A stretch of 64,000 nt of DNA. It comes from a virus. The stretch is from positions 1 to 64,000 of IMG/VR virus record IMGVR_UViG_3300031616_000003. The stretch is one strand, 5' to 3'. The translations under genes were made by a program, and so were the position numbers. Each line of letters begins with the position of its first letter. The stretch's first letter is position 1. Below, piece by piece: positions 1-64,000 of the stretch. Under the pieces are notes generated by a model that was given only the letters and a program-made list of their open reading frames with translations, did not search any database and had not been told where the DNA came from.

Positions 1-24
1 TGTATCCAGACCCGGAAACGACAG

Positions 25-63
25 AAGCGCCCCCGGTCTCCGCGTGGGAGACCGGGGGCGCTT
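25..63 (-). terminator. Terminator hairpin after the lysis cluster
   Basis: A perfect 16-bp inverted repeat (25-40 with 48-63) encloses a 7-nt loop just beyond the stop codon of the last minus-strand gene at 84. No strong T-run follows, so it is called from stem strength and position. Confidence 0.75.
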
Positions 64-83
64 CGGGCAAGAGGCCTGTCGGT

Positions 84-359
84 TCAGATGGTACGGCGCG
101 CGGCACGCAGCGCGGAGACGCTGAGCTGGCCCGGCTTGTGCGCCTTCACGTAGGCGCCGAGGAAACCGACCAGGGCCGGCACCAGCGGATAGATGATCGT
201 CTCCAGCCAGTCCGGCAGGAAGCTCAGGTCGGTCGCGGTGCTGGTCAGGATGGCGAAGAGCACAAACGCGCCCGCGTACGCGGCGAGCGCGCCCGCGGTG
301 GTCTTGCTCTCGACGGGGCCGGCGCCGACGATCGGCTCCGGCGCGACGGCATCGGTCAT
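84..359 (-). CDS. Small two-helix membrane protein, holin candidate
   Basis: A 91-aa protein with a polar N-terminus (about 1-22), two hydrophobic segments (about 23-43 and 52-70, separated by a short linker with LPDWLE) and a basic tail ending RAARRTI. This size and topology suit phage holins, which open the inner membrane for the endolysin. It is last in a run of three membrane-protein genes downstream of the endolysin and overlaps the preceding gene by 4 nt, so it is probably translationally coupled. Holin function is inferred from topology and place; a generic membrane protein is possible. Confidence 0.65.
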   Translation of the reverse strand: MTDAVAPEPIVGAGPVESKTTAGALAAYAGAFVLFAILTSTATDLSFLPDWLETIIYPLVPALVGFLGAYVKAHKPGQLSVSALRAARRTI

Positions 360-820
360 GGCTTACCTCCTGCGGATGCGGTCGGGCTGGGCGCGGTCAT
401 CGCCGCCAGCGCCTTGTCGATGCACTTCTCCAGCTCGGTGCTGGTGTCGCTCTCCGAGCGGCACAGCGCGATCTGCTTCTGGCCCTGCAGCAGCAGTTGG
501 ATGAATGCCGCCGAGCGCTTCGTGCCCTCCTCGTAGCACTTGCCGCCGACAGTGGTGCAGTCGGCGATCCGCTCGTTGGTGGCGGCGTTGGTGCGCAGCA
601 GCGCGCGGGTGTCATTGCCGCGCTGGCGGCCCTGCACCAGCAGCACCATCACGCCACCCACCAGCACCAGGCAGAGCACCACTCCGATGCCGATCACGGC
701 CATCAGCCGGCGTTGCCGGCGCTCGCGTTCCCGGACATCGGCACGTAGCCGCTGCGACTCGCCCAGCAGGGCATTCAGGAGTTCGCCGGGGTCGCGCGGC
801 GGCTCAGCGGGGATGGTCAT
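356..820 (-). CDS. Membrane-anchored lysis-cluster protein with a single TM helix
   Basis: 154 aa with a charged N-terminus rich in Arg and Glu, one strong membrane helix (about residues 39-61) and a long C-terminal part with three cysteines that may be extracytoplasmic. The ATG at 820 is chosen over a GTG three bases upstream because AAGGAG then lies 5 nt away. It overlaps its neighbours on both sides within the lysis cluster. It could be a spanin-like or holin-accessory protein; I recognise no specific family. Confidence 0.7.
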   Translation of the reverse strand: MTIPAEPPRDPGELLNALLGESQRLRADVRERERRQRRLMAVIGIGVVLCLVLVGGVMVLLVQGRQRGNDTRALLRTNAATNERIADCTTVGGKCYEEGTKRSAAFIQLLLQGQKQIALCRSESDTSTELEKCIDKALAAMTAPSPTASAGGKP

Positions 821-989
821 CACGACTCCTTGCTTCGCCCTGGTTGCTCGTGCCAGGGGGGCTTCCGTCTGCCTCGTCTCGGACTTCCGACATCGTGCTG
901 CGGAGCAGGTCGACGGCCTCTTCGAGCATGTTGGAGATCAGACTGAGTCGCTCTTCGAGGTTGCTTGCTCCGCTGTTGGCGATTGCCAT
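804..989 (-). CDS. 61-aa helical protein of the lysis cluster
   Basis: A small acidic protein whose first 40 residues form a leucine-rich amphipathic helix (NLEERLSLISNMLEEAVDLL), followed by a polar tail. The ATG at 989 follows GAAGG and sits directly after the stop of the upstream gene at 992; the 3' end overlaps the next gene by 17 nt. The helical pattern suggests oligomerisation or binding to the membrane proteins beside it. Function unknown. Confidence 0.6.
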   Translation of the reverse strand: MAIANSGASNLEERLSLISNMLEEAVDLLRSTMSEVRDEADGSPPGTSNQGEARSRDDHPR

Positions 990-991
990 GA

Positions 992-1330
992 TCACCGGCC
1001 TTCGTCCGTTTGGGTGCGCCGCCGGCTGGAGAAGCCCTCGACGCGCATCTCCCGCTGCAGGTCGCGGAACATCTCGGTCGACTGCTCGACCGCCCCCGTC
1101 GCCGAGAGCAGCGCGGGGATCACCTTGTCCTGGATGATGTTGTTTAGCCGGAGCACCTCCTGCTCCAGCCGGTCCGCCCGTGCCGTCTCCCGGTTGATCA
1201 TGAAGCGGGCGAACCAGATCAGCAGCACCGCGAAAACCCCGAGCACGCCGTACTGGCCGAGCACGGCGTAGTTCGGCTCGCTGCCACCTTCTGCCGCCAG
1301 CAGCACGGCCAATGCCGTCACGGGCGTCAT
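992..1330 (-). CDS. Holin-like membrane protein with coiled coil
   Basis: 112 aa with an N-terminal signal/TM-like stretch, a second membrane helix at about 28-45 (GVLGVFAVLLIWFARFM) and a charged heptad-patterned helix to about residue 95. This layout is seen in phage holins and XhlA-like lysis accessory proteins. A GGAGG site precedes the ATG. It lies between the endolysin and two further membrane genes, so a lysis role is the best inference; which of the membrane proteins is the true holin cannot be told. Confidence 0.65.
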   Translation of the reverse strand: MTPVTALAVLLAAEGGSEPNYAVLGQYGVLGVFAVLLIWFARFMINRETARADRLEQEVLRLNNIIQDKVIPALLSATGAVEQSTEMFRDLQREMRVEGFSSRRRTQTDEGR

Positions 1331-1390
1331 GAACTACCTCCTCCGTCACGCAGGGGCCTCCTGGAGCTTGGGTGGGGAGAGCGCCGTGGG

Positions 1391-2218
1391 TCAGAGGCTG
1401 TTGCGTACGCCCAGGGCCGTCCAGGTGCCGCGGCCGACGATCCCGTCGGCTTTCAGGCCGCGCATCCGCTGGTACCAGATCACCGCGGCCCGGAACTTCG
1501 CGCCCGCGACGCCATCCGCCGGGCCGGCCTTGGCAGCGCCGATGAAGCGCTGCACGAAGACGACGTCGTCGCCGCTCAGCACGGTCCGGCCGGGCGCGTA
1601 CTGCAGCACCCGGGAGCCGGGCGCGTGCTTGGTTGCCGGCTTCGGCTTGACCACGGGCTTGGCCGGGGCCGGCTTGACGGCGACCGGAGGCTTCTCCTCG
1701 CGCGCGATCCAGGTGGCCTTGGCCTCACCCTTGAGCATGCTGATGTAGGCCCGGGCCGCCTTGGGGTCGCCGAGGTAGCGCCGGCGCAGCTCACCGTGGA
1801 CGTGCCACTTGTGGTCGGGACTGGCGTACTTGGCGGTGCCGGCCACGAAGTCCAGGCGCACCGCGTCGCCGGAGCCGTCCCAGGTGTTGACGCAGTTGAT
1901 GTACTTGCGCCGCGGGTCGCTCTTGTCCGCCCAGACCGCGTGCACCCGCTTGTAGCTCTTGATCATGTCGGCGGCGGACATGGTCACGTCGAACGCGGCG
2001 CCGTACTTGATGTTGAGGTTCTTGTCGTCGGGCCGGGTGTTGGAGTAGTCGCCGCCGTTGCCGTGCGCCTTCAGGTCGTCGACGGAGCAGTGGTAGCCGC
2101 CGTTCTTCTTGTGCCGCTCGTCCGGGACGATGCCCGAGAGCACCGCGGACCTGTAGCCGCAGGAGTGCACGAAACCGTCCGCCACGGCGCGCACGGGGGT
2201 GCTGACCAGGGTCGCCAT
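1391..2218 (-). CDS. Endolysin: M15-like peptidase plus peptidoglycan-binding domain
   Basis: 275 aa. The N-terminal half carries AAFDVT with Asp77 and WHVHGE with His139 and His141, which fits the Asp and final HxH zinc ligands of M15/VanY-type peptidases; the first His ligand is not obvious, so the family call is tentative. A Pro/Lys/Ala linker (about 170-205) leads to a peptidoglycan-binding-1-like domain ending with the repeat GLKADGIVGRGTWTALG. It should cleave host cell-wall peptide bonds at lysis. The ATG at 2218 overlaps the stop of the upstream gene; reading further upstream runs into that gene in another frame. Confidence 0.8.
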   Translation of the reverse strand: MATLVSTPVRAVADGFVHSCGYRSAVLSGIVPDERHKKNGGYHCSVDDLKAHGNGGDYSNTRPDDKNLNIKYGAAFDVTMSAADMIKSYKRVHAVWADKSDPRRKYINCVNTWDGSGDAVRLDFVAGTAKYASPDHKWHVHGELRRRYLGDPKAARAYISMLKGEAKATWIAREEKPPVAVKPAPAKPVVKPKPATKHAPGSRVLQYAPGRTVLSGDDVVFVQRFIGAAKAGPADGVAGAKFRAAVIWYQRMRGLKADGIVGRGTWTALGVRNSL

Positions 2219-2601
2219 CAGTCCTGTCCCTCCTGCGGGTCGCCCGCGGCGATGACGTCCTCGACCGGGGCCGGCTCGAGGTCGACCGCCGTCGGGGCGT
2301 CGTCGGGGTCCGGATCGTCCGGGTCGTCCTGCTCGACGCCGTCGCCGGGCAGCGCGATCACGTCGAGGCCCTTCTCCGCACTCGCAGTCAGGGCCCGGTC
2401 CACGTCCAGCGCCCGGGTGCCGTCGTCGTCGAGCAGCGACGGGTCGGCGGCGGTGTCCAGTACGTAGGCGCCGTCGGTGAGCCGGATGTAGTAGAGCCAG
2501 GCGGCGAAGCCCGGCCGGTCCACGGCGACGAAGCCGACGTCGCTGCGGGTGTTGATCGTCAGGCCGGCCATCGGGCCGCCGATACACACGCCCTTATGCA
2601 C
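2218..2601 (-). CDS. Conserved small actinophage protein upstream of endolysin
   Basis: 127 aa starting with GTG behind a GAGGAGG site. The N-terminal half has CIGGPMAGLTINTR and a YIRL strand pattern; the C-terminal half is strongly acidic and disordered (many Asp, Pro, Ala). It is coupled to the endolysin by overlapping stop and start codons. Similar short GGP-motif proteins are common near tail and lysis genes of actinophages, without known function. Confidence 0.7.
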   Translation of the reverse strand: MHKGVCIGGPMAGLTINTRSDVGFVAVDRPGFAAWLYYIRLTDGAYVLDTAADPSLLDDDGTRALDVDRALTASAEKGLDVIALPGDGVEQDDPDDPDPDDAPTAVDLEPAPVEDVIAAGDPQEGQD

Positions 2602-2628
2602 GTGCGCCTCCTCGAATCTGGGTGGGGT

Positions 2629-2650
2629 TGTCGCATTCGACTGCTAGGCT
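2629..2650 (+). promoter_or_regulatory. Phage promoter motif TGTCG-N11-TAGGCT
   Basis: TGTCG at 2629-2633 and TAGGCT at 2645-2650 are exactly 11 nt apart, with TG in the extended -10 position. The start codon of the downstream gene is 7 nt after the hexamer, so the transcript should be leaderless. The same arrangement recurs through the window. Confidence 0.7.
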
Positions 2651-2657
2651 GCTGACC

Positions 2658-2816
2658 ATGGATCAGGTGGTGTTCGCCTTAGTGCTGGTCTTCATCTGCG
2701 CAGTCACCGCCGCCTGGGCCCTGCTACTGCACTGGACCGGCCATTGGCTCAGGCCGCGCCTGGAGCGGTGGATCTGGCGCAAGCTGGGCGGGACGGGCGA
2801 ACCGCCTGCCCGCTAG
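2658..2816 (+). CDS. 52-aa membrane protein from a leaderless mRNA
   Basis: One hydrophobic helix (about residues 4-27) followed by an amphipathic Trp/Arg-rich helix (LRPRLERWIWRKL). There is no ribosome site; the ATG lies 7 nt behind a -10-like hexamer. It is an isolated plus-strand gene in the minus-strand late region and ends 4 nt inside its convergent neighbour. Expression separate from the late genes is likely, for example in lysogeny or exclusion, but function is unknown. Confidence 0.65.
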   Translation: MDQVVFALVLVFICAVTAAWALLLHWTGHWLRPRLERWIWRKLGGTGEPPAR

Positions 2817-3523
2817 CGCAGCGGGCGGCCCATGTGCGTCCACGGGTTGCCGCCGACGCCCTCGCCGGCCGGCAGGTTCAGCAGGATCGACCAGACGTGG
2901 CTCGCCTGCAGCACCGGGGTGACATCGACGGTGCGCGCGGTGGAACCCGCGGCCATGGCGGCGTTGGAGTCGAACCAGCCGAGGGTGAGCTTGACGTCGG
3001 TGGCCAGGCCGCCGGTCGCGATGTCCAGGCGCTGTGCGTCGGTGCCGGTCTCGACGCTCCAGTCCTTCGTGGTGGCGGTGCCGGGGTTCTCCCGGCCGGC
3101 GCCCACGGTGACCAGCCAGTCGCCGGCGTTGGCGCCGAGGCTGGGCGCGGCGATCGGCGCGTTCGCGACGTCGTGCGTCCAGACCGCTGAGGCGTTGGTG
3201 GAGACGGTCGCGTCGACCCCGGAGTAGGCCACGGCCGCGCCGAGGTTGCGGCCGGACGAGGACCAGGTCCAGGTGTAGGTGGCGCTGTTGTCCCCGCTGA
3301 CCGCGACCTTGCGGTACAGGTAGGTGGTCGTCGTGGTGCCGGGGGTGAAGCTGGCCACCATGGTCCAGCCGCCCGGCGCCGTCGGCGTGGGCGAGTTGCC
3401 CACGCTGGCGATCATGACGTAGATCATGTTGCCGACCGCGGTGGCCGTTGGCATCGGCACCGCGGTCGACGTTCCGGACGTGGAGTTCAGCACCGAGTTG
3501 CTGCCGACGTAGGCGATCGGCAT
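2813..3523 (-). CDS. Minor tail / receptor-side protein with lectin-like composition
   Basis: 236 aa rich in Thr, Ser, Gly, Val and aromatic residues with a predicted all-beta pattern (for example GGWTMVASFTPGTTTTTYLY and TYTWTWSSSGRNLGAAVAYSG). This resembles the beta-sandwich domains at the ends of phage tail fibres. It follows two other tail-fibre-like genes in the same orientation with 3-nt spacing, so it is probably part of the host-adhesion apparatus. No catalytic motif seen. Confidence 0.6.
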   Translation of the reverse strand: MPIAYVGSNSVLNSTSGTSTAVPMPTATAVGNMIYVMIASVGNSPTPTAPGGWTMVASFTPGTTTTTYLYRKVAVSGDNSATYTWTWSSSGRNLGAAVAYSGVDATVSTNASAVWTHDVANAPIAAPSLGANAGDWLVTVGAGRENPGTATTKDWSVETGTDAQRLDIATGGLATDVKLTLGWFDSNAAMAAGSTARTVDVTPVLQASHVWSILLNLPAGEGVGGNPWTHMGRPLR

Positions 3524-3526
3524 GGG

Positions 3527-4582
3527 TTACACCAGCTCGATCTGCACGATGAGGTCGGCGGTGGTGGTGCCGGCCACGTCGATGTCCGCGGTCAGGTACT
3601 GCCCGTCGGCCACCGTCGTGGTGGAGAAGCCGGTGTTCTTCCCCGAGGTGAAGGCGCTGACCGCGACGGTGGGCCGGTTGCCCTGGGTCGAGTAGATCGT
3701 GGTGCCGTTGACATTGACGTCCACCGTTGGCGTGCCGGAGGTGCTGGCCGTGCCCACGTTGACCCGCACGCTGCGGATCGTCAGGGTCACACCAAGATCG
3801 TTGTACCAGCGGTAGGTGCCCACGCCGGTGGCGATCGCGCCGGCCTTGGCGAAGGTGATCGTGCGGCCCAGGTTCGGCGCGACCAGGGCGAACGCGCTGG
3901 TCATCCACGCCTTGGCGGCGTTGGCCGAGTCGCGCCACTCCTCGACGTTGCCGGTCTGGCTGGCCAGCGCCTGCAGGATGCGGGCCTGCCCGGACACGAC
4001 GGCCGGCTTGGACAGCTGCCCACCGGTGAACGTCTGCAGCCCGGAGAAGGTCTTCGTGCCGCTGATTGTCTGGGTGGTGTTGGTGGTGACGTCGCCGCCG
4101 CCGCCGGCCACCGCGGAGCCGGCGATCCACAGCCCGCTGGAGGCCTGATAGATGATTGTCTGTCCGTCGGTAACCGAGCCGACCCCGGAGCTGACCCCGA
4201 CCAGGTCCTGCAGCCGGGTGCCGTGGCCATTGGACTGGGCGGCGTGCTGGGTGTACTGGTCCTTGACCGGACCCAGGTAGCTGCCCAGGTTGCTGGCCTG
4301 CATCAGGAACCGTGGCCCGCTGACGCTAGCCCACATCTCGAATACCCCGTCGGGCCCGTAGAACGGCGGGATCTGACCGATCGCCCGGCTGTCGCTGCCG
4401 GTGCTGGTGGTCATGGTGGTGACCGGGCTGAGGTTGCCGTCCAGCAGGTCGGTGATCGGGTTGGCGCCGGTTTCGGTGCTGTAGAACAGCACCGTGGCGC
4501 CGCCGCCCTGGTGCAGGTCGCCCTCGTCGTCGGGAACCAGGTAGACATCTTCGGGGCCGCCGCCGAACTGCATGCGCGTCAT
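3527..4582 (-). CDS. Tail fibre-like protein
   Basis: 351 aa. The N-terminal part (about 1-110) looks like an attachment domain with VLFYSTETGANPITDLLDG. The middle holds a repeated NTTQTISGTKTFSGLQTFTGG stretch of the kind found in tail-fibre shafts, and the C-terminus is a beta-rich domain ending ADLIVQIELV. It lies between two tail genes. A role in adsorption is inferred from composition and place. Confidence 0.7.
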   Translation of the reverse strand: MTRMQFGGGPEDVYLVPDDEGDLHQGGGATVLFYSTETGANPITDLLDGNLSPVTTMTTSTGSDSRAIGQIPPFYGPDGVFEMWASVSGPRFLMQASNLGSYLGPVKDQYTQHAAQSNGHGTRLQDLVGVSSGVGSVTDGQTIIYQASSGLWIAGSAVAGGGGDVTTNTTQTISGTKTFSGLQTFTGGQLSKPAVVSGQARILQALASQTGNVEEWRDSANAAKAWMTSAFALVAPNLGRTITFAKAGAIATGVGTYRWYNDLGVTLTIRSVRVNVGTASTSGTPTVDVNVNGTTIYSTQGNRPTVAVSAFTSGKNTGFSTTTVADGQYLTADIDVAGTTTADLIVQIELV

Positions 4583-4595
4583 GAACGACCGCCCC

Positions 4596-5546
4596 TCACT
4601 GGTTCACGTAGGTGACGGGGCCCATGATCAGCCGGCCGCCGGTGGGGAAGACCTGGCCGTAGTTGATGACCGTGACCTGGCCGGTCTGCGCGTCGATGAA
4701 GCCCCAGCCGGCCTGGGCCGGGGACATGATCAGCGGGAAGTAGAAGTCGTGCAGCGGCCGGAAGGTGGCCGGCAGCACGCACACCGGCAGGTCGGTGCCG
4801 GCCGGCCGGTCGGAGACGTTCAGGGTGATCAGACCCTGGAAGAAGGTCCAGCCGTTCTGCCGCTGCGCGTACAGGTTGTCGGCGGTCCACCCACCACCCG
4901 CGGTCAGCTTGGTGAATGGCCCGTTCTCGCCCATCAGCTGCCAGGCCGCGCCGACCGCCCGGTAGGTGCGGCCGGTGTCGTAGTGGTGCAGCAGCATGCC
5001 GTGCGTGGGCGCCGGGTTCTGCCCGGTCTTGGTGACCGCCCCGGGCGGCGCCAGCCACCAGTCCAGCGGGGCGACGTCGGTGGACTGGATGAACGGCTGG
5101 CCGGTGGTGCCGGAGCTGGTCACCTTCACGGTGGCCACCGGCAGCTCCCAGACGCCGGTGGTGCCGGCATCCTGGATCGCCGCCGGCGCGGCCGGCACCG
5201 CGGCGGGAGTGCCGTTGGTCTTTCCCAGGCGCACCGTGAAGTTGCTGCGGTCCAGCCGCAGCACGATCAGGTCCAGCCGGGGGTTGCCCGAGGAGTTGGC
5301 GTCCAGCGCCAGCACCGGCGGGGTGGTGCCCGATTCCCAGCGGAACCCGCGGATCACCGCCGCCTGGTTGGCGTATGCCTTGATCTGGCGGCCCGAGTTG
5401 TCCGCGAAGATCAGCGGGGTGCTGAGCTGGCTGCTGGTCGGGTTGAAGGCGACCCGGCCGGCGCCGACCAGGGGGCCGAGCAGCTTCTCGTAGTTCGCGT
5501 CGGTGACGCCGGCACCGCCGGCCACCGGGAAGGACACTTCTGCCAC
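4596..5546 (-). CDS. Minor tail protein with actinophage-type N-terminal module
   Basis: 316 aa from a GTG at 5546 behind GAGAGGGG. The N-terminus has FPVAGGAGVTDANYEKLLGPLVG, which I know from actinophage minor tail proteins. The C-terminal part (about 215-316) is beta-rich with GWTFFQGLITL and VCVLPATFRP, similar to fibre or baseplate knob domains. The 175 bp upstream hold a plus-strand promoter motif and a strong hairpin instead of coding sequence. Confidence 0.7.
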   Translation of the reverse strand: MAEVSFPVAGGAGVTDANYEKLLGPLVGAGRVAFNPTSSQLSTPLIFADNSGRQIKAYANQAAVIRGFRWESGTTPPVLALDANSSGNPRLDLIVLRLDRSNFTVRLGKTNGTPAAVPAAPAAIQDAGTTGVWELPVATVKVTSSGTTGQPFIQSTDVAPLDWWLAPPGAVTKTGQNPAPTHGMLLHHYDTGRTYRAVGAAWQLMGENGPFTKLTAGGGWTADNLYAQRQNGWTFFQGLITLNVSDRPAGTDLPVCVLPATFRPLHDFYFPLIMSPAQAGWGFIDAQTGQVTVINYGQVFPTGGRLIMGPVTYVNQ

Positions 5547-5571
5547 CGGCGGACCCCTCTCTGTGTAGTTA

Positions 5572-5593
5572 TGTCGTAAAGATGTGCTAGGCT
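5572..5593 (+). promoter_or_regulatory. Orphan plus-strand promoter motif TGTCG-N11-TAGGCT
   Basis: TGTCG at 5572-5576 and TAGGCT at 5588-5593 with 11-nt spacing. No credible plus-strand gene follows; a transcript would run about 120 nt to a perfect hairpin at 5686-5716. It may drive a small RNA opposite the tail genes, or the site may have another role. Confidence 0.5.
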
Positions 5594-5685
5594 GCTGTCT
5601 TCGATGTGAAGACTGGGCACCACCGCAATGCCGCCGAGCCGGGGAGCAAGTCATGAGGCCATGAGCGATGCACCGACACAGCACA

Positions 5686-5716
5686 GAAGGCCGGGGAGCG
5701 AATCCCCGGCCTTCTG
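5686..5716. terminator. Strong hairpin between tail genes
   Basis: A perfect 12-bp inverted repeat (5686-5697 with 5705-5716) with a 7-nt loop, directly after the stop codon of the large minus-strand tail gene. It would end that transcript, and also a short plus-strand transcript from 5593. No clear T-run on either side. Confidence 0.65.
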
Positions 5717-5721
5717 TCATG

Positions 5722-8700
5722 TCAGGCCGCGCCGCCGCGCCGTTCCACCCGGCCCAGCCGGCGGTCCAGCTCCCGGAAACGCGCGATGAACGGCGAGTCG
5801 TAGCGCGCGCTCTGGTCGCCGATGGTGACCCCGACGACCTCGCCGGCGGTCGGGAACGCCTGCAGGTTGACTGTCTGCACGGGCGCGATCTCGTAGTCGC
5901 CGGGCGCCAGCTCGATGCTGACGATGTCGCCGACGTCGTAGTGGATGCCGTAGCGCTGGTCCGGGGTGTCCGCGGCGCTGCTGGCTAGGCGGGCATTGGC
6001 CAGCGAGTCGGCGAACGTCTCGGCGGCCGCGGCCTGCATCTGCTGCAGGGTGTCGCTGCCGGTCTCCGACTTGTAGTCCTCGAAGCGGCCCCAGGTCAGC
6101 TCGCCCGGCTCGGGTGACTGGATCTCCCGGACGAACGCGTCGGAGGCCTCGCCGGAGCCGCCCACGATCAGCGTGTTCGCCGTCGGGGCGTTCAGCTCGT
6201 ACGAGAAGTACTTCAGGTTGCCCTTGCCGAAGCTGAAGTGCACCGCCCCGGACAGGTCCCGGCTGCGCAGCGGCTCGAACAGCAGGGCCGGGTCGCCGCC
6301 GACGGTGGTCTGGCGCACCCGGAACCCGAGCGAGTCCGGGTGGTAGACCGGCGCGCCGGGGATGTTGCTGTTGGCGCCCAGCGTGCAGACCTTGCGCAGC
6401 ACGTCGGTGACCTTCTCGAACTTCTCCCGCGGCGACACGTCGCTGGTGCCGACGATCTGCACCGTGGTGCTGCCGGCCAGCCCCGAGTACGGGGCCACCT
6501 GCAGCTTCGGCACCTGCCGGGCGACCAGGGCCTGAGGCCCGGCCTGGGTGGCGACCAGCTGCAGCATCGCCTGCTCCGGGTTGCCGGTGTAGACCCAGTA
6601 GTCGGTGGTCTGCGCCTCCGGTACCTTGTCCGGATTCGGGTAGGTCACCCGCGCTCCGAGCCAGGCCAGGTCGTCGACGAACGTGATGGTCAACTTGCCG
6701 ACTCCGGCGTTGTCGTCGGCGCCGTCGGACTTCTCCCACAGCAGTTGCTCGATCGGCCCGGCGATCAGCGTGTGCTGGGTGCCGAGCACCCGGCGCAGCA
6801 CCACGATCCGGTTGCCCGGCTGCAGCTGCTCGCGCACGTACGGGTCGGCCGGAATGACGATCTGCCCGCTGCCCGGCTCCTTCCAGCGCAGCGTGGCCTG
6901 CAGCGTCTGCCACTTCACCAACGGGTCACCGATGATGTTGAGCAGCGGGTCGGTGACCAGGACGGTGTAGATGGCCTGCAGCGCCCGGGCCGCGGCCGGC
7001 CCGTTGGCCGGGATGTTCGAGGTCGGCGGGACCACCACCGGCGGCGGGATCGTGGTGGACGAGGTGCCCAGCGCGGACGCGTTCAGGCCCGAGCGGGCGA
7101 TCATCGCGACGATGCCCTGGCCGGGAGTGCCGGTGCCGCCCCCGCCGGTGACCAGCGTGTAGTGCCGTGACGCCTGGGTGTTCAGCGCCTTCAGCGGCAG
7201 CGGGTCCGCATAGGCGGTCAGCGCCCCGGTCGAGTTCTGGTACTTGTCCAGGTAGAACTGGCGCGCGGTGCCGATCGGCGTCAGGCTCGAGCCGCCGGTC
7301 CCGGTGTTGTTCCACCAGGCGAACCCCTGGAACTTCCAGCCCTGGGCGCCGACCGTCCAGGTGTCCAGCTCGGTGCACAGCCCGTTGATCCAGGCGGCCC
7401 GGGCCGAGCCCGTCGGGTCGGTCGGGATGCCGATCGCGCCCAACTCGGCGAAGATCCGGGGGCGGGCGTCGGTGGTGTTGTTGTAGCGGTAGCCCTTGAC
7501 GCCGGCCAGGAAGGTGACCGGGTTGACATAGGCCGTGGCCACCGCCGTCCCGTCGCCGGGCAGCCAGGAGTCCATGTACATGTCGATGCCGTAGAAGTCC
7601 GACAGCGTGGGCCCGGGGTCGTACTGCTGGTAGTTGCCGTTGCCCTTGGTGGCACCACCCTCGATCCACTGCCGGGTGACGACCGGCCCGACCGCGACCT
7701 TCGCGCGCACATCCGCCGGCAGCGTCGCGATGACCGCGTTGTACCAGTTCGTGTAGTTCGTCAGGTAGGTCGACGGGACCTGCTTGAAGTTGTTCTCGGG
7801 CTCATGCCGGTCGGTCAAATACAGCACCACGCCGGGGCGCTGCTTGAGCCAGTCCGGCATGTCGATGATCCACTGCTTCATCCCGGCGAACTTGCTCGAG
7901 TCGCCGTCGATGTTGCTGCTCGCGAACGGCACCGCACCGCTGGTGTGCGCGTACTCGAAGCGGGTGTCATCCCAGGCCGGCGGTAGGCCGTCGGAGTTCG
8001 GGAAGATTCGGAACATGCCGTTCAGCGGGATCTGCGCCTGGTAGGCGGGGATGTCCGCCTTCTTCATCGTGGCGCCGACCCAGTACGACCAGACCGGGGT
8101 GCTGGTCGGCGGCGGGTCCGGGTCCGGGTCGCCCCCGCCGCCGCCCCCGCCGACCGGCGGGGTGGTGCCGTGTTCGGTGGCCCAGATCGTGTTGAAGGTG
8201 TTCAGCGGCTTCGCCGGGATGAGCTTGACCGCGGAGGTGCTGTTGACGGTGCGCTCGTCCAGCGGGAAGTCACGGCGCTGGCCGACGACGGCCACGACAC
8301 CGGTGGCCTTGCCCTCCTGGTTCCACCAGATCCAGCCGGCGAAGCTCCACGGCTGGGTCCAGCCGCCCGTGCCGACCTTCCAGGTCTTGACCTCGTCGTG
8401 CACGCTCTGCAGCCAGGTGGCTCGCGCGGCACCGTCGGTGTCGTCGGGCATGCCGATCAGGCCCAGCTCGGGGAACAGCCGCGGCCGGGTGTCGCCGGCG
8501 CCGAACTTGTAGGCCTTGACGTACTGGGTGAAGGCGGCCGCGGTCGGCAGGGTCGACGGGCTGACCACCGCGCTGGCGGTGCCGGTCGCGACGTACATGT
8601 CGACGCCGAAGAAGTCGCCAGTGCCCGGGTCGTACTTCGAGTAGTCGAACTGGCCCTTGGTGCTGGCGGCGTCCTCGGTCCAGGTCTTGGTCAGGATCGG

Positions 8701-9135
8701 ACCGCATTTGATCTTCGCCCGGATGTTGCTCGGCAGGGTGTTGATCATCGCCAGGAAGGCGTTGAAGTTGCTCTTGTAGGCGTCCTGGCCGGCCACGCCG
8801 GCACCGAGGTCGCCCTCCGGCTCGTGCCGGTCGGTGATGTAGAGCATCATCGCCGGGTCGTCGAGCAGCCAGCTGGGCATGTTCAGCAGCTGGTTCTTCA
8901 CGTACGTCAGGCCCGCGGCGTACGCGTCCACCTTGGTGGACACGAACGGCCAGGTCTTCTTCTCCTGGCAGTAGACGAACCGCGGGTCGGTCCAGGCCGG
9001 CAGCACGCCGACGTCGGCCTTGCCCGAGACGGTGATCTTGTCCGGGAAGATCCGCATGATGTCGTTGCCGGGGAACAGCGGCTGGTAGTAGCCGATGTCC
9101 TCCTTGCCGATGGACGCGCCGACGAGCAGGGCCAT
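5722..9135 (-). CDS. Large tail protein: two tandem glycosidase-like domains plus Gp37-like tail domain
   Basis: 1137 aa. Residues about 1-330 and 350-650 are two divergent copies of the same domain. Both keep YxTDRHEPE, a GVDMY or GIDMY strand, and (F/A)ELG followed by (G/P)-rich IGxPxD, a layout like the two catalytic glutamates of TIM-barrel glycosidases such as GH26. A GGGGGGGDPDPDPPPT linker separates them. From about residue 700 the protein has the layout of the Siphovirus Gp37-like (ReqiPepy6) tail family, ending FRELDRRLGRVER. Likely a virion tail-tip protein that binds or cuts a surface glycan; the enzymatic activity is inferred. Confidence 0.75.
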   Translation of the reverse strand: MALLVGASIGKEDIGYYQPLFPGNDIMRIFPDKITVSGKADVGVLPAWTDPRFVYCQEKKTWPFVSTKVDAYAAGLTYVKNQLLNMPSWLLDDPAMMLYITDRHEPEGDLGAGVAGQDAYKSNFNAFLAMINTLPSNIRAKIKCGPILTKTWTEDAASTKGQFDYSKYDPGTGDFFGVDMYVATGTASAVVSPSTLPTAAAFTQYVKAYKFGAGDTRPRLFPELGLIGMPDDTDGAARATWLQSVHDEVKTWKVGTGGWTQPWSFAGWIWWNQEGKATGVVAVVGQRRDFPLDERTVNSTSAVKLIPAKPLNTFNTIWATEHGTTPPVGGGGGGGDPDPDPPPTSTPVWSYWVGATMKKADIPAYQAQIPLNGMFRIFPNSDGLPPAWDDTRFEYAHTSGAVPFASSNIDGDSSKFAGMKQWIIDMPDWLKQRPGVVLYLTDRHEPENNFKQVPSTYLTNYTNWYNAVIATLPADVRAKVAVGPVVTRQWIEGGATKGNGNYQQYDPGPTLSDFYGIDMYMDSWLPGDGTAVATAYVNPVTFLAGVKGYRYNNTTDARPRIFAELGAIGIPTDPTGSARAAWINGLCTELDTWTVGAQGWKFQGFAWWNNTGTGGSSLTPIGTARQFYLDKYQNSTGALTAYADPLPLKALNTQASRHYTLVTGGGGTGTPGQGIVAMIARSGLNASALGTSSTTIPPPVVVPPTSNIPANGPAAARALQAIYTVLVTDPLLNIIGDPLVKWQTLQATLRWKEPGSGQIVIPADPYVREQLQPGNRIVVLRRVLGTQHTLIAGPIEQLLWEKSDGADDNAGVGKLTITFVDDLAWLGARVTYPNPDKVPEAQTTDYWVYTGNPEQAMLQLVATQAGPQALVARQVPKLQVAPYSGLAGSTTVQIVGTSDVSPREKFEKVTDVLRKVCTLGANSNIPGAPVYHPDSLGFRVRQTTVGGDPALLFEPLRSRDLSGAVHFSFGKGNLKYFSYELNAPTANTLIVGGSGEASDAFVREIQSPEPGELTWGRFEDYKSETGSDTLQQMQAAAAETFADSLANARLASSAADTPDQRYGIHYDVGDIVSIELAPGDYEIAPVQTVNLQAFPTAGEVVGVTIGDQSARYDSPFIARFRELDRRLGRVERRGGAA

Positions 9136-9203
9136 GGGTGGTCACCCCGTTTTCGCGGATGGATGGGGCGCGGGGGTCGCCCGAGGCTGGGAGGATGAAG
9201 CGC

Positions 9204-9380
9204 ATGAGACGCGAGCCAGGAAGCTTCTACCGGCTGACGCTGGGACTGTTCGCCGAGACGTATCCGAGCCGCCCCACGGGCTGGCGTCACGAACGGGCTC
9301 GCGCGGCTGTCCGGGCGGTCCAGGCGATCGGGACGCCGGCCGTGGTGCCGGATGGCGAGCCAGGTCAGGAGTTGTCGTAG
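9204..9380 (+). CDS. 58-aa plus-strand hypothetical protein
   Basis: A short basic protein with FYRLTLGLFAETYPSRP and an alpha-helical RHERARAAVRAVQAIG stretch. ATG at 9204 has GGGAGG 9 nt upstream. It fills a gap between two minus-strand tail genes and its stop overlaps the end of its convergent neighbour. Supported only by the ribosome site, sensible composition and lack of a competing minus-strand gene. Confidence 0.4.
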   Translation: MRREPGSFYRLTLGLFAETYPSRPTGWRHERARAAVRAVQAIGTPAVVPDGEPGQELS

Positions 9381-10465
9381 CGGGGCGTGAACGCCATCCG
9401 TACGCGGGTGTTGGCCCCGGCGCCGTCGACCTCCAGGCCGATGACGTTGGGTCCGTCGGTGAGCGGCCACAGCTCGGTGCCGGAGGTGTTGAACCAGTCG
9501 ATGAACTTCGACAGGTTCGCGTCGCCGGGGCCGCGCACGGTGGGCCGGTCGGTGGTGATCGTGATGGTCTGCTGATCACCCAGCGTGTAGGTCAGCGCGA
9601 AGCGGGTGCCCAGGGTCACGTTCCAGGCGCGTAGCTGCGTCATCGGGCCGGTGATGGTCCAGGTCGGCCAGGCGTCGACGTCGCCGGTGTTGTTGATCGT
9701 GGTCAGCGAGGCGGGGTTGTCGGTGCCGCCGCCGCTTCCGCCGGAGTTGCCGCCCGAGTCCGGGTCGTCGTCGGTCGGCGGAGTGCCCGAGCCCACCACG
9801 TTGCTGCTGCTCAGGCTGATGAACGGGGCGTAGAAGGTGATCGGGTCGTCGTTACCGCCGGCCCCGCCACCGGGGTCGCCACCGGGGTCGGTCCCGGTGG
9901 TCGTCGGCGTGAACGTGCGTTCGGCCACCACGGAGGTGCCGGAGCGCCACTTGCCGTCCGGGCAGTACAGGGTGATAACCGGCCGGGCGAACAGGTGGTT
10001 CTGCTCGCTCTCGCCGCCCAGGCCGTCGGAGTAGAAGCACTCGATCTCCCGGACGGTTCCCGACGGGCGCTGCACCCGCAGGATCCCGGGCCGCTGGCGC
10101 CGGGTGGTCAAGGTGAACGCCCTCGAGATGCGCCGGTAGCGGGTCACGAACTCGTCGTGGGTCCGGCCGAAGATCTCCATCGGCCACTGCAGGACCGACG
10201 GCTTGTTCTGGATGGAGCGGATCGCCTCGCCGCCACGCGGCAGGGTATCGGTGGTGATCTCGATGGGGGCCGCGCCCCAGCCGGCCGGGCCCATCAGGGT
10301 GAACCAGCCGAGGGTCTCGCTGGTGTTGCTCAGCGCCCACTCGCGCCCGTCCGGGTCGATCCACGTGAAGACCGGCGCGCCGACCGTCTCGTGGTAGGCC
10401 ACGGTGGGCGGGGTGACGATGTCCTCGGGATTGACGACGACCAGACCGCCGGCGAGCAGTGGCAT
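9365..10465 (-). CDS. Distal tail-like (Dit-type) protein
   Basis: 366 aa. The first 190 residues, with a WFTLMGPAGWGAAPIEI strand and RRISRAFTLTTRRQRPGILRV, have the pattern of siphovirus distal tail/tail-component proteins. A Gly/Asp/Pro-rich low-complexity stretch (about 195-255) leads to a C-terminal beta-sandwich of carbohydrate-binding type (about 258-366) with DVDAWPTWTITGP. It sits directly after the tape-measure gene, as expected for Dit. The C-terminal module is probably an accessory glycan-binding domain. Confidence 0.75.
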   Translation of the reverse strand: MPLLAGGLVVVNPEDIVTPPTVAYHETVGAPVFTWIDPDGREWALSNTSETLGWFTLMGPAGWGAAPIEITTDTLPRGGEAIRSIQNKPSVLQWPMEIFGRTHDEFVTRYRRISRAFTLTTRRQRPGILRVQRPSGTVREIECFYSDGLGGESEQNHLFARPVITLYCPDGKWRSGTSVVAERTFTPTTTGTDPGGDPGGGAGGNDDPITFYAPFISLSSSNVVGSGTPPTDDDPDSGGNSGGSGGGTDNPASLTTINNTGDVDAWPTWTITGPMTQLRAWNVTLGTRFALTYTLGDQQTITITTDRPTVRGPGDANLSKFIDWFNTSGTELWPLTDGPNVIGLEVDGAGANTRVRMAFTPRYDNS

Positions 10466-10534
10466 CCCGGCACCGCCTTCCTCGACGCAGCGCGGCGGCC
10501 CAGGATCGCTCCTGAGCCGCCGCGGGCGATGGGG

Positions 10535-13500
10535 CTAGTAGTTGGACCGGTTGACCCTGTTGAGGGCGTCACGGCGGGCCTGGACCTGGTTGTACTGCTC
10601 CACGTCCAAGGTGGCGTCGCGGAAGTGCCAGTGGTCGGTGTGACCACCCGCGATCGACTCCTTGGCCTTGTCGGCCAGGACGGCCATGTTGCTCCACTGC
10701 CGGTCGGTCAGGACCTTGTCCGGCGTGCGCCGGCCGTGGAAGACCTGCATGGTGCCGCCCGGCATCTTGCGGGTGTCGGGCAGCAGGCCGCCGTTCTCGT
10801 AGGCCCAGTGGACATGGTTGTAGTGGATCCGTTTCACGGCCCCGGAGTAGACGTGTGACCTACCGTCCTTGATCTGCTCCGAGCCCATCGGAGAGAAGAT
10901 CAGCTCGCGGGAGTTCGGATAGTTCTTGCGCAGCCACTCGAACACGTCGCGCCGGGGCGGGACGTCCACCGCCCGGTTCAGCGAGTGGTACGAGCGGTTG
11001 CCGGTGACCGTGATGGCGCCCGGCCGGAAGCCCGAGTTCAGGGCCAGGCCGGGGAACACCGCGCGCAGGACCTGCATCATGCCGCCGGTGCCGCCCAGCG
11101 CGTTGCTGGTGCCGAACACCCCCGAGCTGGTGGTGCCGTCGGCCGCTTGGCCGCCGCCGGAGAACAGGCCGGTGACCTTGTCCTTCAGCGTCTCCAGGAC
11201 CTTGGTCGGCAGCGAGATCAGCTTCTGGATGATCCAGGTGTCCTTGCCGGGAATCTTGTCGAACAGACCCTTGGCCAGGCTGGTAATCGATCCCAGCGGA
11301 TCCCGGATGAAGTCCGCCGCCGAGTCGAAGACGTCGGACGCCTTCTTGCCGATGCTCTTGGCGGTCTTCTTCAGCCAGTCGCCGAACCCATCGCCGGTCT
11401 CGCCGCGTCCACCGACCGCACCGCCCCGGGCGAACCCGGGCAGGAACGTGCCGCTGAGCAGGGCCCGGCGCAGGGCATAGATGACGTCGTGGCCACCGGC
11501 GGCCCGGACCTCCCGGTCGGTGAGCACATGCTCGCCGCGGGACAGCCGCGCCGCGATGCTGTCGCTCGTGCCGGTGCCCGGCCCGTGGACCGCGCCGCCG
11601 TGAGCGAACCCCGTCCAGCCCCCCTTCGGAGCCGGGATCTTGACGTTCTTCGGCTCGATGTCGAACTTGTCGGCCAACCAGTTGTAGCCCTTGAGCAGGC
11701 CGTCGTTCAGCAGGGTCTCGACCACGAACTTGATCGGGACGCCGAGCATCTTCTTGAGGCTGGCCCAGATCTCGCCGAGCTTCTTCATCGCCTTGTTCCA
11801 GGTCGGGGCGATGTGCTTGTCGATCCAGTCCTTCATGGGCTGGAAGACGTGCTCGACCAGGGCGTCCCAGGCTGGCTTGATCGCGTGGTCGTACAACCAC
11901 TTGAAGCCCATCCCCAGGAGCTTCAGCGCGATCATGATGATGCCGATGGCGATCTTGATGAAGGCCGCGAGGATTTGCACGGCCAGGCCGATGCTGCGCA
12001 GGATCGGCCGGATGAAGAACCAGAGGAACTTGAATACCGGCGCCAGGATCCGGACCAGTAGCCAGACGATGCCCCTGACCACGGGCATGAACACCTTGTT
12101 CAGCAACCAGAAGACGATCACCGCGACCGCGCCGATCACGGTGCCGATGACCTCGAAGATCGGCTTGAGGATGTCGAACAGTTCCCTGGCCACGGCCATG
12201 ATCCCCTTGAAGGCAGGGAGGATGGCCTGGTCGTACAGGAAGAACGCGAGCTGGCCTAGCTGGGCAAAGAACCCGCCGACGTTGTCGAGCGAGGGCTTGA
12301 TCATTTGCCAGAAGCTGGAGAACAGTGCGACCACGGCGTCGAATGCCGGTTTCAGGCCGTCGTTGTAGAAGCTCAGCGCAGCCTCGACCATGTCGTCGAA
12401 GACCGGGCGCAGCACCTTGATCGCGGTCTTGAGGAATCCGAAGGCCGCCGCCGCGCCGGTCTTGATCGCCTCCCAGAGCACGCCGAGCTTGCCGCGCAGC
12501 GTGTCCGACGAGCCGACCAGGGCCGAGAATGCCACCACGACCACCGCGATGGCGCCGGCGATCAGGCCGGGGATCTCCAGTGCCGCGATCGCCGTGGCGC
12601 CCGCGAACAGCGCGATCGCCGCGGCCGCGGCGGCGATGCCGGCGACGATGGCGATCAGCGTCTTCTCGGGGATCTTGTTGATCAGCTCGAAGAGCTTGGT
12701 GAAGATCGCGACGACCACCGTGCCGACCGGCGCCGCGGCGACGACCAGCTTGCCTACCGTCTTGACGATCTCGCCGATCAGGTGCATTACCGGCGGGCCG
12801 GACTGTCGCAGGTAGGCGATGAAGTCCTGGAAGCCCTTGTTCTTCTGCAGCCCCTCCGACCACTTGCGGAAGCTCTCGGTCAGCCCGAGGAAGCCCTGGC
12901 TGACCTCGCCGGTGAGCGGCGTGAACGCCAGGAAGAGGTTGAGCACCCCCTGGGTGATGTTGTCGAAGGCGTCGAACATCAGGAACAGCGTCGGCACCGC
13001 GGTGTCGGCGATGTACTGGAAGAACCGGGTGAACGCCGGGCCCTTGAGGCTGGCGGCCAGCTTCTCGAAGATGTCGCCCAGCGCGCCGGCCACCCCGTGC
13101 ACGAAGGTGAACAGCGGCTGCAGGTTGCGCTGAGCGTCCTTGCTGGTCTTGCCGATCAGCGACTCCATGGCCCGCTGCAGCCCGGCGAGCACCGGGTCCG
13201 CCGCGGCCCGCAGCGCGAAGAACGCGTCCTTGAGCCCGAAGATGTAGCGGGCGAACTTCTGGGCCGTCGGCGACAGCTTGGCCATCGCCGTGTTCAGCGC
13301 GTCCAGCTGGGAACCGCCGGCGACCGAGCTGCGGTCGTTGGCGGCGGCCAGCGCCCGCTTGGCGCTGATCAGGCTCTGGGTGGCGGTGAACTCGGCGTAC
13401 GCCGCGTCCTTCTGCTGGTCGGCGGCCGCCGCACGGGCGTCGTCGATTTTCTGCTGAGCGGCCTTGATCTTTTTGAGGCCGTCGCTCTGCCCCCGTTGCT

Positions 13501-16021
13501 GATCTTGAACCGCTTTGGCCAGGTCCCGCTGAGCCTTCTTGTTGCGTTCGTCGGCGGCGGCGAGGTCGTCCTTGGCCTTGACGACCTTGTCGGCCTTCTC
13601 GATGCCCTGCTGGAACTGCTTGTCCTGCTCGTCGGCCAGCTCAGCGCCCTTGCGCTTGAGATCGTCCATCTGCAGCAGGCGCTGCTCGTAGGTGATCTGC
13701 GCCTGCTCGCGCTCCGCCTCGGACGCGCGCGGGTTGGCCAGCAGCTTGTCCAGATCGGCCTTCGCCTTGGCGATGTCGAGGGTGTTCTGGCGCTGGTCCA
13801 GCGAGTTGCCGCGCAGCGAGGAATTGAGGTCCTCGAGCGCCCGCCGGGCATCGCGGTAGGCCTCGGTCAGGCTGGCCCTGGCCCGCTGGTCGTCGATGGC
13901 CGCCTGGGTGGCGTCGCGCTGGGCCTGAGCGGTTTTTTCGGCCGCGTCCGAGTTGGCGCGGGCCACGTCCAGGACCGCGTCCTTCTCGTCGACGATCGCG
14001 TCCCGGATGGCCCGGCGCGACTTGATCGCCGCGTTGTCGTTGTTACGCCGGGTGTTGGCCAGCGCCATCTCGGCGGATTTGATCTGGTCGTTGGCCGCGA
14101 CCACCGCGCTGGCCGAGCGGGCCAGCGCGACATTCGACTTCGCCTGGCTGTCGGAGTACGCCCCCAGCGCCTTGACCGCGTCGCCGATGCCGGAAAACGC
14201 CAGCGCCATGACGCCGACCCCGGAGCCGGCGGCCAGGGCCGCCGTGCCGATCGCGCCGATCGCGCTGGCCGCCGCGGCCGCCGCCGGCACGATCACCGTG
14301 CCGAGCGACGCGCCGAGCGCGATGATGCCACCGAGCCGCGACAGGTTCAGGCTCAGCGCGCCGGCCAGGCCCTTTAGGTTGGCGAGCGCGCCATCGGTGT
14401 CGACCTTGACGGTCGCCTTGTCTTTGTCGATCCGGTTGAGCAGAACGAGAATGCCGCCCAGTTCGGTCGCCGCGCTGGCGGCGTCGACCCGGACATCGAT
14501 GTCGATCTTCTTGTCGCGGGAGATCGCTGACAGCCGGCGGAACTCGCGCTCCACATCGTCGGCGAACGTCTCGACGTCGACGTTCACGCCGATCTGGATG
14601 TCACCCAGCGCCGCGATCCGGGCGCGGATCGCGGCCATCTCCTTGTCGATGTTGTTGGCCTGCAGCTGCACCGGCAGATCGACGATGCGGCTGGCGGCAG
14701 AGCGAGCGCCCTGCTGAGCCTTGCCCGTCGTAGTGTTGGACAGCATTGCCGCATCGCGGCGCGCCTGCTCGGCCAGCGCCGCGGCGTGGTCGCGGAGGAA
14801 CTGGTCCTGGGCGCGGCGCTGGCGCTTGTAGTCCTCGGCCACCGCGGCGTCGTACTGGTTGTTGAAGTCGTCCAACGCCCGGCGCTGCCGCTTGTAGTCC
14901 TCGGCCACCGCCTGGTCGTAGAGATTGCTGAAGTCGTTGCGGATCTTCAGCTGCCGCTTGTAGTCCTCGGCAATGGCGGCGTCGTACTGCTTGTTGAAGT
15001 CGTCGAGCGCCTTGCGCTGGCGCTTGAAGTCCTCGGCGATGGCGGCCTCGTGCGCCCGTCCGAGGTCCTCACGGAACTGGCGGTCCCGCTTCGCCTGCTC
15101 CTTGTAGGCGTCGTCCCACGCCTTTAGGTAGACCGCGGCCTGGTCCTCGGCGGCGCGTTGCTCCTGGGTCTTGATGTCGTTGAAGAAGCCGCCGGCCTGC
15201 TGGCGGGCCTTGTCGGTGGCCAGCGCCAGCTCGATGGTTCCGGAGCGCTCGGTGAACTGGTCGAGCAGGCCTTCGAGGTTGCCCATCTCGCGCTTGAGGT
15301 CGTCGCCGTCGATCTTCACGCCGAGCTTGAGGTTCAGCGGGTTGTTGTCGGCGGTGACGGTGTCGCCGATCTTCAGCTTCGCGGCGTCCTGGATGCGCTG
15401 CTTGAGCGCGGCGACCTGGCGCTGGTCCGGGGTGGAGCCCTCCCGGGTGAGTAGGTCCGGCAGCGCCTTGTCCATCGCCTTGAGGCGGGTCAGGTACGCG
15501 TCGCTGAACGCGTCGCCCGCGGCGAAGCCCCGCTTGCGCGCGGCGTCGACGATGTCCCGGACCGCGCCCAGCTCCTGGGCGGCGTTGCCGGCGTTGGTGA
15601 AGCGGCCGACGGCGTTGACACCCTGGGCGTCCTGCTGGGCCTTGCGCAGCGCGGTCTGCGCGCGCTCGACCCGGGCGATGAAGTCCTTCTCGTTGAACCC
15701 CTTGGTGACGTCGATCTCGGAGATCGCGACGAGTTCCTTGCGCAGCCCGGACAGGACCCGGTCGCCCTCGGGGATGTTGGCCAGGCCCGCCCGGACCCGC
15801 TTGATCGCGTTGTCGGCGAACGTCTTGCCGAGCACCTGGCCGGCCTTGGCGGTCTCCGCGTCGGCCTGCCGGCCGGCGTTCTGCATCGCCGTGCCGAGCT
15901 GCTTGCCCAGCGACCTGTCGAGGTTCTTCGCGATCTCCCGGGCGCCCTTGGCCAGCAGCGACTCGAGGTTGACGAACGAAGGCTCGATCTGCAGAAACGC
16001 GGTGCCGGCGTCGTACGCCAC
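10535..16021 (-). CDS. Tape measure protein with M15-like peptidase domain
   Basis: 1828 aa, the longest gene of the window. It is largely helical, with coiled-coil regions and about five tandem copies of a heptad-like AEDxKRQRxxxDxFN unit (about residues 325-415), and several hydrophobic segments (about 560-620 and 1130-1420) that may enter the membrane. Near the C-terminus SYHSLNRAVDV (about 1680) and NHVHWA (about 1735) match the HxxxxxAxD and HxH zinc sites of M15 peptidoglycan peptidases. It sets tail length and probably helps local wall cleavage at infection. Position after the tail chaperones agrees. Confidence 0.9.
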   Translation of the reverse strand: MAYDAGTAFLQIEPSFVNLESLLAKGAREIAKNLDRSLGKQLGTAMQNAGRQADAETAKAGQVLGKTFADNAIKRVRAGLANIPEGDRVLSGLRKELVAISEIDVTKGFNEKDFIARVERAQTALRKAQQDAQGVNAVGRFTNAGNAAQELGAVRDIVDAARKRGFAAGDAFSDAYLTRLKAMDKALPDLLTREGSTPDQRQVAALKQRIQDAAKLKIGDTVTADNNPLNLKLGVKIDGDDLKREMGNLEGLLDQFTERSGTIELALATDKARQQAGGFFNDIKTQEQRAAEDQAAVYLKAWDDAYKEQAKRDRQFREDLGRAHEAAIAEDFKRQRKALDDFNKQYDAAIAEDYKRQLKIRNDFSNLYDQAVAEDYKRQRRALDDFNNQYDAAVAEDYKRQRRAQDQFLRDHAAALAEQARRDAAMLSNTTTGKAQQGARSAASRIVDLPVQLQANNIDKEMAAIRARIAALGDIQIGVNVDVETFADDVEREFRRLSAISRDKKIDIDVRVDAASAATELGGILVLLNRIDKDKATVKVDTDGALANLKGLAGALSLNLSRLGGIIALGASLGTVIVPAAAAAASAIGAIGTAALAAGSGVGVMALAFSGIGDAVKALGAYSDSQAKSNVALARSASAVVAANDQIKSAEMALANTRRNNDNAAIKSRRAIRDAIVDEKDAVLDVARANSDAAEKTAQAQRDATQAAIDDQRARASLTEAYRDARRALEDLNSSLRGNSLDQRQNTLDIAKAKADLDKLLANPRASEAEREQAQITYEQRLLQMDDLKRKGAELADEQDKQFQQGIEKADKVVKAKDDLAAADERNKKAQRDLAKAVQDQQRGQSDGLKKIKAAQQKIDDARAAAADQQKDAAYAEFTATQSLISAKRALAAANDRSSVAGGSQLDALNTAMAKLSPTAQKFARYIFGLKDAFFALRAAADPVLAGLQRAMESLIGKTSKDAQRNLQPLFTFVHGVAGALGDIFEKLAASLKGPAFTRFFQYIADTAVPTLFLMFDAFDNITQGVLNLFLAFTPLTGEVSQGFLGLTESFRKWSEGLQKNKGFQDFIAYLRQSGPPVMHLIGEIVKTVGKLVVAAAPVGTVVVAIFTKLFELINKIPEKTLIAIVAGIAAAAAAIALFAGATAIAALEIPGLIAGAIAVVVVAFSALVGSSDTLRGKLGVLWEAIKTGAAAAFGFLKTAIKVLRPVFDDMVEAALSFYNDGLKPAFDAVVALFSSFWQMIKPSLDNVGGFFAQLGQLAFFLYDQAILPAFKGIMAVARELFDILKPIFEVIGTVIGAVAVIVFWLLNKVFMPVVRGIVWLLVRILAPVFKFLWFFIRPILRSIGLAVQILAAFIKIAIGIIMIALKLLGMGFKWLYDHAIKPAWDALVEHVFQPMKDWIDKHIAPTWNKAMKKLGEIWASLKKMLGVPIKFVVETLLNDGLLKGYNWLADKFDIEPKNVKIPAPKGGWTGFAHGGAVHGPGTGTSDSIAARLSRGEHVLTDREVRAAGGHDVIYALRRALLSGTFLPGFARGGAVGGRGETGDGFGDWLKKTAKSIGKKASDVFDSAADFIRDPLGSITSLAKGLFDKIPGKDTWIIQKLISLPTKVLETLKDKVTGLFSGGGQAADGTTSSGVFGTSNALGGTGGMMQVLRAVFPGLALNSGFRPGAITVTGNRSYHSLNRAVDVPPRRDVFEWLRKNYPNSRELIFSPMGSEQIKDGRSHVYSGAVKRIHYNHVHWAYENGGLLPDTRKMPGGTMQVFHGRRTPDKVLTDRQWSNMAVLADKAKESIAGGHTDHWHFRDATLDVEQYNQVQARRDALNRVNRSNY

Positions 16022-16064
16022 GACCCACCTCCAGGTTCGGGATCAAGAGGTGGGCCGTGCTGCG

Positions 16065-16577
16065 TCACAGCAGCGGCATGACCGGTGAGCGCCGGCGCCG
16101 GGTGGACATCTCCGCGGCGCTGAGCGCCGAGCCGTCCGGCTGGATGATCATGACCTTGGAGAGGATCTTCTGGTGCTGCCGGCGTGGATCGCGGATCGCG
16201 TCCAGCGCGGTCTCCGGCCGCGGCATCGGCTTGATCTTCGGCGGCTTGCCTCCCTGGGCGGCGATGACCGCCTGGATGACATCGCCGAGGCGATCCACCA
16301 GCGCGGTCAGCAGCTCCAGCTCAGGCGACCAGTCGCGCATCCGCACCGGGCTGCCCTTGGGCGTGGGCTGCTTGGCCGCCATCTCGGCGACCTCCTCGTC
16401 GAGGCTGACCGCCTCCACGTACGCGGAGTTGCGCGGCAGGTGGTCGATGCGGCTGAGCAGGTACCGCCAGCGGCGCTTGCGCCACAGCTCACCGAGGTTC
16501 TCGCCCCGGTTGGCGAGGTCGTTCTCGATCGGCCCTGCGTACCGGTTCAGGATCGCGCAGAGCCGGCGAGTTCCCCC
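16065..16577 (-). CDS. Tail assembly chaperone, -1 frameshift C-terminal extension
   Basis: This frame continues the chaperone gene after a -1 shift near GGGGGAA. Read on from the slip site it gives an uninterrupted, Arg-rich extension with NRGENLGELWRKRRWRYLL, IDHLPRNSAY and VEAVSLDEEVAEMA, ending at 16065, typical of the GT-type product in actinophages. It has no convincing start of its own in its first part. The long form should help the tape measure protein assemble. Frameshifting is inferred from frame layout. Confidence 0.8.
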   Translation of the reverse strand, partial: GGTRRLCAILNRYAGPIENDLANRGENLGELWRKRRWRYLLSRIDHLPRNSAYVEAVSLDEEVAEMAAKQPTPKGSPVRMRDWSPELELLTALVDRLGDVIQAVIAAQGGKPPKIKPMPRPETALDAIRDPRRQHQKILSKVMIIQPDGSALSAAEMSTRRRRSPVMPLL

Positions 16578-16987
16578 AGGTCGGTCAGCCCGAAGTGCCG
16601 GGTGTAGTCGCGGATCAGCTTCTTCATCTTGCCCACCGGCAGGCGCTTGGAGAAGAACTCGTCGCGCTGCTCCGGCTCGATCAGCACGTGCATCATCAGC
16701 CGGGGGTTCTCCTGGCCGATGACGATGTCCTGGAAGTCGACCTCGTCGGGGTCCACCATGCGGAAGAACTGGTCCTCGTGCTGGAACCAGAACTCCTCAG
16801 TGGGCTTCTCCTTCTCGTAGGTGTCGAGGTTGGAGGACAGTTTCACGCCGGCGGGCAGCTGTGTGATCTTCCCGGCGACGTCGCTGAGCGTCTCGTTGCC
16901 GCTGAGCTTGTCGGCCAGGCGCGCGGCCTCTTCGTCGGCCGTGGCCGGCCCCGAGGCGATGGCGGCTGCCGTGGTCTGGTCGGACAT
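16547..16987 (-). CDS. Tail assembly chaperone, short form (G-type)
   Basis: 146 aa, acidic, with an N-terminal Ala-rich region, TEEFWFQHEDQFFRM and a C-terminal MKKLIRDYTRHFGLTDLGEL. Its place between the major tail gene and the tape measure gene, and the overlapping -1 frame, are the hallmarks of the G/GT chaperone pair. Most ribosomes should stop at 16547; a minority shift at the G-rich site to make the long form. Confidence 0.88.
   Translation of the reverse strand: MSDQTTAAAIASGPATADEEAARLADKLSGNETLSDVAGKITQLPAGVKLSSNLDTYEKEKPTEEFWFQHEDQFFRMVDPDEVDFQDIVIGQENPRLMMHVLIEPEQRDEFFSKRLPVGKMKKLIRDYTRHFGLTDLGELAGSARS
16571..16577 (-). promoter_or_regulatory. Candidate -1 ribosomal slip site GGGGGAA
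   Basis: On the minus strand the codons CTG GGG GAA contain the heptamer GGGGGAA, the only evident slippery run before the stop of the short chaperone. A -1 shift here joins the two frames without an intervening stop. Position and heptamer support it; the second-codon re-pairing is imperfect, so a nearby site is possible. Confidence 0.65.
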
Positions 16988-17079
16988 GGGTGTGTGCTCC
17001 CTGCGTCGGGTGGGCGATGTGCTGGAGACGCCACGGCCCCGGGCGCCAATGGAGGACGTCCGGGGGCCGTGGCGGTGGA

Positions 17080-17406
17080 TCAGGAGTTGGCGGCGGCCTG
17101 GCTCTTGGCGTCCGCCCGGGCGCCGGCGCTGCCGGCACCGGTCGACGTGCTGGTCTTCTTGCCGCTGAGCGTGTCGGTGTCCGCCTGCTCGGCGAAGGCG
17201 CGCTGCGAGGTCGGCACGACATCCGTCAGTCCGGACTTGACGCGCGGTCCCGCGGTCTCGTCCTTCTCGGTCGGGGCGCCCTTGCTGCCCTTGAGCACCC
17301 AGCCGGTGCCCTTCAGGTTGACGTGATCGCTCGGCAGGGTCGCGGTGCGCTCGATGAGCCGGCCACGTTCGCCGATCTTGACGTAGACGTTCTCGGACTC
17401 GGCCAC
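17080..17406 (-). CDS. Structural-region hypothetical protein
   Basis: 108 aa from a GTG at 17406 behind GGAAGGAG. The N-terminal half (VYVKIGERGRLIERTATLPS, NLKGTGWVLKGSKG) is predicted beta-rich; the C-terminal half is a charged, Ala/Ser/Thr-rich disordered tail. It lies between the major tail protein and the chaperones, separated from the former by a terminator-like hairpin. Similar proteins with a GxGWVL motif occur at this spot in actinophages. Function unknown. Confidence 0.7.
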   Translation of the reverse strand: MAESENVYVKIGERGRLIERTATLPSDHVNLKGTGWVLKGSKGAPTEKDETAGPRVKSGLTDVVPTSQRAFAEQADTDTLSGKKTSTSTGAGSAGARADAKSQAAANS

Positions 17407-17450
17407 GGCCGGGCTCCTTCCGTGTCTAGGTGGGCTTGTCGGATTAGGAG

Positions 17451-17490
17451 GGCCGGGGCAGCTCGCCCACCCAAGTTCGCTGCCCCGGCC
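17451..17490 (-). terminator. Terminator-like hairpin after the major tail gene
   Basis: A perfect 12-bp inverted repeat (17451-17462 with 17479-17490) lies just after the stop of the major tail protein gene. It may partly end transcription so that the abundant tail protein is made in excess over downstream genes. Confidence 0.65.
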
Positions 17491-17507
17491 CCGTTCAGAG
17501 GGCCAGG

Positions 17508-18167
17508 TCAGGCGGCCTGGTCGATGCCCATGTCGTCCAGGAGCGCGAGCCAGCCCGGTCCGCCGAAGATCCACTCGGCGTCCGTGCCGGTGGAGCTGTC
17601 CTCTTCAGCACGGAACGTGATGTTGTAGGTCACCGGGTCGTCACCGTCAGACATGTTCTGCTCGCCGCGCTCGGTGATCTTGGCGTACGGGTAGTAACGA
17701 CCCATGTAGATCTCGCCCTCTTCGATCTCATCGACGAAGAGCCCCAGAACCCGGTAGTGGTAGTTGGCCGCGATGTTCGGCTTGGCGATCCGCACCTCGC
17801 CGGTAACCGCGGCGGCCTCGATCCCCGTCGTATCGACGCCGATGTATAGTCCCAGCGTGAGGAGCTTGGTCTCCTGCGCGGTGACCGTCATTGACAGCAC
17901 GTCGGAGGTCTGGTCGGAGCGGGTCGGCTGCTGCGAACCGAACGAGGTGACCTCGCTCTGTGCGGTCTCACGGCCGTATCCGACACCGTCCTTGGTGACC
18001 CACCCGAGGTCCTCCCAGCCGGTCGGCAGGGCAACCAGAGCCGCCGAGGCGCCGCTGGTCAGAGAGGCCAGGTTGACCACGGAGGGTGGCGCGATGAAGA
18101 CACTGCCCGTGAGCGACTTGCGGATGAGCTGGTTCTTCTTGTCCGCCAGGTCGGCGTAATTCGGCAT
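17508..18167 (-). CDS. Major tail protein
   Basis: 219 aa with the layout of actinophage major tail tube proteins: ADLADKKNQLIRKSLTGSVFIAP at the start, WEDLGWVTKDGVGYGRE, an alternating beta pattern, and an ending with TFRAEEDSSTGTDAEWIFGGPGW. The gene lies between the tail terminator and the chaperone genes and has its own terminator-like hairpin, consistent with high expression. It would form the tail tube hexamers. Confidence 0.88.
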   Translation of the reverse strand: MPNYADLADKKNQLIRKSLTGSVFIAPPSVVNLASLTSGASAALVALPTGWEDLGWVTKDGVGYGRETAQSEVTSFGSQQPTRSDQTSDVLSMTVTAQETKLLTLGLYIGVDTTGIEAAAVTGEVRIAKPNIAANYHYRVLGLFVDEIEEGEIYMGRYYPYAKITERGEQNMSDGDDPVTYNITFRAEEDSSTGTDAEWIFGGPGWLALLDDMGIDQAA

Positions 18168-18237
18168 GCCCGGGTCCTTTCATGGTCGAGGCATCAGGTG
18201 AGCCCCGACGCAGCGGGGCGGGCGGTGGGTGGGCTGC

Positions 18238-18624
18238 TCACGCCACGCGGTGGCGGCGGGAGACGATGGTGAAGCGGGACTCGAACCGGAAGATCCCGGG
18301 AGCCCAGGGCGCGATCTCCTGCGGCGCCTGGTCGACCATCACCCGGTCGATCACGACGGGGCCCAGCCGCAGCGCCGGCTGCAGGTACCCGGCGATGTCC
18401 TCGGCCAGGGCGAAACCCCGGTCGTAGTCGTCATCGAGCACATCGACGTTGATCCGGGCGAAGTCGTTGAGCCGGTCACGCGGCCCGCCGGAACGGGTGG
18501 CCCGGGCGAACGGCAGCAGGCCGGTCAGGTCGGCCGGGGTGGCGATGCCGACCCGCTCCGGCGCGTTGACCGCGGCGAGCAGGTGCGCCACGACGGTGGC
18601 CATGTCGGCGAAGCGTTCAGTCAC
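18238..18624 (-). CDS. Tail terminator-like protein
   Basis: 128 aa. It begins with FADMATVVAHLLAAVN, has a RINVDVLDDDYDRGFALAEDIAGYL pattern and ends in a beta strand with FRFESRFTIVSRR. Size, fold pattern and location directly before the major tail protein fit the tail terminator/tail completion family. It overlaps the upstream connector gene by 8 nt. Confidence 0.75.
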   Translation of the reverse strand: MTERFADMATVVAHLLAAVNAPERVGIATPADLTGLLPFARATRSGGPRDRLNDFARINVDVLDDDYDRGFALAEDIAGYLQPALRLGPVVIDRVMVDQAPQEIAPWAPGIFRFESRFTIVSRRHRVA

Positions 18625-19009
18625 GGGCCACCGTCTCGATCCACTCCAGCGTCCGGCGCATGACCCGGTAGTCGGGGGTGTGCTGGCCGCCGACCTCGAC
18701 GAGGATCGCGTGCTCGGAGATGTTGGCGATGTCGCCGGCCCACCGGGCCATCGGCTCGCCCCGCTGGCGGAACGGGATGTCCGGCACCACGTGCACCTTC
18801 GAGCGGAAGCTGGCCTGGTACTCGGAGGAGTCGTTGGGCGCGATCAGCTCCGCGAACATCAGCGCGTGCTCGGTAATCTGGCTGATCGCGTGGTGCAGCT
18901 CCGGGCCGACCGCGCAGCGCGCAATGCTGACCTTGTTGGGCTCGTAGCCGGTGAAGCTGACGACCCGGCCGTGGTACGGCCCGGCGCCGGGATAGAACCT
19001 GCCAGGCAC
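18617..19009 (-). CDS. Head-tail connector, HK97 gp10-like position
   Basis: 130 aa from GTG at 19009 with GGAGG upstream. A helix (ELHHAISQITEHALMFAELIAPN) is followed by the strand pattern SSEYQASFRSKVHVVPDIP and the C-terminal helix RVMRRTLEWIETV. The order helix - FxxSxxV strand - helix is that of the HK97 gp10/minor head-tail joining family. Neighbours are other connector genes. Confidence 0.65.
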   Translation of the reverse strand: MPGRFYPGAGPYHGRVVSFTGYEPNKVSIARCAVGPELHHAISQITEHALMFAELIAPNDSSEYQASFRSKVHVVPDIPFRQRGEPMARWAGDIANISEHAILVEVGGQHTPDYRVMRRTLEWIETVARD

Positions 19010-19023
19010 GTCGACCTCCTGCG

Positions 19024-19416
19024 CTACGGGGACTCGGCGCGTCGGCAGGCGAAGAACGGCGGGACGTACAGGTGCCCCGGGTAACCGATCTTCATCCGCC
19101 CCGCGTTGTGCAGGGCGATGAACGCGTCGCGCTGCTCCGAGGACAGGTGCGGGTAGTAGAACTTGGCGTTCTGGACGGCCTCGTGCTCCCCGATGTAGGC
19201 CTTGTAGGTCTTGTCGGTGGGGCCGAGGTACCAGCCGGCCTCGAGCAACTCCATGAACCGGTCCGGGTGCAGGGAGCCGCAGAACGAGCAGGCCGGACCG
19301 GGCGCCTTGCCGCCGGCCAGGCTGCGCCCGGCGGTCCAGCTGTCCAGCCCTTCGGCGTGCTCCCACGGGCTGAACTCGGCGAGCCGTCGCGGGCAGGTCT
19401 GTGTCGGGTCGGGCAC
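19024..19416 (-). CDS. Conserved phage protein with Cys-Cys motif
   Basis: 130 aa from GTG at 19416 after AGGAGA. It has CSFCGSLHPDRFMELLEAGW, then GPTDKTYKAY, FYYPHLSSEQRDAFI and a final GYPGHLYVPPFF. I know this set of motifs from structural regions of actinophages, without assigned function. The CxxC pair may bind metal. It sits among head-tail connector genes. Confidence 0.7.
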   Translation of the reverse strand: MPDPTQTCPRRLAEFSPWEHAEGLDSWTAGRSLAGGKAPGPACSFCGSLHPDRFMELLEAGWYLGPTDKTYKAYIGEHEAVQNAKFYYPHLSSEQRDAFIALHNAGRMKIGYPGHLYVPPFFACRRAESP

Positions 19417-19424
19417 GGCATCTC

Positions 19425-19745
19425 CTATCCGGTGACCAGGCGCAGCGGGATCTCGAACCCCTCGTTGAGCCACAGCCGGGGCTTCTCGATCACGTCGTAG
19501 ACGTCACCGCGGACCACCACCTGGTCCCGCGCGGTGAGCCCCGGGGCCTCGGGCGGCGCGAACAGGGTGCCGTCGGCCTGGACCTGGTTGGCGTGGACCT
19601 CGTTCTCACGCCCGGCTCCGGGCGCGAACAGGCAGTCCTCGACCACCACGTCGCTGCCGGATCCGGGGATCGGGTGCTGGAAGTTGTCCAGCCGCGCCGG
19701 ATACCGGAAGATCACCGTCTCGGCGTTGCTGGACCCGAACGCCAT
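19425..19745 (-). CDS. Head-tail connector / head closure protein
   Basis: 106 aa, beta-rich, with VVVEDCLFAPGAGRENEVHANQV and a GDVYDVIEKPRLWLNE strand, the pattern of SPP1 gp16-type head-closure (stopper) proteins. It begins at the stop codon of the adaptor gene (1-nt overlap). Confidence 0.75.
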   Translation of the reverse strand: MAFGSSNAETVIFRYPARLDNFQHPIPGSGSDVVVEDCLFAPGAGRENEVHANQVQADGTLFAPPEAPGLTARDQVVVRGDVYDVIEKPRLWLNEGFEIPLRLVTG

Positions 19746-20452
19746 CAGTGACCGCCGGGCCCGAAGTACGGTCCATGACTCCAGCCGCGCCGGTGCGTGG
19801 ACGGCACGAAGCCGCCGGTGACCCGCGCCGTGCCGATCTTGCCGCGCGCGCCGCGGCTGGTGTCGACCGGCGGGAGCAGCAGCCCGGCGTCAGCCGAGAT
19901 GATCTGCAACATGCCGCTGGCCGCGTCCGGGTCGTAGGCCCGGGAGAACGGGCCGGTGGTCTCGGAGCGCAGACCGCCCGGGTTGCGCATCACCCGGGCG
20001 ACCATGTTCAGCACGGCCAGCCCGGCGCTGTCGCCCGGCACCGTGCCGGCCACGATCCGTTCGTCGATGCCCGGGTAGCTGTCACGCACCAGCTGGCTGG
20101 CCCGCTTTAGCAGTGCACGGGCGGTCGACGCCCGCGCCGCCGAGAGGTTGCCGTACAGCTCGGTGTACTCGCCGAGGGTGGCCAGCGGGGGCACCGCGCT
20201 GATCGGGTCGAACCGCTCGAAGTAGCTTTCCTTGCTGGTGGCGGTGCCGGAGGCGCTGAACACGGCCTCGTACACGCCGGCCAGCGAACCGACCAGCGTG
20301 ATCGGGTACAGCCCACTGGCCGAGGGCGTCTCCGGCACCGGGACATCGGACTGCAGGACCGCCCCGGTCGGGGTGTGGATCCAGCTCATCACCACGTCCG
20401 CGCCGGTGGCGGTGGTGTAGGTCAGTTCGATGGCGTCGCCGACATCGCTCAC
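19745..20452 (-). CDS. Head-tail adaptor (Gp19/Gp15-like) with N-terminal Ig-like domain
   Basis: 235 aa. The N-terminal 80 residues are beta-rich (TYTTATGADVVMSWIHTPTG, YPITLVGSLAGVYEAVFSASG), like a small Ig/Big-type module. From about 90 on, LATLGEYTELYG, RALLKRASQLVRDSYPGID, LNMVARVMRNPGGLRSETTGPFSRAYD match the helical adaptor family that follows the capsid gene in actinophages. The extra N-terminal module probably decorates the neck. Confidence 0.8.
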   Translation of the reverse strand: MSDVGDAIELTYTTATGADVVMSWIHTPTGAVLQSDVPVPETPSASGLYPITLVGSLAGVYEAVFSASGTATSKESYFERFDPISAVPPLATLGEYTELYGNLSAARASTARALLKRASQLVRDSYPGIDERIVAGTVPGDSAGLAVLNMVARVMRNPGGLRSETTGPFSRAYDPDAASGMLQIISADAGLLLPPVDTSRGARGKIGTARVTGGFVPSTHRRGWSHGPYFGPGGH

Positions 20453-23448
20453 GTCGACCTCCTGATGCCGAGCACGGCGTTGTCGGTGCGAGAGATCCCG
20501 CCGAGGATCCGGGCGATCGTGATGGAGCCGACCGGTCGGCGGATGGTGATGACGTGCGCAGCTGCCACCGCCGGTGGCAGCCGGATCCCACCGGCGGTGA
20601 GCCCGCCCAGGGCCGACAGCGTCGCCGTTGCGGTGCTGTGTCCGGCCGCGCCGGCCACCACCGTGGCGACCGCGCTGAACAGGGCCGCGATTTGCAGCTG
20701 CCGGGTCGGCGCGGCGAACAGCGACGTGCCGGCCGACAGGGCCACCGTGGCGTTCTGCACCGGCAGCGCCTGCAGTTGCGATGCCGCTGACAGCAGTACC
20801 GTGGCGACCCGCTCGCGGTCGCCGGCCGCACTGACCGAGGCCAGCGCACTCAGCGCGACGAACGCGGTCTCCCCGGTCACCGCTGCGGCGGTCATGCCGG
20901 AGGAGGCGCTCAGGTCAGCCGCCCCGGGATGCACCCGCCGCCCCGTGGCACTCAGAGCCGAGGCGGCCGTGAGGTGCGCCACCGACTGCAGCGTGCGGAA
21001 GGCTCCCGCCGCCAGGCCGGAAGCGGCGCTGAGCGTGACGCCCTGCGCCGCGCCGGCCTGGCCGGTCGCCGATAGCTCGGATGCGGCGGACAGGTCCGCT
21101 GCCGCCACCGCAGCCGGCACACCGGCCGCGGTGAGCCCGGTGTCGGCTGCCAGCGTGACACTGGCGAGTCCTGCCACCAGGGCGTTCACGGTCAGCCCGG
21201 AAGCGGCCGCAAGTGCTGCCGTACCGGATCCGGTACCGATCGCTTCCGCGGTCAGTCCCGATGCTGCGGACAGTCCCGCCGTGCCGTACGCGAGGTACAG
21301 CGCTTCCACGCTGAGCCCGCCCGATGCCGCCAGCACCACACTGGCGGAGCCGGTGGCATCGGGAGTGGCGGACAGGTCGGTAGCAGCCGCCAGCGCGACA
21401 GCGGCCAGCGCGATGGTGACGCCGCCGCCGGTCAGCCCGGAAGCGGCGTCGAGCGTCACGCCGGCGACGGCGATCGCAATGGCCCCGGCGTCCAGCCCGG
21501 AAGTAGCACTCAGCGCGGCCGCGCCGGCGCCGGTGGCCAGCGCGGTGACGCCGAGCCCGGACGCGGCGGACAGGTTGATGCTCTGACCGGAGATGGCCTG
21601 AGCGGCCGCGACCAGCTCGGAGGCCGTGGTCAGGTCGACGGCCAGGGGCTGCACCCGGGCCGCTGCGGCCGCCAGGTCGGTGGTCGCCGACAGGTCGGCT
21701 GTGCCCGGCTGGGTCACTACACCGGTCGCCGACAGCAAGCTGGCGGCGGACATGGCCGCCGAGGAGAACCCGGTGGCCAGCGCCGCGGCCGAAAGCGAAC
21801 TGTCGGCGGCCAGCGCGACAGCGGCCGGCCGGATCAGGATGGCCGCCGCGTTCAGGTCCGATGCGGCGCTCAAGGCGGTCGCGCCGACCGCGGTGGCACC
21901 CGACAGCGCCGACAGCGCCGAGGCTGCCGACAGACTCGCCAAGGCGAGGCCCGTCGCCAGCGCTGTGCTGCCGAGCCCGGAAGCGGCGGACAGGGCAACC
22001 CCGGCCATGCCAGTAACCACGCCGGCGACGCCCAGGCCGGATGCTGCACTGAGGGCGGCACTGGAAACCGCGGTGGCCAGAGCCGTGCTGCTGAGTCCTG
22101 AGGCCGCGCTCAGCGTCGCCGCGCCGTCGGTGGTCCGCACCGCCGCGGCGGTCAGCCCGGTGGCGGCCGACAGGTCGGCGGCGCCCAAGGCGATGGTGGT
22201 GCCGGTGGCAGCCAGTTCCGAGGCCGCGCTGAGCGCCGCCGCGACGTACGCCGTGACAGCGCCCGTGGCGCTGAGGCCTGATGCAGCCGACAGCGCGGCC
22301 GCTCCCGGTCGGATCGGCACCCCGGCAACGCTGAGGTCTGTCGCCGCGCTCAGGGTGGCGCTGGCGACGCCGGTGGCCAGGGCTCCGGCCGTCATTCCGG
22401 ACGCGGCCGACAGGCCGGCGGTTGCGACTCCCGTGGCCAGTCCGGTCGCGCTCAGCCCAGAGGCGGCTGACAGGTCGGTCGCGCTGACCGCAGTGAGCAA
22501 GCCGGTGGCGCCGAGGCCTGTGGCGGCCGACAAACCTGCCGCCGCCACGCCGGTGGCGATGGCCGCCGCCGACAGGCCGCTGGCAGCGCTCATCGCCACC
22601 GCGCCCGTGCCGGTCGCCACAGCGGCAGCGGTCAGCCCCGAAGCACCCGACAGCGCTACCGCACCCAGGTTGGTCTGCACCGCGGCCGCGGCCAGCCCGG
22701 TGGCCGCGCTCAGCGAGGCCGCTCCCGGCTGGATCTGGGTCGCCCCGGCGCTCAGCCCGGTAGCGGCGGACAGCGAAGCGCTACCCGTGGGCGCCGGCCC
22801 GGGCAGGCCGACGTCGGTCATGACGATGTCGTCGAAGTAGAAGTCGGCCAGCGAGGCGGTCGCCGTGAACTGGCCGATGCCGATCTCGTTGACCGCGCCG
22901 GTGGTGGCGAACACACCATTGCCGACGATCGTTTCCAGTGGGCTCGTCGAGTCGCCCAGGTACAGGTAGATCGTGTTGCTGAGCGTGCCCGCCTGGATGT
23001 CCCACTCGACCCGGTAGGTGGTGTTCGCCGCCAGCGTCGTGGTGCCGGTGCCGCCGCTCGTGGCCGGCGCCGAGTTGTTGCCCTGGCGTAGCTCGAGGCC
23101 GGCGCCGTTGGCATACCGCAGCCGTGCCACCTGTGTGGTGGCACGGCGCCACCGGATCAGCTCACGGTCCTGGCTGGTGCTGGTCAGCTGGAAGTACATC
23201 CGGCCGTAGACCCGGGTCGGCGAGCCGACGACGGTGGAGTCCCAGACGGTGAACACCTGGGCCGCGGTGCCGCCGGTGGACAGCCGGTAGCCCAGCAGGC
23301 CGTGCTCGGCCGCGGTCGTGGAGTAGGTCAGCGCCCCGGTGGTGCCGATCGTCACCGACACCCAGGCGTCGCCGGAGGTGCCGCCGCTGTTGCCGGTGGT
23401 GACGGTGCTCGCGTTGGTGCCGCCCTCGGCGGAGTTCACGAGCCGCAC
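20449..23448 (-). CDS. 999-aa protein with about 37 tandem 20-residue repeats
   Basis: Starts with GTG behind AAGGGGGG. Residues about 1-210 form a LamG/concanavalin-like beta domain ending FYFDDIVMTDVGLPGP. From about 215 to 955 the chain is a nearly perfect series of 20-residue units of the form GAxxLSAASGLsAxAvaTGv; the C-terminus is VGSITIARILGGISR. The regular Ala/Ser/Gly units suggest a beta-solenoid or stacked helical rod. It is coupled to the adaptor gene and follows capsid-region genes, so it may be a head or neck fibre. I know no named family. Confidence 0.75.
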   Translation of the reverse strand: MRLVNSAEGGTNASTVTTGNSGGTSGDAWVSVTIGTTGALTYSTTAAEHGLLGYRLSTGGTAAQVFTVWDSTVVGSPTRVYGRMYFQLTSTSQDRELIRWRRATTQVARLRYANGAGLELRQGNNSAPATSGGTGTTTLAANTTYRVEWDIQAGTLSNTIYLYLGDSTSPLETIVGNGVFATTGAVNEIGIGQFTATASLADFYFDDIVMTDVGLPGPAPTGSASLSAATGLSAGATQIQPGAASLSAATGLAAAAVQTNLGAVALSGASGLTAAAVATGTGAVAMSAASGLSAAAIATGVAAAGLSAATGLGATGLLTAVSATDLSAASGLSATGLATGVATAGLSAASGMTAGALATGVASATLSAATDLSVAGVPIRPGAAALSAASGLSATGAVTAYVAAALSAASELAATGTTIALGAADLSAATGLTAAAVRTTDGAATLSAASGLSSTALATAVSSAALSAASGLGVAGVVTGMAGVALSAASGLGSTALATGLALASLSAASALSALSGATAVGATALSAASDLNAAAILIRPAAVALAADSSLSAAALATGFSSAAMSAASLLSATGVVTQPGTADLSATTDLAAAAARVQPLAVDLTTASELVAAAQAISGQSINLSAASGLGVTALATGAGAAALSATSGLDAGAIAIAVAGVTLDAASGLTGGGVTIALAAVALAAATDLSATPDATGSASVVLAASGGLSVEALYLAYGTAGLSAASGLTAEAIGTGSGTAALAAASGLTVNALVAGLASVTLAADTGLTAAGVPAAVAAADLSAASELSATGQAGAAQGVTLSAASGLAAGAFRTLQSVAHLTAASALSATGRRVHPGAADLSASSGMTAAAVTGETAFVALSALASVSAAGDRERVATVLLSAASQLQALPVQNATVALSAGTSLFAAPTRQLQIAALFSAVATVVAGAAGHSTATATLSALGGLTAGGIRLPPAVAAAHVITIRRPVGSITIARILGGISRTDNAVLGIRRST
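20585..22785 (-). repeat. Tandem 60-bp repeat array inside the 999-aa gene
   Basis: About 37 imperfect 60-bp units encode the 20-residue repeats. Wobble positions differ between units while the SAASGL core is kept, so the array is old and under protein-level selection, not a fresh duplication. It also creates two long meaningless open frames on the plus strand. Confidence 0.85.
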
Positions 23449-23493
23449 GGCGGCCCCCCTTCAGCTCGAGAGACCGCCGTACGCCGGGATCGA

Positions 23494-23880
23494 CTACGCC
23501 AGCGTCACGGTGACGCTGGACGCGGCGAAGCTGAGCGAGTCGCCGGACGCCACCGTCTTGCTGGCGGTCAGCGCCCCGGCCCACGCGCGCCGCGGGGTGC
23601 CGTTGGAGTCGTAGATGTCCACGCCGGTCACCGTGGCCGCCGGCATGGCGGTGAAGGTGATGGCACCAGAGTTGGCGGCCGACCCGGCGCTGGCCGCGCC
23701 GAAGGCGATGGTCTGCCGGGCGTACGAGCCGCCGGTGACCTCGGTGCCGGCGGTGCCGGCGGTGCCGGTCGCGGTGGCCAGCGCCAGCTTCATGGCGCCA
23801 GTCGGCGCGGTGTATGTGGCGGTGCCCAGCGAGGCGTCCAGCAGCCGGTTCGCCTCGGCGGTCACGATGTTGTTGGCCAT
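23494..23880 (-). CDS. Phage fibre/decoration-type protein
   Basis: 128 aa, beginning ANNIVTAEANRLLDASL and with TGAMKLALATATGT, GTEVTGGSYARQTIAFG and a C-terminal beta run. This is a known small family of phage structural proteins, often labelled tail fibre or decoration, found in many actinophages. It sits between capsid and connector genes, next to the repeat protein, and may act with it on the capsid or neck surface. Confidence 0.75.
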   Translation of the reverse strand: MANNIVTAEANRLLDASLGTATYTAPTGAMKLALATATGTAGTAGTEVTGGSYARQTIAFGAASAGSAANSGAITFTAMPAATVTGVDIYDSNGTPRRAWAGALTASKTVASGDSLSFAASSVTVTLA

Positions 23881-23886
23881 GGAGGA

Positions 23887-24180
23887 TCAGCCCTTCTGCT
23901 CGTCGCCGGCCGTGACCGGCTCGTCGGCCGGTGCCGTCCAGCCGGGCTTGTCGGCCTCCGGGCCGGTGGTGACCAGGTGGGCGCGCAGCGCGTCACCCTT
24001 CGGGTTCTTCTTGACGCCACCGACGTCGGCAAGCTGGGCCTTGCAGACCTCGCAGTCGCCCGCGATCACGTGGCAATCCATGTGCCAAGTGATCAATGCG
24101 CCGTCGCCGCTGGCGATGACGTGCCGCGGGTGGTCGTCGCTCTGAGCGCACCCGATGCAGGTACGCACGGGATTCGACAT
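23887..24180 (-). CDS. Small Zn-ribbon-like protein in head region
   Basis: 97 aa. CIGCAQSDDHPRHVI, then H-M-D-C-H and CEVCKAQL give two Cys pairs and several His that could bind zinc. Similar short CIGC...HMDCH proteins are frequent between capsid and connector genes of actinophages. The ATG at 24180 is chosen because the Cys motif starts right after it. Function unknown. Confidence 0.7.
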   Translation of the reverse strand: MSNPVRTCIGCAQSDDHPRHVIASGDGALITWHMDCHVIAGDCEVCKAQLADVGGVKKNPKGDALRAHLVTTGPEADKPGWTAPADEPVTAGDEQKG

Positions 24181-24270
24181 CTCGTCCTCGTTTCGTGTGG
24201 ATCGGGTGCGGGGCAAGGGGGATCCGCGCCCCGGCGGCGGGGAAGGCTGCCGGGGCGCAAGATCGATGGG

Positions 24271-24786
24271 TTACTGGATGCGGCCGTCGTCCTTGAGCCG
24301 GGCGATGATGTCGCCGCGGTCCGCGGCGGACGCCACGTCGACACCCAGCTGGGCGGCGTACGCGCGCCAGGCGGCCTCGGTCGCCCCCCTGCCGGAACGC
24401 GGCGGCTCCGGCAGGACCGGAGCGGCCGCCCCCTCGTCGGTGATGACCGGCTCCGGATCGGGTAGTGGCAGGCCGTTGACCGTGCCCTGAGCGGCCGGAA
24501 CGACCGCACTGGAGGCGGTGTCGGCCAGCTGCTCCGTCAGGTTCGGGATGCCGTTGGTGCCCGGCTCACTCGGGATCACCGGCTGGCCGGTGTTCATGAC
24601 ATCCACCGACGGCGTGCGCCGGCCCTCGGGGCCCCACGGGTTGGCGTCGGCCTCGACGGGTGCCCAGCACTTCGGGTTCCGGATGAGGGCGGCGACCTCC
24701 GGGGGAGGTACGTCGCCCTCGTTCCAGACCACGCCGTCGAGGATCACCAGCCGCGTCAGGGCGCGGGGCTTCTCCTCGGCGGTCAC
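24271..24786 (-). CDS. Structural-region hypothetical protein after major capsid
   Basis: 171 aa from a GTG at 24786 that overlaps the capsid stop codon. The first 50 residues (RLVILDGVVWNEGDVPPPEVAALIRNPKCW) form a compact domain seen after capsid genes in actinophages. The middle is a Pro/Ala/Glu-rich linker, and the end (EAAWRAYAAQLGVDVASAADRGDIIARLKDDG) is a short SAP/HeH-like helix-extension-helix, a fold often used to bind nucleic acid. Confidence 0.7.
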   Translation of the reverse strand: MTAEEKPRALTRLVILDGVVWNEGDVPPPEVAALIRNPKCWAPVEADANPWGPEGRRTPSVDVMNTGQPVIPSEPGTNGIPNLTEQLADTASSAVVPAAQGTVNGLPLPDPEPVITDEGAAAPVLPEPPRSGRGATEAAWRAYAAQLGVDVASAADRGDIIARLKDDGRIQ

Positions 24787-25820
24787 CAGAGGGTGGCCGT
24801 CAGGAGCTTGAGGTTGTCGGCCAGCACGGGCATGCCGATCGCCGTGACCTTGGTCCAGGTGCGGACCGGGTCGCCCTCCTTGGTCACCATGCCGACCAGG
24901 CCGGGAGCCTGGGCGAAGGTGAGCTGCGGGTTGTTGAGCCCGACCAGCTCCAGCGCCTCCGCCGTGACGCCCCAGTAGGTGTTGCCCAAGGCGGTGGCGG
25001 TCTGCGGCAGGAAGATCATCTTGTTGGCGGGGATGATCCGGGTGGCCGTGTTGTTCACGTACACCTGCGAGTCGTACTGCACCAGCTGCGGCAGGTCCTC
25101 GCTGTCCAGCACCGCGGCCAGCTGCGACCGGGTGATGACCGACGGGGTACCGCCCAGGGTGGCGTAGCGCGAGCGCACCTTCTCGTTGCGCAGCATGTGC
25201 CCGATCGCCTGGCGCGAGGTCAGCGCGTAGGCGGGGGCCTCGCCGGCGTCGTCGACGTACAGGTCGACCCAGTCGCGCATCTGGTCGAGCGGGTCGGCGT
25301 CGACGTGGTCGGTCCACGGGTCCGGCGCGGTCGGCATGTGGCTCGACGGCACACCGAAGTCCGCCTCGATGCCCTTGAGACCGTTTTCGCCGGCGAAGGT
25401 GAACTTGCCGGTGGTCAGGACCTGGCCGCGGGCCAGCTCCATGCGGGCCAGGACCGCCTCGGTGTTGATCCGGGCGTCGTTGTAGAGCGCCTGGATCAGG
25501 CTGGCGGTGTTGTCGCCGCCCGAACGCAGCATCTCCAGGCGCAGGCGCTCCTCCTCGCCGACCAGGGTCTTCTGACCCAGGGGCGGCAGGCTGACGCGCG
25601 AACGCTGGAAGTTGTCACGCTCGCCGATGGGCGTTTCGGCGTCGTACGCCCGGAACATGGCCGCGCGGTTGCGCTTGAAGGCCGTCGTGAAGGCGGCCTC
25701 GATGTCGGAGATGTTCTGGTCCGGCAGGAAGGTGCTGAGCGTGTAGTTCGCCGGGACCGGCAGCTCACGCACGAATCCGGTCAGGACGCCGGGCTCGATG
25801 AGATCGAAATTCAGTGCCAT
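24783..25820 (-). CDS. Major capsid protein (lambda gpE-like)
   Basis: 345 aa. DLIEPGVLTGFVRELP at the start, the E-loop and the P-domain helix region, and the C-terminal TWTKVTAIGMPVLADNLKLL fit the gpE-like branch of HK97-fold capsid proteins. The ATG has a GAGGAGG site. Decoration and scaffold genes lie directly upstream, as in related phages. Confidence 0.9.
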   Translation of the reverse strand: MALNFDLIEPGVLTGFVRELPVPANYTLSTFLPDQNISDIEAAFTTAFKRNRAAMFRAYDAETPIGERDNFQRSRVSLPPLGQKTLVGEEERLRLEMLRSGGDNTASLIQALYNDARINTEAVLARMELARGQVLTTGKFTFAGENGLKGIEADFGVPSSHMPTAPDPWTDHVDADPLDQMRDWVDLYVDDAGEAPAYALTSRQAIGHMLRNEKVRSRYATLGGTPSVITRSQLAAVLDSEDLPQLVQYDSQVYVNNTATRIIPANKMIFLPQTATALGNTYWGVTAEALELVGLNNPQLTFAQAPGLVGMVTKEGDPVRTWTKVTAIGMPVLADNLKLLTATLW

Positions 25821-25834
25821 CGTTACGCCTCCTC

Positions 25835-26257
25835 TCAGGCCAGGTAGACCAGGCGGCCGGCAACGTCGGCCTGACCGGCCGAGTCGACGCCGTGGTCAGC
25901 GGTGATGGCAGCCAGCTTCGAGAGCCGGACCGTGCCGTGGACGAGCAGCGCCGCGCCGATGTACAGGCCGGAGCCCGTCACCGACTTGGTGCTGAAGAGG
26001 TGGCCGACCATGGTCTGGCGACCGTCGGTGGCGGCGTTGTCGTAGGGGCCGAACATGTCCTGGGTCGCGCCAGCCGAGGTGACCTTGCCGAGGGCAACGC
26101 CACCGGGGATCAGCTGGGAGCCGGTGTAGTAGGACAGCGCGCTGAACAGCGACTTGACGAGAGTGATCGTCTGCGTCGAGTCGGTGCCGTGCGCGGAGCC
26201 CAGCCAGCTGAAGTTCTCGGGCGACCAGGGCCCGTAGCTGCGGACGCTGAGGTCCAT
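25835..26257 (-). CDS. Head decoration protein (gpD-like)
   Basis: 140 aa, beta-rich, with SQLIPGGVALGKVTSAGATQDMFGPYD and a C-terminal LSKLAAITADHGVDSAGQ. Size, composition and place between scaffold and major capsid match lambda gpD-type trimeric decoration proteins that stabilise the expanded capsid. Confidence 0.85.
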   Translation of the reverse strand: MDLSVRSYGPWSPENFSWLGSAHGTDSTQTITLVKSLFSALSYYTGSQLIPGGVALGKVTSAGATQDMFGPYDNAATDGRQTMVGHLFSTKSVTGSGLYIGAALLVHGTVRLSKLAAITADHGVDSAGQADVAGRLVYLA

Positions 26258-26305
26258 GGGTTCTCCTTGAATGGGGTGGCGCGCGAGAGGCCTCGGCGCC
26301 GGCTG

Positions 26306-27337
26306 CTAGCGGTTTCCGCCGTTGGCGAGGAAGGCGCGCGCCTGCTGGCGCCCGGCCTCCAACTTGTCGAGCGGTGCCGACGTCTGAGCGCCCTGACCGA
26401 GATCCGGCAGCTGACGCGGCAGGCCCGTGGCGGGCTGCGGCGGCTGCGCGGAGTACGGGACGCCGACGGGCAGAGCGCCCGGGGTGGCGGGGACAGCCGG
26501 AACCGTGACGGCGGTGGCTGCGGCCTGCGGGGCGACGGTGTCGACGAAGGCGAGCACCTTGGCGGCGTCCACCGTCAGGCCGTCGGCCCCGAGGAAGTGC
26601 TGGTGGTTCAAGTTCGAGGCGAGAGCCTCCACCTGGTGCGGCTGCAGGCGCTGCTGCAGGCCCGCGCGCACGTGCGCGTCGACGAGGACGACGGCGGCCC
26701 TGGCGGTCGCGGATCGTTCTCCCTCGGCACGAGCGGCCGTGATCGCCTTCTCCTGATCGGTGGCCTGGCTGGCGACGAGCTGGTCGTATTGCCCGGCCTT
26801 GGCCTTGACGGCGTCGTAGTCGTTGCGCTCCTTCGCGCGCGTCTCCCACTGCCGGGCGTGGTACTTCCAGTACGCCTCGCGCTGCTCGGCGTTCATCTGC
26901 TCCAGCGGGGTGCCCTGCGGGTAGCCGCGATCCGCGTCGGTTCCCGTGGCGGGATCCTGCGGGGGATTGACGGGCTGCTGCACGGCGGGCTGGGCCGGAA
27001 CGGCGACAGCGGGCGGCTGGACAGGAGCGGGCGGGTTCAGTCCGGGCACCGTGACGGTGAGTCCGGGCAGAGTGGTCGTGGTGACCCCGGTCGACAGGGT
27101 GGCCGGCAGCTGCACCGGGAGTACCGGCTGCTGTCCGACAACCGCGGCCGCCGCTGGATCCTGCGGCGGTGCGGCCTGCACGGCCTGAGTAACTGGGACC
27201 GGAGCGGCCTGCGCCGCCGGTGCCGGCTGCACAGCCGGTGTGCCGGGCTGGGTGATCTGGGCCGGCTGTGCCGGAGCGGCGGGCGGCGTGACGCCTCCCG
27301 TGGCGGTGATCAGGCCCGGGATGTGCGGCTGGGTCAT
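26306..27337 (-). CDS. Scaffolding protein
   Basis: 343 aa. A long N-terminal Pro/Ala/Val-rich disordered part (about 1-135) precedes a helical region (LEQMNAEQREAYWKYHARQ, VKAKAGQYDQLVASQATDQEKAI) and a charged C-terminal part with QQARAFLANGG. Phage scaffolds are typically helical, charged and encoded directly before decoration and capsid genes. ATG at 27337 has GGGAG upstream; a further in-frame Met lies upstream without a site. Confidence 0.8.
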   Translation of the reverse strand: MTQPHIPGLITATGGVTPPAAPAQPAQITQPGTPAVQPAPAAQAAPVPVTQAVQAAPPQDPAAAAVVGQQPVLPVQLPATLSTGVTTTTLPGLTVTVPGLNPPAPVQPPAVAVPAQPAVQQPVNPPQDPATGTDADRGYPQGTPLEQMNAEQREAYWKYHARQWETRAKERNDYDAVKAKAGQYDQLVASQATDQEKAITAARAEGERSATARAAVVLVDAHVRAGLQQRLQPHQVEALASNLNHQHFLGADGLTVDAAKVLAFVDTVAPQAAATAVTVPAVPATPGALPVGVPYSAQPPQPATGLPRQLPDLGQGAQTSAPLDKLEAGRQQARAFLANGGNR

Positions 27338-27388
27338 GGTGGTGACTCCCGTGTCGGGTTGATGGGTGTGGGCGCCCATGGCGGGCAT

Positions 27389-27417
27389 GAAAAAGCCCCC
27401 ACCGCATCAGGTGAGGG
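27389..27417 (-). terminator. Rho-independent terminator, minus strand
   Basis: On the minus strand an 8-bp CCCTCACC/GGTGGGGG stem with one G-T pair and a 6-nt loop is followed by CTTTTT. It would stop minus-strand transcripts coming from the terminase/portal side and thus divides the late region into two transcription units. Confidence 0.75.
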
Positions 27418-27426
27418 AGGTCTTGG

Positions 27427-27448
27427 TGTCGCAGTCGACTGTTAGGCT
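27427..27448 (+). promoter_or_regulatory. Phage promoter motif TGTCG-N11-TAGGCT
   Basis: TGTCG 27427-27431 and TAGGCT 27443-27448 with 11-nt spacing. Nineteen of 21 positions equal the site at 2630-2650. It heads the three-gene plus-strand group at 27485; this transcript has a normal leader with an AGGAG ribosome site. Confidence 0.75.
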
Positions 27449-27484
27449 GTTAGTTCGACAACCCCAGCTAGACAGGAGCAAGGC

Positions 27485-27733
27485 ATGGCAGTGAACAAGA
27501 CCGACATCAGCGACTGGTTCGACCGCGGCACTGAGCGCGGCGCGACGCGCATGATCGTGGTCCGCGAGGGCGGTATCGACCGCCCGGTATATGTCACCGG
27601 GGAACTCCAGGCCCAGTTCCAGCTGGCCTGGAACCGGTGCGCCGTCGGCCTCCAGGTGGTGGAGTGTTACGACCTGCAGGCCGACAAGGGCAGCCAGCTC
27701 GCCGAACAGCGCGCCTGGCATGTGCCGGCATGA
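27485..27733 (+). CDS. 82-aa hypothetical protein, first gene of a plus-strand operon
   Basis: A compact mixed alpha/beta protein with ISDWFDRGTERGATRMIVV and AEQRAWHVPA at the end. An AGGAG site lies 8 nt before the ATG and a phage promoter motif 37 nt upstream. It overlaps the HD gene by 4 nt (ATGA), so the two are coupled. Similar short phage proteins with RGxxxGAxRMIVV are known to me only as hypotheticals. Confidence 0.8.
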   Translation: MAVNKTDISDWFDRGTERGATRMIVVREGGIDRPVYVTGELQAQFQLAWNRCAVGLQVVECYDLQADKGSQLAEQRAWHVPA

Positions 27734-28257
27734 CCGCCGACTACTGGACGCCCGGCGTCAGCTACACCGACGAGTTCGTCGCCCTGGCGCACCAGGGCCA
27801 GCCCTACGGCGAGGAACCGTACGTCAACCATGTCCGCCGGGTCGCCGGCCGGCTGAGGCCGCACGGCGAGTGGGCGTACATGGCCGGCCTGCTGCACGAC
27901 GTCGTCGAGGACACCGTGGTCACCCTCAAGCTGCTGCGCGACCTGGGCTACCCGGACATGGTGGTCAGGGCTGTCGATGCGGTGACCCTGCGCGAGGGCG
28001 AGAACTACATGGACCGCATCTACATCGCGGCCGCGCACCCGCTGGCCTGCCACGTCAAGCTGGCCGACAACACCGACAACCGATTCGAGCTGCGCAACCT
28101 CATCAAGACCGAGCCGCGGCGGGTCCGGCGGCTGTGCGAGAAGTACGACGAGGCCCTGGCGGTCCTGGTGCCGGCTCGCGACGCACACATGCGCGAACAC
28201 GGGCTGGGCCGGCAGGAGTGCATGGTCTTCGGCCCGGCGATGGCCGAAGAGGACTGA
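27730..28257 (+). CDS. HD-domain phosphohydrolase of RelA/SpoT (small alarmone hydrolase) type
   Basis: 175 aa, about the size of a single HD domain. NHVRRVA (His34), GLLHDVVEDT (His56-Asp57 with following acidic pair) and KLADNTDN (about 110-117) match the manganese-binding and ppGpp-hydrolase signature of SpoT and MESH1-type enzymes; no synthetase domain is present. Expected reaction: removal of the 3'-pyrophosphate of (p)ppGpp, which would let a phage quench the host stringent response. Substrate is inferred; related HD enzymes can act on other nucleotides. Second gene of a promoter-driven operon inside the late region. Confidence 0.8.
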   Translation: MTADYWTPGVSYTDEFVALAHQGQPYGEEPYVNHVRRVAGRLRPHGEWAYMAGLLHDVVEDTVVTLKLLRDLGYPDMVVRAVDAVTLREGENYMDRIYIAAAHPLACHVKLADNTDNRFELRNLIKTEPRRVRRLCEKYDEALAVLVPARDAHMREHGLGRQECMVFGPAMAEED

Positions 28258-28436
28258 TGAGCGCCGACCGTTGGCCAGCTGACGAGCAGTTCGCCGACTT
28301 CGTGCTCGGTGGCTGGTGGCTGGAGAACTTCATCAAGGTCGAGCTGCCCTCCGAGGAGGTCGACCCCGAGTCCTGGACGCGTGAGGCGATGGTCGCGCGG
28401 TTCCACGACTCGCCCACGGCTGGCGGGCTCTGGTAG
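28257..28436 (+). CDS. 59-aa hypothetical protein, third gene of the HD operon
   Basis: A small acidic protein with QFADFVLGGWWLENFIKVELP. Its ATG overlaps the HD gene stop, and its own stop codon at 28434-28436 abuts the end of the convergent minus-strand gene at 28437. No known family. Confidence 0.7.
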   Translation: MSADRWPADEQFADFVLGGWWLENFIKVELPSEEVDPESWTREAMVARFHDSPTAGGLW

Positions 28437-29516
28437 TTACGGCAGGCGCGCGCTCAGTTCGCGGATCTTCTGCCTGTTCCACTGGATGGCCTGGTCGACG
28501 TCGCTGCTCTCGCCGGCCCGGCCGACCAGGCTGGACAGCTGCTCCTGCAGCGACTCCAGCTCGGCCAGCCAGTTCGTCTCCAGGTCCTGGCTCTGCGTGC
28601 GGGCGAAATCGGACAGGCCACGGAAATTCTGGTCGGCATTGGTCAGCACCGGGCCCAGCTCACCGTGCTCGTCGTAAGACACCCGCACCGTCTTGAGCTG
28701 GTTGCGGGTGTTGCCGCCGGCGGCCTTGTAGATCGCGGCCAGGTCCTGATCGTTCAGGGTCTGGCCGGGGTCATAATCGGCCAGCACCGCGGCCACCGTG
28801 CACCGGCAGCGCGAGTGGATCGGCATCAGGTCTTCGATGTGGTAGAGCCGGTCGGCGGCTACCACACACAGGCCGCACGGCGGAGCGCCGGAGCCCAGCT
28901 CGGGGTGCAGGATGCGCCGGTAGCCGACCACGCTGGTGGGCTTGCGCTGGGTCAGGAACTTGTTCGCCTGGGCCCGGTCGGCCAGCATGACGTCGGTGTC
29001 GGCGACGATCGCGGCGCGGCGCAGGCCCTCCAACGCGGCCTGCTCGGTGCTGATCCCGCGGGAGACCGTCACGAACCGCACGTGGTCGGCGATGCGCCCG
29101 TAGACCTCCTCGGCCGGCACCGCGGCGACACGGCTCTGCGAGCGGGTGGCCTGAGCCGCCGGGATCGAGTCGCGGCCGGACTTGGCCAGCTGCTCGATGA
29201 CGTCCTGCGGAAGCTTGCGGCGCAGCGAGCGCACGTCGATCGCGCCGACGGTGTCGTAGCGGCGCCCGGTGATCGCGCTGGTGGAGCGGGCCATGTAGCC
29301 GTCGGTGACGCTGGCCGTGCGGCGCTGCGCCGACTGCACGATCTTGACCGCGTCGGTGACCGCGCGGCGGGTCTGCTTCGGGTCGCGCCAGTCGTCGATC
29401 TTTCCGAACGCCTGGCGGACACCGGTCTGGGCCAGCTTCGACTGCTGGTCGCGTACCGCGGCCTGGGCCTGGATCAGCGCCTGCAGCTCGCGGATCTGGT
29501 CAGTGCGCCGCGCCAC
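28437..29516 (-). CDS. MuF-like minor head protein
   Basis: 359 aa. Long N-terminal helices, then RRILHPELGSGAPPCGLCVVAADRLYHIEDLMPIHSRCRCTVA, the Cys/His-rich C-terminal core of the actinophage MuF/SPP1 gp7-like (VG2-type) capsid morphogenesis family. Such proteins sit with the portal and are sometimes maturation proteases. It follows the portal gene with one small gene between. Confidence 0.85.
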   Translation of the reverse strand: MARRTDQIRELQALIQAQAAVRDQQSKLAQTGVRQAFGKIDDWRDPKQTRRAVTDAVKIVQSAQRRTASVTDGYMARSTSAITGRRYDTVGAIDVRSLRRKLPQDVIEQLAKSGRDSIPAAQATRSQSRVAAVPAEEVYGRIADHVRFVTVSRGISTEQAALEGLRRAAIVADTDVMLADRAQANKFLTQRKPTSVVGYRRILHPELGSGAPPCGLCVVAADRLYHIEDLMPIHSRCRCTVAAVLADYDPGQTLNDQDLAAIYKAAGGNTRNQLKTVRVSYDEHGELGPVLTNADQNFRGLSDFARTQSQDLETNWLAELESLQEQLSSLVGRAGESSDVDQAIQWNRQKIRELSARLP

Positions 29517-29685
29517 GGTCCGGCTCCCGCAGCTCGCGACCGTCCAGCGAGTGGTGTGTGATCAGCTTTCCGGCGCCGCCGGTCTCGCCGATCAGGTGCT
29601 CGACGTCCGGCCCGCAGGGGCAGTCGACGCCCTCCTCGTCGTGCTCGATCAGGTCGCCGAGCGGCAGCACATGCAGGATCGCCAT
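29500..29685 (-). CDS. Conserved small protein between portal and MuF genes
   Basis: 61 aa: LHVLPLGDLIEHDEEGVDCPCGPDVEHL and HHSLDGRE near the end. The GDLIEHD...DCPCGP...HSLDGRE series is a conserved small protein I know from actinophage head regions. The CPC pair and His residues may bind metal. ATG at 29685; an upstream in-frame Met has no ribosome site. Confidence 0.75.
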   Translation of the reverse strand: MAILHVLPLGDLIEHDEEGVDCPCGPDVEHLIGETGGAGKLITHHSLDGRELREPDRGAAH

Positions 29686-29706
29686 GTCGCTCCCCTCTGC
29701 TACGCT
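29685..29706 (+). promoter_or_regulatory. Orphan plus-strand promoter motif overlapping a minus-strand start codon
   Basis: TGTCG 29685-29689 and TACGCT 29701-29706, 11 nt apart. It overlaps the start codon of the minus-strand gene at 29685. The next 60 nt contain an inverted repeat (29717-29723 with 29760-29766) and no clear gene until 29872, so a short noncoding transcript is possible. Confidence 0.5.
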
Positions 29707-29871
29707 GTTCCGGCAGCCCGGCCACCAGCCTCCGAAGGTTCCCGCCCGATAGGTAAGTCGGCCGGGTTGCACCAGCTCCCCGCAGGTCAGCGCCAGGCGG
29801 GGGACGACGGGGTCGCCCGCGGTTTGTCACCGCATCGGTGGCCCCGTCCCATGTCCGCCTAGCCTGATCGG

Positions 29872-29988
29872 ATGCGCAGGTATCGCACGGCGCCCGGATA
29901 CTGGGCGATCAGCTTCGGTCGCAGCCCCGGCGGGTGGCACATCCAGCTGGCCCGGTGGGTCTTCACCACTGAGGTGGCCAGCGGTTAG
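29872..29988 (+). CDS. 38-aa basic protein, probably leaderless
   Basis: MRRYRTAPGYWAISFGRSPG then WHIQLARWVFTT: Trp-rich and basic, with the look of a small folded domain. The ATG lies 6 nt after TAGCCT with no ribosome site. It converges with the portal gene (4-nt overlap). Confidence 0.5.
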   Translation: MRRYRTAPGYWAISFGRSPGGWHIQLARWVFTTEVASG

Positions 29989-31577
29989 GCCCGCAGGCTC
30001 TTGGGCGCCGTGCCGATCTGCAGCTGGGTACCGCCGGTCAGGCCCTTGAGGCTGGCCAGTTGCGCGGCCGCGTTGTTCGCGGTGGCCTGGGCCGCCTTCG
30101 CGCCGGCGTTGTCCCCGTCGTCGTTGCCGGCCTTGCCGGCGTTCGGGTCCAGCGACTTGGCGTTGGCCGCGGCCTGCTCCTGCGCCTGCAGCAGAAGCTG
30201 CTGCTGCAGGGCGATGAGCTGCTCCTCCTCGCGCTCCGACTGCATCCGCTCGATCGTCTGCGGGTCGAAGTCGAAGATCAGCTTCATCATCGAACGCCAG
30301 GGGATGAGCGTCTGCACCTTGTTCGCCGCGTCGGCCTTCTCGGCCAGGCTGAGCCGGTCCGGGTTGGCCCACAGCGACTGGATCTTGCTGACGTCCGCGC
30401 GCTCGGAATCGCCGACCGCGGAGAAGATCAGCGACATGACCTCGGACCACAGCGGCTTGCACCGCTCGATGCGGTCCTCGACCTTGTAGACCAACGACTC
30501 GCGCTGCATGCTCGCGCCGTCGGCGCTCTGGTTGGCGCCGCCTGGATTGAGGTAGTACATCGGGGTCTTGGTGGTGGCCGCGAACTGGATGATGTCGCTC
30601 TCGTTGATCTCCAGGATCTGCCGCATGTCCGCGGCGCCGGACTCCCAGATCTTCGCGCCCGGCGGCAGGAACCAGACCGCGCCGGGGTCAGAGGTGAACA
30701 CGCCCGAGTAGTCGATCGGGTTGCCGTCCTCGTCCTCGGTGTCGATCGGCTCCTCGGCCGTCGTCTCGATCGCCCTCTGCCGAAACGCCTGCAGGGCGGC
30801 CGTGCAGAGCCGGTTCAGCGTCTGGTAGTTGATCCGGTCCAGGATGTCGATGTGCTTCTCGTACTCGCCCTGGCCGTCCTTGTTCAGGAAGCGCACCACC
30901 GGCAGCTGCTCGTGGCCTAGCGTGCCGGACCGCTCGTTGTCCCAGGTCCAGGTCTGCGGTGACCAGTACATCGGCCCCACGTGCGGGTCGAGCGCGCTGA
31001 ACGGGGCGTCGCGCTTAGCCACCCAGACCTCGCCGGGCAGGTACAGGTACGCCCGGTCTTCGCCCTCGATGTCGTCGCGCAGGAACTTCAGCGCGGCGCG
31101 CAGCTGGTACGGGTCGACCGGGTCGGGCTCGCCGACCATGTAGCGCGGGTCCTCGGCGGTGACCACCGGGATGCCCCGCTTCTCGTCCATCCAGCCGACG
31201 ATGACGAAGGCCTCGCCCAGGTTCAGCATCAGGTCGTGGGTGTCGGCGCAGACGATGTTCATGCGGGCGCGCAGCCAGATGTCGATCGCGTCGGTGTCGC
31301 CGGTCTCGTCGGCGTCGACCGCGGTCCGGAAACCGACCGGCTTCATTCGCTCGCTGACGGCCGAAACGGCCAGCTCGGCATAGTTGGTACGGGCCTTCTT
31401 CTGGAAGGCCGTGAACAGCCCTCGGGCCACGTCGTTGCCCTCGGGCAGCGGCGGGTCGCCGTGGTAGCGCTTGTGCAGCTCGTTCAGCCGGTCGTGGCGC
31501 TTCTGGTCGGACAGCCGGCGGAACAGCCGGTCCATCCACCAACCCGGACTGAGCCGGGTCTCCACGTTGATCGCCAC
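29985..31577 (-). CDS. Portal protein (SPP1 gp6-like)
   Basis: 530 aa. GWWMDRLFRRLSDQKRHDRLNELHKRYHGDPPLP at the start, AVSERMKPVGFR, the wing and stem region and an extended Gln/Ala-rich helical C-terminus (EEEQLIALQQQLLLQAQEQAA) match actinophage portals. It forms the dodecameric DNA gate at the capsid vertex. Starts with GTG; GGAAGGAG is 10 nt upstream. Confidence 0.9.
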   Translation of the reverse strand: MAINVETRLSPGWWMDRLFRRLSDQKRHDRLNELHKRYHGDPPLPEGNDVARGLFTAFQKKARTNYAELAVSAVSERMKPVGFRTAVDADETGDTDAIDIWLRARMNIVCADTHDLMLNLGEAFVIVGWMDEKRGIPVVTAEDPRYMVGEPDPVDPYQLRAALKFLRDDIEGEDRAYLYLPGEVWVAKRDAPFSALDPHVGPMYWSPQTWTWDNERSGTLGHEQLPVVRFLNKDGQGEYEKHIDILDRINYQTLNRLCTAALQAFRQRAIETTAEEPIDTEDEDGNPIDYSGVFTSDPGAVWFLPPGAKIWESGAADMRQILEINESDIIQFAATTKTPMYYLNPGGANQSADGASMQRESLVYKVEDRIERCKPLWSEVMSLIFSAVGDSERADVSKIQSLWANPDRLSLAEKADAANKVQTLIPWRSMMKLIFDFDPQTIERMQSEREEEQLIALQQQLLLQAQEQAAANAKSLDPNAGKAGNDDGDNAGAKAAQATANNAAAQLASLKGLTGGTQLQIGTAPKSLRA

Positions 31578-31597
31578 GCAGGCACGCTCCTTCCAAG

Positions 31598-31676
31598 GAT
31601 CACGGAGCTGTGCTACGTTCTGCGCCGAGGCTCGCCGCCCGTTAATCTTCGGATCAACAGAGACCGGCGGGCCTCA
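31598..31676 (+). promoter_or_regulatory. Plus-strand -10-like site followed by a hairpin
   Basis: GATCAC at 31598-31603 and TGCTACGTT at 31611-31619 resemble the extended -10 of the site before the Y-RNA-like region. An 11-bp inverted repeat with one G-T pair (31626-31636 with 31666-31676) follows. No plus-strand gene is evident. It could make a 60-nt RNA opposite the head genes. Confidence 0.35.
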
Positions 31677-31683
31677 ACCATTT

Positions 31684-31869
31684 CTACGGCTCGCGTACGC
31701 GCTCGAAGTACAGATCGAACGCATGCGCCAGCCGCGCCGCGCACTCGGTGTGCCAGATCCGCCGGCCCTCGAGCCAGCGACGCCCGCAGCGCGCGCACAT
31801 GGCGCGGGCCAGGACCGGACGGTGGTCGCGGCGCACCAGCAGGTCGCTGTGCGCCACTTGGTACCTCAT
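31684..31869 (-). CDS. 61-aa Zn-ribbon-like protein
   Basis: CARCGRRWLEGRRIWHTECAARL provides CxxC and HxxxC ligands, a small zinc-binding layout, followed by a helical C-terminus. Basic overall. ATG at 31869; the ribosome site is weak. It lies upstream of the portal in the minus-strand late unit. Confidence 0.55.
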   Translation of the reverse strand: MRYQVAHSDLLVRRDHRPVLARAMCARCGRRWLEGRRIWHTECAARLAHAFDLYFERVREP

Positions 31870-31941
31870 GGTGCTTCGCCCTCCCTGGCGAGCACCGGCG
31901 GCCGCAGCGTAGTGAGGACGCCACAGCCGCCGGGCCAGTTC

Positions 31942-32397
31942 TCAGGCGGTCGGGCCCGGAGCCGACTCGTCGCCGGCGATGACGTCGGGGGTGAGGCCAC
32001 CGTCGTCCGCGGGCGGCGGGGTCGGGATGTCGGAACCGTCAGCGTCGCCGACCTCCACATCGAGGTCACGCAGCTGCTGCGCCACCGCGTCGGCCTTGGC
32101 GTTGGCGGCGTCGAGCGCGGCCTGGCCGGCGGCCGAGAGGTTCTCCCGGTCGGCTTCCATCGCCGCTCGCAGAGCCTCGAAGTCGGAGTGCACGTCGGTG
32201 ACGACGGTGCCCAGGGCGTCGATCTTGCTGGACAGGTCGTTGATCTGGTCAGATGCGCGGGCCATGAGGGTCAGCTCCATTCGGGAAGTGGCGACCTCGA
32301 TCTGCTGCAGCCGCACCACGGCGTCGTCCAGGACGTCGAGGCGCGCCTGCAGGCGCTCGAGATGGGAGTGGAGGTGCTCGTACTGGTCAGGTCGCAC
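31942..32397 (-). CDS. Coiled-coil protein in head region
   Basis: 151 aa: heptad-rich helices over residues 1-115 (HLERLQARLDVLDDAVVRLQQIEV, INDLSSKIDALGTVVTDVHSDF) and an acidic Pro-rich tail. It probably oligomerises. It lies between portal and terminase; it might be a head accessory or minor scaffold protein, but no family was recognised. Confidence 0.65.
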   Translation of the reverse strand: MRPDQYEHLHSHLERLQARLDVLDDAVVRLQQIEVATSRMELTLMARASDQINDLSSKIDALGTVVTDVHSDFEALRAAMEADRENLSAAGQAALDAANAKADAVAQQLRDLDVEVGDADGSDIPTPPPADDGGLTPDVIAGDESAPGPTA

Positions 32398-32419
32398 GGG
32401 TCACCGTCCTTCGGGAGGG

Positions 32420-32992
32420 TTACTTGCCGACCGCGTGGAAGTTGACGGGGTAGGCGGTGGACGCCGACGGCGCGGAGCCGAAGGCGATCGTGAACGTGGT
32501 GGTGGTGACCGCGGCGACGTAGGGCGCCAGCGCCGCCACGGCCGCGCTGCCCGGGGTCAGCACCACGACGGGGGCGACGGCGAACGCGTGGTTGAACGTC
32601 ACCACCGCCTGGTTGCCGGCGGCCAGGCTGGCCGAGCCGGAGGTGACCGTCACGGTGCCGGCGGTGTCCTTGCCGGTCACCGCGGCGGTGGCGCTGGTTC
32701 CGGCCGCCGCCTGCGCGGCCACGGTGGGAGCGGAGCCGGTCGGCACGATGTGGCCGTAGCGCAGGTCCACCGCGATGCCCAGTGCGTCGCGGGCCTTGGT
32801 CGCGCTGGACAGGTCGCCGGCGACGATGTGCGACTTGCCGATCGGGATGACGCTGAGCGCCGGTGCGACCCCGCCCACCCAGGCGGCGCCGTTGCGGATC
32901 TCGTCGACGTGCGCGACGGGCATCGCGGTGTGGTCGGTGCCCGCGGCGTACCGCGTGCCCTCGACGATGACGGAGTAAGCCAGAGCGGTCAC
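32420..32992 (-). CDS. Beta-rich structural protein near terminase
   Basis: 190 aa. N-terminal SVIVEGTRYAAGTDHTAM and a C-terminal repetitive beta domain with VVTFNHAFAVAPVVVLTPGS and FTIAFGSAPSASTAYPVNFHAVG. The latter pattern (FxxxFaxxPxVxlTp) is that of phage fibre tip domains such as the H-type lectin fold. Probably a virion surface protein. Confidence 0.6.
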   Translation of the reverse strand: MTALAYSVIVEGTRYAAGTDHTAMPVAHVDEIRNGAAWVGGVAPALSVIPIGKSHIVAGDLSSATKARDALGIAVDLRYGHIVPTGSAPTVAAQAAAGTSATAAVTGKDTAGTVTVTSGSASLAAGNQAVVTFNHAFAVAPVVVLTPGSAAVAALAPYVAAVTTTTFTIAFGSAPSASTAYPVNFHAVGK

Positions 32993-33038
32993 GGCGGACC
33001 TTCCTTTGTCGGTTGGCCCGCCAGTGGCGCGGCCGGAA

Positions 33039-34784
33039 CTAGCGGACCCGGCGGGGGATCCGCTTGGCGCGCGGACCGGTCTTGACGCCGGCCTTGATCG
33101 CGTCGTTGCGTGCCTGGAACGCCAGGACGGAACTCATCGCGGCGTCGATCTTGCGAGGACTTTTCGGCAGCTCCTTGCGCAGCAGATCGCCCTCGGTCGT
33201 CTTGCGGACGTAGCAGTTGGCGAGGTGCCGGCGCAGGATCAGCGGCTTGTTCTCGTCGCCCTCCGGGCGGTCCTCCGGCGGCACGATCGACAGCACTCGC
33301 AGCGTCGGGTCACCGGTGGCCATGCCCTTGGCGGTGGACTTCACCGCCAGGTAGAACGCCTCCACCGCGGCCGCCATCCGGGTCCGGATGTTGGCCCGGA
33401 ACTCCAGCGGCTTACCCGCCGTGGCGCGCGCCTTGAGCTGCTTCTCCCAGCGGTTGTGCCAGGTCGCGATCCAGCTGGACCACATGGCGGGGTCGCAGTA
33501 GAAGCCCACGACCCGGTAGGTCTTGAACGCCTGCTGCACCGCGGCGTCCACCGCGGGCTCGTCGACGCTCCACTCCCGGTGCGGTGGCAGATCCGCCGGC
33601 CGCTCGTCGATGTGGAGAAGCTCCAGGTGACCATCGGCGACCCTGCAGGCGACCAGGGCGGTGCTGTCGTCGTTGATCGAGCCGTCGAATCCAAGCGTGA
33701 TCACGTCGCCGGGCTGCAGCGACCTGGTCGCGTCCTTGCAGGCGTCGATGTCGCGCAGCGGTAGCCAGGTGTCCTTCGACGACGTCTCGGCGTTGAGGAA
33801 GTAGCGCCGGCTGTCGGCGGGGTCCGCCTTCAGCGAGTAGAACTCGTCCACGATCGACGGGATGTCGTTCCACTCGATCGCCTCGCCGAAGGCCTCCTTG
33901 ATGGCCTCGACCAACTGCTCCTCGACCGTCAGGTCAGGGCAGTCGCCCCACCGGTGGTCATAGAGCATTCTGATGCGACCGCGCTTTTTCTTGTTCTCCC
34001 GGATCAATTCCGCCTCGCGGAATGTGGTCTCGGCGACCGAATCCTCACCGGGGGCGAACATCGTCGTCGTCTCGATATACCAAGGCTCCGACGCGGTGCC
34101 GCGCAGCTTGACCAGGTTGCGCGTCACGGTGGTATGCATACGCCGAAGCTCGGGATTGTTATAGAGGTGCGACTCATCGAATACGACGAATGTCTCTTTA
34201 CCGCCGTCTTTCGCGGCAGAGCTGGCGGTCGACGGCATGACGAACCCGCCGTTCGGCAGGTAGACCCGGGTCCTACCAGGGTCGATGCCCGGGATGTGAC
34301 TCAGCGGACAATCGTCGTCGGTCAGGTTGAAATAGATGGTGTCGTAGACGTTTCCGGTCTGTCCTTCCTCCGTGGCCATGATACGGATCATGGGCACGTG
34401 GACAGGCCGGCCCATCGGCTCGCCCTCTTCGTAAACGTACTCGAAACCTAGATCCCACGGGTCGGTATAGATTTCGCCACCCTCGGCGAAACCCGCGAAA
34501 CGGCACGGTCCGAGCGCCTCGAAAAGAGCGATATAAGCGGCGAGGCCGCTCTTGTTCGTCCCCTTAGGCCGTGACAGGAAACAGTGGTCGTAATGGCGCT
34601 TGCCCTCCGGCAGAAGCGCATAGACGTCCAGGACGAAGCCGGCGAACTCGTCGCCGAACGAGATCTCCATGCCCTGGACCGCGCCGGGCCCATGACGCAC
34701 GAAGAACTCGATCCACTCACAGGCCAGGGCGCCCAAGCTGCGCAGCCGGTCGTGTCCGGGCGCGCGCACCAGGGTGCGCGGCAC
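33039..34784 (-). CDS. Terminase large subunit
   Basis: 581 aa. The ATPase part has a Walker A-like SRPKGTNKS (about 70-78) and a Walker B FVVFDESH (about 205); the nuclease part begins at TLGFDGSINDDSTAL. It cuts concatemers and powers DNA packaging through the portal. The region encoding roughly residues 75-275 has visibly more A/T at wobble positions than its neighbours, suggesting a mosaic origin. Start GTG, 3 nt after the small subunit stop. Confidence 0.92.
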   Translation of the reverse strand: MPRTLVRAPGHDRLRSLGALACEWIEFFVRHGPGAVQGMEISFGDEFAGFVLDVYALLPEGKRHYDHCFLSRPKGTNKSGLAAYIALFEALGPCRFAGFAEGGEIYTDPWDLGFEYVYEEGEPMGRPVHVPMIRIMATEEGQTGNVYDTIYFNLTDDDCPLSHIPGIDPGRTRVYLPNGGFVMPSTASSAAKDGGKETFVVFDESHLYNNPELRRMHTTVTRNLVKLRGTASEPWYIETTTMFAPGEDSVAETTFREAELIRENKKKRGRIRMLYDHRWGDCPDLTVEEQLVEAIKEAFGEAIEWNDIPSIVDEFYSLKADPADSRRYFLNAETSSKDTWLPLRDIDACKDATRSLQPGDVITLGFDGSINDDSTALVACRVADGHLELLHIDERPADLPPHREWSVDEPAVDAAVQQAFKTYRVVGFYCDPAMWSSWIATWHNRWEKQLKARATAGKPLEFRANIRTRMAAAVEAFYLAVKSTAKGMATGDPTLRVLSIVPPEDRPEGDENKPLILRRHLANCYVRKTTEGDLLRKELPKSPRKIDAAMSSVLAFQARNDAIKAGVKTGPRAKRIPRRVR

Positions 34785-34787
34785 GGC

Positions 34788-35267
34788 TCAGCCTGCCAGG
34801 CGGGCGCGGCGCGACGGCGCCTTGGTGATGTCCTTGACGTTGCCGGTGTCCGGCACCGCCGGCGGCTGAGCGGCCAGCTCGTCGGGGAACTGCGCCGGAT
34901 CCACGTAGCGGATGCCGAGCTTGCGCCGGTGCTCCATCGTCATGCCCAGCAGCGCCAGGCGCTGGCGCTCCTCGCCGATCAGGTTGGCGGGCAGCGCGCC
35001 GCCGAAGATCTCGCCCCAGATCTGGTTCTTCAGCACCGCAGTCTCGATGGCGAACAGCCAGTCGGCTTCGGTCCACAGCCGGCAGTGCGGCATCCGGCGC
35101 ACGACATTCCACCAGGCCACGGTGGTCTCGTACCAAGGCAGGCCGGGGATGTCGGGCAGGTCACGGTCGGAGCCCGCTCCGACGTAGGGCAGATCGGGGA
35201 CGTCGACGAAGTCGGCACCGGAGTGGCCGTGCTTGACGGCCTTCGGAGCCGGGCCGGTTCGAGCCAT
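34788..35267 (-). CDS. Terminase small subunit-like protein
   Basis: 159 aa. After a basic N-terminus, DLPDIPGLPWYETTVAWWNVVRRMPHCRLWTEADWLF and ERQRLALLGMTMEHRRKLGI follow the pattern of actinophage small terminases, a helical DNA-recognition protein. It directly precedes the large subunit gene. ATG at 35267 has a weak GGGAGT site. Confidence 0.75.
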   Translation of the reverse strand: MARTGPAPKAVKHGHSGADFVDVPDLPYVGAGSDRDLPDIPGLPWYETTVAWWNVVRRMPHCRLWTEADWLFAIETAVLKNQIWGEIFGGALPANLIGEERQRLALLGMTMEHRRKLGIRYVDPAQFPDELAAQPPAVPDTGNVKDITKAPSRRARLAG

Positions 35268-35353
35268 GGTGATCACTCCCGTGTCGGGAAGGGGAAGAGC
35301 CCACAGGCCGTGGCGGCCGCGGGCTCTCAGTGGGTGGGCGGCAGGAAAGCGCG

Positions 35354-35632
35354 TTACGGCAGGAGCCCGCGCACGGAGATCTTCGGGGTGCCCGCGGAGA
35401 TGGCCTTGACCACGGTGGCGCCGTGGGTACGCGGCCTCACCGTGAGTCGGCCGATCGCGGCCGGCAGCACGATGCTGCCGTCGGTGGCCACGGCCGGCGT
35501 GGCGCCGTCGGTGGTGAAGTAGATCGCCGCGGTGCCGTCGACATTGGTCAGCTCGACCTCGCCGTAGTCGGCGTCCAGAGTGAAGGTCTTCACGGTGGAC
35601 GCCACCAGAGTGAAGTGCTGGGGGTTCGCCAT
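35354..35632 (-). CDS. Small beta-rich structural protein
   Basis: 92 aa with alternating strands (HFTLVASTVKTFTLDADYGEVELTNVDG, IVLPAAIGRLTVRPR). This resembles short virion surface or decoration proteins that occur in pairs near terminase genes of actinophages; the next gene upstream is similar in character. Function unassigned. Confidence 0.65.
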   Translation of the reverse strand: MANPQHFTLVASTVKTFTLDADYGEVELTNVDGTAAIYFTTDGATPAVATDGSIVLPAAIGRLTVRPRTHGATVVKAISAGTPKISVRGLLP

Positions 35633-35641
35633 GTCGCCCGC

Positions 35642-35971
35642 CTAGCTGCGGGACAGCACGGCGAAGGTGACGGTGGCGGTCACCGACCACGACAGGCTCA
35701 CCATGCCGTCGACGTCGCGGTAGACCCGGTCCGTCGGCACCACTAGAAACGCCTCGGTGCCGTTGACGATGGTGCGGGTCCGGTCGGCGATGGCGAGGTC
35801 GCCGTCGGCCACCGCCGGGGTGGCCATGGTAAGCACCGTGCTGGCCGCGTTGGCGTTCTTGACATGCAGCACCACGCCGGGACGAACGCGGTCGCCGCCG
35901 CCGCCGCTGGCGGCGTAGTAGCTGGGCTGAAGGACCGTCTCGGTGAAGGTCTGGGGGCTGCGGTCAGCCAT
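35642..35971 (-). CDS. Small beta-rich structural protein
   Basis: 109 aa with a polar start (RSPQTFTETVLQPSYYAASGGGGDRVRPG) then strands VVLHVKNANAASTVLTMATP, EAFLVVPTDRVYRDVDG and SWSVTATVTFAVLSR. Probably a virion protein, paired with the next gene. ATG at 35971 is chosen over an upstream Met without a ribosome site. Confidence 0.7.
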   Translation of the reverse strand: MADRSPQTFTETVLQPSYYAASGGGGDRVRPGVVLHVKNANAASTVLTMATPAVADGDLAIADRTRTIVNGTEAFLVVPTDRVYRDVDGMVSLSWSVTATVTFAVLSRS

Positions 35972-36068
35972 CTCTGTGCTCCTCGTGTGCGCAGTGAGGT
36001 GCCCGCCGGGACACCCGGTAGGCGGGAAGGCATTGCGGTGCTCGCGCGAGCGATGTGAAGCTCGACAG

Positions 36069-36344
36069 GTGTTGCTCGCAGCGGACCAACCGGCCACCAG
36101 CGGCGCGTCGTTACCGACCCTCACCGCGGTGCTGGTGATCGGCGCGGTGATCTTCGGGTTCGGCTACCGACTGGCCGTCACGCACCGGGCCAACAGCGAC
36201 TACAAGAAGACCAAGGCGGGCCTGCCCGGGATGCGCAAGGCGTTCTGGGAGGCGCTGTGGGCGGCCGTGAAGTTCGGCTTCTGGATGGTCATCGCGTTCG
36301 CGCTGCTGCTGTCCTGGGTGGTGCACGAGGCGCGCGCTAGCTAG
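36069..36344 (+). CDS. Two-helix membrane protein
   Basis: 91 aa from GTG at 36069: hydrophobic segments at about 13-32 (LPTLTAVLVIGAVIFGFGY) and 66-86 (KFGFWMVIAFALLLSWVV) with a basic loop between. A lone plus-strand gene in the minus-strand late region, like the one at 2658; both encode small membrane proteins. An exclusion or lysogeny role is possible but unproven. The start is uncertain. Confidence 0.55.
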   Translation: MLLAADQPATSGASLPTLTAVLVIGAVIFGFGYRLAVTHRANSDYKKTKAGLPGMRKAFWEALWAAVKFGFWMVIAFALLLSWVVHEARAS

Positions 36345-36756
36345 GCAGCTCGTCCTGGTCGACGTGGTCGGCCACCAGCATGTCCGGCGGCTTGAGGTGG
36401 ATCTGCGGCCCGCAGCCGCACTCCAGGCTGTCGGTGTGCCCGGCGCCGTCGTCGGGAATGACGTGGTGCACCTCGACCTGGTGACCGTTGCCGCCCAATG
36501 TCTGCACGGAGTCGCAGCCGCAGTCCGGGGTGATCGCGCTCAGCCCGCCGGAGTCCAGCCAGAGGATCGTGGTGCGGCCCTCGTGGCCGTGGATGCGCTC
36601 GACGTCGCCGGCACTGTCGTAGAGGGCGGTGGAGGCGGTCTCGGTCAGCCAGCGCATCGCGCAGTGCCCGTCGTCGAACTGGACGCCTTGGGCCACCACG
36701 CCGGTACCGCTGACCCCGCTGGCGTCCTCTATCCGGTGCAGCTCAAATCGGCGCAC
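36337..36756 (-). CDS. Conserved phage protein with Cys-rich C-terminus
   Basis: 139 aa from GTG at 36756. The N-terminal domain (VAQGVQFDDGHCAMRWL, ERIHGHEGRTTILWLD) is a compact beta fold common in actinophages. A second half with CGCDSVQTLGG and LECGCGPQI carries paired cysteines, likely metal-binding. Looks like a fusion of two small phage domains. Confidence 0.65.
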   Translation of the reverse strand: MRRFELHRIEDASGVSGTGVVAQGVQFDDGHCAMRWLTETASTALYDSAGDVERIHGHEGRTTILWLDSGGLSAITPDCGCDSVQTLGGNGHQVEVHHVIPDDGAGHTDSLECGCGPQIHLKPPDMLVADHVDQDELPS

Positions 36757-36834
36757 GCCCGACTCCCTCCCTGGCGCCAGGCGTGCGCCGAAACTCGAGG
36801 TTCCCTCCGACAAACTCCCAGGTCAGCGCGCTGA

Positions 36835-36868
36835 TGTGCGTACGCACACGCGGGCTAGGACGTCCTAG
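36835..36868. promoter_or_regulatory. Two adjacent perfect 14-bp palindromes
   Basis: TGTGCGTACGCACA at 36835-36848 and CTAGGACGTCCTAG at 36855-36868, 6 bp apart, between two minus-strand genes. Such paired palindromes suit dimeric repressor operators. The second overlaps the stop codon of the upstream gene. Confidence 0.45.
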
Positions 36869-37296
36869 GATGCTTTAGGCGTGGTGTCGTCACGCACGTC
36901 GGTGAGCCGGCCGGATGGCGTCTCGACCGAGGGGCTCGCCTCCGGCAGTCCCTCGCCGGCGACCAGCACGAAGACGTAGTTCGGGTCGTTGTCGGCGTAC
37001 ATGTGCACGATCTCGTAGTTGGCCGGCAGCTTGAGCAGCGTGTGCATCTGCTCCGGGCCGAGGGCCAGCTTGATCCGCTTGCGGGTGGTGACCGGGTTCG
37101 GCGCGGTCGCGGTCGCACCGCCGATCGCCTGGCAGACGGAGCAGGATTCCATGTGCCGGCGCAGGCTCGGGCGGCGCTCGGCGGCGGCCTTGGCCCGGGC
37201 GTAGTCGACGCGCAGCGCATCGTGCAGCGAGCCCGGGTTGTTGGCGTCGTACCAGACCTGGTCGGGAAAGACGAAGCGTTCGTTGGTGCTGGCCAT
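36865..37296 (-). CDS. Hypothetical protein of the packaging region
   Basis: 143 aa. ERFVFPDQVWYDANNPGSLHDALRVDYARAKAAAERRPSLRRHMESCSVCQA gives a helical N-terminus with a CxxC pair; the C-terminus has MHTLLKLPANYEIVHMYADNDPNYVFVLVAGE, an ASCH/PUA-like or generic alpha/beta pattern. ATG at 37296. No family recognised. Confidence 0.65.
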   Translation of the reverse strand: MASTNERFVFPDQVWYDANNPGSLHDALRVDYARAKAAAERRPSLRRHMESCSVCQAIGGATATAPNPVTTRKRIKLALGPEQMHTLLKLPANYEIVHMYADNDPNYVFVLVAGEGLPEASPSVETPSGRLTDVRDDTTPKAS

Positions 37297-37384
37297 GGGT
37301 GAAGTGGCCCCTTCGCGGGATAGGAAGATCCCGCCGGTCCACTGAGCGCAATGCCCCTCGGGATCCGGCGGGATCCGCTCGTGG

Positions 37385-37684
37385 TCAGCCGAGCGCCGGG
37401 TGGCGTTCGACGTTGCGGTCCCGGCGCGCCTTCTTTGCGGCGTTGCCCTGCGCGGAGCTGCGCCGGTCGTGATGTGCGCTGCACAGCAGGCGCAGGTTGC
37501 CCGGGGAGTGGTCGTCCGGGTCCTTGATGTGGTCGACGTCGGTGCCGCGCTCACGGCAGCGGGCGTTGTTCTCGATCCACCGGCATCGGCCGGAGTCGCG
37601 CGCGATGATGGCCGGGCGGATCCGTGAGTACCAGTCGGCGGGTAGTTCCGTCCTGCGCTGACTGCCTTTCCACCCGCCCGGCAT
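37385..37684 (-). CDS. HNH endonuclease next to terminase genes
   Basis: 99 aa: RPAIIARDSGRCRW, DVDHIKDPDDHSPGNLRLLCSAHHDRRS gives the beta-beta-alpha metal fold with His of DVDHI, Asn of NLRLL and the final HH. Small HNH proteins upstream of the terminase are required with terminase for packaging-site cleavage in several long-tailed phages. Its 5' part overlaps the preceding gene by 134 nt in another frame. Confidence 0.85.
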   Translation of the reverse strand: MPGGWKGSQRRTELPADWYSRIRPAIIARDSGRCRWIENNARCRERGTDVDHIKDPDDHSPGNLRLLCSAHHDRRSSAQGNAAKKARRDRNVERHPALG

Positions 37685-37949
37685 CGTCGGCCTCCCAGCG
37701 TTCCAGGACGGGCTCGACGTACGGTTCGGCCCGCTCGAAGCTGCCGCCGGTCACGTCGAAGCCCATCGGCATGTACCGGGTGGCGGCCGCGGTCTGGTCG
37801 TAGATGCCCAGGGCGTACCCGACGACGTCGACCAGGGGGTCGGCGGACTCGACGGACACGCTGTGGCCGCCGACGGTGATCTCTACTTTGTTGCTGGTCC
37901 CGGGAGGAGGCGAAGCCGGATCGGCCTCTGTTTCCAGGTTGTCGCCCAT
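37551..37949 (-). CDS. Conserved actinophage protein overlapping HNH gene
   Basis: 132 aa. KVEITVGGHSVSVESADPLVDVVGYALGIYDQTAAATR and MGFDVTGGSFERAEPYVEP are conserved motifs of a small phage family with no known function. After about residue 88 the frame overlaps the start of the HNH gene and looks random, so the real C-terminus is poorly constrained. Confidence 0.65.
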   Translation of the reverse strand: MGDNLETEADPASPPPGTSNKVEITVGGHSVSVESADPLVDVVGYALGIYDQTAAATRYMPMGFDVTGGSFERAEPYVEPVLERWEADDAGRVERQSAQDGTTRRLVLTDPPGHHRARLRPMPVDREQRPLP

Positions 37950-37993
37950 CGACTCCGCCGCCTCGACCGGGGTGGGGTTGTTGCCGGATACGT

Positions 37994-38317
37994 CTATTCG
38001 TCCTTGCCGTACGCCTGGTCACGCGCGGCGCGCAGTTGCTTGATCAGGTGGTTGATGCCGCCGCGGTCCAGGTCGACGAAGAAGCCCTCCCAGGCTGGGC
38101 GCATCGGCTCGGAGCCGGTGTCGCTCTCCGGCGGCAGGAACTCCTGCGCCGTGTCGATCTTCGCGGGGTCGCCAGCCCAGCGGGTGCTGGCCAGCTGGAC
38201 GTAGGTGTCGCGCTGCCAGTGCAGCTCGAGCCGGCCGGAGGGCGGCAGTGGTTCGCCCTCGGCCGGCGGGACGGCCAGGAAGCGGCCGGCGAGAGGGTAG
38301 ATGTTGTGCTTCGGCAT
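37994..38317 (-). CDS. Hypothetical protein
   Basis: 107 aa: LELHWQRDTYVQLAS and FFVDLDRGGINHLIKQLRAARDQAYGKDE at the C-terminus. The final motif (LDRxGINxLIxxLRrARDqAyG) is common in short actinophage proteins. AGGAG precedes the ATG. Confidence 0.75.
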   Translation of the reverse strand: MPKHNIYPLAGRFLAVPPAEGEPLPPSGRLELHWQRDTYVQLASTRWAGDPAKIDTAQEFLPPESDTGSEPMRPAWEGFFVDLDRGGINHLIKQLRAARDQAYGKDE

Positions 38318-38387
38318 GAGCCGGCTCCTCTGAAGGAGTGCCCTTGAACCCGGGCCGGGTCGACCCGCGCCTGTGCGCGGGAGTTCG

Positions 38388-38630
38388 TCAGGAGCCTTCC
38401 TGCAGCCGTTTGACCACCAGCGCCTGGCGCACGAACGCGTCCTTGGCCTCCAGCAGCTTGCGCAGCGCCACCGTCATCTCCGGACCGTCCGGCAGTGTGC
38501 CGGCCAGGTCGAACGCGAGGTCGTGGCACGGTGCGCTGACCGCCTGCAGGAACGGCGGCAGGTGGTCGTAGGCGAAGAAGCTGAGCAGCTGCAGAGTGCT
38601 CGGGTGTCGGCCTACGAGGACGTCGGTCAT
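38388..38630 (-). CDS. Acb2/Tad1-type hairpin-domain protein (anti-CBASS candidate)
   Basis: 80 aa, two predicted antiparallel helices: YDHLPPFLQAVSAPCHDLAFDLAGTL and EMTVALRKLLEAKDAFVRQAL joined by PDGPE. The pattern (helix, P-x-G-x-E turn, AL-x-KLLEAKDA helix) fits the small helical-hairpin family that includes Acb2, phage proteins that sequester cyclic oligonucleotide signals of CBASS and related defences. Assignment is from motif memory; binding residues were not checked. Confidence 0.6.
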   Translation of the reverse strand: MTDVLVGRHPSTLQLLSFFAYDHLPPFLQAVSAPCHDLAFDLAGTLPDGPEMTVALRKLLEAKDAFVRQALVVKRLQEGS

Positions 38631-38707
38631 GGTGATCCGTTCTGTGTGGGTGGGGGTTGGGCGCCCGCCCCGGCGGGGCCGCCAGGTTTCCTGCCGGAGC
38701 GGGCACG

Positions 38708-39088
38708 TCAGGAGTTGTCGGGCCGCGTGCCCAGGCCGTCCCAGTGCACGGCGAGACCCTCGGCGACGAGCAGGTCGGACAGGTTGCGCCCGTCGGGCAG
38801 CACCAGCTCGGCCATCCACTCGCCGGTCTTGCCGGCCGGCGCCCCGTACTTGTAGCCGCGGCCGGTGGTGATGGTGAGCTTCACGCCGGCGGTGAGCGCG
38901 AGCAGCCGCGCCTTGGCGCGGAAACCCTTGTCGCTCTTCACCGGCTCGGCGTTGATCCGGTTCAGCCGCAGCCGTACAGGGAAGCTGACGCTGCCCTCGA
39001 AGCCGATGTCGCGGGTCAGGCAGGCTTCGACGGTGTCGCCGTCGATGACCCGGGCGACGGTGCTGTTGGGCCAGGACCATTCAGCCAC
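38708..39088 (-). CDS. Thermonuclease (SNase)-like protein
   Basis: 126 aa, the size of a single SNase/OB-fold domain. VARVIDGDTVEACL at the start, RLRLNRINAEP, KGFRAKARLLALTAG and the C-terminal GRNLSDLLVAEGLAV fit the staphylococcal nuclease family; Asp in VIDGD and the Arg/Glu region would be in the active site. May degrade host or invading nucleic acid, but activity is unproven. Confidence 0.8.
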   Translation of the reverse strand: MAEWSWPNSTVARVIDGDTVEACLTRDIGFEGSVSFPVRLRLNRINAEPVKSDKGFRAKARLLALTAGVKLTITTGRGYKYGAPAGKTGEWMAELVLPDGRNLSDLLVAEGLAVHWDGLGTRPDNS

Positions 39089-39106
39089 GGGGGTGGCCTT
39101 CCTCGG

Positions 39107-39355
39107 TCAGGCGGCCAGGGCCGGCGGAAGCGTGCGGCGCCGGGCGCGCGGGTTCAGGCTGGTGTCGTGCTCGGCGGCGAGGATGTCGCCGAGGCGGAAC
39201 AGCAGCGCCCGGCCGTCGCCCGGCCTGGTGCTCAGCGTGTGCCGTTCACCCTGCGGGTCGGTCCAGCCGCGGGCGTGCCACTTGCCGATGGTGTCCGGGC
39301 GCACTCCGGTCACCATGGCGGCCTGAGACCGGGTCACGTAGGCATCAAGATTCAC
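39107..39355 (-). CDS. Helix-turn-helix DNA-binding protein
   Basis: 82 aa from GTG at 39355. DAYVTRSQAAMVTGVRPDTIGKWHARGW is a MerR/excisionase-like winged helix-turn-helix start, followed by LLFRLGDILAAEHD and a basic C-terminus. First gene of the late block, directly after a terminator, so it may control late transcription or packaging. Small HTH proteins of this type are frequent before actinophage late genes. Confidence 0.75.
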   Translation of the reverse strand: MNLDAYVTRSQAAMVTGVRPDTIGKWHARGWTDPQGERHTLSTRPGDGRALLFRLGDILAAEHDTSLNPRARRRTLPPALAA

Positions 39356-39389
39356 CAGGCGCCTCCCGATCTGGCCCCAGAAACGCGAA

Positions 39390-39425
39390 AACGCCCGCCG
39401 ATCCGGTTGGGGATCTGCGGGCGTT
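39390..39425 (-). terminator. Rho-independent terminator, minus strand
   Basis: A perfect 9-bp stem AACGCCCGC/GCGGGCGTT (39390-39398 with 39417-39425); on the minus strand the stem is followed by TTTT. It separates the replication/accessory block (39644 upward) from the late block (39355 downward). Confidence 0.8.
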
Positions 39426-39598
39426 GCTCCAGGCTGCAAACACACTGCACCTGCTGGTCGCCATGATGACAGTCGCAGCTGCCGAAATGCAAGCTATGCG
39501 GCCTAGTGTCTTATTGACGTTTCATTCGTTATCTGCTTACTGCGTCATGACTGGGTTGACTCTCGTACGCCGATGCGATCTGATGCTCTTCTTTTCTT

Positions 39599-39640
39599 CG
39601 GCGGCCCACCCTCACCGGCAAGGGGGCAGGCCGCCGTTTT
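39599..39640 (+). terminator. Plus-strand terminator after an A/T-rich gap
   Basis: An 8-bp stem CGGCGGCC/GGCCGCCG (39599-39606 with 39629-39636) is followed by TTTT on the plus strand. The gap 39426-39598 is A/T-rich and holds TTGACG (39515) and TTGACT (39556), so a very short plus transcript may end here. I see no gene in the gap. Confidence 0.55.
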
Positions 39641-39643
39641 ATG

Positions 39644-39886
39644 TCAGTCCGGCGGGTGCGGCACCACGAAGTGGCCACCGGTGAAGGTGATCCCGTCCTC
39701 GGCGTACGTCGGGTTCTCCAGGTGCCCCACCAGCGACAGGTCGCACTCGCTGCACTCCGCGATCGCGACGGAGTTCGCGGAGACCTTGAACTGGGCACCG
39801 GCGAGCGAGAAGCTGCCGATCTGCCGTGCGCTGAAGGCCCGCCGGATGCTGACGGTGTCCTCAGCCTGGCAGTTCGGGCAGTGCAT
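39644..39886 (-). CDS. Zn-ribbon protein
   Basis: 80 aa. HCPNCQ at the N-terminus and CSECD near residue 46 give four cysteines for one zinc site; the rest is beta-rich (FKVSANSVAIAECSECDLSLVG). Common short phage type. Its start codon overlaps the stop of the next gene upstream. Confidence 0.75.
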   Translation of the reverse strand: MHCPNCQAEDTVSIRRAFSARQIGSFSLAGAQFKVSANSVAIAECSECDLSLVGHLENPTYAEDGITFTGGHFVVPHPPD

Positions 39887-40071
39887 CAGATCCCCCGGTC
39901 GGCTAGGAACATCCCGATGCCGCCCTCGTAGTGCTCGCGCACCCCGTCGATCACGTCGTCGTCGCTCAGCGCGGCGACCTGCTCATCATCCAGGTCCGCC
40001 CACGGGCAGTCGGCGATCCACAGGCGCATGTCGGCAACCTCTTCCACGCTCAGCGCGTCCAGCAGGTACAT
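39886..40071 (-). CDS. 61-aa acidic helical protein
   Basis: YLLDALSVEEVADMRLWIADCPWADLDDEQVAALSDDDVIDGVREHYEGG: mostly helical, very acidic. The size and VREHYEGG ending are seen in short actinophage proteins. ATG overlaps the next gene; AAGGAA upstream. Confidence 0.75.
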   Translation of the reverse strand: MYLLDALSVEEVADMRLWIADCPWADLDDEQVAALSDDDVIDGVREHYEGGIGMFLADRGI

Positions 40072-40116
40072 GTCGGTTCCTTTCGGGCAGGTCGGCGGCG
40101 CGGAAGCGCCTGTAGA

Positions 40117-40512
40117 TCAAGCTCGCCAGATGACCACGGGGAACGCCCCGGCGGTCTGCGAGTTGGCGTCCCAGGTGAGCCACCAACCCGCCTCCTTGAT
40201 CTCCGAGCATTCCATGCAGTCCGGGTCGTGGTCGGCTTCTTCGGCCTCGTCGCAGGCGTACTTCTGCACGGCCCAGGTGCTCTCCAGCGAGTTCCAGACG
40301 GCCTGCCACTTCTCCGGGTCGCGGCTGAGCAGCCCGTCGTAGAGGTCGGTCCAGCCCAGCAGCCGGCGGGCGCAGGCGTTGAAAGCGGCCAGGGCGTGGC
40401 GCAGGTTGTGGTGGCCGAGGGCGACCATGGTCTCGCTGTCCTCGCCGATGACGGCCACCCAGATGCCGTAGTAGCTGTCGAAGCCCTCGCGCTGCGGGTC
40501 GTCGGTGATCAT
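40117..40512 (-). CDS. Hypothetical protein
   Basis: 131 aa with YYGIWVAVIGEDSETMVALGHHNLRHALAAFNACARRLLGW and a CMECSEIKEAGWWLTW segment. Two closely spaced Cys and several His suggest a possible metal site. Starts inside a 4-nt overlap with the upstream gene. No known family. Confidence 0.7.
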   Translation of the reverse strand: MITDDPQREGFDSYYGIWVAVIGEDSETMVALGHHNLRHALAAFNACARRLLGWTDLYDGLLSRDPEKWQAVWNSLESTWAVQKYACDEAEEADHDPDCMECSEIKEAGWWLTWDANSQTAGAFPVVIWRA

Positions 40513-40694
40513 TGGGGTGCTCCTCGCTTCTGGCGTTGCGGCGCCTCGGTGATGTGCCAGGCTCCGTCGGCCCAGCGGATGTTCTGGTCCCGGCCGGTAC
40601 GCCGGGATCGTTGCTCGGCGTGCGCGAGCGCCGCCGTGGCGTCCATTCGCGCGCACCGTCCCCGGCCGCGGCAGCACACCCGCAGCAGGATCAT
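40509..40694 (-). CDS. 61-aa basic protein with coupled start and stop
   Basis: RVCCRGRGRCARMDATAALAHAEQRSRRTGRDQNIRWADGAWHI: three N-terminal Cys, very basic. Its start and stop codons each overlap a neighbour by 4 nt (ATGA type), the strongest support that it is real, since the sequence alone is ambiguous. Confidence 0.6.
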   Translation of the reverse strand: MILLRVCCRGRGRCARMDATAALAHAEQRSRRTGRDQNIRWADGAWHITEAPQRQKRGAPQ

Positions 40695-41284
40695 GCCGCG
40701 CGCCGCATCGGCACTTCCAGGGCCTGCGACCACCACTGGTCGCTGGGCCGGCGCGGTCGGCCGCGGTGCTTGAGGTTCAGCAGGATGATCGGCAGGCCGG
40801 CGCTGTACGCCTTGCACAGGCAGCTGGACGTGCCCGAGCGCAGGTTGCCCTCGTCCCAGACCCCGACCACGACCTGGGCGACCCGCAGCATCGCGTCGTT
40901 GCGCTTGTGCAGCATCGCGACACGCTCCTTGAAGTCGCGCGGGTCGCTGTCGCTGACCATGTGCACCGCGTGAGCCTGGCTCACCAGGGAGGCCCAGACG
41001 ACCTGCTGGTCGACGGTCCACTGCTGGTTGGCCGGGGCGACCGGGTCGCAGGACTGGCTGGGGAACGGGATCGCCGCGACCAGCTTCAGGTCCAGCTCGA
41101 GCGCGATCTCGGCCCAGGTCGTGTCGACCTCCAGCGCCATGCCGGAGACCGCCGTCTCGGTACCGTGCTCGCTCTGCAGCTTGGTCGCGACCTCCCGGAG
41201 CTGCTGCGCCACCCAGGGCCGGTCGGCGGCGGCGACCCGGCGGTGCCCGGTGACCATCGCGACCGGCCAGGTCTCCGTGCTCAT
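40691..41284 (-). CDS. SLOG/DUF1273-like Rossmann protein
   Basis: 197 aa. VAMVTGHRRV (about 8-17), AVSGMALEVDTTWAEIAL (about 45-62), AAIPFPSQSCDP, VSQAHAVHMVSD and GTSSCLCKAYSAGLPII follow the series of the SLOG superfamily (YspA/DUF1273/DprA-like), which bind nucleotides or nucleotide signals. Here the glycine-rich phosphate-binding loop is RSGTSS. A role in nucleotide metabolism or sensing is possible; the ligand is unknown. Confidence 0.7.
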   Translation of the reverse strand: MSTETWPVAMVTGHRRVAAADRPWVAQQLREVATKLQSEHGTETAVSGMALEVDTTWAEIALELDLKLVAAIPFPSQSCDPVAPANQQWTVDQQVVWASLVSQAHAVHMVSDSDPRDFKERVAMLHKRNDAMLRVAQVVVGVWDEGNLRSGTSSCLCKAYSAGLPIILLNLKHRGRPRRPSDQWWSQALEVPMRRAA

Positions 41285-41844
41285 CGGGCGGCCTGCGCGA
41301 ACGGGTCGGGGTCGGGGAAGACCCGGTCGTCGACCGTCGTAGTAATCGGCGACATCTGGCGCTGAGCCAGCCACTGCGCCTGCGTGGCGTCGTCGATGCC
41401 CTTGGATCGCAGGTACGCCGACGGCGCGTGCATCTCGGCCCATGCCTCCTCGGGAGTGTGGCCCCAGGCGCCGTAGCTCTGCGGGTCGCCGGCCTTGAGC
41501 TTCCCGATATCGCTCGGCTCGATGCCGGCGAACTCCCACAGGATCGGGGCCCGTTTCAGCCGGCCCATCAGCTCCCTCATGATCCGGCCGAACTCGTCCG
41601 GGTCGAGCCAACCCTGGTCCTCGCCCTCGCCGTACTCGCCGCCGGCGGAGTACAGCGGCTTGAACCAGCCCTGCCCGCTCTGGATCCGCAGCTCGGCCCA
41701 GTTGTGCCGGAAGCGGAAGTAGAACTCCTCGTCGTGGATGGTGCCCTCGGCCTGGAACGGACAGACGCCGCCGGCCCGGCTGATCGTCAGGTACGGGTAC
41801 TCGACCAGCAGCTCATCGACTGCGGTCTCCAGCTGCTCGTTCAT
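41281..41844 (-). CDS. Hypothetical protein
   Basis: 187 aa. Compact N-terminal half with EFYFRFRHNWAELRIQSGQGWFKPLYSAG, more helical C-terminal half with PILWEFAGIEPSDIG and HTPEEAWAEMHA. No recognised family. Coupled by 4-nt overlaps to both neighbours. Confidence 0.7.
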   Translation of the reverse strand: MNEQLETAVDELLVEYPYLTISRAGGVCPFQAEGTIHDEEFYFRFRHNWAELRIQSGQGWFKPLYSAGGEYGEGEDQGWLDPDEFGRIMRELMGRLKRAPILWEFAGIEPSDIGKLKAGDPQSYGAWGHTPEEAWAEMHAPSAYLRSKGIDDATQAQWLAQRQMSPITTTVDDRVFPDPDPFAQAAR

Positions 41845-42266
41845 TCGCCCTCGCTCTCCACGCGCATGCGCTGCGCATCACGTCGGCCGGCGCCGCGCAG
41901 CACCGCGATCGGCCAGTCGATCCATTGGGTGGCCACCACGTCCCACCAGTGCCGGTCGTAGCGGCGGGTCGGGTGGTCGCAGTGACCTTCGGCGTCGTCG
42001 CGGTGGAAGATCTGGGCCACGCCCTCCTCGTCATGCACCAGCAGCCAGGCGCCGTCCTCCGGCTCCGGGGCCAGGTCGGCAGTGAGGGCGGCGAACCACA
42101 GGTCGGCCTCGCAGATCCAGCCCTGGTAGTTCTCCGTCTTGGAGGTGAACTGCACCAGGGCGCCCACGCCAGCGACGGAGCGGATGACCTCGCCGCTCAC
42201 CATCACCGTGTCGCCGACGAAGATCTCGGCGCCGTCGACCTTGCCTCGGGCGTGCTCGTCGCTCAC
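41841..42266 (-). CDS. Hypothetical protein
   Basis: 141 aa from GTG at 42266. DGAEIFVGDTVMVSGEVIRSVAGVGALVQFTSKTENYQGWICEADLWF reads as a small SH3/KOW-like barrel; the C-terminus has HWWDVVATQWIDWPIAVLRG. No family recognised. Overlaps both neighbours by 4 nt. Confidence 0.7.
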   Translation of the reverse strand: MSDEHARGKVDGAEIFVGDTVMVSGEVIRSVAGVGALVQFTSKTENYQGWICEADLWFAALTADLAPEPEDGAWLLVHDEEGVAQIFHRDDAEGHCDHPTRRYDRHWWDVVATQWIDWPIAVLRGAGRRDAQRMRVESEGE

Positions 42267-42502
42267 TTGGGCTCCTCGGTGTCTGCGTAGTCGTCGGGGT
42301 CTTCGATGTGCCAGCCCCAGGCGAACCGGTTGTAGGCGGCTTCGTCGGCGATCTGCTCGCAGTACGCGGTGCGCGCGGCCGGCGTCATCGCGTCCCATTC
42401 GTCTCGGGGGATCTCCACGGTGTCGCTCTCACTGCCGCCGACACCGGGCCAGCTCAGGTTGTACTCGACGACGACGGGCGGGCGAGGATTGCTGTCTGTC
42501 AT
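42263..42502 (-). CDS. 79-aa protein from a leaderless mRNA
   Basis: VEYNLSWPGVGGSESDTVEIPRDEWDAMTPAARTAYCEQIADEAAYNRFAWGWHIED: a C-terminal helical PRDEWDAMTPAARTAY...W motif known in small actinophage proteins. ATG at 42502 is 7 nt after TACGCT. First gene of a coupled run to 39644. Confidence 0.75.
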   Translation of the reverse strand: MTDSNPRPPVVVEYNLSWPGVGGSESDTVEIPRDEWDAMTPAARTAYCEQIADEAAYNRFAWGWHIEDPDDYADTEEPK

Positions 42503-42509
42503 ATGCGAC

Positions 42510-42531
42510 AGCGTAGCAGTCCGATAGGACA
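42510..42531 (-). promoter_or_regulatory. Promoter motif TGTCC-N11-TACGCT with extended -10
   Basis: On the minus strand TGTCC (42531-42527), 11 nt, then TGC-TACGCT; the ATG follows after 7 nt. Drives the operon 42502 to 39644. Confidence 0.7.
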
Positions 42532-42553
42532 TGTCCTCGCCCGCCCGCGCCGG

Positions 42554-45500
42554 TCAGAGCCGGATCGCCTCGCGGCCGAACAGCTCCATCATCTCGGTCA
42601 TGAACTCGATGTCCGGGGTGACCGTCCAGCCTTCCGGCAGGTAGCTCTCCGAGCCGAGCTGGAAGCGCAGCGGCCGGTCGCCCGGGTGGTCCAGCATGAT
42701 CTTGCGAACCCGGCCGGCCAGCTCCGCGTCGAACAGCTCCGGAGCGCAGTGGATCTCCACCAGCCGCGGGCCGCTCGTGCTGGGCCCGGTGACCCCGATC
42801 AGGCCCATGTCCAGCTCGTCGAGGATGTCGACGCAGATGGTCGGCGCCTCGCCCTCGTCGCGCTGCCACAAGCTCACCTTGACGCGCACCTTCGAGTCGG
42901 GCTGCATCAGGTGCCGGTAGGAGCCGTACGCCCGGCCGAACGCCATGATCTCGGCCTGGCTGTCCAGGTCGGCGAGCACCAGCTTCGCGTACGACTTCCC
43001 CGACCGGGCGACCTTGTGCTCCGCGCTGACCAGCTGGCCGGCCAGGGTGGCGCCGGTGACCGACGCGTCGGCGACCCCGCCCTCCTCGTCCACCGCGATA
43101 GCCGCCAGCAGCTCGCCGATGGTCATCGTGCGGTTGCCGGCCAGCACCGGCTCCAGCTCGTCCAGCGGGTGCCCGGACACGTACAGCCCCAGCGCTTCGC
43201 GCTCCAGGGTGAGCAGGGTCTCCTTGTTCCACTCCTCGATGTCGCGCACCGCCACCGACTCCAACTGCACGTCCTCGACCGCGCTGAACAGGTCGTACTG
43301 GCCGACGGCCTCCTTCTTCTTCACCCCGGCGAGCTGGCCGACGCCGTCCTCGTAGCAGGCGGTCAGCGAGCTGCGGGTGTGCCCGATGGAGTCGAACGCG
43401 CCGCCGCGGATCAGCGCGCCGACCGCGGGCTTGCTGCAGGTGCTCAGCGGGATCCGGTCGAGGAAGTCGGCGAACGAGACGTATGGTCCCTTTGCCCGGC
43501 CGGAGATGATGCCGGGCACCGCCTTGGCGCCGAGGCCGTTGACGGCGTTGAGGCCGAAGCGGATCTCGGACCTGCTGATCGGGGTGAAGCTGGGACCGGA
43601 CTCGTTGACGTCGGGCACCAGCACGGTGATCCCGATGCGCCGGCACTCGGCCAGGTACATCGCCTTCTTGTCGGAGTCGTCACCGGCCTGGGTGAGCAGC
43701 GCCGCCATGAACTCGGCCGGGTAGTGGGCCTTCAGCCACGCCGTGGCGTAGGTGATGAAGCCGTAGCTCACGGTGTGCGCGATGTTGAACGCGTACGCGC
43801 TGAACGGCAGGAAGATGTCCCAGAGCGCCTGTGCGGCCTCCTCCGAGTAGCCCTGCTCCTTCATGCCGGCGAAGAACGGCGGCTTCTCCTTGGCCAGCAC
43901 CTCGGGCTTCTTCTTGCCCATCGCCTTACGCAGCAGGTCGGCCCGGCCCAGTGAGTAGCCGGCGACGGCCTGCACGGAGCGCAGCACCTGCTCCTGGTAG
44001 GCGATGACGCCGTAGGTGGGGCCGAGGATCTCGGCCAGGGCGTCCTCCAGTTCCGGGTGGATCGGCTTGATCTTCTGCCGGCCGGTCTTGCGCAGCGCGT
44101 AGTCGGTGTGCGCGTCGGCGCCCATCGGGCCCGGCCGGTACAGCGCCAGCGCCGCGGAGATGTCCTCGAAGCGGTCGGCGCGCATCTGCGCCAGCAGCTT
44201 CGACAGGCCACCGGAGGCGACCTGGAACATGCCGACGGTGTGCCCGCTGGCCAGTTCGGCGAACGCGGCCGGGTCGTCAAGCTCCGTCAACCGGGGCTCG
44301 ACGTCCACCCCGTGGCGCTCGGCGATCTGGTCGACGGTGTGCTGGATGACGTCCATGGTGTCCAGGCCCAGGCAGTCGACCTTGAGCAGGCCCATCGGCT
44401 CGAGGACTTCGGCGTTGGGGAAGCCGGACACCCACTGCTGGTCCTTCTCCGACCAGACCAGCGGGATCAGGCCCATCAGCGGCTGGCTGGACACCACGAT
44501 GCCGCAGGCGTGCACGCCGACGGACCGGATCAGGCCCTCCAGCTGCACCGCCAGGTCGAAGACCTCCTGCGCACCCTCTTCCTTGCCGAGCACCGCCCGG
44601 AAGTCCTCGGCGTCGGCGTAGCGCGGATGCTCCTCGTCGGTGACGCAGGCCAGGTCGGCCTCGAAACCGCTGATCGCCTTGGGGAACGCCGCGGTCATCC
44701 GGGCGCCGGTGGCGAACGGCTTGTCCAGCACCCTCGCCGCATCCTTGATCGCGGCCTTGGCCTTGATCGTGCCCAGGGTCTGGATCCGGCAGACCCGGTC
44801 CTCGCCCCAGCGCTCCATCAGGTAGCGGAACACCTCGTCGCGGCGGCCCTGCATGAAGTCGACGTCGACATCCGGCGGGGACACCCGCTCCGGGTTGATG
44901 AACCGCTCGAACAGCAGGCCGTGCTCCAGGGTCGGCACGGTGGTGATGTCCAGGGCGTAGCTGGTGCCGGAGCCGGCGGCCGAGCCGCGGCCGGGGCCGA
45001 CCCGGATGCCCTTGCCACGGGACCAGTCGGTCATGTCGGCCACCATCAGCATGTAGTCCGGGTAGCCCATCTTGGTGATAACCGGCAGCTCGTAGCCCAG
45101 CACCCGCTCGTGCGCGTCGGCCCGGATGCCCTCCTCGCCGGCGGGGTCCGGGTACTTGCGCTGCAGCCCCGCCACGACCCGCTCGCGCAGGTAGCTGTCG
45201 GAGGTGTGACCCTCGGGTACGGGGAACTTCGGCAGCAGGTCGTCGCGGGGCAGGAACACCTCGTCGTAGGCGTCGGTGGCGATCCGCTCGGCGATGGCCA
45301 GGGTGTTGTCGCAGGCCTCCGGCAGCTCGCTGAACAGCCCGCGCATCTCCTCGGAGGAGCGCAGGTAGTAGCCCTGGCCGTCGAACTTCATCCGGTTCGA
45401 CTCGTGGATCTTGTTCTGCATCTGGATGCACAGCAGCGCGTCGTGCATCGGTGCCTGCTCGGCCTCCACGTAGTGGCTGTCGTTGGTGGCCAGCAGCGGC

Positions 45501-46198
45501 AGGTCCAGCTCCTTGGCTAGGCGCATCAGGTCGTCGCGGACGTTGTTCTCCAACGCCATGCCGTGGTCCATCAGCTCCAGGAAGTAGTTCTCCGGGCCCA
45601 GCAGGTCACGCCAGATCGCCGCCTCCTGCACGGCCCGGTCGTACTGGCCGAGCCGGATCCGGGTCTGCACCGCGCCGGACGGGCACCCGGTGGTGCCGAC
45701 CAGCACCGCGCCGGACCATTTGGCGAGGACTTCGCCGAGCAGGTCGGCGTCGATGCGCGGCTTCTGATAGAAGCCCTCCCGGGAGGCGCGGCTGGTCAGC
45801 TCGAACAGGGCCCGCAGGCCCTGCGCGTTCTGCGCCAGCACGGTCATGTGGGTGAAGGCGCCGTCACCGGAGACGTCCTTGCTGTCGTCCCCGCCGCCCT
45901 TCTTGGCCGCCTTCTTGCCGCCGGCCCCGAAGTAGATCTTCTTCTTGTCGAACCGGCTGGCCGGTGCCACATACAGCTCGCAACCCAGCACCGGCTTGAT
46001 GTCGGCGCCGCCCTCGCGCAGCTTGCGCGCCACGTCCCACATCTCGTAGTGGCTGAACACGTTGCCATGGTCAGTGCTGGCCACGGCCGGTTGGCCCAGC
46101 GCGACCGCCTTGGCCATCAGTTTCCTGATCTTCGCGGCGCCGTCGAGCATCGAGTACTCGGTATGCGTGTGCAGGTGCACAAAGCTGTCGGCGCTCAC
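42554..46198 (-). CDS. dnaE: DNA polymerase III alpha subunit (DnaE-type) with PHP domain
   Basis: 1214 aa, full length. N-terminal PHP domain: HLHTHTEYSMLDG (8-20) and STDHGN (41-46), so the metal-binding residues look intact. The polymerase core has GPGRGSAAGS and the catalytic PDVDVDF (about 441-447), then HTVSYGFITYATAWLKAHYPAEFMAALL; the C-terminus has an OB-type domain and a short tail. It replicates DNA 5' to 3', here probably phage DNA. A complete replicative polymerase suggests the phage does not depend on the host alpha subunit; sliding clamp and loader genes are not in the window. GTG start overlaps the upstream gene by 4 nt. Confidence 0.95.
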   Translation of the reverse strand: MSADSFVHLHTHTEYSMLDGAAKIRKLMAKAVALGQPAVASTDHGNVFSHYEMWDVARKLREGGADIKPVLGCELYVAPASRFDKKKIYFGAGGKKAAKKGGGDDSKDVSGDGAFTHMTVLAQNAQGLRALFELTSRASREGFYQKPRIDADLLGEVLAKWSGAVLVGTTGCPSGAVQTRIRLGQYDRAVQEAAIWRDLLGPENYFLELMDHGMALENNVRDDLMRLAKELDLPLLATNDSHYVEAEQAPMHDALLCIQMQNKIHESNRMKFDGQGYYLRSSEEMRGLFSELPEACDNTLAIAERIATDAYDEVFLPRDDLLPKFPVPEGHTSDSYLRERVVAGLQRKYPDPAGEEGIRADAHERVLGYELPVITKMGYPDYMLMVADMTDWSRGKGIRVGPGRGSAAGSGTSYALDITTVPTLEHGLLFERFINPERVSPPDVDVDFMQGRRDEVFRYLMERWGEDRVCRIQTLGTIKAKAAIKDAARVLDKPFATGARMTAAFPKAISGFEADLACVTDEEHPRYADAEDFRAVLGKEEGAQEVFDLAVQLEGLIRSVGVHACGIVVSSQPLMGLIPLVWSEKDQQWVSGFPNAEVLEPMGLLKVDCLGLDTMDVIQHTVDQIAERHGVDVEPRLTELDDPAAFAELASGHTVGMFQVASGGLSKLLAQMRADRFEDISAALALYRPGPMGADAHTDYALRKTGRQKIKPIHPELEDALAEILGPTYGVIAYQEQVLRSVQAVAGYSLGRADLLRKAMGKKKPEVLAKEKPPFFAGMKEQGYSEEAAQALWDIFLPFSAYAFNIAHTVSYGFITYATAWLKAHYPAEFMAALLTQAGDDSDKKAMYLAECRRIGITVLVPDVNESGPSFTPISRSEIRFGLNAVNGLGAKAVPGIISGRAKGPYVSFADFLDRIPLSTCSKPAVGALIRGGAFDSIGHTRSSLTACYEDGVGQLAGVKKKEAVGQYDLFSAVEDVQLESVAVRDIEEWNKETLLTLEREALGLYVSGHPLDELEPVLAGNRTMTIGELLAAIAVDEEGGVADASVTGATLAGQLVSAEHKVARSGKSYAKLVLADLDSQAEIMAFGRAYGSYRHLMQPDSKVRVKVSLWQRDEGEAPTICVDILDELDMGLIGVTGPSTSGPRLVEIHCAPELFDAELAGRVRKIMLDHPGDRPLRFQLGSESYLPEGWTVTPDIEFMTEMMELFGREAIRL

Positions 46199-46419
46199 GC
46201 CGGCACCAGGCCCTTCTCCTTGCTGTGGTCGTGGCCCTGGGTGCATTCGTGCGGCTGCCCGCGGTCGGTCCAGGCCGCGCCGGAGATCTCGTCGCAGCAG
46301 TGGCCCTTGTGGTTGTTGATCCGCGTACAGATCAGGTCGGGCTTCTTCGGGTTGATCGCCAGGCAGAAGTCGATCTTCGTCTTCGGCCGGGCGAGCGTCG
46401 AGGTGGGGTTGTCGCTCAT
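46195..46419 (-). CDS. Small His/Cys-rich protein before dnaE
   Basis: 74 aa: KIDFCLAINPKKPDLICTRINNHKGHCCDEISGAAWTDRG with four Cys and HECTQGHDHSKEKG at the end, a likely metal-binding domain. It is coupled to the polymerase gene by a 4-nt overlap. Function unknown. Confidence 0.7.
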   Translation of the reverse strand: MSDNPTSTLARPKTKIDFCLAINPKKPDLICTRINNHKGHCCDEISGAAWTDRGQPHECTQGHDHSKEKGLVPA

Positions 46420-46434
46420 GCTCGTCCTTCCAAC

Positions 46435-46701
46435 TCAGGCGGCAAGGCGCCGCACGAACGTCATGCACCGTTCGCAGGCTGGCAACTCGTCGATCTTCAC
46501 GAGCTGCCGGATGTTGCGGGCTTGGTAGTTGGCGCGGTCCTGGTCGACCGCGCCGCGAGTCCCACAGACAGTCGTCCCGGAGCGCCCGGGACGGATGGCG
46601 TCACTGGCCAGCACATAGGACCAGTGGCGCACCAGGGGGACATACAGAGCCCGGCTCGGAGTGCGCAACAGCGTGCACGGCTCCGGTCGGGTGTCTGACA
46701 T
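46435..46701 (-). CDS. 88-aa protein from a leaderless mRNA
   Basis: TRGAVDQDRANYQARNIRQLVKIDELPACERCMTFVRRL: the C-terminal half is helical with ACERC. ATG at 46701 lies 7 nt after TACGGT; no ribosome site. Heads the dnaE operon, so its promoter should also drive the polymerase. Confidence 0.7.
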   Translation of the reverse strand: MSDTRPEPCTLLRTPSRALYVPLVRHWSYVLASDAIRPGRSGTTVCGTRGAVDQDRANYQARNIRQLVKIDELPACERCMTFVRRLAA

Positions 46702-46708
46702 GCGAGAC

Positions 46709-46730
46709 ACCGTATCACAGGAATACGACA
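46709..46730 (-). promoter_or_regulatory. Promoter motif TGTCG-N11-TACGGT
   Basis: Minus strand: TGTCG (46730-46726), 11 nt, TACGGT (46714-46709), TG in extended -10 position, ATG 7 nt later. Expected promoter of the dnaE operon. Confidence 0.72.
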
Positions 46731-46765
46731 CCGAGCCGGGAAGTCACAATATTCCCGGCGGTGCG

Positions 46766-46990
46766 TCATTCCTGCTGGGAAGCGGTGTCCGCGGCCGCGC
46801 GTTCCAACAGGGCAATGCGCTCCGCCTGCAGGTCAGCGGGGTTCGGCCGGCGCCAGCCCCAGGTTCCAGGGTCCATCCCGCCGTACGCCGAGTTCCGGCG
46901 GTTGCGGTCGACCTCCACCCGTTTGTCCCTGGTCTCGAACCGGGTCCAGTAGTCGTCGCCCATGGGGTCGTCGTTTGCGACGGTGTTCAT
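46766..46990 (-). CDS. 74-aa hypothetical protein
   Basis: DYWTRFETRDKRVEVDRNRRNSAYGGMDPGTWGWRRPNPADLQAERIALLERAAAD: charged start and a C-terminal helix. A GAGGAG site 5 nt before the ATG supports the start. No known family. Confidence 0.7.
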   Translation of the reverse strand: MNTVANDDPMGDDYWTRFETRDKRVEVDRNRRNSAYGGMDPGTWGWRRPNPADLQAERIALLERAAADTASQQE

Positions 46991-47006
46991 CGATCTCCTC
47001 GACAGG

Positions 47007-47357
47007 TCACCAGGCGTCAGCCCGGTACGGATGCGGTGCATCCTCGTCCAGCTCGTCCGCGGCCCACTGGGCCGAGACGTCATGCAACTGGCGGCGAGTG
47101 CCCTGGCGATCCCGGCGGCGGGCCCGCTTGCGCGAATCCCGCATCGAGCACAACTCGCAGGCGCAGATCCGCTGCGCCGAGCACCACTGCAGCGAGCACC
47201 GGGTGCGCAGGTACCGGCCACCGGCGAACCAGGCGTCCAGGAATTCCTGCAGATCACAGGTGCCGTCGTCGTGCCGGTGATCCTCGCGGAAGTGGTTCCG
47301 CATGCTCGGATCCTGCGCGATGACGTGCAGCGGGCGGTGGATGTCAGTACGGGACAT
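47007..47357 (-). CDS. Cys/His-rich basic protein
   Basis: 116 aa with RNHFREDHRHDDGTCDLQEFLDAWF, then CSLQWCSAQRICACELCSMRDSRKRARRRDRQG: five Cys within 20 residues and a run of Arg, suggesting a zinc-binding nucleic-acid-binding protein. Weak ribosome site. No named family recognised. Confidence 0.65.
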   Translation of the reverse strand: MSRTDIHRPLHVIAQDPSMRNHFREDHRHDDGTCDLQEFLDAWFAGGRYLRTRCSLQWCSAQRICACELCSMRDSRKRARRRDRQGTRRQLHDVSAQWAADELDEDAPHPYRADAW

Positions 47358-47378
47358 GGCGATCAGTCCTCTCGGGGC

Positions 47379-47401
47379 GCCCTGCGTATCCGACGCAGGG
47401 C
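47379..47401 (-). terminator. Hairpin between small genes
   Basis: A perfect 9-bp stem GCCCTGCGT/ACGCAGGGC with a 5-nt loop (47379-47401), downstream of the gene ending at 47432. No T-run, so possibly an RNA stability hairpin. Confidence 0.45.
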
Positions 47402-47431
47402 TAAGGCCTGTCTTGCATGCCGACCACCTCC

Positions 47432-47845
47432 TTAGGTCTCCGCGCGCAGCCGGATCGCGCCCTCTGTCAGCAGGTTCAACGCGCCGAGCACCTCGCCGAG
47501 TACGGCTCGCAACTGTCGGATCTCCCCGCCCGCTTCGGCGCTGAGCAGGCCCTCTGCCCGGGTGATGGTCTCGCCGAGATCGTCAAATATCACGGCGTCC
47601 TCGGCGCGGACCCGGTAGCGGTCCGGCCGGGTCCAGGGCTTGCCGGCCAGGCCGGCGTTGTGGTGCTCGGCGATCTGGTGGGCGTCCGCCTCGGACAGAT
47701 ACCGGGCGATCTGCAGCTCACCGGTGGCCGGGTCGGACTGCACCGGGCTCTTCGCAACGTTCATCACGCACCAGCTGCCCAGCGCCGACATGTCGTCGAT
47801 GACGGCATACCAGCGCTGGGCAGCGATGTCTTCCGGGTTGGTCAT
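47432..47845 (-). CDS. Hypothetical protein
   Basis: 137 aa: RWYAVIDDMSALGSWCVMNVAKSPVQSDPATGELQIARYLSEADAHQIAEHHN is a compact alpha/beta start; EIRQLRAVLGEVLGALNLLTEGAIRL is a C-terminal amphipathic helix. ATG preceded by GGGAGAG. No family recognised. Confidence 0.7.
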   Translation of the reverse strand: MTNPEDIAAQRWYAVIDDMSALGSWCVMNVAKSPVQSDPATGELQIARYLSEADAHQIAEHHNAGLAGKPWTRPDRYRVRAEDAVIFDDLGETITRAEGLLSAEAGGEIRQLRAVLGEVLGALNLLTEGAIRLRAET

Positions 47846-47934
47846 GGCTCTCCCACAGGTCTGGCTGGCCTGGGGTGATTGTGCCTCTTGCCTGCGACTA
47901 TTTCCCCCGGCGATTAGCTCGAGAGCTTCGCCGC

Positions 47935-48603
47935 CTACTCGGACTTGACGTCCAGGCCGCTCTCCGCCACGGCGGCACCGCGGGTGGCGCCCTTGGCGTA
48001 CGCCGCGCTGGTCCGGCTCAGGCCCTCGTACGACGAGCTGACACCCTGGCCGGTGGCAGCGACGGCGATCGACGAGGAGAAGCCCATGCTGCCGGCCTGC
48101 TGCCAGGTGTCCGGGCCGGCGCCCATGAAGATCGCCGCCCACTTCCCGGCGTCCTCCCGGTCCTTGATCATCTTGGCGATGCCCTCGCGGGTGTACTCCC
48201 GGGAGGAGTTCTCCTGCCCGTCGGTCTGCGCGACCAGCAGTACCCGGTCGTCCGCGCCCAGCTGGAGCACCGCGGCCTCGAAGTCCGTGATCACCTTGCC
48301 GATCGCGTCCAGCAGCGCGGTGCCGCCGTTCGGGGTGTAGTTGCCGGTGTCGAGCCGCGGCGCGTCCTTCGGCTTCGCGCTGGTGCACAGCAGGGTGACC
48401 CCGGTGTTGAACAGCACGGAGGTCACCCGGTAGCGGATGCCGACGGCCTCGCGCGGGTCGCGCAGCTCGCCGCTGGCGACGTCGACATCCTTGCCCAGGT
48501 CGTCCAGGTAGGCGTTGTAGCCGCCGCGCACATCGTCGGCGAGCGCGTACATGCTGCCGCTGACGTCGGTGGCCAGCAGCACGTAGGTGGTGGGCTTGCT
48601 CAT
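47935..48603 (-). CDS. von Willebrand factor A (vWA) domain protein
   Basis: 222 aa, a single vWA domain. The MIDAS motif LATDVSGSM (about 10-18), the second motif with TGNYTPNGGTALLDAIG (the conserved Thr) and VLLVAQTDGQEN (the conserved Asp) are all present. vWA domains mediate protein-protein contacts through a bound metal. It is conserved in many actinophages next to replication genes; partner unknown. A second MIDAS domain is in the TROVE protein of this window. Confidence 0.85.
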   Translation of the reverse strand: MSKPTTYVLLATDVSGSMYALADDVRGGYNAYLDDLGKDVDVASGELRDPREAVGIRYRVTSVLFNTGVTLLCTSAKPKDAPRLDTGNYTPNGGTALLDAIGKVITDFEAAVLQLGADDRVLLVAQTDGQENSSREYTREGIAKMIKDREDAGKWAAIFMGAGPDTWQQAGSMGFSSSIAVAATGQGVSSSYEGLSRTSAAYAKGATRGAAVAESGLDVKSE

Positions 48604-48631
48604 CTCGGGTACTCCTCGGGTGGGTTGTTGT

Positions 48632-49024
48632 TCACCACCAGGACCAGCGGGCCATGTGGCGGTGCTGGGTGGTGGACGGGACGGTGTCGATCTCGCCGCT
48701 GCCGCGGTGTTCCTGGCGGACCCGGGTCAGCTCGTCACGCACTCGGCGCCGGTCGGGTCCGGTGTACTCCAGGCGCACGTACCAGGTGGGCACGCCGCGC
48801 GGTCCGTACGGGCGGTAGTAGTGGTCCCAGGTGGGCCGCCAGCAGCAGGCCGCGCCCTGGCGGGTGCGCCAGCTGTGGTTCACAGGCCGCTCGCGCTTGG
48901 GCTCGGCGGGCAGGTCGCATTCGCGCCGGCCGTTGCGCCAGAGCGCGAACTGGCAGCTGTGGTGATCGGGCTCCCAGTAGTGGGACAGCAGCCAGAACGG
49001 CAGGTCTTTGTCGGTGCGGGACAT
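48632..49024 (-). CDS. Hypothetical protein
   Basis: 130 aa, rich in Trp, Arg, His and Tyr: DLPFWLLSHYWEPDHHSCQFALW, CCWRPTWDHYYRPYGPRGVPTWYVRLEYTGPDRRRVRDEL. Several Cys/His could bind metal. Similar Trp-rich small proteins occur in actinophages without function. AGGAGG-like site upstream. Confidence 0.7.
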   Translation of the reverse strand: MSRTDKDLPFWLLSHYWEPDHHSCQFALWRNGRRECDLPAEPKRERPVNHSWRTRQGAACCWRPTWDHYYRPYGPRGVPTWYVRLEYTGPDRRRVRDELTRVRQEHRGSGEIDTVPSTTQHRHMARWSWW

Positions 49025-49094
49025 TTCGGCCTCCTCGCGGAGGACCACATGGTGTGGCCCTACTAAGGTGGCCGTGAGCTGCGCATGCGCATGA

Positions 49095-49409
49095 TCACTT
49101 CTCCTGTTCCCGCCGGTCTTCGATGATCAGCCGGACGATGCCGGCGCCGATCCGGATGGCCTGGGCGTTGGTCAGGCCGTACTTCGACACCAGTAGCCGG
49201 TACGCCGGCACCTCGCCCCGCTCGGCGACGATGATCCTGACCACGTCCGGGTCGGCGTGCAGTCGGATCCCGTGCTCCTCGCCGAGCACCGAGCCGTCGG
49301 CCGCCTCCACGCCGTGCGCCTGGGGGAACTCCACGAAGCCGTGGCCGGCCAGCTCGCCCATCAGCTGGTTGGTCTGCCGACTGGCCGGTGTGGGATCAAG
49401 GTCAGTCAT
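49095..49409 (-). CDS. 104-aa protein from a leaderless mRNA
   Basis: HGFVEFPQAHGVEAADGSVLGEEHGIRLHADPDVVRIIVAERGEVPAYRLLVSKYGLTNAQAIRIGAGI. A small alpha/beta protein; ATG at 49409 is 7 nt after TAGGCT with no ribosome site. No known family. Confidence 0.72.
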   Translation of the reverse strand: MTDLDPTPASRQTNQLMGELAGHGFVEFPQAHGVEAADGSVLGEEHGIRLHADPDVVRIIVAERGEVPAYRLLVSKYGLTNAQAIRIGAGIVRLIIEDRREQEK

Positions 49410-49416
49410 GGCAAAC

Positions 49417-49438
49417 AGCCTACTACTGGGCTTCGACA
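49417..49438 (-). promoter_or_regulatory. Promoter motif TGTCG-N11-TAGGCT
   Basis: Minus strand: TGTCG (49438-49434), 11 nt, TAGGCT (49422-49417), then 7 nt to the ATG. It overlaps the 3' end of the upstream gene (stop at 49423). Confidence 0.7.
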
Positions 49439-49689
49439 CCCGTGTCGGCGGCACGCCGGGTGATCTCCTCGTCACGCAGCCGGCGCAACCGGTTGATCAG
49501 CGCGGGGGAGTGCCGCTGCGCGCGCTCGTCGTCCAGCATCCGGTTCAGCGCCAGGTAGTAGGCCGTCTCGGTGACGTGCGGCCAGCGCTGGCGGAACTCG
49601 CTGTGCTTGGACCCGGCGAGCTTCCAGGTGCGCGCCTCCAGTTCCAGGACGTCGAGCTGGAGGCGCGACAGCGGCAGTTCGTTGAGCAT
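49423..49689 (-). CDS. DUF3263-like protein
   Basis: 88 aa: LDVLELEARTWKLAGSKHSEFRQRWPHVTETAYYLALNRMLDDERAQRHSPALINRLRRLRDE follows the pattern of the actinobacterial DUF3263 family (aromatic helix, K-x-x-x-F/I-R-x-x, T-x-YY-x-x-LN-x-x-D, P-x-L-x-x-RLRRLR). A small helical, probably DNA-binding protein; function unknown. Confidence 0.7.
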   Translation of the reverse strand: MLNELPLSRLQLDVLELEARTWKLAGSKHSEFRQRWPHVTETAYYLALNRMLDDERAQRHSPALINRLRRLRDEEITRRAADTGVEAQ

Positions 49690-49691
49690 GA

Positions 49692-50117
49692 TCAGAAATT
49701 ACCCTCAGCGCACTGGAAAACGGTGAGGCCCAGCCGGCGCCACATCCGGACGACCTTGTCCCGGTCGTCGACCACGAACGCGACGTCGTAGTGCGGCAGG
49801 ACGCGTTCCTGGTACAGCTCGAGCTTGACGACGTCGTCCGGCCGGTTGTCCTTGTGCGGGCGCATGATCAGCTCTCGGAACCAGACCTGCTGCTCGCCCA
49901 GGCTCCGGAAGGTGGCCTCGTAGCAGACCTCGTCACGACCGGACATCACCACGATCTCCAGGTCGCCGGCCTTGATGATGCTGTGGGCCAGCTCGACCAC
50001 GGCCTCGTTCGGGGTGTCCTCGCCGACTCGGTGCCAGTCGTAGAACTTGCGCCCGCCGGTGTTCTTCATCAGGGTGCCGTCCACGTCGAACAGCACCACG
50101 CGGGGCTTAACGATCAC
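49692..50117 (-). CDS. HAD phosphatase of polynucleotide kinase 3'-phosphatase type
   Basis: 141 aa from GTG at 50117. VLFDVDGTLM (motif I, Asp11 and Asp13), IVVMSGRDEVC (motif II), K in the middle and VDDRDKVVRMWRRLGLTVFQCAEGNF match the phosphatase domain of T4 Pnkp and similar phage proteins. Expected reaction: removal of 3'-phosphates or 2',3'-cyclic phosphates from nucleic acid ends. No kinase domain is fused. With a 33-tRNA array nearby it could help repair cleaved tRNAs, which is inference. Confidence 0.8.
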   Translation of the reverse strand: MIVKPRVVLFDVDGTLMKNTGGRKFYDWHRVGEDTPNEAVVELAHSIIKAGDLEIVVMSGRDEVCYEATFRSLGEQQVWFRELIMRPHKDNRPDDVVKLELYQERVLPHYDVAFVVDDRDKVVRMWRRLGLTVFQCAEGNF

Positions 50118-50343
50118 TATGGTTCTCCCTGGCCATGAAGGTCCACGCCCATCCCTGGGTGTAGTCGCAGTCGCCGCGAGGGCAGTGCCAGCCCTCGCCG
50201 GTAGCAACGAGCGAGACGCCCGATTCGTGCTGGCGGTCCTGGCCACGGCCGCAGGTGAAGGGGTGGAAGGGTCCGTGTTCCTGGTATTGGTTCAGCGCCG
50301 CGGCGACTTCCGGGCCCCAGGGGGCGAAGATTTTGTCCGGCAT
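50107..50343 (-). CDS. Zn-binding small protein
   Basis: 78 aa: HPFTCGRGQDRQHESGVSLVATGEGWHCPRGDCDYTQGWAWTF gives C, H, C, C ligands for a zinc ribbon of the type with WxCPxxDCxYTQxW. Overlaps both neighbours. ATG at 50343 is shared with the stop of the preceding gene. Confidence 0.75.
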   Translation of the reverse strand: MPDKIFAPWGPEVAAALNQYQEHGPFHPFTCGRGQDRQHESGVSLVATGEGWHCPRGDCDYTQGWAWTFMARENHSDR

Positions 50344-50552
50344 CAATCCTCCTCGTCTTCCTCGTCGAGCGTGTCCACCAGCTCTCGCAGCGGGATCTGC
50401 ATGCCGCCACCGACGTCGACCATCGGCTCCTCGTCGCAGAGGGCGCCGCCTTCCTCGTACGGGGCGAGGAAGACATCGATGTCGTCGATCTTCAGTGGAC
50501 CGCCGCCGGGATTGAGGAGCACGCGGCGACGCTGCTCGGGGATACGCACCAT
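50343..50552 (-). CDS. 69-aa acidic protein from a near-leaderless mRNA
   Basis: VRIPEQRRRVLLNPGGGPLKIDDIDVFLAPYEEGGALCDEEP and an acidic C-terminus DEEDEED. ATG at 50552 lies 6 nt after TACGCT and lacks a ribosome site. Function unknown. Confidence 0.7.
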   Translation of the reverse strand: MVRIPEQRRRVLLNPGGGPLKIDDIDVFLAPYEEGGALCDEEPMVDVGGGMQIPLRELVDTLDEEDEED

Positions 50553-50558
50553 CCGAGC

Positions 50559-50580
50559 AGCGTAGCGCACAAGTGTGACA
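50559..50580 (-). promoter_or_regulatory. Promoter motif TGTCA-N11-TACGCT
   Basis: Minus strand: TGTCA (50580-50576), 11 nt, TACGCT (50564-50559), ATG 6 nt later. Drives the three genes 50552 to 49692. Confidence 0.68.
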
Positions 50581-50593
50581 CCGTACGGCGGAT

Positions 50594-50896
50594 TCAGACC
50601 GCGGCCGGCACGCTCTCGTAAGCCCGCCGGCGCGGCGCGGGCCGGGCCGCCGCTCGGCGATCACCGGGCAGCACGTAGTCGGCCAGCCGGGCGCCCGGGT
50701 CCAGCCACATCAGCAGCGAGCACAGGGTGTCCGCGTCGGGCCGAAACCCGTCGTTGAGCCGGGTGAACACGCTGGACGAGCCGGCGCCGATCTGCCGCGC
50801 GACCTCGCGGAACGAGATCTCGTCGGGGGTGCCGGCCCGGCGGGCCCGGTCGATGGCGCGGGCCAGTTTGACGGTGTCCAGCCGGTGGGTGGTCAC
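50594..50896 (-). CDS. XRE-like helix-turn-helix regulator
   Basis: 100 aa from GTG at 50896. KLARAIDRARRAGTPDEISFREVARQIGAGSSSVFTRLNDGFRPDADTLCSLLMWLD is a Cro/C1-type HTH (EVARQIGAGSSSVFTRL as the core). A basic C-terminal tail follows. Candidate repressor or regulator of the promoter set around it; no immunity function can be shown from sequence. Confidence 0.75.
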   Translation of the reverse strand: MTTHRLDTVKLARAIDRARRAGTPDEISFREVARQIGAGSSSVFTRLNDGFRPDADTLCSLLMWLDPGARLADYVLPGDRRAAARPAPRRRAYESVPAAV

Positions 50897-51465
50897 TGGG
50901 GGCGCTCCGTCCTGCCGGTCCGACCGGCGATCTCGGCCCGGGCGTACGCCGCCAGGACCTCGGTGGCCGGCTCGTCCTCCTCGAAGAAGTCGCCGTCGAT
51001 CGTGGCGCGGCAGCAGCCGTCGCAGTCGTGGTCGGCCAGCTCCGGGTGCAGCCGCACCTGCTGGTCGTCGGGGTCCGGGTGGTGCTGCTCGTGCGTACAC
51101 AGCCGGGTCATGATGCCGAGGTCCTCGCGCCAGCTCAGCGGCCAGTCGGCCTGCGGGTGGTCACTGGGCCAGTGCACCGGGCAGGTCGGCCGGCAGCGGG
51201 TGGGCCCGTGCACGCGCAGCGGTGTCGTGTCCCGCGGCGGGCCGACGAAGACGTAGTCGATCTGCGGCAGCGCCTCGTGCTCGGACCGGGTCGGCAGCCG
51301 GCCGTGCCGGCCCCACGCCTGGTACTCCTGCCACGTCATGCCCAGGTAGACGTGCAGCTGCACATGGCTGTCGCTGGCGGTCCAGACCTCCAGGAAGTCG
51401 TCAACCGCGGCGGCCGGGACCTCGCCGGCGAAGTAGAGGTCCAGGAACCTCAGGGGCTTGTTCAC
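50893..51465 (-). CDS. Hypothetical protein with N-terminal phage domain
   Basis: 190 aa from a GTG at 51465 with GAGAGAGG 5 nt upstream. FLDLYFAGEVPAAAVDDFLEVWTASDSHVQLHVYLGMTWQEYQAWGRHGRLP is a motif-rich start known from small phage and plasmid proteins. The C-terminal half has HDCDGCCRATIDGDFF. No function known. Confidence 0.65.
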   Translation of the reverse strand: MNKPLRFLDLYFAGEVPAAAVDDFLEVWTASDSHVQLHVYLGMTWQEYQAWGRHGRLPTRSEHEALPQIDYVFVGPPRDTTPLRVHGPTRCRPTCPVHWPSDHPQADWPLSWREDLGIMTRLCTHEQHHPDPDDQQVRLHPELADHDCDGCCRATIDGDFFEEDEPATEVLAAYARAEIAGRTGRTERPQ

Positions 51466-51476
51466 GTTGGCCTCTC

Positions 51477-51869
51477 TCACATCGCGCTCGTGATGCGCCA
51501 GTTGTGGCGCCCCGAGCGCAGGTACACCTCGTGCAGGATGGTCACCCGCAGGCGCAGGATCTGCCCCTGGCCCACCGCGGCCTCCTCACGCGGACCTGGC
51601 GCACCGTGCTGGTCCAGCAGGAACCGGCTGGTCATCGCCTCCTCGGTGGCACCGATGCAGGTGGGCTGGTGCGCGCCGTAGTCCAGCCAGGCCCAGTAGT
51701 CGTCCGGCCGCGGATCCTCGGCGGCCGCGAGCAGCACCCTCACCACCCGCTTGGCGGTGCGGTCCTGCTGAGCGAAGCCCAGCGGGCCGAAGTGCCGCAG
51801 CGGATGCGTGGAGCCCGGCTCGTCAGCGGAGGCGAACAGCTCCCACTCGGTCTCGAACAGGTCGCTCAC
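51477..51869 (-). CDS. Hypothetical protein
   Basis: 130 aa from GTG at 51869. DRTAKRVVRVLLAAAEDPRPDDYWAWLDYGAHQPTCIGATEEAMTSRFLLDQHGA and RLRVTILHEVYLRSGRHNWRIT. Mixed alpha/beta. The start overlaps the upstream stop. No recognised family. Confidence 0.65.
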   Translation of the reverse strand: MSDLFETEWELFASADEPGSTHPLRHFGPLGFAQQDRTAKRVVRVLLAAAEDPRPDDYWAWLDYGAHQPTCIGATEEAMTSRFLLDQHGAPGPREEAAVGQGQILRLRVTILHEVYLRSGRHNWRITSAM

Positions 51870-52210
51870 AGGACCACCTGCGCATCCGGGGCGCGCATGA
51901 CCCGGCCGTAGCGTTTGCAGTAGTCCTGGTGCAGCTCGCCCTCGCCGGCCGAGCAGGTAGCACAGCCGTACCGGTCGCTGGTGCGGTGCGGGAAGCGGTC
52001 CGGCGTGAAGCCGAGCTTCCAAGCCCTGGTGCCGAACTCCACGGTCGTGGCCGCGCTTAGGATCGCCGAGGCCGCGCGGGCGCCCAGATGATCCGGGTTG
52101 GCGATCGCGCCGCTGGCCATCAGGCTGTCCTCGTACTCCCGCTGGACCTCGGCGGCGATCCGCTCGTACAGGCTCACCATCTGCGGGTCGTTGTCCCAGT
52201 TGATGTCCAC
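51866..52210 (-). CDS. 114-aa first gene of the leftward block
   Basis: Helical start (QMVSLYERIAAEVQREYEDSLMASG) and CATCSAGEGELHQDYCKRYG with three Cys and one His. GTG at 52210 is preceded by GAGGAGG and a promoter motif. It is the first gene left of the divergent intergenic region. Confidence 0.75.
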   Translation of the reverse strand: MDINWDNDPQMVSLYERIAAEVQREYEDSLMASGAIANPDHLGARAASAILSAATTVEFGTRAWKLGFTPDRFPHRTSDRYGCATCSAGEGELHQDYCKRYGRVMRAPDAQVVL

Positions 52211-52238
52211 GTTCGTCCGGCCTCCTCAAGTTTGAGAC

Positions 52239-52261
52239 AGCGTACAACATCAGGTGCGACA
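52239..52261 (-). promoter_or_regulatory. Promoter motif TGTCG-N12-TACGCT, leftward
   Basis: Minus strand: TGTCG (52261-52257), 12 nt, TACGCT (52244-52239). It faces the leftward gene at 52210. One nt longer spacing than the other sites. Confidence 0.65.
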
Positions 52262-52300
52262 GACCGGCACGTGCCACGATCACGTGAAATCCCAGCATGC

Positions 52301-52529
52301 AATAAACGAAAACCCCCTGCATAGCTCTTGCCATACCCGGGGATTAAACGGACATCGCGCGATAGCAAGTGCCATCCGAGGGTTTTCTGTTTATTCGGCC
52401 GGACCGACGTTCGCGCAGGTCAGGCCCTACGCGAAAATTCCGGAAACTCGGCCATAGCAAGTGCCATACCCGGGGTTTCCGCAGAAAACCCCCGGATGGC
52501 ACTTGCTATGCAGGGGTTTTCGTTTAATT
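52301..52529. repeat. Four copies of a conserved element in the divergent intergenic region
   Basis: The core ATAGCAAGTGCCAT occurs at 52362-52375, 52454-52467 and, inverted, at 52496-52509; a variant ATAGCTCTTGCCAT is at 52321-52334. Each core is flanked by CCC(C) and GGGG runs next to A or T tracts. The last two copies make a palindrome over 52454-52509 with a 14-bp perfect outer stem. The region is clearly richer in A/T than its surroundings and lies between leftward and rightward genes. It may be a replication origin, partition site or operator array. The rest of 52211-52798 shows no gene. Confidence 0.8.
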
Positions 52530-52697
52530 CCTCACCAGGTGGGACTCTCGCGTACCCTGGGGCAAGGTCGGAGGCGTGCTAGCCCACCCCTCCCCACCCT
52601 GCGCTCCACGGGTCGTTGGTCCGTCCCTGTCGGCCGCGCGAGGCGAAGACCCGGGCGCCCTCCCCCTTCCAGTGCCGCCCGGGTCCACGCCCGGTGA

Positions 52698-52719
52698 TGT
52701 CACGACACACCTGTATGCT
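52698..52719 (+). promoter_or_regulatory. Promoter motif TGTCA-N11-TATGCT, rightward
   Basis: TGTCA 52698-52702, 11 nt, TATGCT 52714-52719. It starts a rightward transcript over the 42-aa gene and toward the tRNA array. Confidence 0.6.
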
Positions 52720-52798
52720 CCTTCGAGGAAAACCCTTGTGCGCCAGGCGTGGATCACCTACGGTTGGTGTCAAGCAGAACTAGACGAGGAGCCCCGAG

Positions 52799-52927
52799 AT
52801 GTATCGCTGGCACGCCACGAGCAACCCGCAGCACATGCTGCCGGGCTCGGCAGCCTGCGCCCTCGGGACAATCAACTTCGTCCGCGATGAGCAGTCCCGC
52901 AAGCCCGGAACGAGGCGGCGCCCCTAG
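52799..52927 (+). CDS. 42-aa hypothetical protein before the tRNA array
   Basis: MYRWHATSNPQHMLPGSAAC then ALGTINFVRDEQSRKPG and a basic end. GAGGAG lies 8 nt before the ATG and a promoter motif 80 nt upstream, and a strong terminator follows the stop. These signals support a short expressed gene; the protein has no known relatives that I recognise. Confidence 0.6.
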   Translation: MYRWHATSNPQHMLPGSAACALGTINFVRDEQSRKPGTRRRP

Positions 52928-52944
52928 CGCCACGGTCACACAGA

Positions 52945-52977
52945 CGCCGCCTCCGAACTCGGAGAGCGGCGTTTTTT
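52945..52977 (+). terminator. Rho-independent terminator
   Basis: CGCCGC-CTCCG stem (52945-52955) pairs with CGGAG-A-GCGGCG (52960-52971), with one bulge, and is followed by TTTTTT (52972-52977). It ends the transcript of the 42-aa gene and separates it from the tRNA array. Confidence 0.85.
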
Positions 52978-52996
52978 CGTAGGTCAAACAACTGAA

Positions 52997-53009
52997 TAGG
53001 CACCACCGA
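52997..53009 (+). promoter_or_regulatory. Likely promoter of the tRNA array, starting at the tRNA 5' end
   Basis: TAGGCA (52997-53002) is followed after exactly 7 nt by the first base of tRNA-Trp. The same 7-nt distance separates -10 hexamers from start codons of leaderless genes here, so transcription may begin at the mature tRNA 5' end. Confidence 0.5.
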
Positions 53010-53082
53010 GTGGGTGTAGTTCAACTGGTAGAGCAGCTGCCTCCAAAACAGCAAGTTGCAGGTTCGAGTCCTGTCGCCCGCG
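53010..53082 (+). tRNA. tRNA-Trp(CCA)
   Basis: Seven-bp acceptor stem, D-arm, anticodon loop CTCCAAA and T-arm with GGTTCGAGT. Pair 31-39 is C-A. First gene of the array. Confidence 0.9.
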
Positions 53083-53125
53083 CGTACGGTCCCCCGAGAA
53101 CCTTTGGGCATGGACATGGCACCAC

Positions 53126-53155
53126 TTGAGAACTGCACAGTGGAATGGCATGAGA
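53126..53155 (+). promoter_or_regulatory. rRNA-leader-like motif in the tRNA array
   Basis: TTGAGAACTGCACAGTGGA (53126-53144), then GGCATGAG, resembles the conserved TTGAGAACT-ACAGTGGA-GCA leader element in front of actinobacterial 16S rRNA genes, used for antitermination and processing. Recognised from memory. It lies between the first and second tRNA genes. Confidence 0.55.
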
Positions 53156-53156
53156 T

Positions 53157-53180
53157 CGCCCGGCGGTACGCCGCCGGGCG
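53157..53180 (+). other. Strong hairpin with TACG loop
   Basis: A perfect 10-bp stem (53157-53166 with 53171-53180) around a TACG tetraloop, directly after the rRNA-leader-like motif and 4 nt before tRNA-Ala. No T-run; more likely a processing or antitermination structure than a terminator. Confidence 0.6.
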
Positions 53181-53184
53181 CAAT

Positions 53185-53257
53185 GGGGCCTTGGCGCAGC
53201 TGGTAGCGCGTCGGTATGGCATACCGAAGGTCGTGGGTTCGAATCCCGCAGGCTCCA
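53185..53257 (+). tRNA. tRNA-Ala(GGC)
   Basis: Complete cloverleaf; anticodon loop ATGGCAT closed by TCGGT/ACCGA; T-loop TTCGAAT. Confidence 0.95.
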
Positions 53258-53262
53258 CTCAC

Positions 53263-53335
53263 GCTCGTGTAGCTCAGTTGGGAGAGCGCTGCTCTGAAAA
53301 GGCAGAGGCCGCCGGATCGATACCGGCCGCGAGCA
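53263..53335 (+). tRNA. tRNA-Phe(GAA)
   Basis: Complete cloverleaf; anticodon loop CTGAAAA. The T-loop reads ATCGATA, so position 54 is A instead of the usual T. Confidence 0.92.
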
Positions 53336-53385
53336 CGTCGTCGCCGGTCTGGTCAGGGCGCCATCCCTGCCGGCGGCGGCTCCAT

Positions 53386-53460
53386 GGGCCACTGGAGCTG
53401 TTGGCAAAGCTCATCTCGTTCTCAGCGAGAAGATCGTCGGTTCGAGCCCGACGTGGCCTA
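53386..53460 (+). tRNA. tRNA-Glu(CTC)
   Basis: Acceptor GGGCCAC/GTGGCCT, anticodon stem TCTCG/CGAGA around TTCTCAG, T-loop TTCGAGC. Confidence 0.93.
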
Positions 53461-53469
53461 CGCAACAAT

Positions 53470-53540
53470 GCGGACGTAGCTCAATGGCAGAGCTTCTGTC
53501 TTCCAAACAGACCACGCGAGTTCGATTCTCGTCGTCCGCT
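53470..53540 (+). tRNA. tRNA-Gly(TCC)
   Basis: Acceptor GCGGACG/CGTCCGC; anticodon loop CTTCCAA; T-loop TTCGATT. Confidence 0.95.
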
Positions 53541-53547
53541 CTTTCGC

Positions 53548-53624
53548 TCCGGGTTGGGCTGTTGGCAGGCTCGACGGGGTTTTGGTCCCCGGTACAGACG
53601 CGGGTTCGAATCCTGCACCCGGAA
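53548..53624 (+). tRNA. tRNA-Gln(TTG)
   Basis: Acceptor TCCGGGT/ACCCGGA; anticodon stem CGGGG/CCCCG around TTTTGGT. The D-stem has wobble pairs and the variable region is 8 nt, so the fold is less regular than its neighbours. Confidence 0.85.
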
Positions 53625-53629
53625 CAAAT

Positions 53630-53702
53630 GCCGCCGAAGCTCAGCTGGTTGAGCACCCGCATGGTAAGCGGGAGGCTGAGAGTTCGAATCTCTCCGGTGG
53701 CT
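53630..53702 (+). tRNA. tRNA-Thr(GGT)
   Basis: Complete cloverleaf; anticodon loop ATGGTAA closed by CCCGC/GCGGG; T-loop TTCGAAT. Confidence 0.95.
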
Positions 53703-53714
53703 CGTAAATGCAAT

Positions 53715-53787
53715 GCGGCAGTAGCTCAGTAGGTAGAGCGCGACGTTGCCAACGTCGAGGTGGCGGGTTCGAGACCCGTCTGTCGCT
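53715..53787 (+). tRNA. tRNA-Gly(GCC)
   Basis: Acceptor GCGGCAG/CTGTCGC; anticodon loop TTGCCAA; T-loop TTCGAGA. Confidence 0.95.
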
Positions 53788-53830
53788 CTCGCCCCGGTAT
53801 CTTTTGATCAAAGAAAAGGAGGTGATCCCG

Positions 53831-54271
53831 GTGAGCGACGTCCTGGTCATCAACGCCGACCTGGGGCCCCTGCACCGGGTGCCTCTGAAACACGCGATCC
53901 GGATGCTGGTCCGCGAGGTCGCCGAGATCCACGACTTTGAGCCCGACAAGCTGATCGGCATCTTCCCGATGCCGCGGGTGGTCCGGCTCATCCGGTACGT
54001 CTACACGAAGTGGCGACACACCAGCGGTCCCGGTTGGTCCCGGGCCGGCGTGCTCAAGCGTGACGGCGACCGCTGCGGCTACTGCCGCGGCGCGGCCACC
54101 ACGGTCGACCACATCCAGCCGCGCTCGCGCAGCGGCCGCAACAGCTGGAAGAACACCGTGGCGAGCTGCTACCGGTGTAACCAGGCCAAGGCCAACCGCA
54201 CGCCGGCCGAGGCCGGCATGAGGCTGCTGGTGACCACCGCAGCCCCCACGTGGGCTTCTCTCGCCCACTGA
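53831..54271 (+). CDS. HNH endonuclease inside the tRNA array
   Basis: 146 aa from GTG at 53831 behind a perfect AAGGAGGTGAT site. N-terminal VLVINADLGPLHRVPLKHAIRMLVREVAEIH, then CGYCRGAATTVDHIQPRSRSGRNSWKNTVASCYRCNQAKANRTPAEAG: two CxxC pairs frame the HNH metal site (DHI, N, and a final N/K). Such genes can be homing endonucleases or DNA-maintenance nucleases. It interrupts the array between tRNA-Gly and tRNA-Gln, which fits invasion of the array by a mobile HNH gene. Confidence 0.88.
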   Translation: MSDVLVINADLGPLHRVPLKHAIRMLVREVAEIHDFEPDKLIGIFPMPRVVRLIRYVYTKWRHTSGPGWSRAGVLKRDGDRCGYCRGAATTVDHIQPRSRSGRNSWKNTVASCYRCNQAKANRTPAEAGMRLLVTTAAPTWASLAH

Positions 54272-54273
54272 TC

Positions 54274-54348
54274 GCCAGGCCGACGCCCTGTTGCCGCGGG
54301 GCGCGAGTTGAAGGCGCGGAACAAGCACGCCCGCGACGTCGGCCTGGC
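54274..54348 (+). ncRNA. Unclassified structured RNA A (75 nt) in the tRNA array
   Basis: The ends form a perfect 12-bp stem (54274-54285 with 54337-54348). Inside, GCGC (54301-54304) pairs with GCGC (54314-54317), and GCGG with CCGC can form a further hairpin. There is no GTTCRA T-loop and no anticodon arm of standard form. It is tRNA-sized and lies 5 nt before tRNA-Gln. Confidence 0.5.
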
Positions 54349-54353
54349 CCCAT

Positions 54354-54426
54354 TCCCCGCTGGTGTAACTGGCAGCACGCCTGATTCTGGATCAGGAAGC
54401 CTTGGGTTCGAATCCTGGGTGGGGAG
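54354..54426 (+). tRNA. tRNA-Gln(CTG)
   Basis: Acceptor TCCCCGC/GTGGGGA; anticodon loop TTCTGGA closed by CCTGA/TCAGG; T-loop TTCGAAT. Confidence 0.94.
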
Positions 54427-54482
54427 CGTTGACCCTGCGCTGTCATGCTGCCAGCCCGCGAGAGCCGGGCCAGGGTCCACAT

Positions 54483-54614
54483 GCCGGGGTAGTTCAGCGG
54501 AAGAACACCGCCGCCTCTCGCCTCAGCGTGGTCTGGCCAGACGCGCACGGGGCCCGGGTGTACAACCGGGAGGTTCGCAGGCGGAGGTCGCAGGTTCGAA
54601 TCCTGTCTCTGGCC
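54483..54614 (+). tRNA. tRNA with a 60-nt insertion in the anticodon loop, possibly Arg(TCG)
   Basis: The two ends match over all stems: acceptor GCCGGGG/CTCTGGC, D-stem GTTC/GAAC, anticodon stem CCGCC/GGCGG and a T-arm with TTCGAAT. About 60 nt of self-complementary sequence lie between the anticodon stem strands. If removed just after the 5' strand, the loop is GTTCGCA, giving anticodon TCG, though C at 37 is unusual. Too short for a group I intron. Identity and removal are uncertain. Confidence 0.6.
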
Positions 54615-54618
54615 CAAT

Positions 54619-54691
54619 GCCGATGCAGCTCAGCAGGTAGAGCACGCCACTCGTAATGGCGAGGGCTCCGGTTCGAGTCCGGACTTCGGCT
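54619..54691 (+). tRNA. tRNA-Thr(CGT)
   Basis: Anticodon loop CTCGTAA closed by CGCCA/TGGCG; T-loop TTCGAGT. One T-T mismatch in the acceptor stem. Confidence 0.92.
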
Positions 54692-54696
54692 CTCAT

Positions 54697-54780
54697 GCGC
54701 TCGTGGTGGAAATGGTAGTCACGCCGGTTTCAGAAACCGGTCTCCGCGAGGAGGTGGGAGTTCGACTCTCCCCGGGCGCA
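54697..54780 (+). tRNA. tRNA-Leu(CAG)
   Basis: Class II tRNA with a variable arm; anticodon loop TTCAGAA closed by CCGGT/ACCGG; acceptor GCGCTCG/CGGGCGC. Confidence 0.94.
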
Positions 54781-54782
54781 CT

Positions 54783-54878
54783 GGACGATCACCGCGAAGG
54801 CAGGCAGGTAGCACCCAGCCTGGCCGGAGCCCTTTAGCACCGGAGCCCGGGTAGCGCCCGGGGGAGCGGTGATCGTCC
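54783..54878 (+). ncRNA. Unclassified cloverleaf-like RNA B (96 nt)
   Basis: Perfect 13-bp terminal stem (54783-54795 with 54866-54878). Three internal hairpins: CAGGC/GCCTG (54801-54805, 54818-54822), CCGG/CCGG (54824-54827, 54840-54843) and CCCGGG/CCCGGG (54846-54851, 54857-54862). TAGC(A/G)CC recurs in each arm (near 54809, 54835 and 54852). No T-loop or anticodon arm. It lies 2 nt after tRNA-Leu and 5 nt before tRNA-Ala. Confidence 0.6.
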
Positions 54879-54883
54879 GCAAT

Positions 54884-54956
54884 GGGGTTATAGCTCAATT
54901 GGTAGAGCACTCGTTTCGCATGCGAGAGGTTCGGGGTTCGACTCCCCGTGGCTCCA
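54884..54956 (+). tRNA. tRNA-Ala(CGC)
   Basis: Complete cloverleaf; anticodon loop TTCGCAT; T-loop TTCGACT. Confidence 0.95.
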
Positions 54957-54959
54957 CGT

Positions 54960-55024
54960 GGTTCGCGTTACCTTTCGGAGGGGCCCGGGACGCCGGGGGT
55001 GAGGTTTGAAGCCCACCGCGAACC
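54960..55024 (+). ncRNA. Unclassified cloverleaf-like RNA C (65 nt)
   Basis: Perfect 8-bp terminal stem GGTTCGCG/CGCGAACC (54960-54967 with 55017-55024). Inner hairpins are CCT/AGG around TTCGG, CCCGG/CCGGG around GACG, and GGTG/CACC. A weak T-loop resemblance (GGTTTGAAGCC) exists but the arm does not pair as in tRNA. Lies 3 nt after tRNA-Ala. Confidence 0.5.
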
Positions 55025-55030
55025 CCCAAT

Positions 55031-55104
55031 GTCGCCGCAGAGCAGATGGAGTGCTCACCTCCCTGTCAAGGAGGAGATCGCGGGTTCGAGTCCCGTCGGT
55101 GACG
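55031..55104 (+). tRNA. tRNA-Asp(GTC)
   Basis: Anticodon loop CTGTCAA closed by CCTCC/GGAGG; D-stem GAGC/GCTC; T-loop TTCGAGT. Confidence 0.95.
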
Positions 55105-55109
55105 CGCAA

Positions 55110-55195
55110 GGAAGGGTGGCATGAGCGGCCTATGGCACTGCCCTGCTAAGGCAGATCGGGTAACACCGACGAGGGTTCGAATCCCTCTCCTTCCT
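55110..55195 (+). tRNA. tRNA-Ser(GCT)
   Basis: Class II with variable arm; anticodon loop CTGCTAA closed by CTGCC/GGCAG; acceptor GGAAGGG/TCCTTCC. Confidence 0.94.
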
Positions 55196-55199
55196 CCAG

Positions 55200-55273
55200 G
55201 TCGTCGTAGCTCAGTCGGTTAGAGCGCTTCGCTGATAACGAAGAGGTGGGTGGTTCGATTCCACTCGGCGACA
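55200..55273 (+). tRNA. tRNA-Ile(GAT)
   Basis: Acceptor GTCGTCG/CGGCGAC; anticodon loop CTGATAA; T-loop TTCGATT. Confidence 0.95.
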
Positions 55274-55283
55274 CGCAATTCAT

Positions 55284-55356
55284 GCCCTTGTAGCTCAGTG
55301 GATAGAGCGCCGCACTACGGATGCGGAAGTCGGAGGTTCGAATCCTCTCGGGGGCA
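55284..55356 (+). tRNA. tRNA-Arg(ACG)
   Basis: Anticodon loop CTACGGA closed by CCGCA/TGCGG; A34 is expected to be edited to inosine by host TadA. Confidence 0.95.
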
Positions 55357-55361
55357 CGTAA

Positions 55362-55435
55362 CGGGACGTAGCTCAGTTTGGTAGAGCACACGGCTGGGGG
55401 CCGTGCGGCCGGGCGTTCAAATCGCCCCGTCCCGA
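55362..55435 (+). tRNA. tRNA-Pro(GGG)
   Basis: Acceptor CGGGACG/CGTCCCG; anticodon loop CTGGGGG; T-loop TTCAAAT. Confidence 0.95.
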
Positions 55436-55447
55436 CGCAAGGAACAT

Positions 55448-55521
55448 CTGGGTATGGCTCAGGTTGGTAGAGCGCTGGTTTCGGGAATCAGAGGACGGGG
55501 GTTCAAATCCCTCTACCCAGA
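55448..55521 (+). tRNA. tRNA-Pro(CGG)
   Basis: Acceptor CTGGGTA/TACCCAG; anticodon loop TTCGGGA closed by CTGGT/ATCAG; T-loop TTCAAAT. Confidence 0.95.
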
Positions 55522-55525
55522 CTCT

Positions 55526-55610
55526 GGAGGGTACCGCGGCACAGGGCCGCAACAGGTCTCGAAAACCTGTGGGTCGGGAAACCGGCGGCGTTCGACCCGT
55601 CTACCTTCCG
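55526..55610 (+). tRNA. tRNA-Ser(CGA)
   Basis: Class II; anticodon loop CTCGAAA closed by CAGGT/ACCTG; CCA is encoded directly after the discriminator base (55611-55613). Confidence 0.93.
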
Positions 55611-55614
55611 CCAA

Positions 55615-55686
55615 GCCCCCGTAGCTCAGAGGAAGAGCAACCGACTCTTAATCGGTGGGCCGGGATATCGTAATTCCCCGGGGGCA
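55615..55686 (+). tRNA. tRNA-Lys(CTT) with degenerate T-arm
   Basis: Acceptor GCCCCCG/CGGGGGC and anticodon loop CTCTTAA are standard, but the T-arm reads GGGAT-ATCGTAA-TTCCC: pair 53-61 is T-T and the loop lacks T54. Probably still foldable, but it departs from the rule. Confidence 0.85.
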
Positions 55687-55690
55687 CTTC

Positions 55691-55762
55691 GCGGTGCGTG
55701 CGCTGGACGCGCTTCTCGATCTTCTAAATCGTGTGTGCCGGGTTCGATTCCCGGGTGCCGCA
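55691..55762 (+). tRNA. tRNA-Arg(TCT)
   Basis: Anticodon loop CTTCTAA; acceptor GCGGTGC/GTGCCGC; T-loop TTCGATT. D-loop is short and one anticodon-stem pair (T-T) is missing. Confidence 0.88.
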
Positions 55763-55778
55763 CCGTTACGATCTGCTC

Positions 55779-56033
55779 GTGACCGATCCTCAGGTGGCCG
55801 ACCATCTGGCCAAGCTGGCCAATATCCTGCTCGACCTGGACCGCTGCAAGCACGGCCGGCACAGTATCGACCCGTGCTTCAGCTGTCCCGACGGGATGTC
55901 GGCTGGCAACCCGCACCTGAAGCCAGGCGAGATCATCGGCTACGGGCTCAGCGGGGTGCCGATCCGGATGCCGGATCGCAGCCGCGGCGAGCACCCGTAC
56001 GACGTCGAGTCCTGGCGCACCATGCCCTCGTAG
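55779..56033 (+). CDS. 84-aa Zn-binding-like protein between tRNA genes
   Basis: DPQVADHLAKLANILLDLDRCKHGRHSIDPCFSCPDGMSAGNPHLKPGEIIGYGLSGVPIRM: a helical start and C..H..H..C..C residues that suit zinc. GTG at 55779 lies 6 nt after TACGAT with no ribosome site, so it may be leaderless. Its last codons and stop lie inside the next tRNA gene (overlap 56024-56033). Confidence 0.65.
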   Translation: MTDPQVADHLAKLANILLDLDRCKHGRHSIDPCFSCPDGMSAGNPHLKPGEIIGYGLSGVPIRMPDRSRGEHPYDVESWRTMPS

Positions 56034-56096
56034 CTCAGGGGATAGAGCAGTCGCCTCCTAAGTGAAAGGTCGGCGGTTCGATTCCGCCCGAGGGCA
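56024..56096 (+). tRNA. tRNA-Arg(CCT)
   Basis: Acceptor GCCCTCG/CGAGGGC; anticodon loop CTCCTAA; one mismatch in the anticodon stem. CCA is encoded after the discriminator (56097-56099). Confidence 0.92.
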
Positions 56097-56100
56097 CCAA

Positions 56101-56172
56101 GGGCCGCTAGCTCAGTGGCAGAGCTGCCGACTTTTAATCGGAATGTCCAGAGTTCGATTCTCTGGCGGCCTA
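56101..56172 (+). tRNA. tRNA-Lys(TTT)
   Basis: Anticodon loop CTTTTAA; acceptor GGGCCGC/GCGGCCT; T-loop TTCGATT. Confidence 0.93.
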
Positions 56173-56176
56173 CCTC

Positions 56177-56250
56177 CTCCGCGTAGCTCAGCCTGGCAGA
56201 GCATCTGTTCGACACACAGAAGGTCGGGGGTTCAATTCCCTCCGCGGAGA
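56177..56250 (+). tRNA. tRNA-Val(GAC) with C at position 33
   Basis: Acceptor CTCCGCG/CGCGGAG; anticodon stem TCTGT/ACAGA closes TCGACAC, so the nearly universal U33 is C. CCA is encoded (56251-56253). Confidence 0.85.
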
Positions 56251-56254
56251 CCAT

Positions 56255-56329
56255 GGGGTCGTGGACAAATAGCGCAAAGTCGCCGTCCTTTCAAGGCGGA
56301 ATCTGCGGGTTCAAATCCCGTCGGCCCTA
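56255..56329 (+). tRNA. tRNA-Glu(TTC)
   Basis: Anticodon loop CTTTCAA closed by CCGTC/GGCGG; short D-stem GAC/GTC; T-loop TTCAAAT. Confidence 0.9.
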
Positions 56330-56334
56330 CTCAT

Positions 56335-56405
56335 TCCCTCGTCGTTCAATGGCAGGACAGCGGACTGTTAATCCGCCGACGCTGGTTCGACCCCAGCCGA
56401 GGGAG
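56335..56405 (+). tRNA. tRNA-Asn(GTT)
   Basis: Acceptor TCCCTCG/CGAGGGA; anticodon loop CTGTTAA closed by GCGGA/TCCGC; T-loop TTCGACC. Confidence 0.95.
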
Positions 56406-56410
56406 CGCAA

Positions 56411-56482
56411 GCCCGCATAGCTCATCGGGAGAGCGCCGCTTTCACACAGCGGAGGCGCCAGGTTCGACACCTGGTGTGGGCA
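56411..56482 (+). tRNA. tRNA-Val(CAC)
   Basis: Anticodon loop TTCACAC closed by CCGCT/AGCGG; acceptor GCCCGCA/TGTGGGC. Confidence 0.95.
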
Positions 56483-56484
56483 CT

Positions 56485-64000: not shown

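Follow-up and report, generated by a model that had tools for sequence, protein, structure and literature searches.

The neck passage structure (NPS) of the lactococcal 936 and TP901-1 phages is described as a collar fibre that ends in a distal binding domain and whose tip groups are swapped. It is expressed with the capsid in TP901-1 and has been modelled with an N-terminal BppU-like anchor, a coiled-coil shaft and a C-terminal tip (PMC6669499). Cyanophage A-1(L) is likewise described as bearing neck-attached fibres with a distal carbohydrate-binding module. In this case, the fibre is a bead-chain of many small trimers built from three proteins, and the carbohydrate-binding module failed to bind the tested host (PMC10966104). 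In phage GP4, 8JOU_g is described in the LSH1 paper as a fibril bridging the tail nozzle collar and an adhesin. Among bacterial proteins, the filamentous haemagglutinin (FHA) of Bordetella is described as a rod-like adhesin formed by a beta-helix with 19–20 residues per coil (1rwr; PMC3756990). In the open-access literature searched, we found no account of actinophage neck fibres built from 20-residue repeats.

The window, that is, the whole 64,000-nucleotide stretch of viral DNA analysed, contains a gene for a putative fibre of 999 residues (20449..23448, minus strand; GTG start at 23448, TGA stop). These coordinates agree with the preliminary description, which left the strand unstated. The encoded protein consists of an N-terminal domain (residues 1–221; 22786..23448, minus strand) that is the putative distal tip, a shaft of about 37 units of 20 residues (residues 222–961; 20566..22785, minus strand) that is predicted to be a beta-solenoid, and a C-terminal tail (residues 962–999; 20452..20565, minus strand) that is the putative anchor. 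On balance, and with modest confidence, we read this protein as an adhesion fibre whose C-terminus is fixed at the neck and whose rod, about 18 nm long, carries an exchangeable N-terminal tip. An open reading frame on the opposite strand (21626–22840, plus) was rejected as the true gene, because homologues exist for the sense frame, which is also part of the head operon and shows a dN/dS of 0.29 (C-terminal 200 codons compared with relative L002).

The window fibre would share with the NPS the collar-fibre plan and the swapped tips, but its putative polarity is reversed and its shaft is a 20-residue beta repeat: the repeats are predicted to be all-beta, variation falls on the N-terminal domain and conservation on the C-terminal end. 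Like the A-1(L) appendage it would be attached at the neck, but the window fibre is a single repeat protein rather than a three-protein bead-chain. The GP4 fibre I protein Gp80 (PF23140; PDB 8JOU) is related to the product of the gene upstream of the fibre, not to the repeat protein. The likeness to FHA lies in the predicted beta-helix, with a similar coil length, and in the proposed role as a rod-like adhesin. FHA itself is a bacterial exoprotein; it is secreted and carries a two-partner secretion domain, whereas neither the FHA/TpsA two-partner secretion domain nor the haemagglutinin repeat families were found in the fibre by Pfam (E≤1), and a PDB sequence scan gave no match between the fibre and FHA.

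A profile scan detects 36 scoring units in register, with starts at residues 222, 242 and onward to 882, 900 and 940. The total becomes 37 if the gap at residue 920 is counted, bearing out the earlier estimate of about 37 copies of a 20-residue repeat. In 50 shuffles of the repeat region, the same scan gave a mean of 0.76 scoring units and a maximum of 3. At lag 20, the self-identity of residues 216–930 is 0.41 and that of the regular part 0.43; shuffles reach at most about 0.22. The register of 20 residues is strict, and positions L5, A7, L11 and A13 of the unit are conserved. The array is old, since identity of the repeat DNA at lag 60 is 0.52, identity between units averages 43% and adjacent units show no excess. 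A recent expansion or duplication of the array was rejected, as neighbouring units are no more alike than others.

The AlphaFold2 (AF2) model of the repeats, computed as a single chain, is a filamentous-haemagglutinin-like beta-solenoid (pLDDT 73–84), all-beta and without helix in the repeat region. Its best structural match by VIA-align is the filamentous haemagglutinin 1rwr (Z 17.2, rmsd 3.2, 180 aligned). Foldseek gave zero matches to the PDB at E≤0.001 and three matches to viral libraries at the same threshold, all with an rmsd above 20 and none usable. An antisense-frame control from the same DNA yielded no structure and a pLDDT of 41; this is a single control, with 14 rows against 37 for the repeats and a sequence richer in proline. 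The usual rise of a beta-solenoid is about 0.48 nm per coil, so 37 coils would span about 18 nm.

Most phage fibres are trimers. The shaft could instead be a fibre of trimeric beta structure or a mucin-like, flexible spacer, still part of an adhesin and compatible with a location at the neck; we consider this a serious alternative, although less likely than not. It would suit the composition of the repeats, in which Ala, Ser, Gly and Thr are abundant, and the solenoid model was derived from a monomer only. In addition, AF2 is described as prone to inventing beta-solenoids for repeat sequences (PMC11795689). However, the strict register and the four conserved positions make a disordered spacer less likely, and the antisense control did not fold. 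The beta-solenoid shaft is a predicted structure.

The window fibre is one of a larger, unnamed set of proteins from actinobacterial phages and prophages that share a 20-residue period. Members contain from about 5 to 36 units, their N-terminal domains are swapped or missing, and a PF23140 gene usually lies upstream. Among the 13 proteins tested, lag 20 exceeds the shuffle limit in the window fibre, L002, L003, L014, L015, L017, L018, L024 and Galactica gp11. Self-similarity in the L007 protein is highest at lag 38, and its lag-20 value (0.34) equals the limit; in L019 and L004b the peak is at 21 rather than 20, and L023, where a nearby protein has no significant period, was scored as a miss. 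Repeats from the same contig were left out (L010 and L016 for L002, L011 and L020 for L005, L021 for L003, L012 for L007). Also left out of the counts were L025, which is near-identical to L024, and L006 and L022, which end just past the Gp80-like gene. L005/L007 encode a mini fibre in which 5 units and the C-terminus are kept and the N-terminal domain is absent.

Comparison with the closest relative sets the fibre apart from its surroundings. The portal (98%), major capsid protein (99%) and major tail protein (98%) are nearly identical, and the Gp80-like protein (95%), the adaptor (92%) and two small head proteins (87–88%) are also close. The fibre is 57% identical over its best segment, is colinear only in the last ~220 residues and has no match in its N-terminal domain. 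Across relatives, the C-terminal tail and the last repeats are the best conserved part. Such divergence beside conserved head and neck genes would be the pattern of a host-range protein.

More distant counterparts occur in Hiyaavirus (Galactica gp11, Hiyaa gp13 and Keanu gp13). As in the window, the fibre gene directly precedes the head-to-tail adaptor and overlaps it, the end of the fibre gene being the first base of the annotated "head-to-tail adaptor" in all three phages. The proteins share with the window fibre a related first domain (22–28% identity) and the 20-residue period (lag-20 identity of 0.19 in Galactica gp11, against a shuffle limit of 0.14). They differ in repeat consensus, and 0 units of Galactica gp11 score with the window profile. 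In Hiyaa and Galactica the gene is annotated as "minor tail protein"; the other label used in the genus is "hypothetical protein". The fibre had been described as lacking any known family. It has no named family, and a Pfam scan of the whole protein detects none at E≤1, but its repeats match PHROG 31951 (unknown function), Hiyaavirus has genes at the same site and the cassette is recurrent. Against phage records, 16 kb of the window gave no match by DNA similarity, and tblastn gave none for the whole fibre, the N-terminal domain alone (E≤10) or the adaptor. An Rfam scan of the window's tRNA region detected nothing beyond tRNAs.

The N-terminal domain was earlier labelled lectin-like, a label that the searches do not confirm. 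Pfam gives no match, be it to a lectin, LamG, CBM or other family, even at E≤10, the domain alone has no match among PDB sequences, and a four-row profile of it gives a single weak one (E 0.51). Its detectable relatives are only the N-terminal domains of other fibre proteins. The AF2 model of the domain is mostly below pLDDT 50, and its VIA-align rows were set aside as belonging to a low-confidence part of the model with Z below 4.

The gene order in the window is major capsid protein (24783..25820, minus strand; PF03864), a small zinc-ribbon-like protein (23887..24216, minus strand; CxxC, HxDC and CxxC motifs; probable start at the ATG at 24180), a Gp80-like protein of 128 residues (23494..23880, minus strand; PF23140, 5.6e-22), fibre and head-tail adaptor (19745..20452, minus strand). 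The capsid gene marks the cassette's head side, the zinc-ribbon-like gene is conserved in the cassette, and the Gp80-like protein is a putative connector. The adaptor matches phrog_137 at residues 85–200, behind an N-terminal extension, about 85 residues long, that is Ig-like by appearance only. The fibre stop and adaptor start overlap in GTGA, and the AGGAGG ribosome-binding site of the adaptor (20458..20463, minus strand) lies within the final fibre codons, confirming the translational coupling proposed in the preliminary description. The conserved GIRR end of the fibre may be kept for the ribosome site encoded there. L003/L002 and L005/L007 have the same order as the window, as does G104, except that its post-fibre gene matches only phrog_17896.

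The Gp80-like protein scores 78.9 bits against PF23140 (Pfam cut-off 27), and its family profile matches the GP4 virion chain 8jou_a (E 1.6e-4). In seven of eight IMG records a PF23140-like gene lies upstream of the fibre; the remaining record is a fragment and begins within the fibre gene. In 200 genomes of one bacterial family, the repeat occurs in at least 5, the Gp80-like gene in at least 8 and both in at least 4 (hypergeometric P 5e-6, from lower-bound counts, since at most 25 and 21 candidates per genome were scored in the two scans). G170 and L019 have repeats with no Gp80-like gene detected, and a PF23140 match sought in Galactica and Hiyaa was not found. The Gp80-like protein also matches PHROG 240, which is filed as "head protein", and the cassette comes after the gene for the major capsid protein in the window, L003, L007, L017, G104 and G009. 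Both observations would fit a head fibre, carried in many copies on the capsid surface by the Gp80-like protein and not at the neck. We consider this unlikely given that the fibre gene overlaps the adaptor gene and that the solved PF23140 relative comes from GP4, in which a protein of entry 8JOU is described as a tail-collar connector. Furthermore, the adaptor is extended where the fibre is present, while two capsid-related phages without a fibre have short adaptors of 118 and 128 residues.

It is equally improbable, in our judgement, that the protein is a tail or baseplate fibre whose position beside the neck genes is accidental. In L015 and L018 the cassette comes just after a tail protein gene (phrog_1887), and in L014 it adjoins a phrog_1084 gene. 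However, the Dit-like (PF22768) and Gp37-like (PF14594) tail-tip genes of the window form a separate block past the tape measure, and the "minor tail protein" labels in Hiyaa and Galactica supply no evidence. Because the cassette adjoins tail genes in two relatives, a place at the neck has to be inferred phage by phage. The earlier proposal, a fibre of the head or neck with a rod-like shaft, gains comparative and structure-prediction support, tempered by those two relatives. That the product is a non-virion protein, secreted or intracellular and merely sited in a structural operon, is highly improbable given that its gene sits in the head operon between the capsid and adaptor genes and overlaps the next gene in several lineages.

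For the neck-anchored adhesion fibre, we infer presence in the virion, location, polarity and glycan binding as follows. The conserved C-terminus would be anchored at the head-tail joint, probably via the Gp80-like connector and the adaptor's N-terminal extension. The 20-residue units would stack as coils of a beta-solenoid to give the stiff rod, at the far end of which the N-terminal domain would bind a polymer of the host surface, a glycan being the most likely candidate. Rod length could shift by whole coils and the tip could be exchanged, so that the phage would alter its reach and its target with the rest of the virion unchanged. A broader reading, which we advance only tentatively, is that the zinc-ribbon protein, the Gp80-like connector and the C-anchored solenoid rod with its exchangeable N-terminal tip form a portable three-gene cassette of actinobacterial phages, placed at the neck in most lineages and at the tail in others, with length tuned by whole 20-residue coils. 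If true, this would be an FHA-like adhesin rod in a virus, with a polarity opposite to that of classic phage fibres.

Little is known of siphophage neck appendages on Gram-positive hosts beyond the dairy phages, and the genes of this group currently carry the labels "hypothetical" or "minor tail protein". The gene order together with the 20-residue period provides a signature for locating such fibres. The naturally occurring rods range from about 5 to 36 units and offer material for relating fibre length to adsorption, and Hiyaavirus isolates that can be grown on laboratory strains of Streptomyces make the idea testable. The group points to a fast-evolving, likely adhesin away from the tail tip, and the fibre may help the virus to catch its host.

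The window, which covers positions 1-64000 of a virus record 71,079 bases long, has a G+C content of about 70% and carries the head-tail genes of a siphovirus as a block on its minus strand. Portal (phrog_104), head maturation protease (phrog_1522), scaffold, major capsid protein (MCP) and a connector-like protein are followed by a zinc-ribbon-like protein, a Gp80-like protein, the repeat protein (hereafter the fibre) and the head-tail adaptor, and then by head closure, tail terminator, tape measure, and Dit-like and Gp37-like tail-tip proteins. The tape measure gene has a 66-base tandem repeat of its own (14814-15091), encoding 22-residue units such as DFNNQYDAAVAEDYKRQRRALD. Elsewhere, a bacterial-type DNA polymerase III alpha subunit of 1304 aa is encoded by the phage itself (42554-46468), and 30 tRNA genes are clustered within 52000-59100, then a TROVE (Ro60-like) protein gene (57452-59056, plus strand; PF05731, E 2.8e-12). 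An Rfam scan of this tRNA/TROVE region found no Y RNA family at threshold.

The most economical account of the fibre (20449-23448, minus strand) is a neck adhesion fibre, in which an exchangeable N-terminal tip would be carried on a repeat rod with a C-terminal base at the neck. A 221-residue N-domain is followed by units of exactly 20 residues, with L5, A7, L11 and A13 conserved and G10 frequent, and by a 38-residue tail. The preliminary description had counted about 37 copies of the repeat, and the profile scan bears this out: 36 units share one register with one 18-residue step, the count reaching 37 when a degenerate unit at residue 920 is included, and the shuffled region averages 0.76 units in the same scan. 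Units are 43% identical to one another with no distance gradient, which argues that the array is old and kept. Over the C-terminal 200 codons, comparison with the related contig L002 (dN 0.105, dS 0.364) indicates purifying selection. Long open frames antisense to the gene (20375-22840, plus strand) also have a 20-residue period; they are most likely side effects of the repeat itself and of the high G+C.

AlphaFold2 was run on residues 1-381 with an alignment of 36 further rows, most of them register-shifted repeats, and predicted about three short strands per unit at pLDDT 73-84; most of the N-domain fell below 50. Foldseek returned no match to the model at E<=0.001. The top VIA-align match to the repeat model was a filamentous haemagglutinin (FHA) domain (1rwr; Z 17.2, rmsd 3.2, 180 residues), followed by pectate lyase and acyltransferase helices (13-14). 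Because AlphaFold2 turns random repeats into confident solenoids, as documented in an excerpt of PMC11795689, an open antisense frame from the same DNA, with the same period, was folded as a control; it gave pLDDT 41 and no secondary structure. This supports the solenoid predicted for the sense strand, though only as one control on a shallower alignment. An excerpt of PMC3756990 gives a 40-nm rod for the about 80 repeats of FHA, and by analogy the 37 units suggest a shaft of about 18 nm. The modelled rod is similar to that of FHA, although the fibre itself is not an FHA protein. Likewise, the fibre would work like the lactococcal neck passage structure, yet it falls outside that family.

The proposed translational coupling to the adaptor was also confirmed: the fibre stop and adaptor start overlap as GTGA, and the adaptor AGGAGG lies within the codons for the terminal Arg-Arg. 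The overlap is the same in L002 and is ATGA in the related contig L007. The GIRR ending common to all three may be conserved as a ribosome site, and alone is therefore weak evidence for a protein anchor. In these three loci and in three Hiyaavirus records (Galactica, Hiyaa and Keanu) the fibre lies directly upstream of an adaptor of 219-237 aa with an N-terminal extension. RadFad and Yvonnetastic, relatives by capsid protein, have no fibre at the site, and the genes in the adaptor position encode 118 and 128 aa. Streptomyces phage Wakanda has two other proteins there, both annotated as hypothetical and encoded by genes 26-27 (positions 6039-7759 of its record), which lie between the genes for capsid and adaptor. 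One of them shows a weak match to an L-type lectin family (PF18483, E 2e-6, below cut-off) and continues into collagen-like sequence; the adaptor of this phage is also long (295 aa). These few, partly related cases suggest that adhesive appendages can be exchanged at this site and that the adaptor extension goes together with them. The contig L004, a relative whose capsid protein is 87% identical, has at this site (5130-7978) a DUF4082/fn3 protein instead, together with one that combines 21-residue PATVA-type repeats and a PKD-like domain.

The repeat-profile search yielded five further proteins (L014, L015, L017, L018 and L019), and the Gp80-like protein as query added L023 and L024/L025. A significant 20-residue period is present in L014, L015, L017, L018 and L024, and not in L019 (21) or L023. 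A Gp80-like gene lies upstream in four of the five evaluable repeat loci, none being found among the listed ORFs of L019. Conversely, a repeat protein is present at five of six Gp80-like loci with enough downstream sequence, counting L012/L007, where the period is borderline; the exception is L023. The family is named in Pfam 'Podophage GP4 fiber I protein gp80' (PF23140), and its nine-row profile matches 8jou_a (E 1.6e-4). The LSH1 paper describes 8JOU_g, which may or may not be the protein of chain a, as a fibril that links an adhesin with the tail nozzle collar of GP4; the Gp80-like protein is a candidate connector. The zinc-ribbon-like gene (window 23887-24216) precedes the Gp80-like gene in six loci (also L003, L014, L017, L018 and L024), with CxxC, HxDC and CxxC invariant in the alignment; its product is perhaps a fibre assembly factor. 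A universal neck site for this three-gene cassette is disfavoured, since it follows a tail protein gene (phrog_1887) in L015 and L018 and adjoins a phrog_1084 gene in L014.

In a separate test on 200 genomes from the family of the Paractinoplanes genome, the repeat occurred in at least five, the Gp80-like protein in at least eight and both in at least four (P = 5e-6 assuming independent genomes, which these are not fully). In three of the four genomes with both, the genes share a strand and are separated by less than 2 kb, the Gp80-like gene lying upstream; the fourth has them on separate contigs. One genome, G104, has the order capsid (phrog_1650), zinc ribbon, Gp80-like and fibre (510 aa, period 20), the fibre stop overlapping as GTGA a gene whose N-terminus matches phrog_17896. 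Another, G019, has a 363-aa fibre (period 20) and a similar next gene without overlap. By position only, both downstream genes are putative adaptors.

Protein searches of named phages matched no fibre relative, perhaps because such searches filter out repeats and the N-domain has diverged. Among IMG/VR relatives, L002 holds the C-terminal part of the fibre, and L003, from the same sample, has different N-domains and then repeats up to the contig end. Each contig breaks within the repeat and the two may be halves of one phage, although their ends do not overlap. N-domains vary from locus to locus. They are absent from the 134-aa, five-unit fibre of L005/L007 and from L014 and L015, where repeats start within about 25 residues of the protein start, and they differ between the two such repeat proteins of one Paractinoplanes contig.

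We infer the presence of the fibre in the virion and its exact site, as well as its oligomeric state and ligand. Between the window and L003/L002, identities are 98% for the portal, 99% for MCP, 87% for the connector-like protein, 88% for the zinc ribbon, 95% for the Gp80-like protein, 92% for the adaptor, 95% for closure, 98% for the terminator and 98% for the major tail protein. The fibre is 57% identical over its best segment, its N-domain has no match in L003/L002, and its units are colinear at the C-terminal end only. Judged from sequence, this pattern is as expected of a host-range determinant in which tip and shaft would recombine while the base stays fitted to the virion.

What the first reader, a model, noticed from the sequence alone, without database searches (positions are those of the whole stretch)
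52301..52529. Four-copy palindromic element in the divergent intergenic region, possible origin or operator array
The core ATAGCAAGTGCCAT is kept in three copies and varied in a fourth. Copies are framed by C/A and G/T runs, and two inverted copies form a 56-bp palindrome. The region is A/T-rich compared with its GC-rich surroundings and separates leftward from rightward transcription, a typical place for a replication origin, centromere or repressor array.
Basis: partly seen in the sequence, partly recalled or inferred. Interest (0 to 1): 0.8.

Follow-up and report, generated by a model that had tools for sequence, protein, structure and literature searches.

The report
Palindromic array between divergent phage operons
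A 227-bp stretch between two outward-facing gene sets of a soil-type actinobacterial phage carries four mirror-symmetric copies of a palindromic DNA motif, most likely a local protein-binding control region whose outer copies also look like transcription stop signals; it does not have the marks of a replication origin or centromere.

Summary
The repeats are real. Three exact and one variant copy of ATAGCAAGTGCCAT lie at 52321, 52362, 52454 and 52496, in a 227-bp cassette (52303-52529) between a leftward gene (51866-52210) and a rightward tRNA/Ro cluster. Nothing similar occurs elsewhere in the 71-kb record, in 50,697 phages, or (two specific patterns) in 2.9 million viral contigs, apart from one close relative, which keeps all four copies at identical spacing (41/92/42 bp). 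The layout is mirror-symmetric about ~52414.7, with a fifth dyad in the middle. Substitutions between the two genomes preserve the dyads more than chance would (P 0.006). The cassette has no -10-like TANNNT on either strand (5.1 expected, P 0.01); such sites flank it, pointing outward. The outer copies are also strong, outward-facing intrinsic-terminator-like hairpins.

Best reading: a local operator/insulator region for the two divergent units, with a Cro-like (XRE-type) protein of the leftward operon as candidate binder. Main rival: a bidirectional terminator cluster. An origin is disfavoured (no unwinding element, no skew turn, no initiator or helicase found), and so is a ParB centromere (no ParA/ParB found). 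The binder is unproven. In passing: a YrlA Y-RNA-like gene directly upstream of the phage's Ro gene.

The parts
52303..52529 (.). whole cassette: four imperfect palindromes plus a central dyad, mirror-symmetric about ~52414.7; conserved in one relative without indels
52303..52352 (-). copy 1 (core 52321-52334, oriented core ATGGCAAGAGCTAT on - strand); also a strong leftward terminator-like hairpin (-20.3 kcal/mol, tail TTTTCGTTTATT)
52345..52394 (+). copy 2 (core 52362-52375, exact); weak hairpin; outer arms TAAACGGA / TCTGTTTA
52397..52426 (.). central dyad GGCCGGACC...GGTCAGGCC (one mismatch here, perfect 9-bp arms in the relative)
52439..52482 (+). copy 3 (core 52454-52467, exact), arms GGAAACTCGG / CCGGGGTTTCC
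52482..52530 (-). copy 4 (core 52496-52509, exact on - strand), arms GAAAACCCC / GGGGTTTTC; also a strong rightward terminator-like hairpin (-23.0 kcal/mol, tail TTTTCGTTTAAT)
   Evidence: compensatory change 52492/52513 in the relative
52239..52244 (-). -10-like TACGCT of the presumed leftward promoter, in the best conserved non-coding stretch 52211-52302 (1 substitution in 89)
   Evidence: prediction
52714..52719 (+). -10-like TATGCT of the presumed rightward promoter (alternatives 52553 TACCCT, 52759 TACGGT)
   Evidence: prediction
51866..52210 (-). gene A, first gene of the leftward operon, 114 aa, no family; found only in the relative contig
50594..50896 (-). gene D, 100 aa, XRE/Cro-like helix-turn-helix candidate regulator, 99% identical in the relative
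53010..57110 (+). rightward array of 30 tRNA genes (with an HNH gene)

Best explanation
The cassette is a local, mirror-symmetric operator/insulator region of a temperate actinobacteriophage. Dimers of a phage (or host) regulator bind the 14-bp near-palindromic cores ATRGCAAGWGCYAT. Within each pair the cores lie about four helical turns apart (41 and 42 bp), so bound dimers would sit on one face of the DNA and could bridge the two halves. This would control the two outward promoters that flank the cassette: the leftward early-type operon starting with gene A, and the rightward small-ORF/tRNA/Ro unit. The outer copies additionally fold, as RNA, into outward-facing intrinsic terminators that would keep stray transcription from crossing between the units. 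Shown: copies, symmetry, spacing, conservation in a relative, dyad-preserving substitutions, absence of -10 elements inside. Inferred: the promoters, protein binding, and the binder's identity (gene D, an XRE-like protein of the leftward operon, is the leading candidate).
For: Four cores agree at ATRGCAAGWGCYAT, including the inner AAGW, while the arms differ between copies; a pure hairpin would not need a fixed loop. Spacing 41/92/42 is symmetric and identical in the relative, with no indel in 227 bp although both flanks have indels. Watson-Crick dyad pairs go 58 to 60 between the genomes versus 53.8 for random substitutions, P 0.006, with one full compensatory change, 52492/52513; both core substitutions hit the one degenerate symmetric position, 3/12. 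No TANNNT in the cassette (5.1 expected, P 0.0095), while -10-like sites lie outside it, pointing outward. No other copies in the record, so a local rather than global site. Gene D is 99% identical in the relative (gene A 90%); its low-confidence model matches mostly XRE/cI/Cro proteins (ImmR, P22 c2, HipB), best E 0.46. Functional parallel: mycobacteriophage BPs regulates two divergent promoters through 12-bp palindromic operators (PMC4557955).
Against: No binding data. Cores are not clearly better conserved between the two genomes than the rest of the cassette (2 of 56 versus 9 of 171 positions changed). Gene D fails Pfam and PHROGs thresholds, and its model is low confidence (pLDDT 55). The outer copies are good terminators, which an operator need not be. 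Promoters are predicted only from -10-like hexamers, without good -35 boxes.
Confidence: 0.45

Rival explanations
1. A bidirectional terminator/insulator cluster working at RNA level: tandem palindromic intrinsic terminators, partly made by inverted duplication, that stop antisense or read-through transcription in both directions between the two divergent units. No protein is needed.
For: Copies 1(-) and 4(+) are among about seven good non-coding hairpin-plus-T-tail sites in 71 kb, face outward, and share the tail TTTTCGTTTA. The architecture AAACCC-ATRGC-N4-GCYAT-GGGTTT occurs elsewhere in viral contigs as single terminator-like hairpins; phages Hammy and LuckySocke have similar intergenic hairpins. 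The minus strand folds at -133.8 kcal/mol, z -10.5.
Against: Copy 2 is a weak hairpin (about -10 kcal/mol) and copy 3 lacks a proper T-tail. The conserved inner AAGW and fixed spacing are not needed for terminators. No gene is known to be transcribed into the cassette from either side; predicted flanking promoters point away from it.
Confidence: 0.32
2. A phage replication origin with palindromic iterons bound by an initiator.
For: Repeated palindromes in a non-coding, lower-GC divergent region, in a genome with its own DnaE polymerase.
Against: No AT-rich unwinding element (best 40 bp -56.4, rank 864 of 71,039), in contrast to the iteron array in an initiator-like gene in L138. No GC-skew turn near 52.4 kb. 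No initiator recognised near it, no DnaB found. The record may be incomplete.
Confidence: 0.1
3. A centromere (parS) for plasmid-like maintenance of the prophage.
For: Local cluster of palindromes.
Against: No ParA or ParB match in the record while the same searches ring in control genomes. A tyrosine integrase is present.
Confidence: 0.03
4. A miniature mobile element with terminal inverted repeats TAAACGAAAACCCC.
For: Perfect 14-bp inverted ends 52303-52316 / 52513-52526.
Against: No second copy in the record, in phages, plasmids or viral contigs outside the relative, which has it at the same place. No target-site duplication noticed.
Confidence: 0.04

Closest known systems
Mycobacteriophage BPs 33-34 intergenic operators (PMC4557955)
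   Same: Palindromic sites in a region with two divergent promoters; a full operator is two half sites; both core and variant palindromes
   Different: BPs core is CGACATATGTCG, sites flank repressor and early genes and recur at five places in the genome; here the core differs, is found at one place only, and the downstream units are a small-gene operon and a tRNA/Ro cluster
Phage phi29 p4 sites between promoters A2c and A3 (PMC3100819)
   Same: Four imperfect inverted repeats with A-tracts in a control region between promoters, each an independent binding site, arranged as two pairs
   Different: Consensus CTTTTT-N15-AAAATG; no p4 homologue was sought or found here
Stoperators of cluster A mycobacteriophages (PMC6550527)
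   Same: Short repressor sites in an actinobacteriophage
   Different: Stoperators are asymmetric 13-bp sites scattered over the genome; these are near-palindromic and confined to one place
Bidirectional intrinsic terminators of phages (AAAACCCC-loop-GGGGTTTT)
   Same: Outer copies have this stem, A-tract and U-tail; same architecture in viral contigs L129, L130, L132, L133
   Different: Four copies in one divergent region with a conserved core; two copies are poor terminators
Iteron array inside an initiator-like gene (L138)
   Same: Closely spaced palindromic repeats
   Different: L138 repeats lie in an initiator-like gene next to a DnaC-like gene and an AT-rich stretch; none of this is present here

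Membership tests
Phage operator array at divergent promoters | Repeated near-palindromic sites in the intergenic region of divergent units | tested here: met
Phage operator array at divergent promoters | Promoters overlapping or next to the sites | tested here: inconclusive
   Only -10-like hexamers, outward-facing, outside the cassette; no consensus sigma-70 site
Phage operator array at divergent promoters | A cognate DNA-binding protein encoded nearby | tested here: inconclusive
   Gene D looks XRE-like by weak fold and sequence matches; below family thresholds
Phage operator array at divergent promoters | Specific binding and regulation | not testable with these tools
   needs gel shift and reporters
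Intrinsic terminator | G+C-rich hairpin followed by U-tract | tested here: inconclusive
   Met by copies 1(-) and 4(+); not by copy 2 (weak stem) or copy 3 (weak tail)
Intrinsic terminator | Lies at the end of a transcription unit | tested here: not met
   The region is divergent; predicted genes on both sides read away from it
Iteron-type phage origin | AT-rich unwinding element next to the repeats | tested here: not met
Iteron-type phage origin | Initiator/helicase-loader gene linked | tested here: not met
   No such match in the leftward-operon proteins scanned; no DnaB in the record; not all ORFs were scanned and the record may be incomplete
parS centromere | ParA/ParB present | tested here: not met
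Cluster A stoperators | Asymmetric sites dispersed over the genome | tested here: not met
   PMC6550527

The most novel reading that the evidence does not exclude
The same sequence works twice: as DNA, a mirror-symmetric operator bridged by a phage regulator; as RNA, paired outward terminators. A protein-controlled bidirectional insulator would then decide whether a phage's tRNA/Ro/Y-RNA cluster is expressed separately from its leftward operon.
Probability: 0.15. Interest if true: 0.55.

Novelty: new member of a known kind. Interest (0 to 1): 0.36.

Why it matters
How phages with large tRNA arrays time the expression of those arrays is, to my knowledge (not checked against the literature here), little studied. 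This region is a compact, testable candidate for the control element of such an array in a temperate actinobacteriophage that also carries a Ro protein and a Y-RNA-like gene. If the operator reading is right it gives a new operator sequence and a candidate regulator; if the terminator reading is right it is an unusually symmetric insulator between phage operons.

Tried and rejected
Origin: no unwinding element, skew turn, or recognised initiator. parS: no ParA/ParB. Mobile element: no second copy anywhere. Known RNA family or Ro ligand in the cassette: no Rfam match above chance; a Y-RNA-like gene lies elsewhere, at 57279-57382. Self-contained small-RNA gene: no -10-like element inside. Gene A and gene D gave no relatives in genome contigs or phages. 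The gene D homologue in L138 has no such cassette. The weak Budski match to the cassette centre (E 0.8) lies in a repressor/HTH intergenic region, but the matched bases vary in the relative, so it was not relied on. Structure models of genes D and A have low confidence.

Full report
OBSERVATION. The stated repeats exist. ATAGCAAGTGCCAT is exact at 52362-52375 and 52454-52467 on the + strand and at 52496-52509 on the - strand; a fourth copy at 52321-52334 differs at three places. Read on the strand that shares the inner AAG, the four copies are ATGGCAAGAGCTAT (copy 1, -), ATAGCAAGTGCCAT (copies 2 and 3, +) and ATAGCAAGTGCCAT (copy 4, -), consensus ATRGCAAGWGCYAT. The orientation series - + + - and the centre spacing 41/92/42 bp make the array mirror-symmetric about 52414.7; a further dyad, GGCCGGACC...GGTCAGGCC (52397-52426), lies close to that centre. 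The '56-bp palindrome' is 52454-52509, 46 of 56 positions symmetric. Apart from a GC-rich simple repeat at 69.4 kb, no other 14-mer in non-coding DNA of the 71-kb record recurs three times within 300 bp, and the record holds no further core copy within two mismatches.

CONTEXT. The window is 64 kb of a 71,079-bp IMG/VR virus record. Terminase, portal, protease, capsid and tape-measure genes read leftward, as does a DnaE-type polymerase. A 30-tRNA array, a TROVE/Ro gene and a tyrosine integrase read rightward. The nearest named phage by terminase is the Streptomyces phage Samy (54% aa identity). The cassette separates gene A (51866-52210, leftward, no known family) from the rightward tRNA side.

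RELATIVE. One contig, IMGVR_UViG_3300049002_000030, carries the region. In the cassette, 11 of 227 positions differ and there is no indel, while both flanks have indels; the leftward flank 52211-52302 differs at 1 of 89 positions. All four copies keep their spacing. The relative lacks blocks matching window positions 47991-49434, 49715-50084, 50942-51438 and 52690-54119, including the first tRNAs, but keeps gene A, gene D and the cassette. Counting Watson-Crick pairs symmetric about the five dyads, the window has 58 and the relative 60; 11 random substitutions give 53.8 on average, and 0.6% of trials reach 60. One change is fully compensatory (52492 C to G with 52513 G to C), and both core changes fall on the one symmetric position where the core is degenerate. 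So the dyads look maintained by selection. This does not say whether as DNA or RNA.

WHAT IT IS NOT. It does not look like an iteron origin. The least stable 40 bp of the cassette rank 864th of 71,039 windows, there is no skew turn, and no helicase match was found. A useful contrast came from L138, found through a gene D homologue: six palindromic repeats inside an initiator-like gene beside a DnaC-like gene, followed by a very unstable AT-rich stretch. The initiator and DnaC labels there are read from the sequence, not from a family search. ParA and ParB were not found. No second copy supports a mobile element. Rfam has nothing above chance in the cassette.

OPERATOR OR TERMINATOR. Two readings survive. 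For terminators: copy 1 on the - strand and copy 4 on the + strand fold at -20.3 and -23.0 kcal/mol and end in TTTTCGTTTA, and a scan of the record puts them among about seven good non-coding terminator-like sites; they face outward. The same stem architecture found in other viral contigs appears as a single terminator-like hairpin. Against this as the whole story: copy 2 has a weak stem, copy 3 a poor tail, the inner loop sequence is conserved, and no predicted gene is transcribed into the cassette. For operators: conserved 14-bp cores with variable arms, near-integral helical spacing within pairs, strict locality, and the complete absence of TANNNT inside this low-GC stretch (5.1 expected, P 0.0095) while TACGCT at 52244 (-) and TACCCT, TATGCT and TACGGT at 52553, 52714 and 52759 (+) flank it pointing outward. 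These promoter assignments are weak, since no consensus -35 accompanies them. A combination, operator in DNA and insulator in RNA, is not excluded.

CANDIDATE BINDER. Gene D (50594-50896, leftward operon) is 99% identical in the relative. It escapes Pfam and PHROGs, but a low-confidence model (pLDDT 55) finds mostly XRE/cI/Cro-type proteins, best E 0.46, and the best PDB sequence match is a probable transcriptional regulator at E 0.78. That makes it a candidate only.

COMPARISON. Functionally closest are the BPs operators between divergent promoters (PMC4557955) and the four p4 inverted repeats of phi29 (PMC3100819). Cluster A stoperators differ in being asymmetric and dispersed (PMC6550527; PMC4557955). 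RNA-based prophage origins of actinobacteriophages exist (PMC7157519), but those lie beside parABS in phages that lack an integration cassette, unlike here. Verdict: a real, local, symmetric control region of a known general kind with a new sequence; mechanism plausible but not demonstrated.

Noticed in passing
57279-57382: YrlA Y-RNA-like gene (Rfam RF02553, full length, 48.1 bits, below the gathering score of 69, E 5.9e-10) directly upstream of the phage TROVE/Ro gene 57452-59056: a probable phage-encoded Ro/Y-RNA pair at the end of the tRNA array.
   Followed up: partly
56940-57013: Selenocysteine-tRNA-like sequence, 46.7 bits against a gathering score of 47.
   Followed up: no
54483-54614: tRNA-like sequence of 132 nt (44.3 bits) missed by ARAGORN, apparently with a long insert.
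   Followed up: no
52941-52977: Strong rightward terminator-like hairpin (-24.7 kcal/mol) between a small ORF (52799-52927) and the first tRNA: possible attenuator of the tRNA array.
   Followed up: no
L138:1748-1911: Six palindromic ~20-bp repeats inside an initiator-like gene (1450-2319) next to a DnaC-like gene (2319-3011), followed by an unstable AT-rich stretch: a lambda-O-like origin layout in another actinobacterial-type viral contig.
   Followed up: partly
L124:10894-11079 (record positions 70894-71079): The last ~185 bases of the record are far more AT-rich (GC about 0.28-0.33) than the rest: possible chimeric or host-derived end.
   Followed up: no
L126: The relative lacks several clean blocks present in the window (including 52690-54119 with the first tRNAs) and its far end reads like host-type DNA: it may be a decaying prophage.
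   Followed up: partly

Follow-up and report, generated by a model that had tools for sequence, protein, structure and literature searches.

A tRNA gene within a phage tRNA array carries an insert of 60 nucleotides in its anticodon loop, and the same interrupted gene occupies the same place in the syntenic array of a second virus. The predicted fold, its conservation, the compensating base changes between the two copies and the position within the array are directly supported. The reading that we favour, with about even confidence, is that the gene encodes an unspliced structured RNA scaffolded on a tRNA, rather than a tRNA with an excised mini-intron, a decoy or a decaying gene.

The interrupted gene and its locus

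The gene lies in the IMG/VR virus record IMGVR_UViG_3300031616_000003, which comprises 71,079 bases and is possibly a fragment. The window is the stretch of 64,000 nucleotides at the start of this record, and has a G+C content of 68.8%; the remaining part (64001-71079) was covered by the family and model searches. The virus is a tailed phage, marked by capsid, portal, tail, DNA polymerase III and integrase families. An HNH gene upstream led to a second sequence, termed L006, from a viral contig of 130,757 bases. The elements of the locus are as follows, all on the + strand of the window.

53010-57110 (+): tRNA array holding the interrupted gene; 30 tRNAs by default ARAGORN; syntenic in L006
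54428-54482 (+): conserved hairpin-forming spacer from tRNA-Gln to the interrupted tRNA; 94.5% identity to L006 over aligned bases, where ordinary tRNA pairs reach 73-96%
54483-54614 (+): interrupted tRNA gene, a tRNA body plus a 60-nt anticodon-loop insert; identified by Rfam RF00005 and the homologue L006:6706-6839
54483-54489 (+): 5' strand of the acceptor stem, pairing with 54607-54613; two G-U pairs; base 73 is C
54492-54506 (+): D arm; one compensatory pair relative to L006
54508-54512 (+): P1, 5' strand of the anticodon stem, CCGCC; 3' strand GGCGG at 54580-54584; CCTCC/GGAGG in L006, a compensatory change
54514-54573 (+): 60-nt cassette closed by P2; same fold in the window and L006
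54514-54517 with 54570-54573 (+): P2, CCUC with GAGG, extended by G54513-U54574
54520-54553 (+): hairpin P3 of the insert, apical loop GGCC; relative to L006, three compensatory and two one-sided changes that keep pairing, none broken
54554-54569 (+): hairpin P4, CCGG-GUGUACAA-CCGG; loop invariant in L006 and containing the 6-nt palindrome UGUACA
54574-54579 (+): remainder of the anticodon loop, UUCGCA (UUCUCA in L006)
54590-54606 (+): T arm; relative to L006, one compensatory pair and one G-U to G-C change

The Rfam model RF00005 matches 54483-54614 from end to end with a score of 44.3 bits against a gathering threshold of 29 (E = 3.4e-7 over 6 kb and 8.9e-9 over 156 nt). The acceptor, D, anticodon and T stems all pair in this match, confirming the initial annotation that the four stems form between the two outer parts of the gene. 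The anticodon loop in the alignment is 67 nt long, where 7 is normal. The extra length, earlier put at about 60 nt, is exactly 60 (54514-54573) when the loop is taken as G54513 plus UUCGCA (54574-54579), and the gene as it stands in the window does not show an anticodon loop of 7 nt in which position 33 is U and position 37 a purine. The interrupted gene is absent from the 30 window tRNAs returned by default ARAGORN. The insert had also been described as rich in inverted repeats. Its hairpins do form in the predicted fold, but the repeats are unremarkable and the stability is like that of shuffled sequences, with z = -0.08 for the gene and 0.10 for 54509-54585. It is the tRNA score, together with conservation and compensating changes in L006, rather than the stability of the fold, that places the gene beyond chance.

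On the same strand the gene is flanked by tRNA-Gln(CUG), ending at 54427, and tRNA-Thr(CGU), starting at 54619, both called by ARAGORN. The spacer following tRNA-Gln has a fold energy of about -23 kcal/mol, and may be part of the same unit as the interrupted tRNA. Elsewhere in the array the spacer between tRNA-Trp and tRNA-Ala (53124-53161) is identical to that of L006 across 38 nt, while most other spacers are unalignable. A tRNA-Tyr at about 56564-56646 was missed by ARAGORN; it is near-identical to a tRNA-Tyr called in L006 (9256-9339).

Comparison with the homologous gene in L006

ARAGORN finds 29 tRNAs in the L006 array, in nearly the same order as in the window, and the interrupted gene is again present (L006:6706-6839), flanked by the same two tRNAs. 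The window gene is therefore not a pair of unrelated remnants. Two separate intact tRNA genes were looked for at this position in relatives, and the sole relative found has the interrupted gene instead.

Model R1 scores the two copies at 154.2 and 152.9 bits and any other match at 62.1 bits or less, and the best of these other matches are ordinary tRNAs. Carriers of the gene thus number two among the sequences found, the window and L006. R1 gave no third homologue in 22 records, nor in sets of 15, 17 and 90 loci, the last being 90 of the 120 loci of L107-L226 searched at E≤1e-5 among the matches listed. DNA searches of named phages returned no homologue of insert or spacer among the matches listed. 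A pattern scan of viral contigs gave, besides the contig of L006, only L013, where the match is an ordinary tRNA-Tyr, and the spacer pattern gave no viral contig other than that of L006. Six stretches were found on scanning genome contigs; none contains an ARAGORN tRNA or an R1 match at E≤0.5, and all were rejected.

When each copy is folded alone, the same architecture results: P1, a short P2, the long hairpin P3 and the short hairpin P4. By hand count there are 36 base pairs outside the acceptor stem, of which 27 are the same in both copies, six are changed on both sides with pairing kept, three are changed on one side with pairing kept, and none is broken. Half of the six double changes fall within the insert. 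In a MAFFT alignment, which misplaces part of P3, 27 pairs could be compared; four are changed on both sides, falling to 0-1 when the partners are slid. The observed counts, with four double changes, were reached by 23 of 500 shuffles, and the power of the covariation is limited because there are only two sequences. In the acceptor stem of L006 one or three pairs are broken, depending on the register.

Identity between the copies over aligned bases is 86.2% for the insert, 84.5% for the body and 85.3% for the whole gene. Across 24 pairs of ordinary tRNAs from the two arrays it is 73-96%. Insert and body both lie within this range, and the gene has therefore been kept like a tRNA. Given the compensating changes in L006, the insert appears to be a functional RNA element and not the debris of a broken gene. 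The view that the insert must either be excised or leave the tRNA dead is not supported, since the retention of its helices through compensating changes suggests that the insert has a function of its own.

Retention or removal of the insert

The reading of a retained cassette would run as follows. A 60-nt cassette closed by P2 would have entered a gene of the phage array, probably one for tRNA-Arg, at the boundary of positions 32 and 33. The RNA would be transcribed together with its neighbours and, because just 4 nt separate it from tRNA-Thr, would have to be trimmed with them as well. Its acceptor, D and T end would fold as a tRNA. The cassette would be kept permanently, extending the anticodon arm with P1 stacked on P2, followed by P3 and P4. 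The tRNA half could then provide processing, stability and tRNA-like recognition, with the cassette as the working end, and the invariant palindromic loop of P4 would perhaps contact a different RNA or another molecule of the same kind. Counting against this reading are the restriction to two carriers, the 23 of 500 shuffles and the ordinary fold energy.

Potential routes of excision were sought by family and structure. No group I or group II intron was matched in Rfam at E≤1 over either 52000-58000 or 54470-54625, consistent with the initial annotation that the insert, at 60 nt, is far too short for either. The splicing endonuclease (PF01974), RtcB (PF01139) and the RNA ligases PF09414 and PF09511 have no match in the 71-kb record or the L006 record. 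PF01974 was found in none of six phage records; among 14 named genomes searched as a control it was found in four, all of them archaea. A bulge-helix-bulge motif consists of a 3-nt bulge, a 4-bp helix and a 3-nt bulge at the exon-intron junction. The junction predicted here is instead a one-sided internal loop, with 0-1 by 5-6 nt unpaired, and an archaeal-type intron is rejected on structure. That excision would call for an unfamiliar route was therefore well judged; no known one was found with Rfam and these four families. A search of titles and abstract openings, largely outside the subscription journals, found no phage tRNA described as having its anticodon loop interrupted by a short insert that is not a ribozyme, and the word 'intron' is absent from the accessible text of a survey of viral tRNA genes (PMC6409571). 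The RNA-repair tools of jumbo phages, according to the accessible text of PMC7824862, include RNA ligases, kinases and TROVE proteins.

The cassette might nevertheless be a mini-intron, with host or phage RNases cutting at the base of P2 and RNA repair sealing the halves to give tRNA-Arg, with anticodon UCG in the window and UCU in L006. Removal at P2 would leave 72 nt (window) or 73 nt (L006) with a 7-nt loop, G-UUC(G/U)CA, placing U33 and an Arg-type anticodon in both; the register in L006 (G+UUCUCA, with U33 and C37) was assigned by eye from the alignment. The body is nearest to tRNA-Arg in both copies, by small margins (34.0 v 31.0 and 32.0 v 31.5, with 865 distinct sequences). The residual loop, its anticodon and the Arg-like body count against the scaffold because an intron predicts them too. 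Moreover, ARAGORN finds no other tRNA-Arg(UCU) in L006, and the family search places a PNKP-type phosphatase domain in the window (49692-50246). Yet the residual loop carries an unusual C37 in both copies, which together with C73 in the window and the flawed acceptor stem of L006 marks against a working tRNA. The window already has a separate tRNA-Arg(UCU) called by ARAGORN, the junction is not of the bulge-helix-bulge type, and the RNA ligase, RtcB and tRNA endonuclease families are absent from both records, although the window record is perhaps incomplete and RtcB could come from the host. Retention of the insert is favoured because the acceptor stem, required for charging, is the flawed part in L006, because of C73 in the window, and because none of the excision registers in the window gives U33 together with a purine at 37. 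We consider excision unlikely. The flawed stem, C37 and C73 would also be expected of a pseudogene left to decay after the insertion had disrupted the tRNA. Against this, insert and body are as conserved as other tRNAs, and the six compensatory pairs, with none broken outside the acceptor stem, make such decay improbable.

An RNA that keeps its tRNA body while its decoding loop is disrupted could also act as a decoy or sponge, presenting itself as a tRNA to host anticodon nucleases, or to other proteins that bind tRNA, without decoding, and some phages with such arrays do have RNA-ligase genes. Positive evidence for the decoy against anticodon nucleases proposed earlier was not found; no canonical anticodon loop is displayed, the loop of P4 being 8 nt, and nothing ties the RNA to any nuclease. 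We regard this role as improbable too. The window encodes Ro60 (57452-59056, TROVE) at the end of the array with a YrlA-like RNA just upstream, raising the idea of a Ro60-binding Y RNA, an unpermuted YrlA with its Ro60 module on the anticodon end; the YrlA order of T arm, hairpin and D arm does put the Ro60 stem on the anticodon side. In the interrupted gene the D arm precedes the T arm. YrlA matches the gene only at 54584-54645 (23.6 bits), an alignment that extends into tRNA-Thr, and similar weak matches occur across the array. The strand motifs of Y RNAs miss the interrupted gene, though this is a weak test that misses the YrlA-like RNA of the window as well. The Ro60 link is rejected mainly because TROVE has no match in the L006 record, all 130,757 bases of it, although the interrupted tRNA is present there, and we judge it very improbable.

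The YrlA-like RNA itself (57279-57382), directly before the Ro60 gene, scores 48.1 bits, below the gathering threshold of 69, and no YrlA match above gathering was found in the 71-kb record or the L006 record. Apparent tandem YrlA-type Y RNAs are present upstream of phage Ro60 in L109, L115, L128, L142, L161, L162 and L165, just before position 10001. Of 79 Ro60 loci, 48 have upstream matches to two strand motifs chosen ad hoc, a raw count uncalibrated against chance.

Known systems and other expanded tRNA-like RNAs

Engineered tRNA scaffolds bear a recombinant structured RNA on the anticodon stem of a tRNA. These are man-made, whereas the window RNA would have arisen in nature. Should the cassette stay, phages would have invented the tRNA scaffold that laboratories use for RNA stabilisation, and non-decoding RNAs would be hidden within tRNA arrays, skipped by standard tRNA finders. 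Should it be removed, short tRNA introns would be handled in bacterial viruses by a protein-based route, of a sort so far considered missing from bacteria.

tmRNA (RF00023) resembles a tRNA at its acceptor and T end but has a different RNA domain in place of the anticodon arm, and the window gene is similarly tRNA-like with an RNA domain added at the anticodon arm. It differs in having a full D arm, and no tag frame or pseudoknots were seen; RF00023 matches nothing in the region at E≤1, and there is no ARAGORN tmRNA in the window. YrlA (RF02553) likewise imitates a tRNA and has its functional stem on the anticodon side, and one lies beside Ro60 in the window. Unlike the interrupted gene it is permuted, with the T arm before the D arm, and is without tRNA ends, and the L006 record is without Ro60. 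Group I introns are self-splicing ribozymes of hundreds of nucleotides. Bacterial tRNA introns are placed with group I in the accessible text of PMC4090602, inserted like our cassette in the anticodon region, but the window insert has just 60 nt and no Rfam match. The protein-spliced introns of archaea and eukaryotes are also short, structured inserts in the anticodon loop; their canonical site is one nucleotide 3' of the anticodon (same text), whereas the window insert lies between 32 and 33, has no bulge-helix-bulge and is in a phage without a PF01974 gene. GOLLD and ROOL are phage RNAs often near tRNA islands (accessible text of PMC12286853), but they are hundreds of nucleotides long and outside tRNAs, and neither is matched here in Rfam.

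Further expanded tRNA-like RNAs are present, unannotated, in other actinophages. ARAGORN with introns allowed mostly fused neighbouring tRNAs, and matches overlapping an ordinary tRNA by >15 nt were dropped; the filter removes the window gene too, because ARAGORN fused it to tRNA-Thr. In one such search 17 matches survived. Several of them (L109, L115, L128, L142, L161, L162 and L165), with VanLee, appear to be tandem permuted Y RNAs read across two copies, and because of this resemblance were not counted as interrupted tRNAs. A reading that counted VanLee and JustBecause as further cases, with the anticodon arm displaced, was dropped. LuckySocke (L018:17843-17969) and Alone3 (L014:18022-18147) have an unannotated tRNA of 126-127 nt whose anticodon stem encloses two hairpins. 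This is the architecture of the window gene, with no sequence similarity beyond the tRNA, and homology is not demonstrable. Both are cultured phages, recorded from the host strain Streptomyces lividans JI 1326. L006:10880-11027 (- strand) and L107:16798-16936, identical in 102 of 158 aligned columns, lie on two viral contigs and are apparently a second case of homologous interrupted tRNA genes.

One hairpin loop of LuckySocke is CUGAUCA. The 6-nt palindromes are thus UGUACA in the window and L006, and UGAUCA in LuckySocke and Alone3. A 6-nt palindrome in a hairpin loop arose in 7 of 400 dinucleotide shuffles each for the window, L006 and LuckySocke, the first two not being independent. The insert of L006:10880-11027 has no palindromic loop, where 7 of 400 of its shuffles have at least one, and this counts against the pattern. 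In the accessible text of PMC12286853, the symmetric kissing loops of OLE and GOLLD switch between palindromes such as GGCC, GAUC and AGCU. By analogy the P4 loop hints at kissing-loop pairing, which we treat as a lead. Tentatively, and with considerable doubt, we propose an RNA class absent from the literature searched, comprising tRNAs with a permanent, selected two-hairpin cassette in which kissing of P4 would create a dimeric scaffolded device.

JustBecause W07 (MH744418.1; 88323-88440, - strand) and Frankenweenie (L083:6757-6876, - strand) have a class II tRNA whose enlarged anticodon loop contains a hairpin. The stem of this small hairpin is changed between them yet paired, CCG/CGG against CCC/GGG, and the annotation of JustBecause covers 88324-88395 only, as tRNA-Ser. 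Full-model tmRNA matches of about 81 nt occur at L015:17025-17105, L016:18949-19029, L017:15304-15384 and L018:17977-18057 (57-64 bits, gathering 47), each a tRNA-like end without the tag frame. A tRNA-like RNA of 155 nt with an extra domain in the variable region has BLAST matches in 13 Streptomyces phage records, five of them over most of its length. Its copies include the following.

L018:7775-7929, L014:8130-8284, L015:7205-7358 and L016:9419-9573: copies of the 155-nt tRNA-like RNA
L073, L074, L075, L076 and L079:5548-5781: further copies, 234 nt in Satis

No RNA feature is annotated beneath this RNA, and a hypothetical protein overlaps it in LuckySocke. Eight aligned copies share GGGUCUGUAGGGAAGCGCG and the loop AAA(A/G)CGGA.
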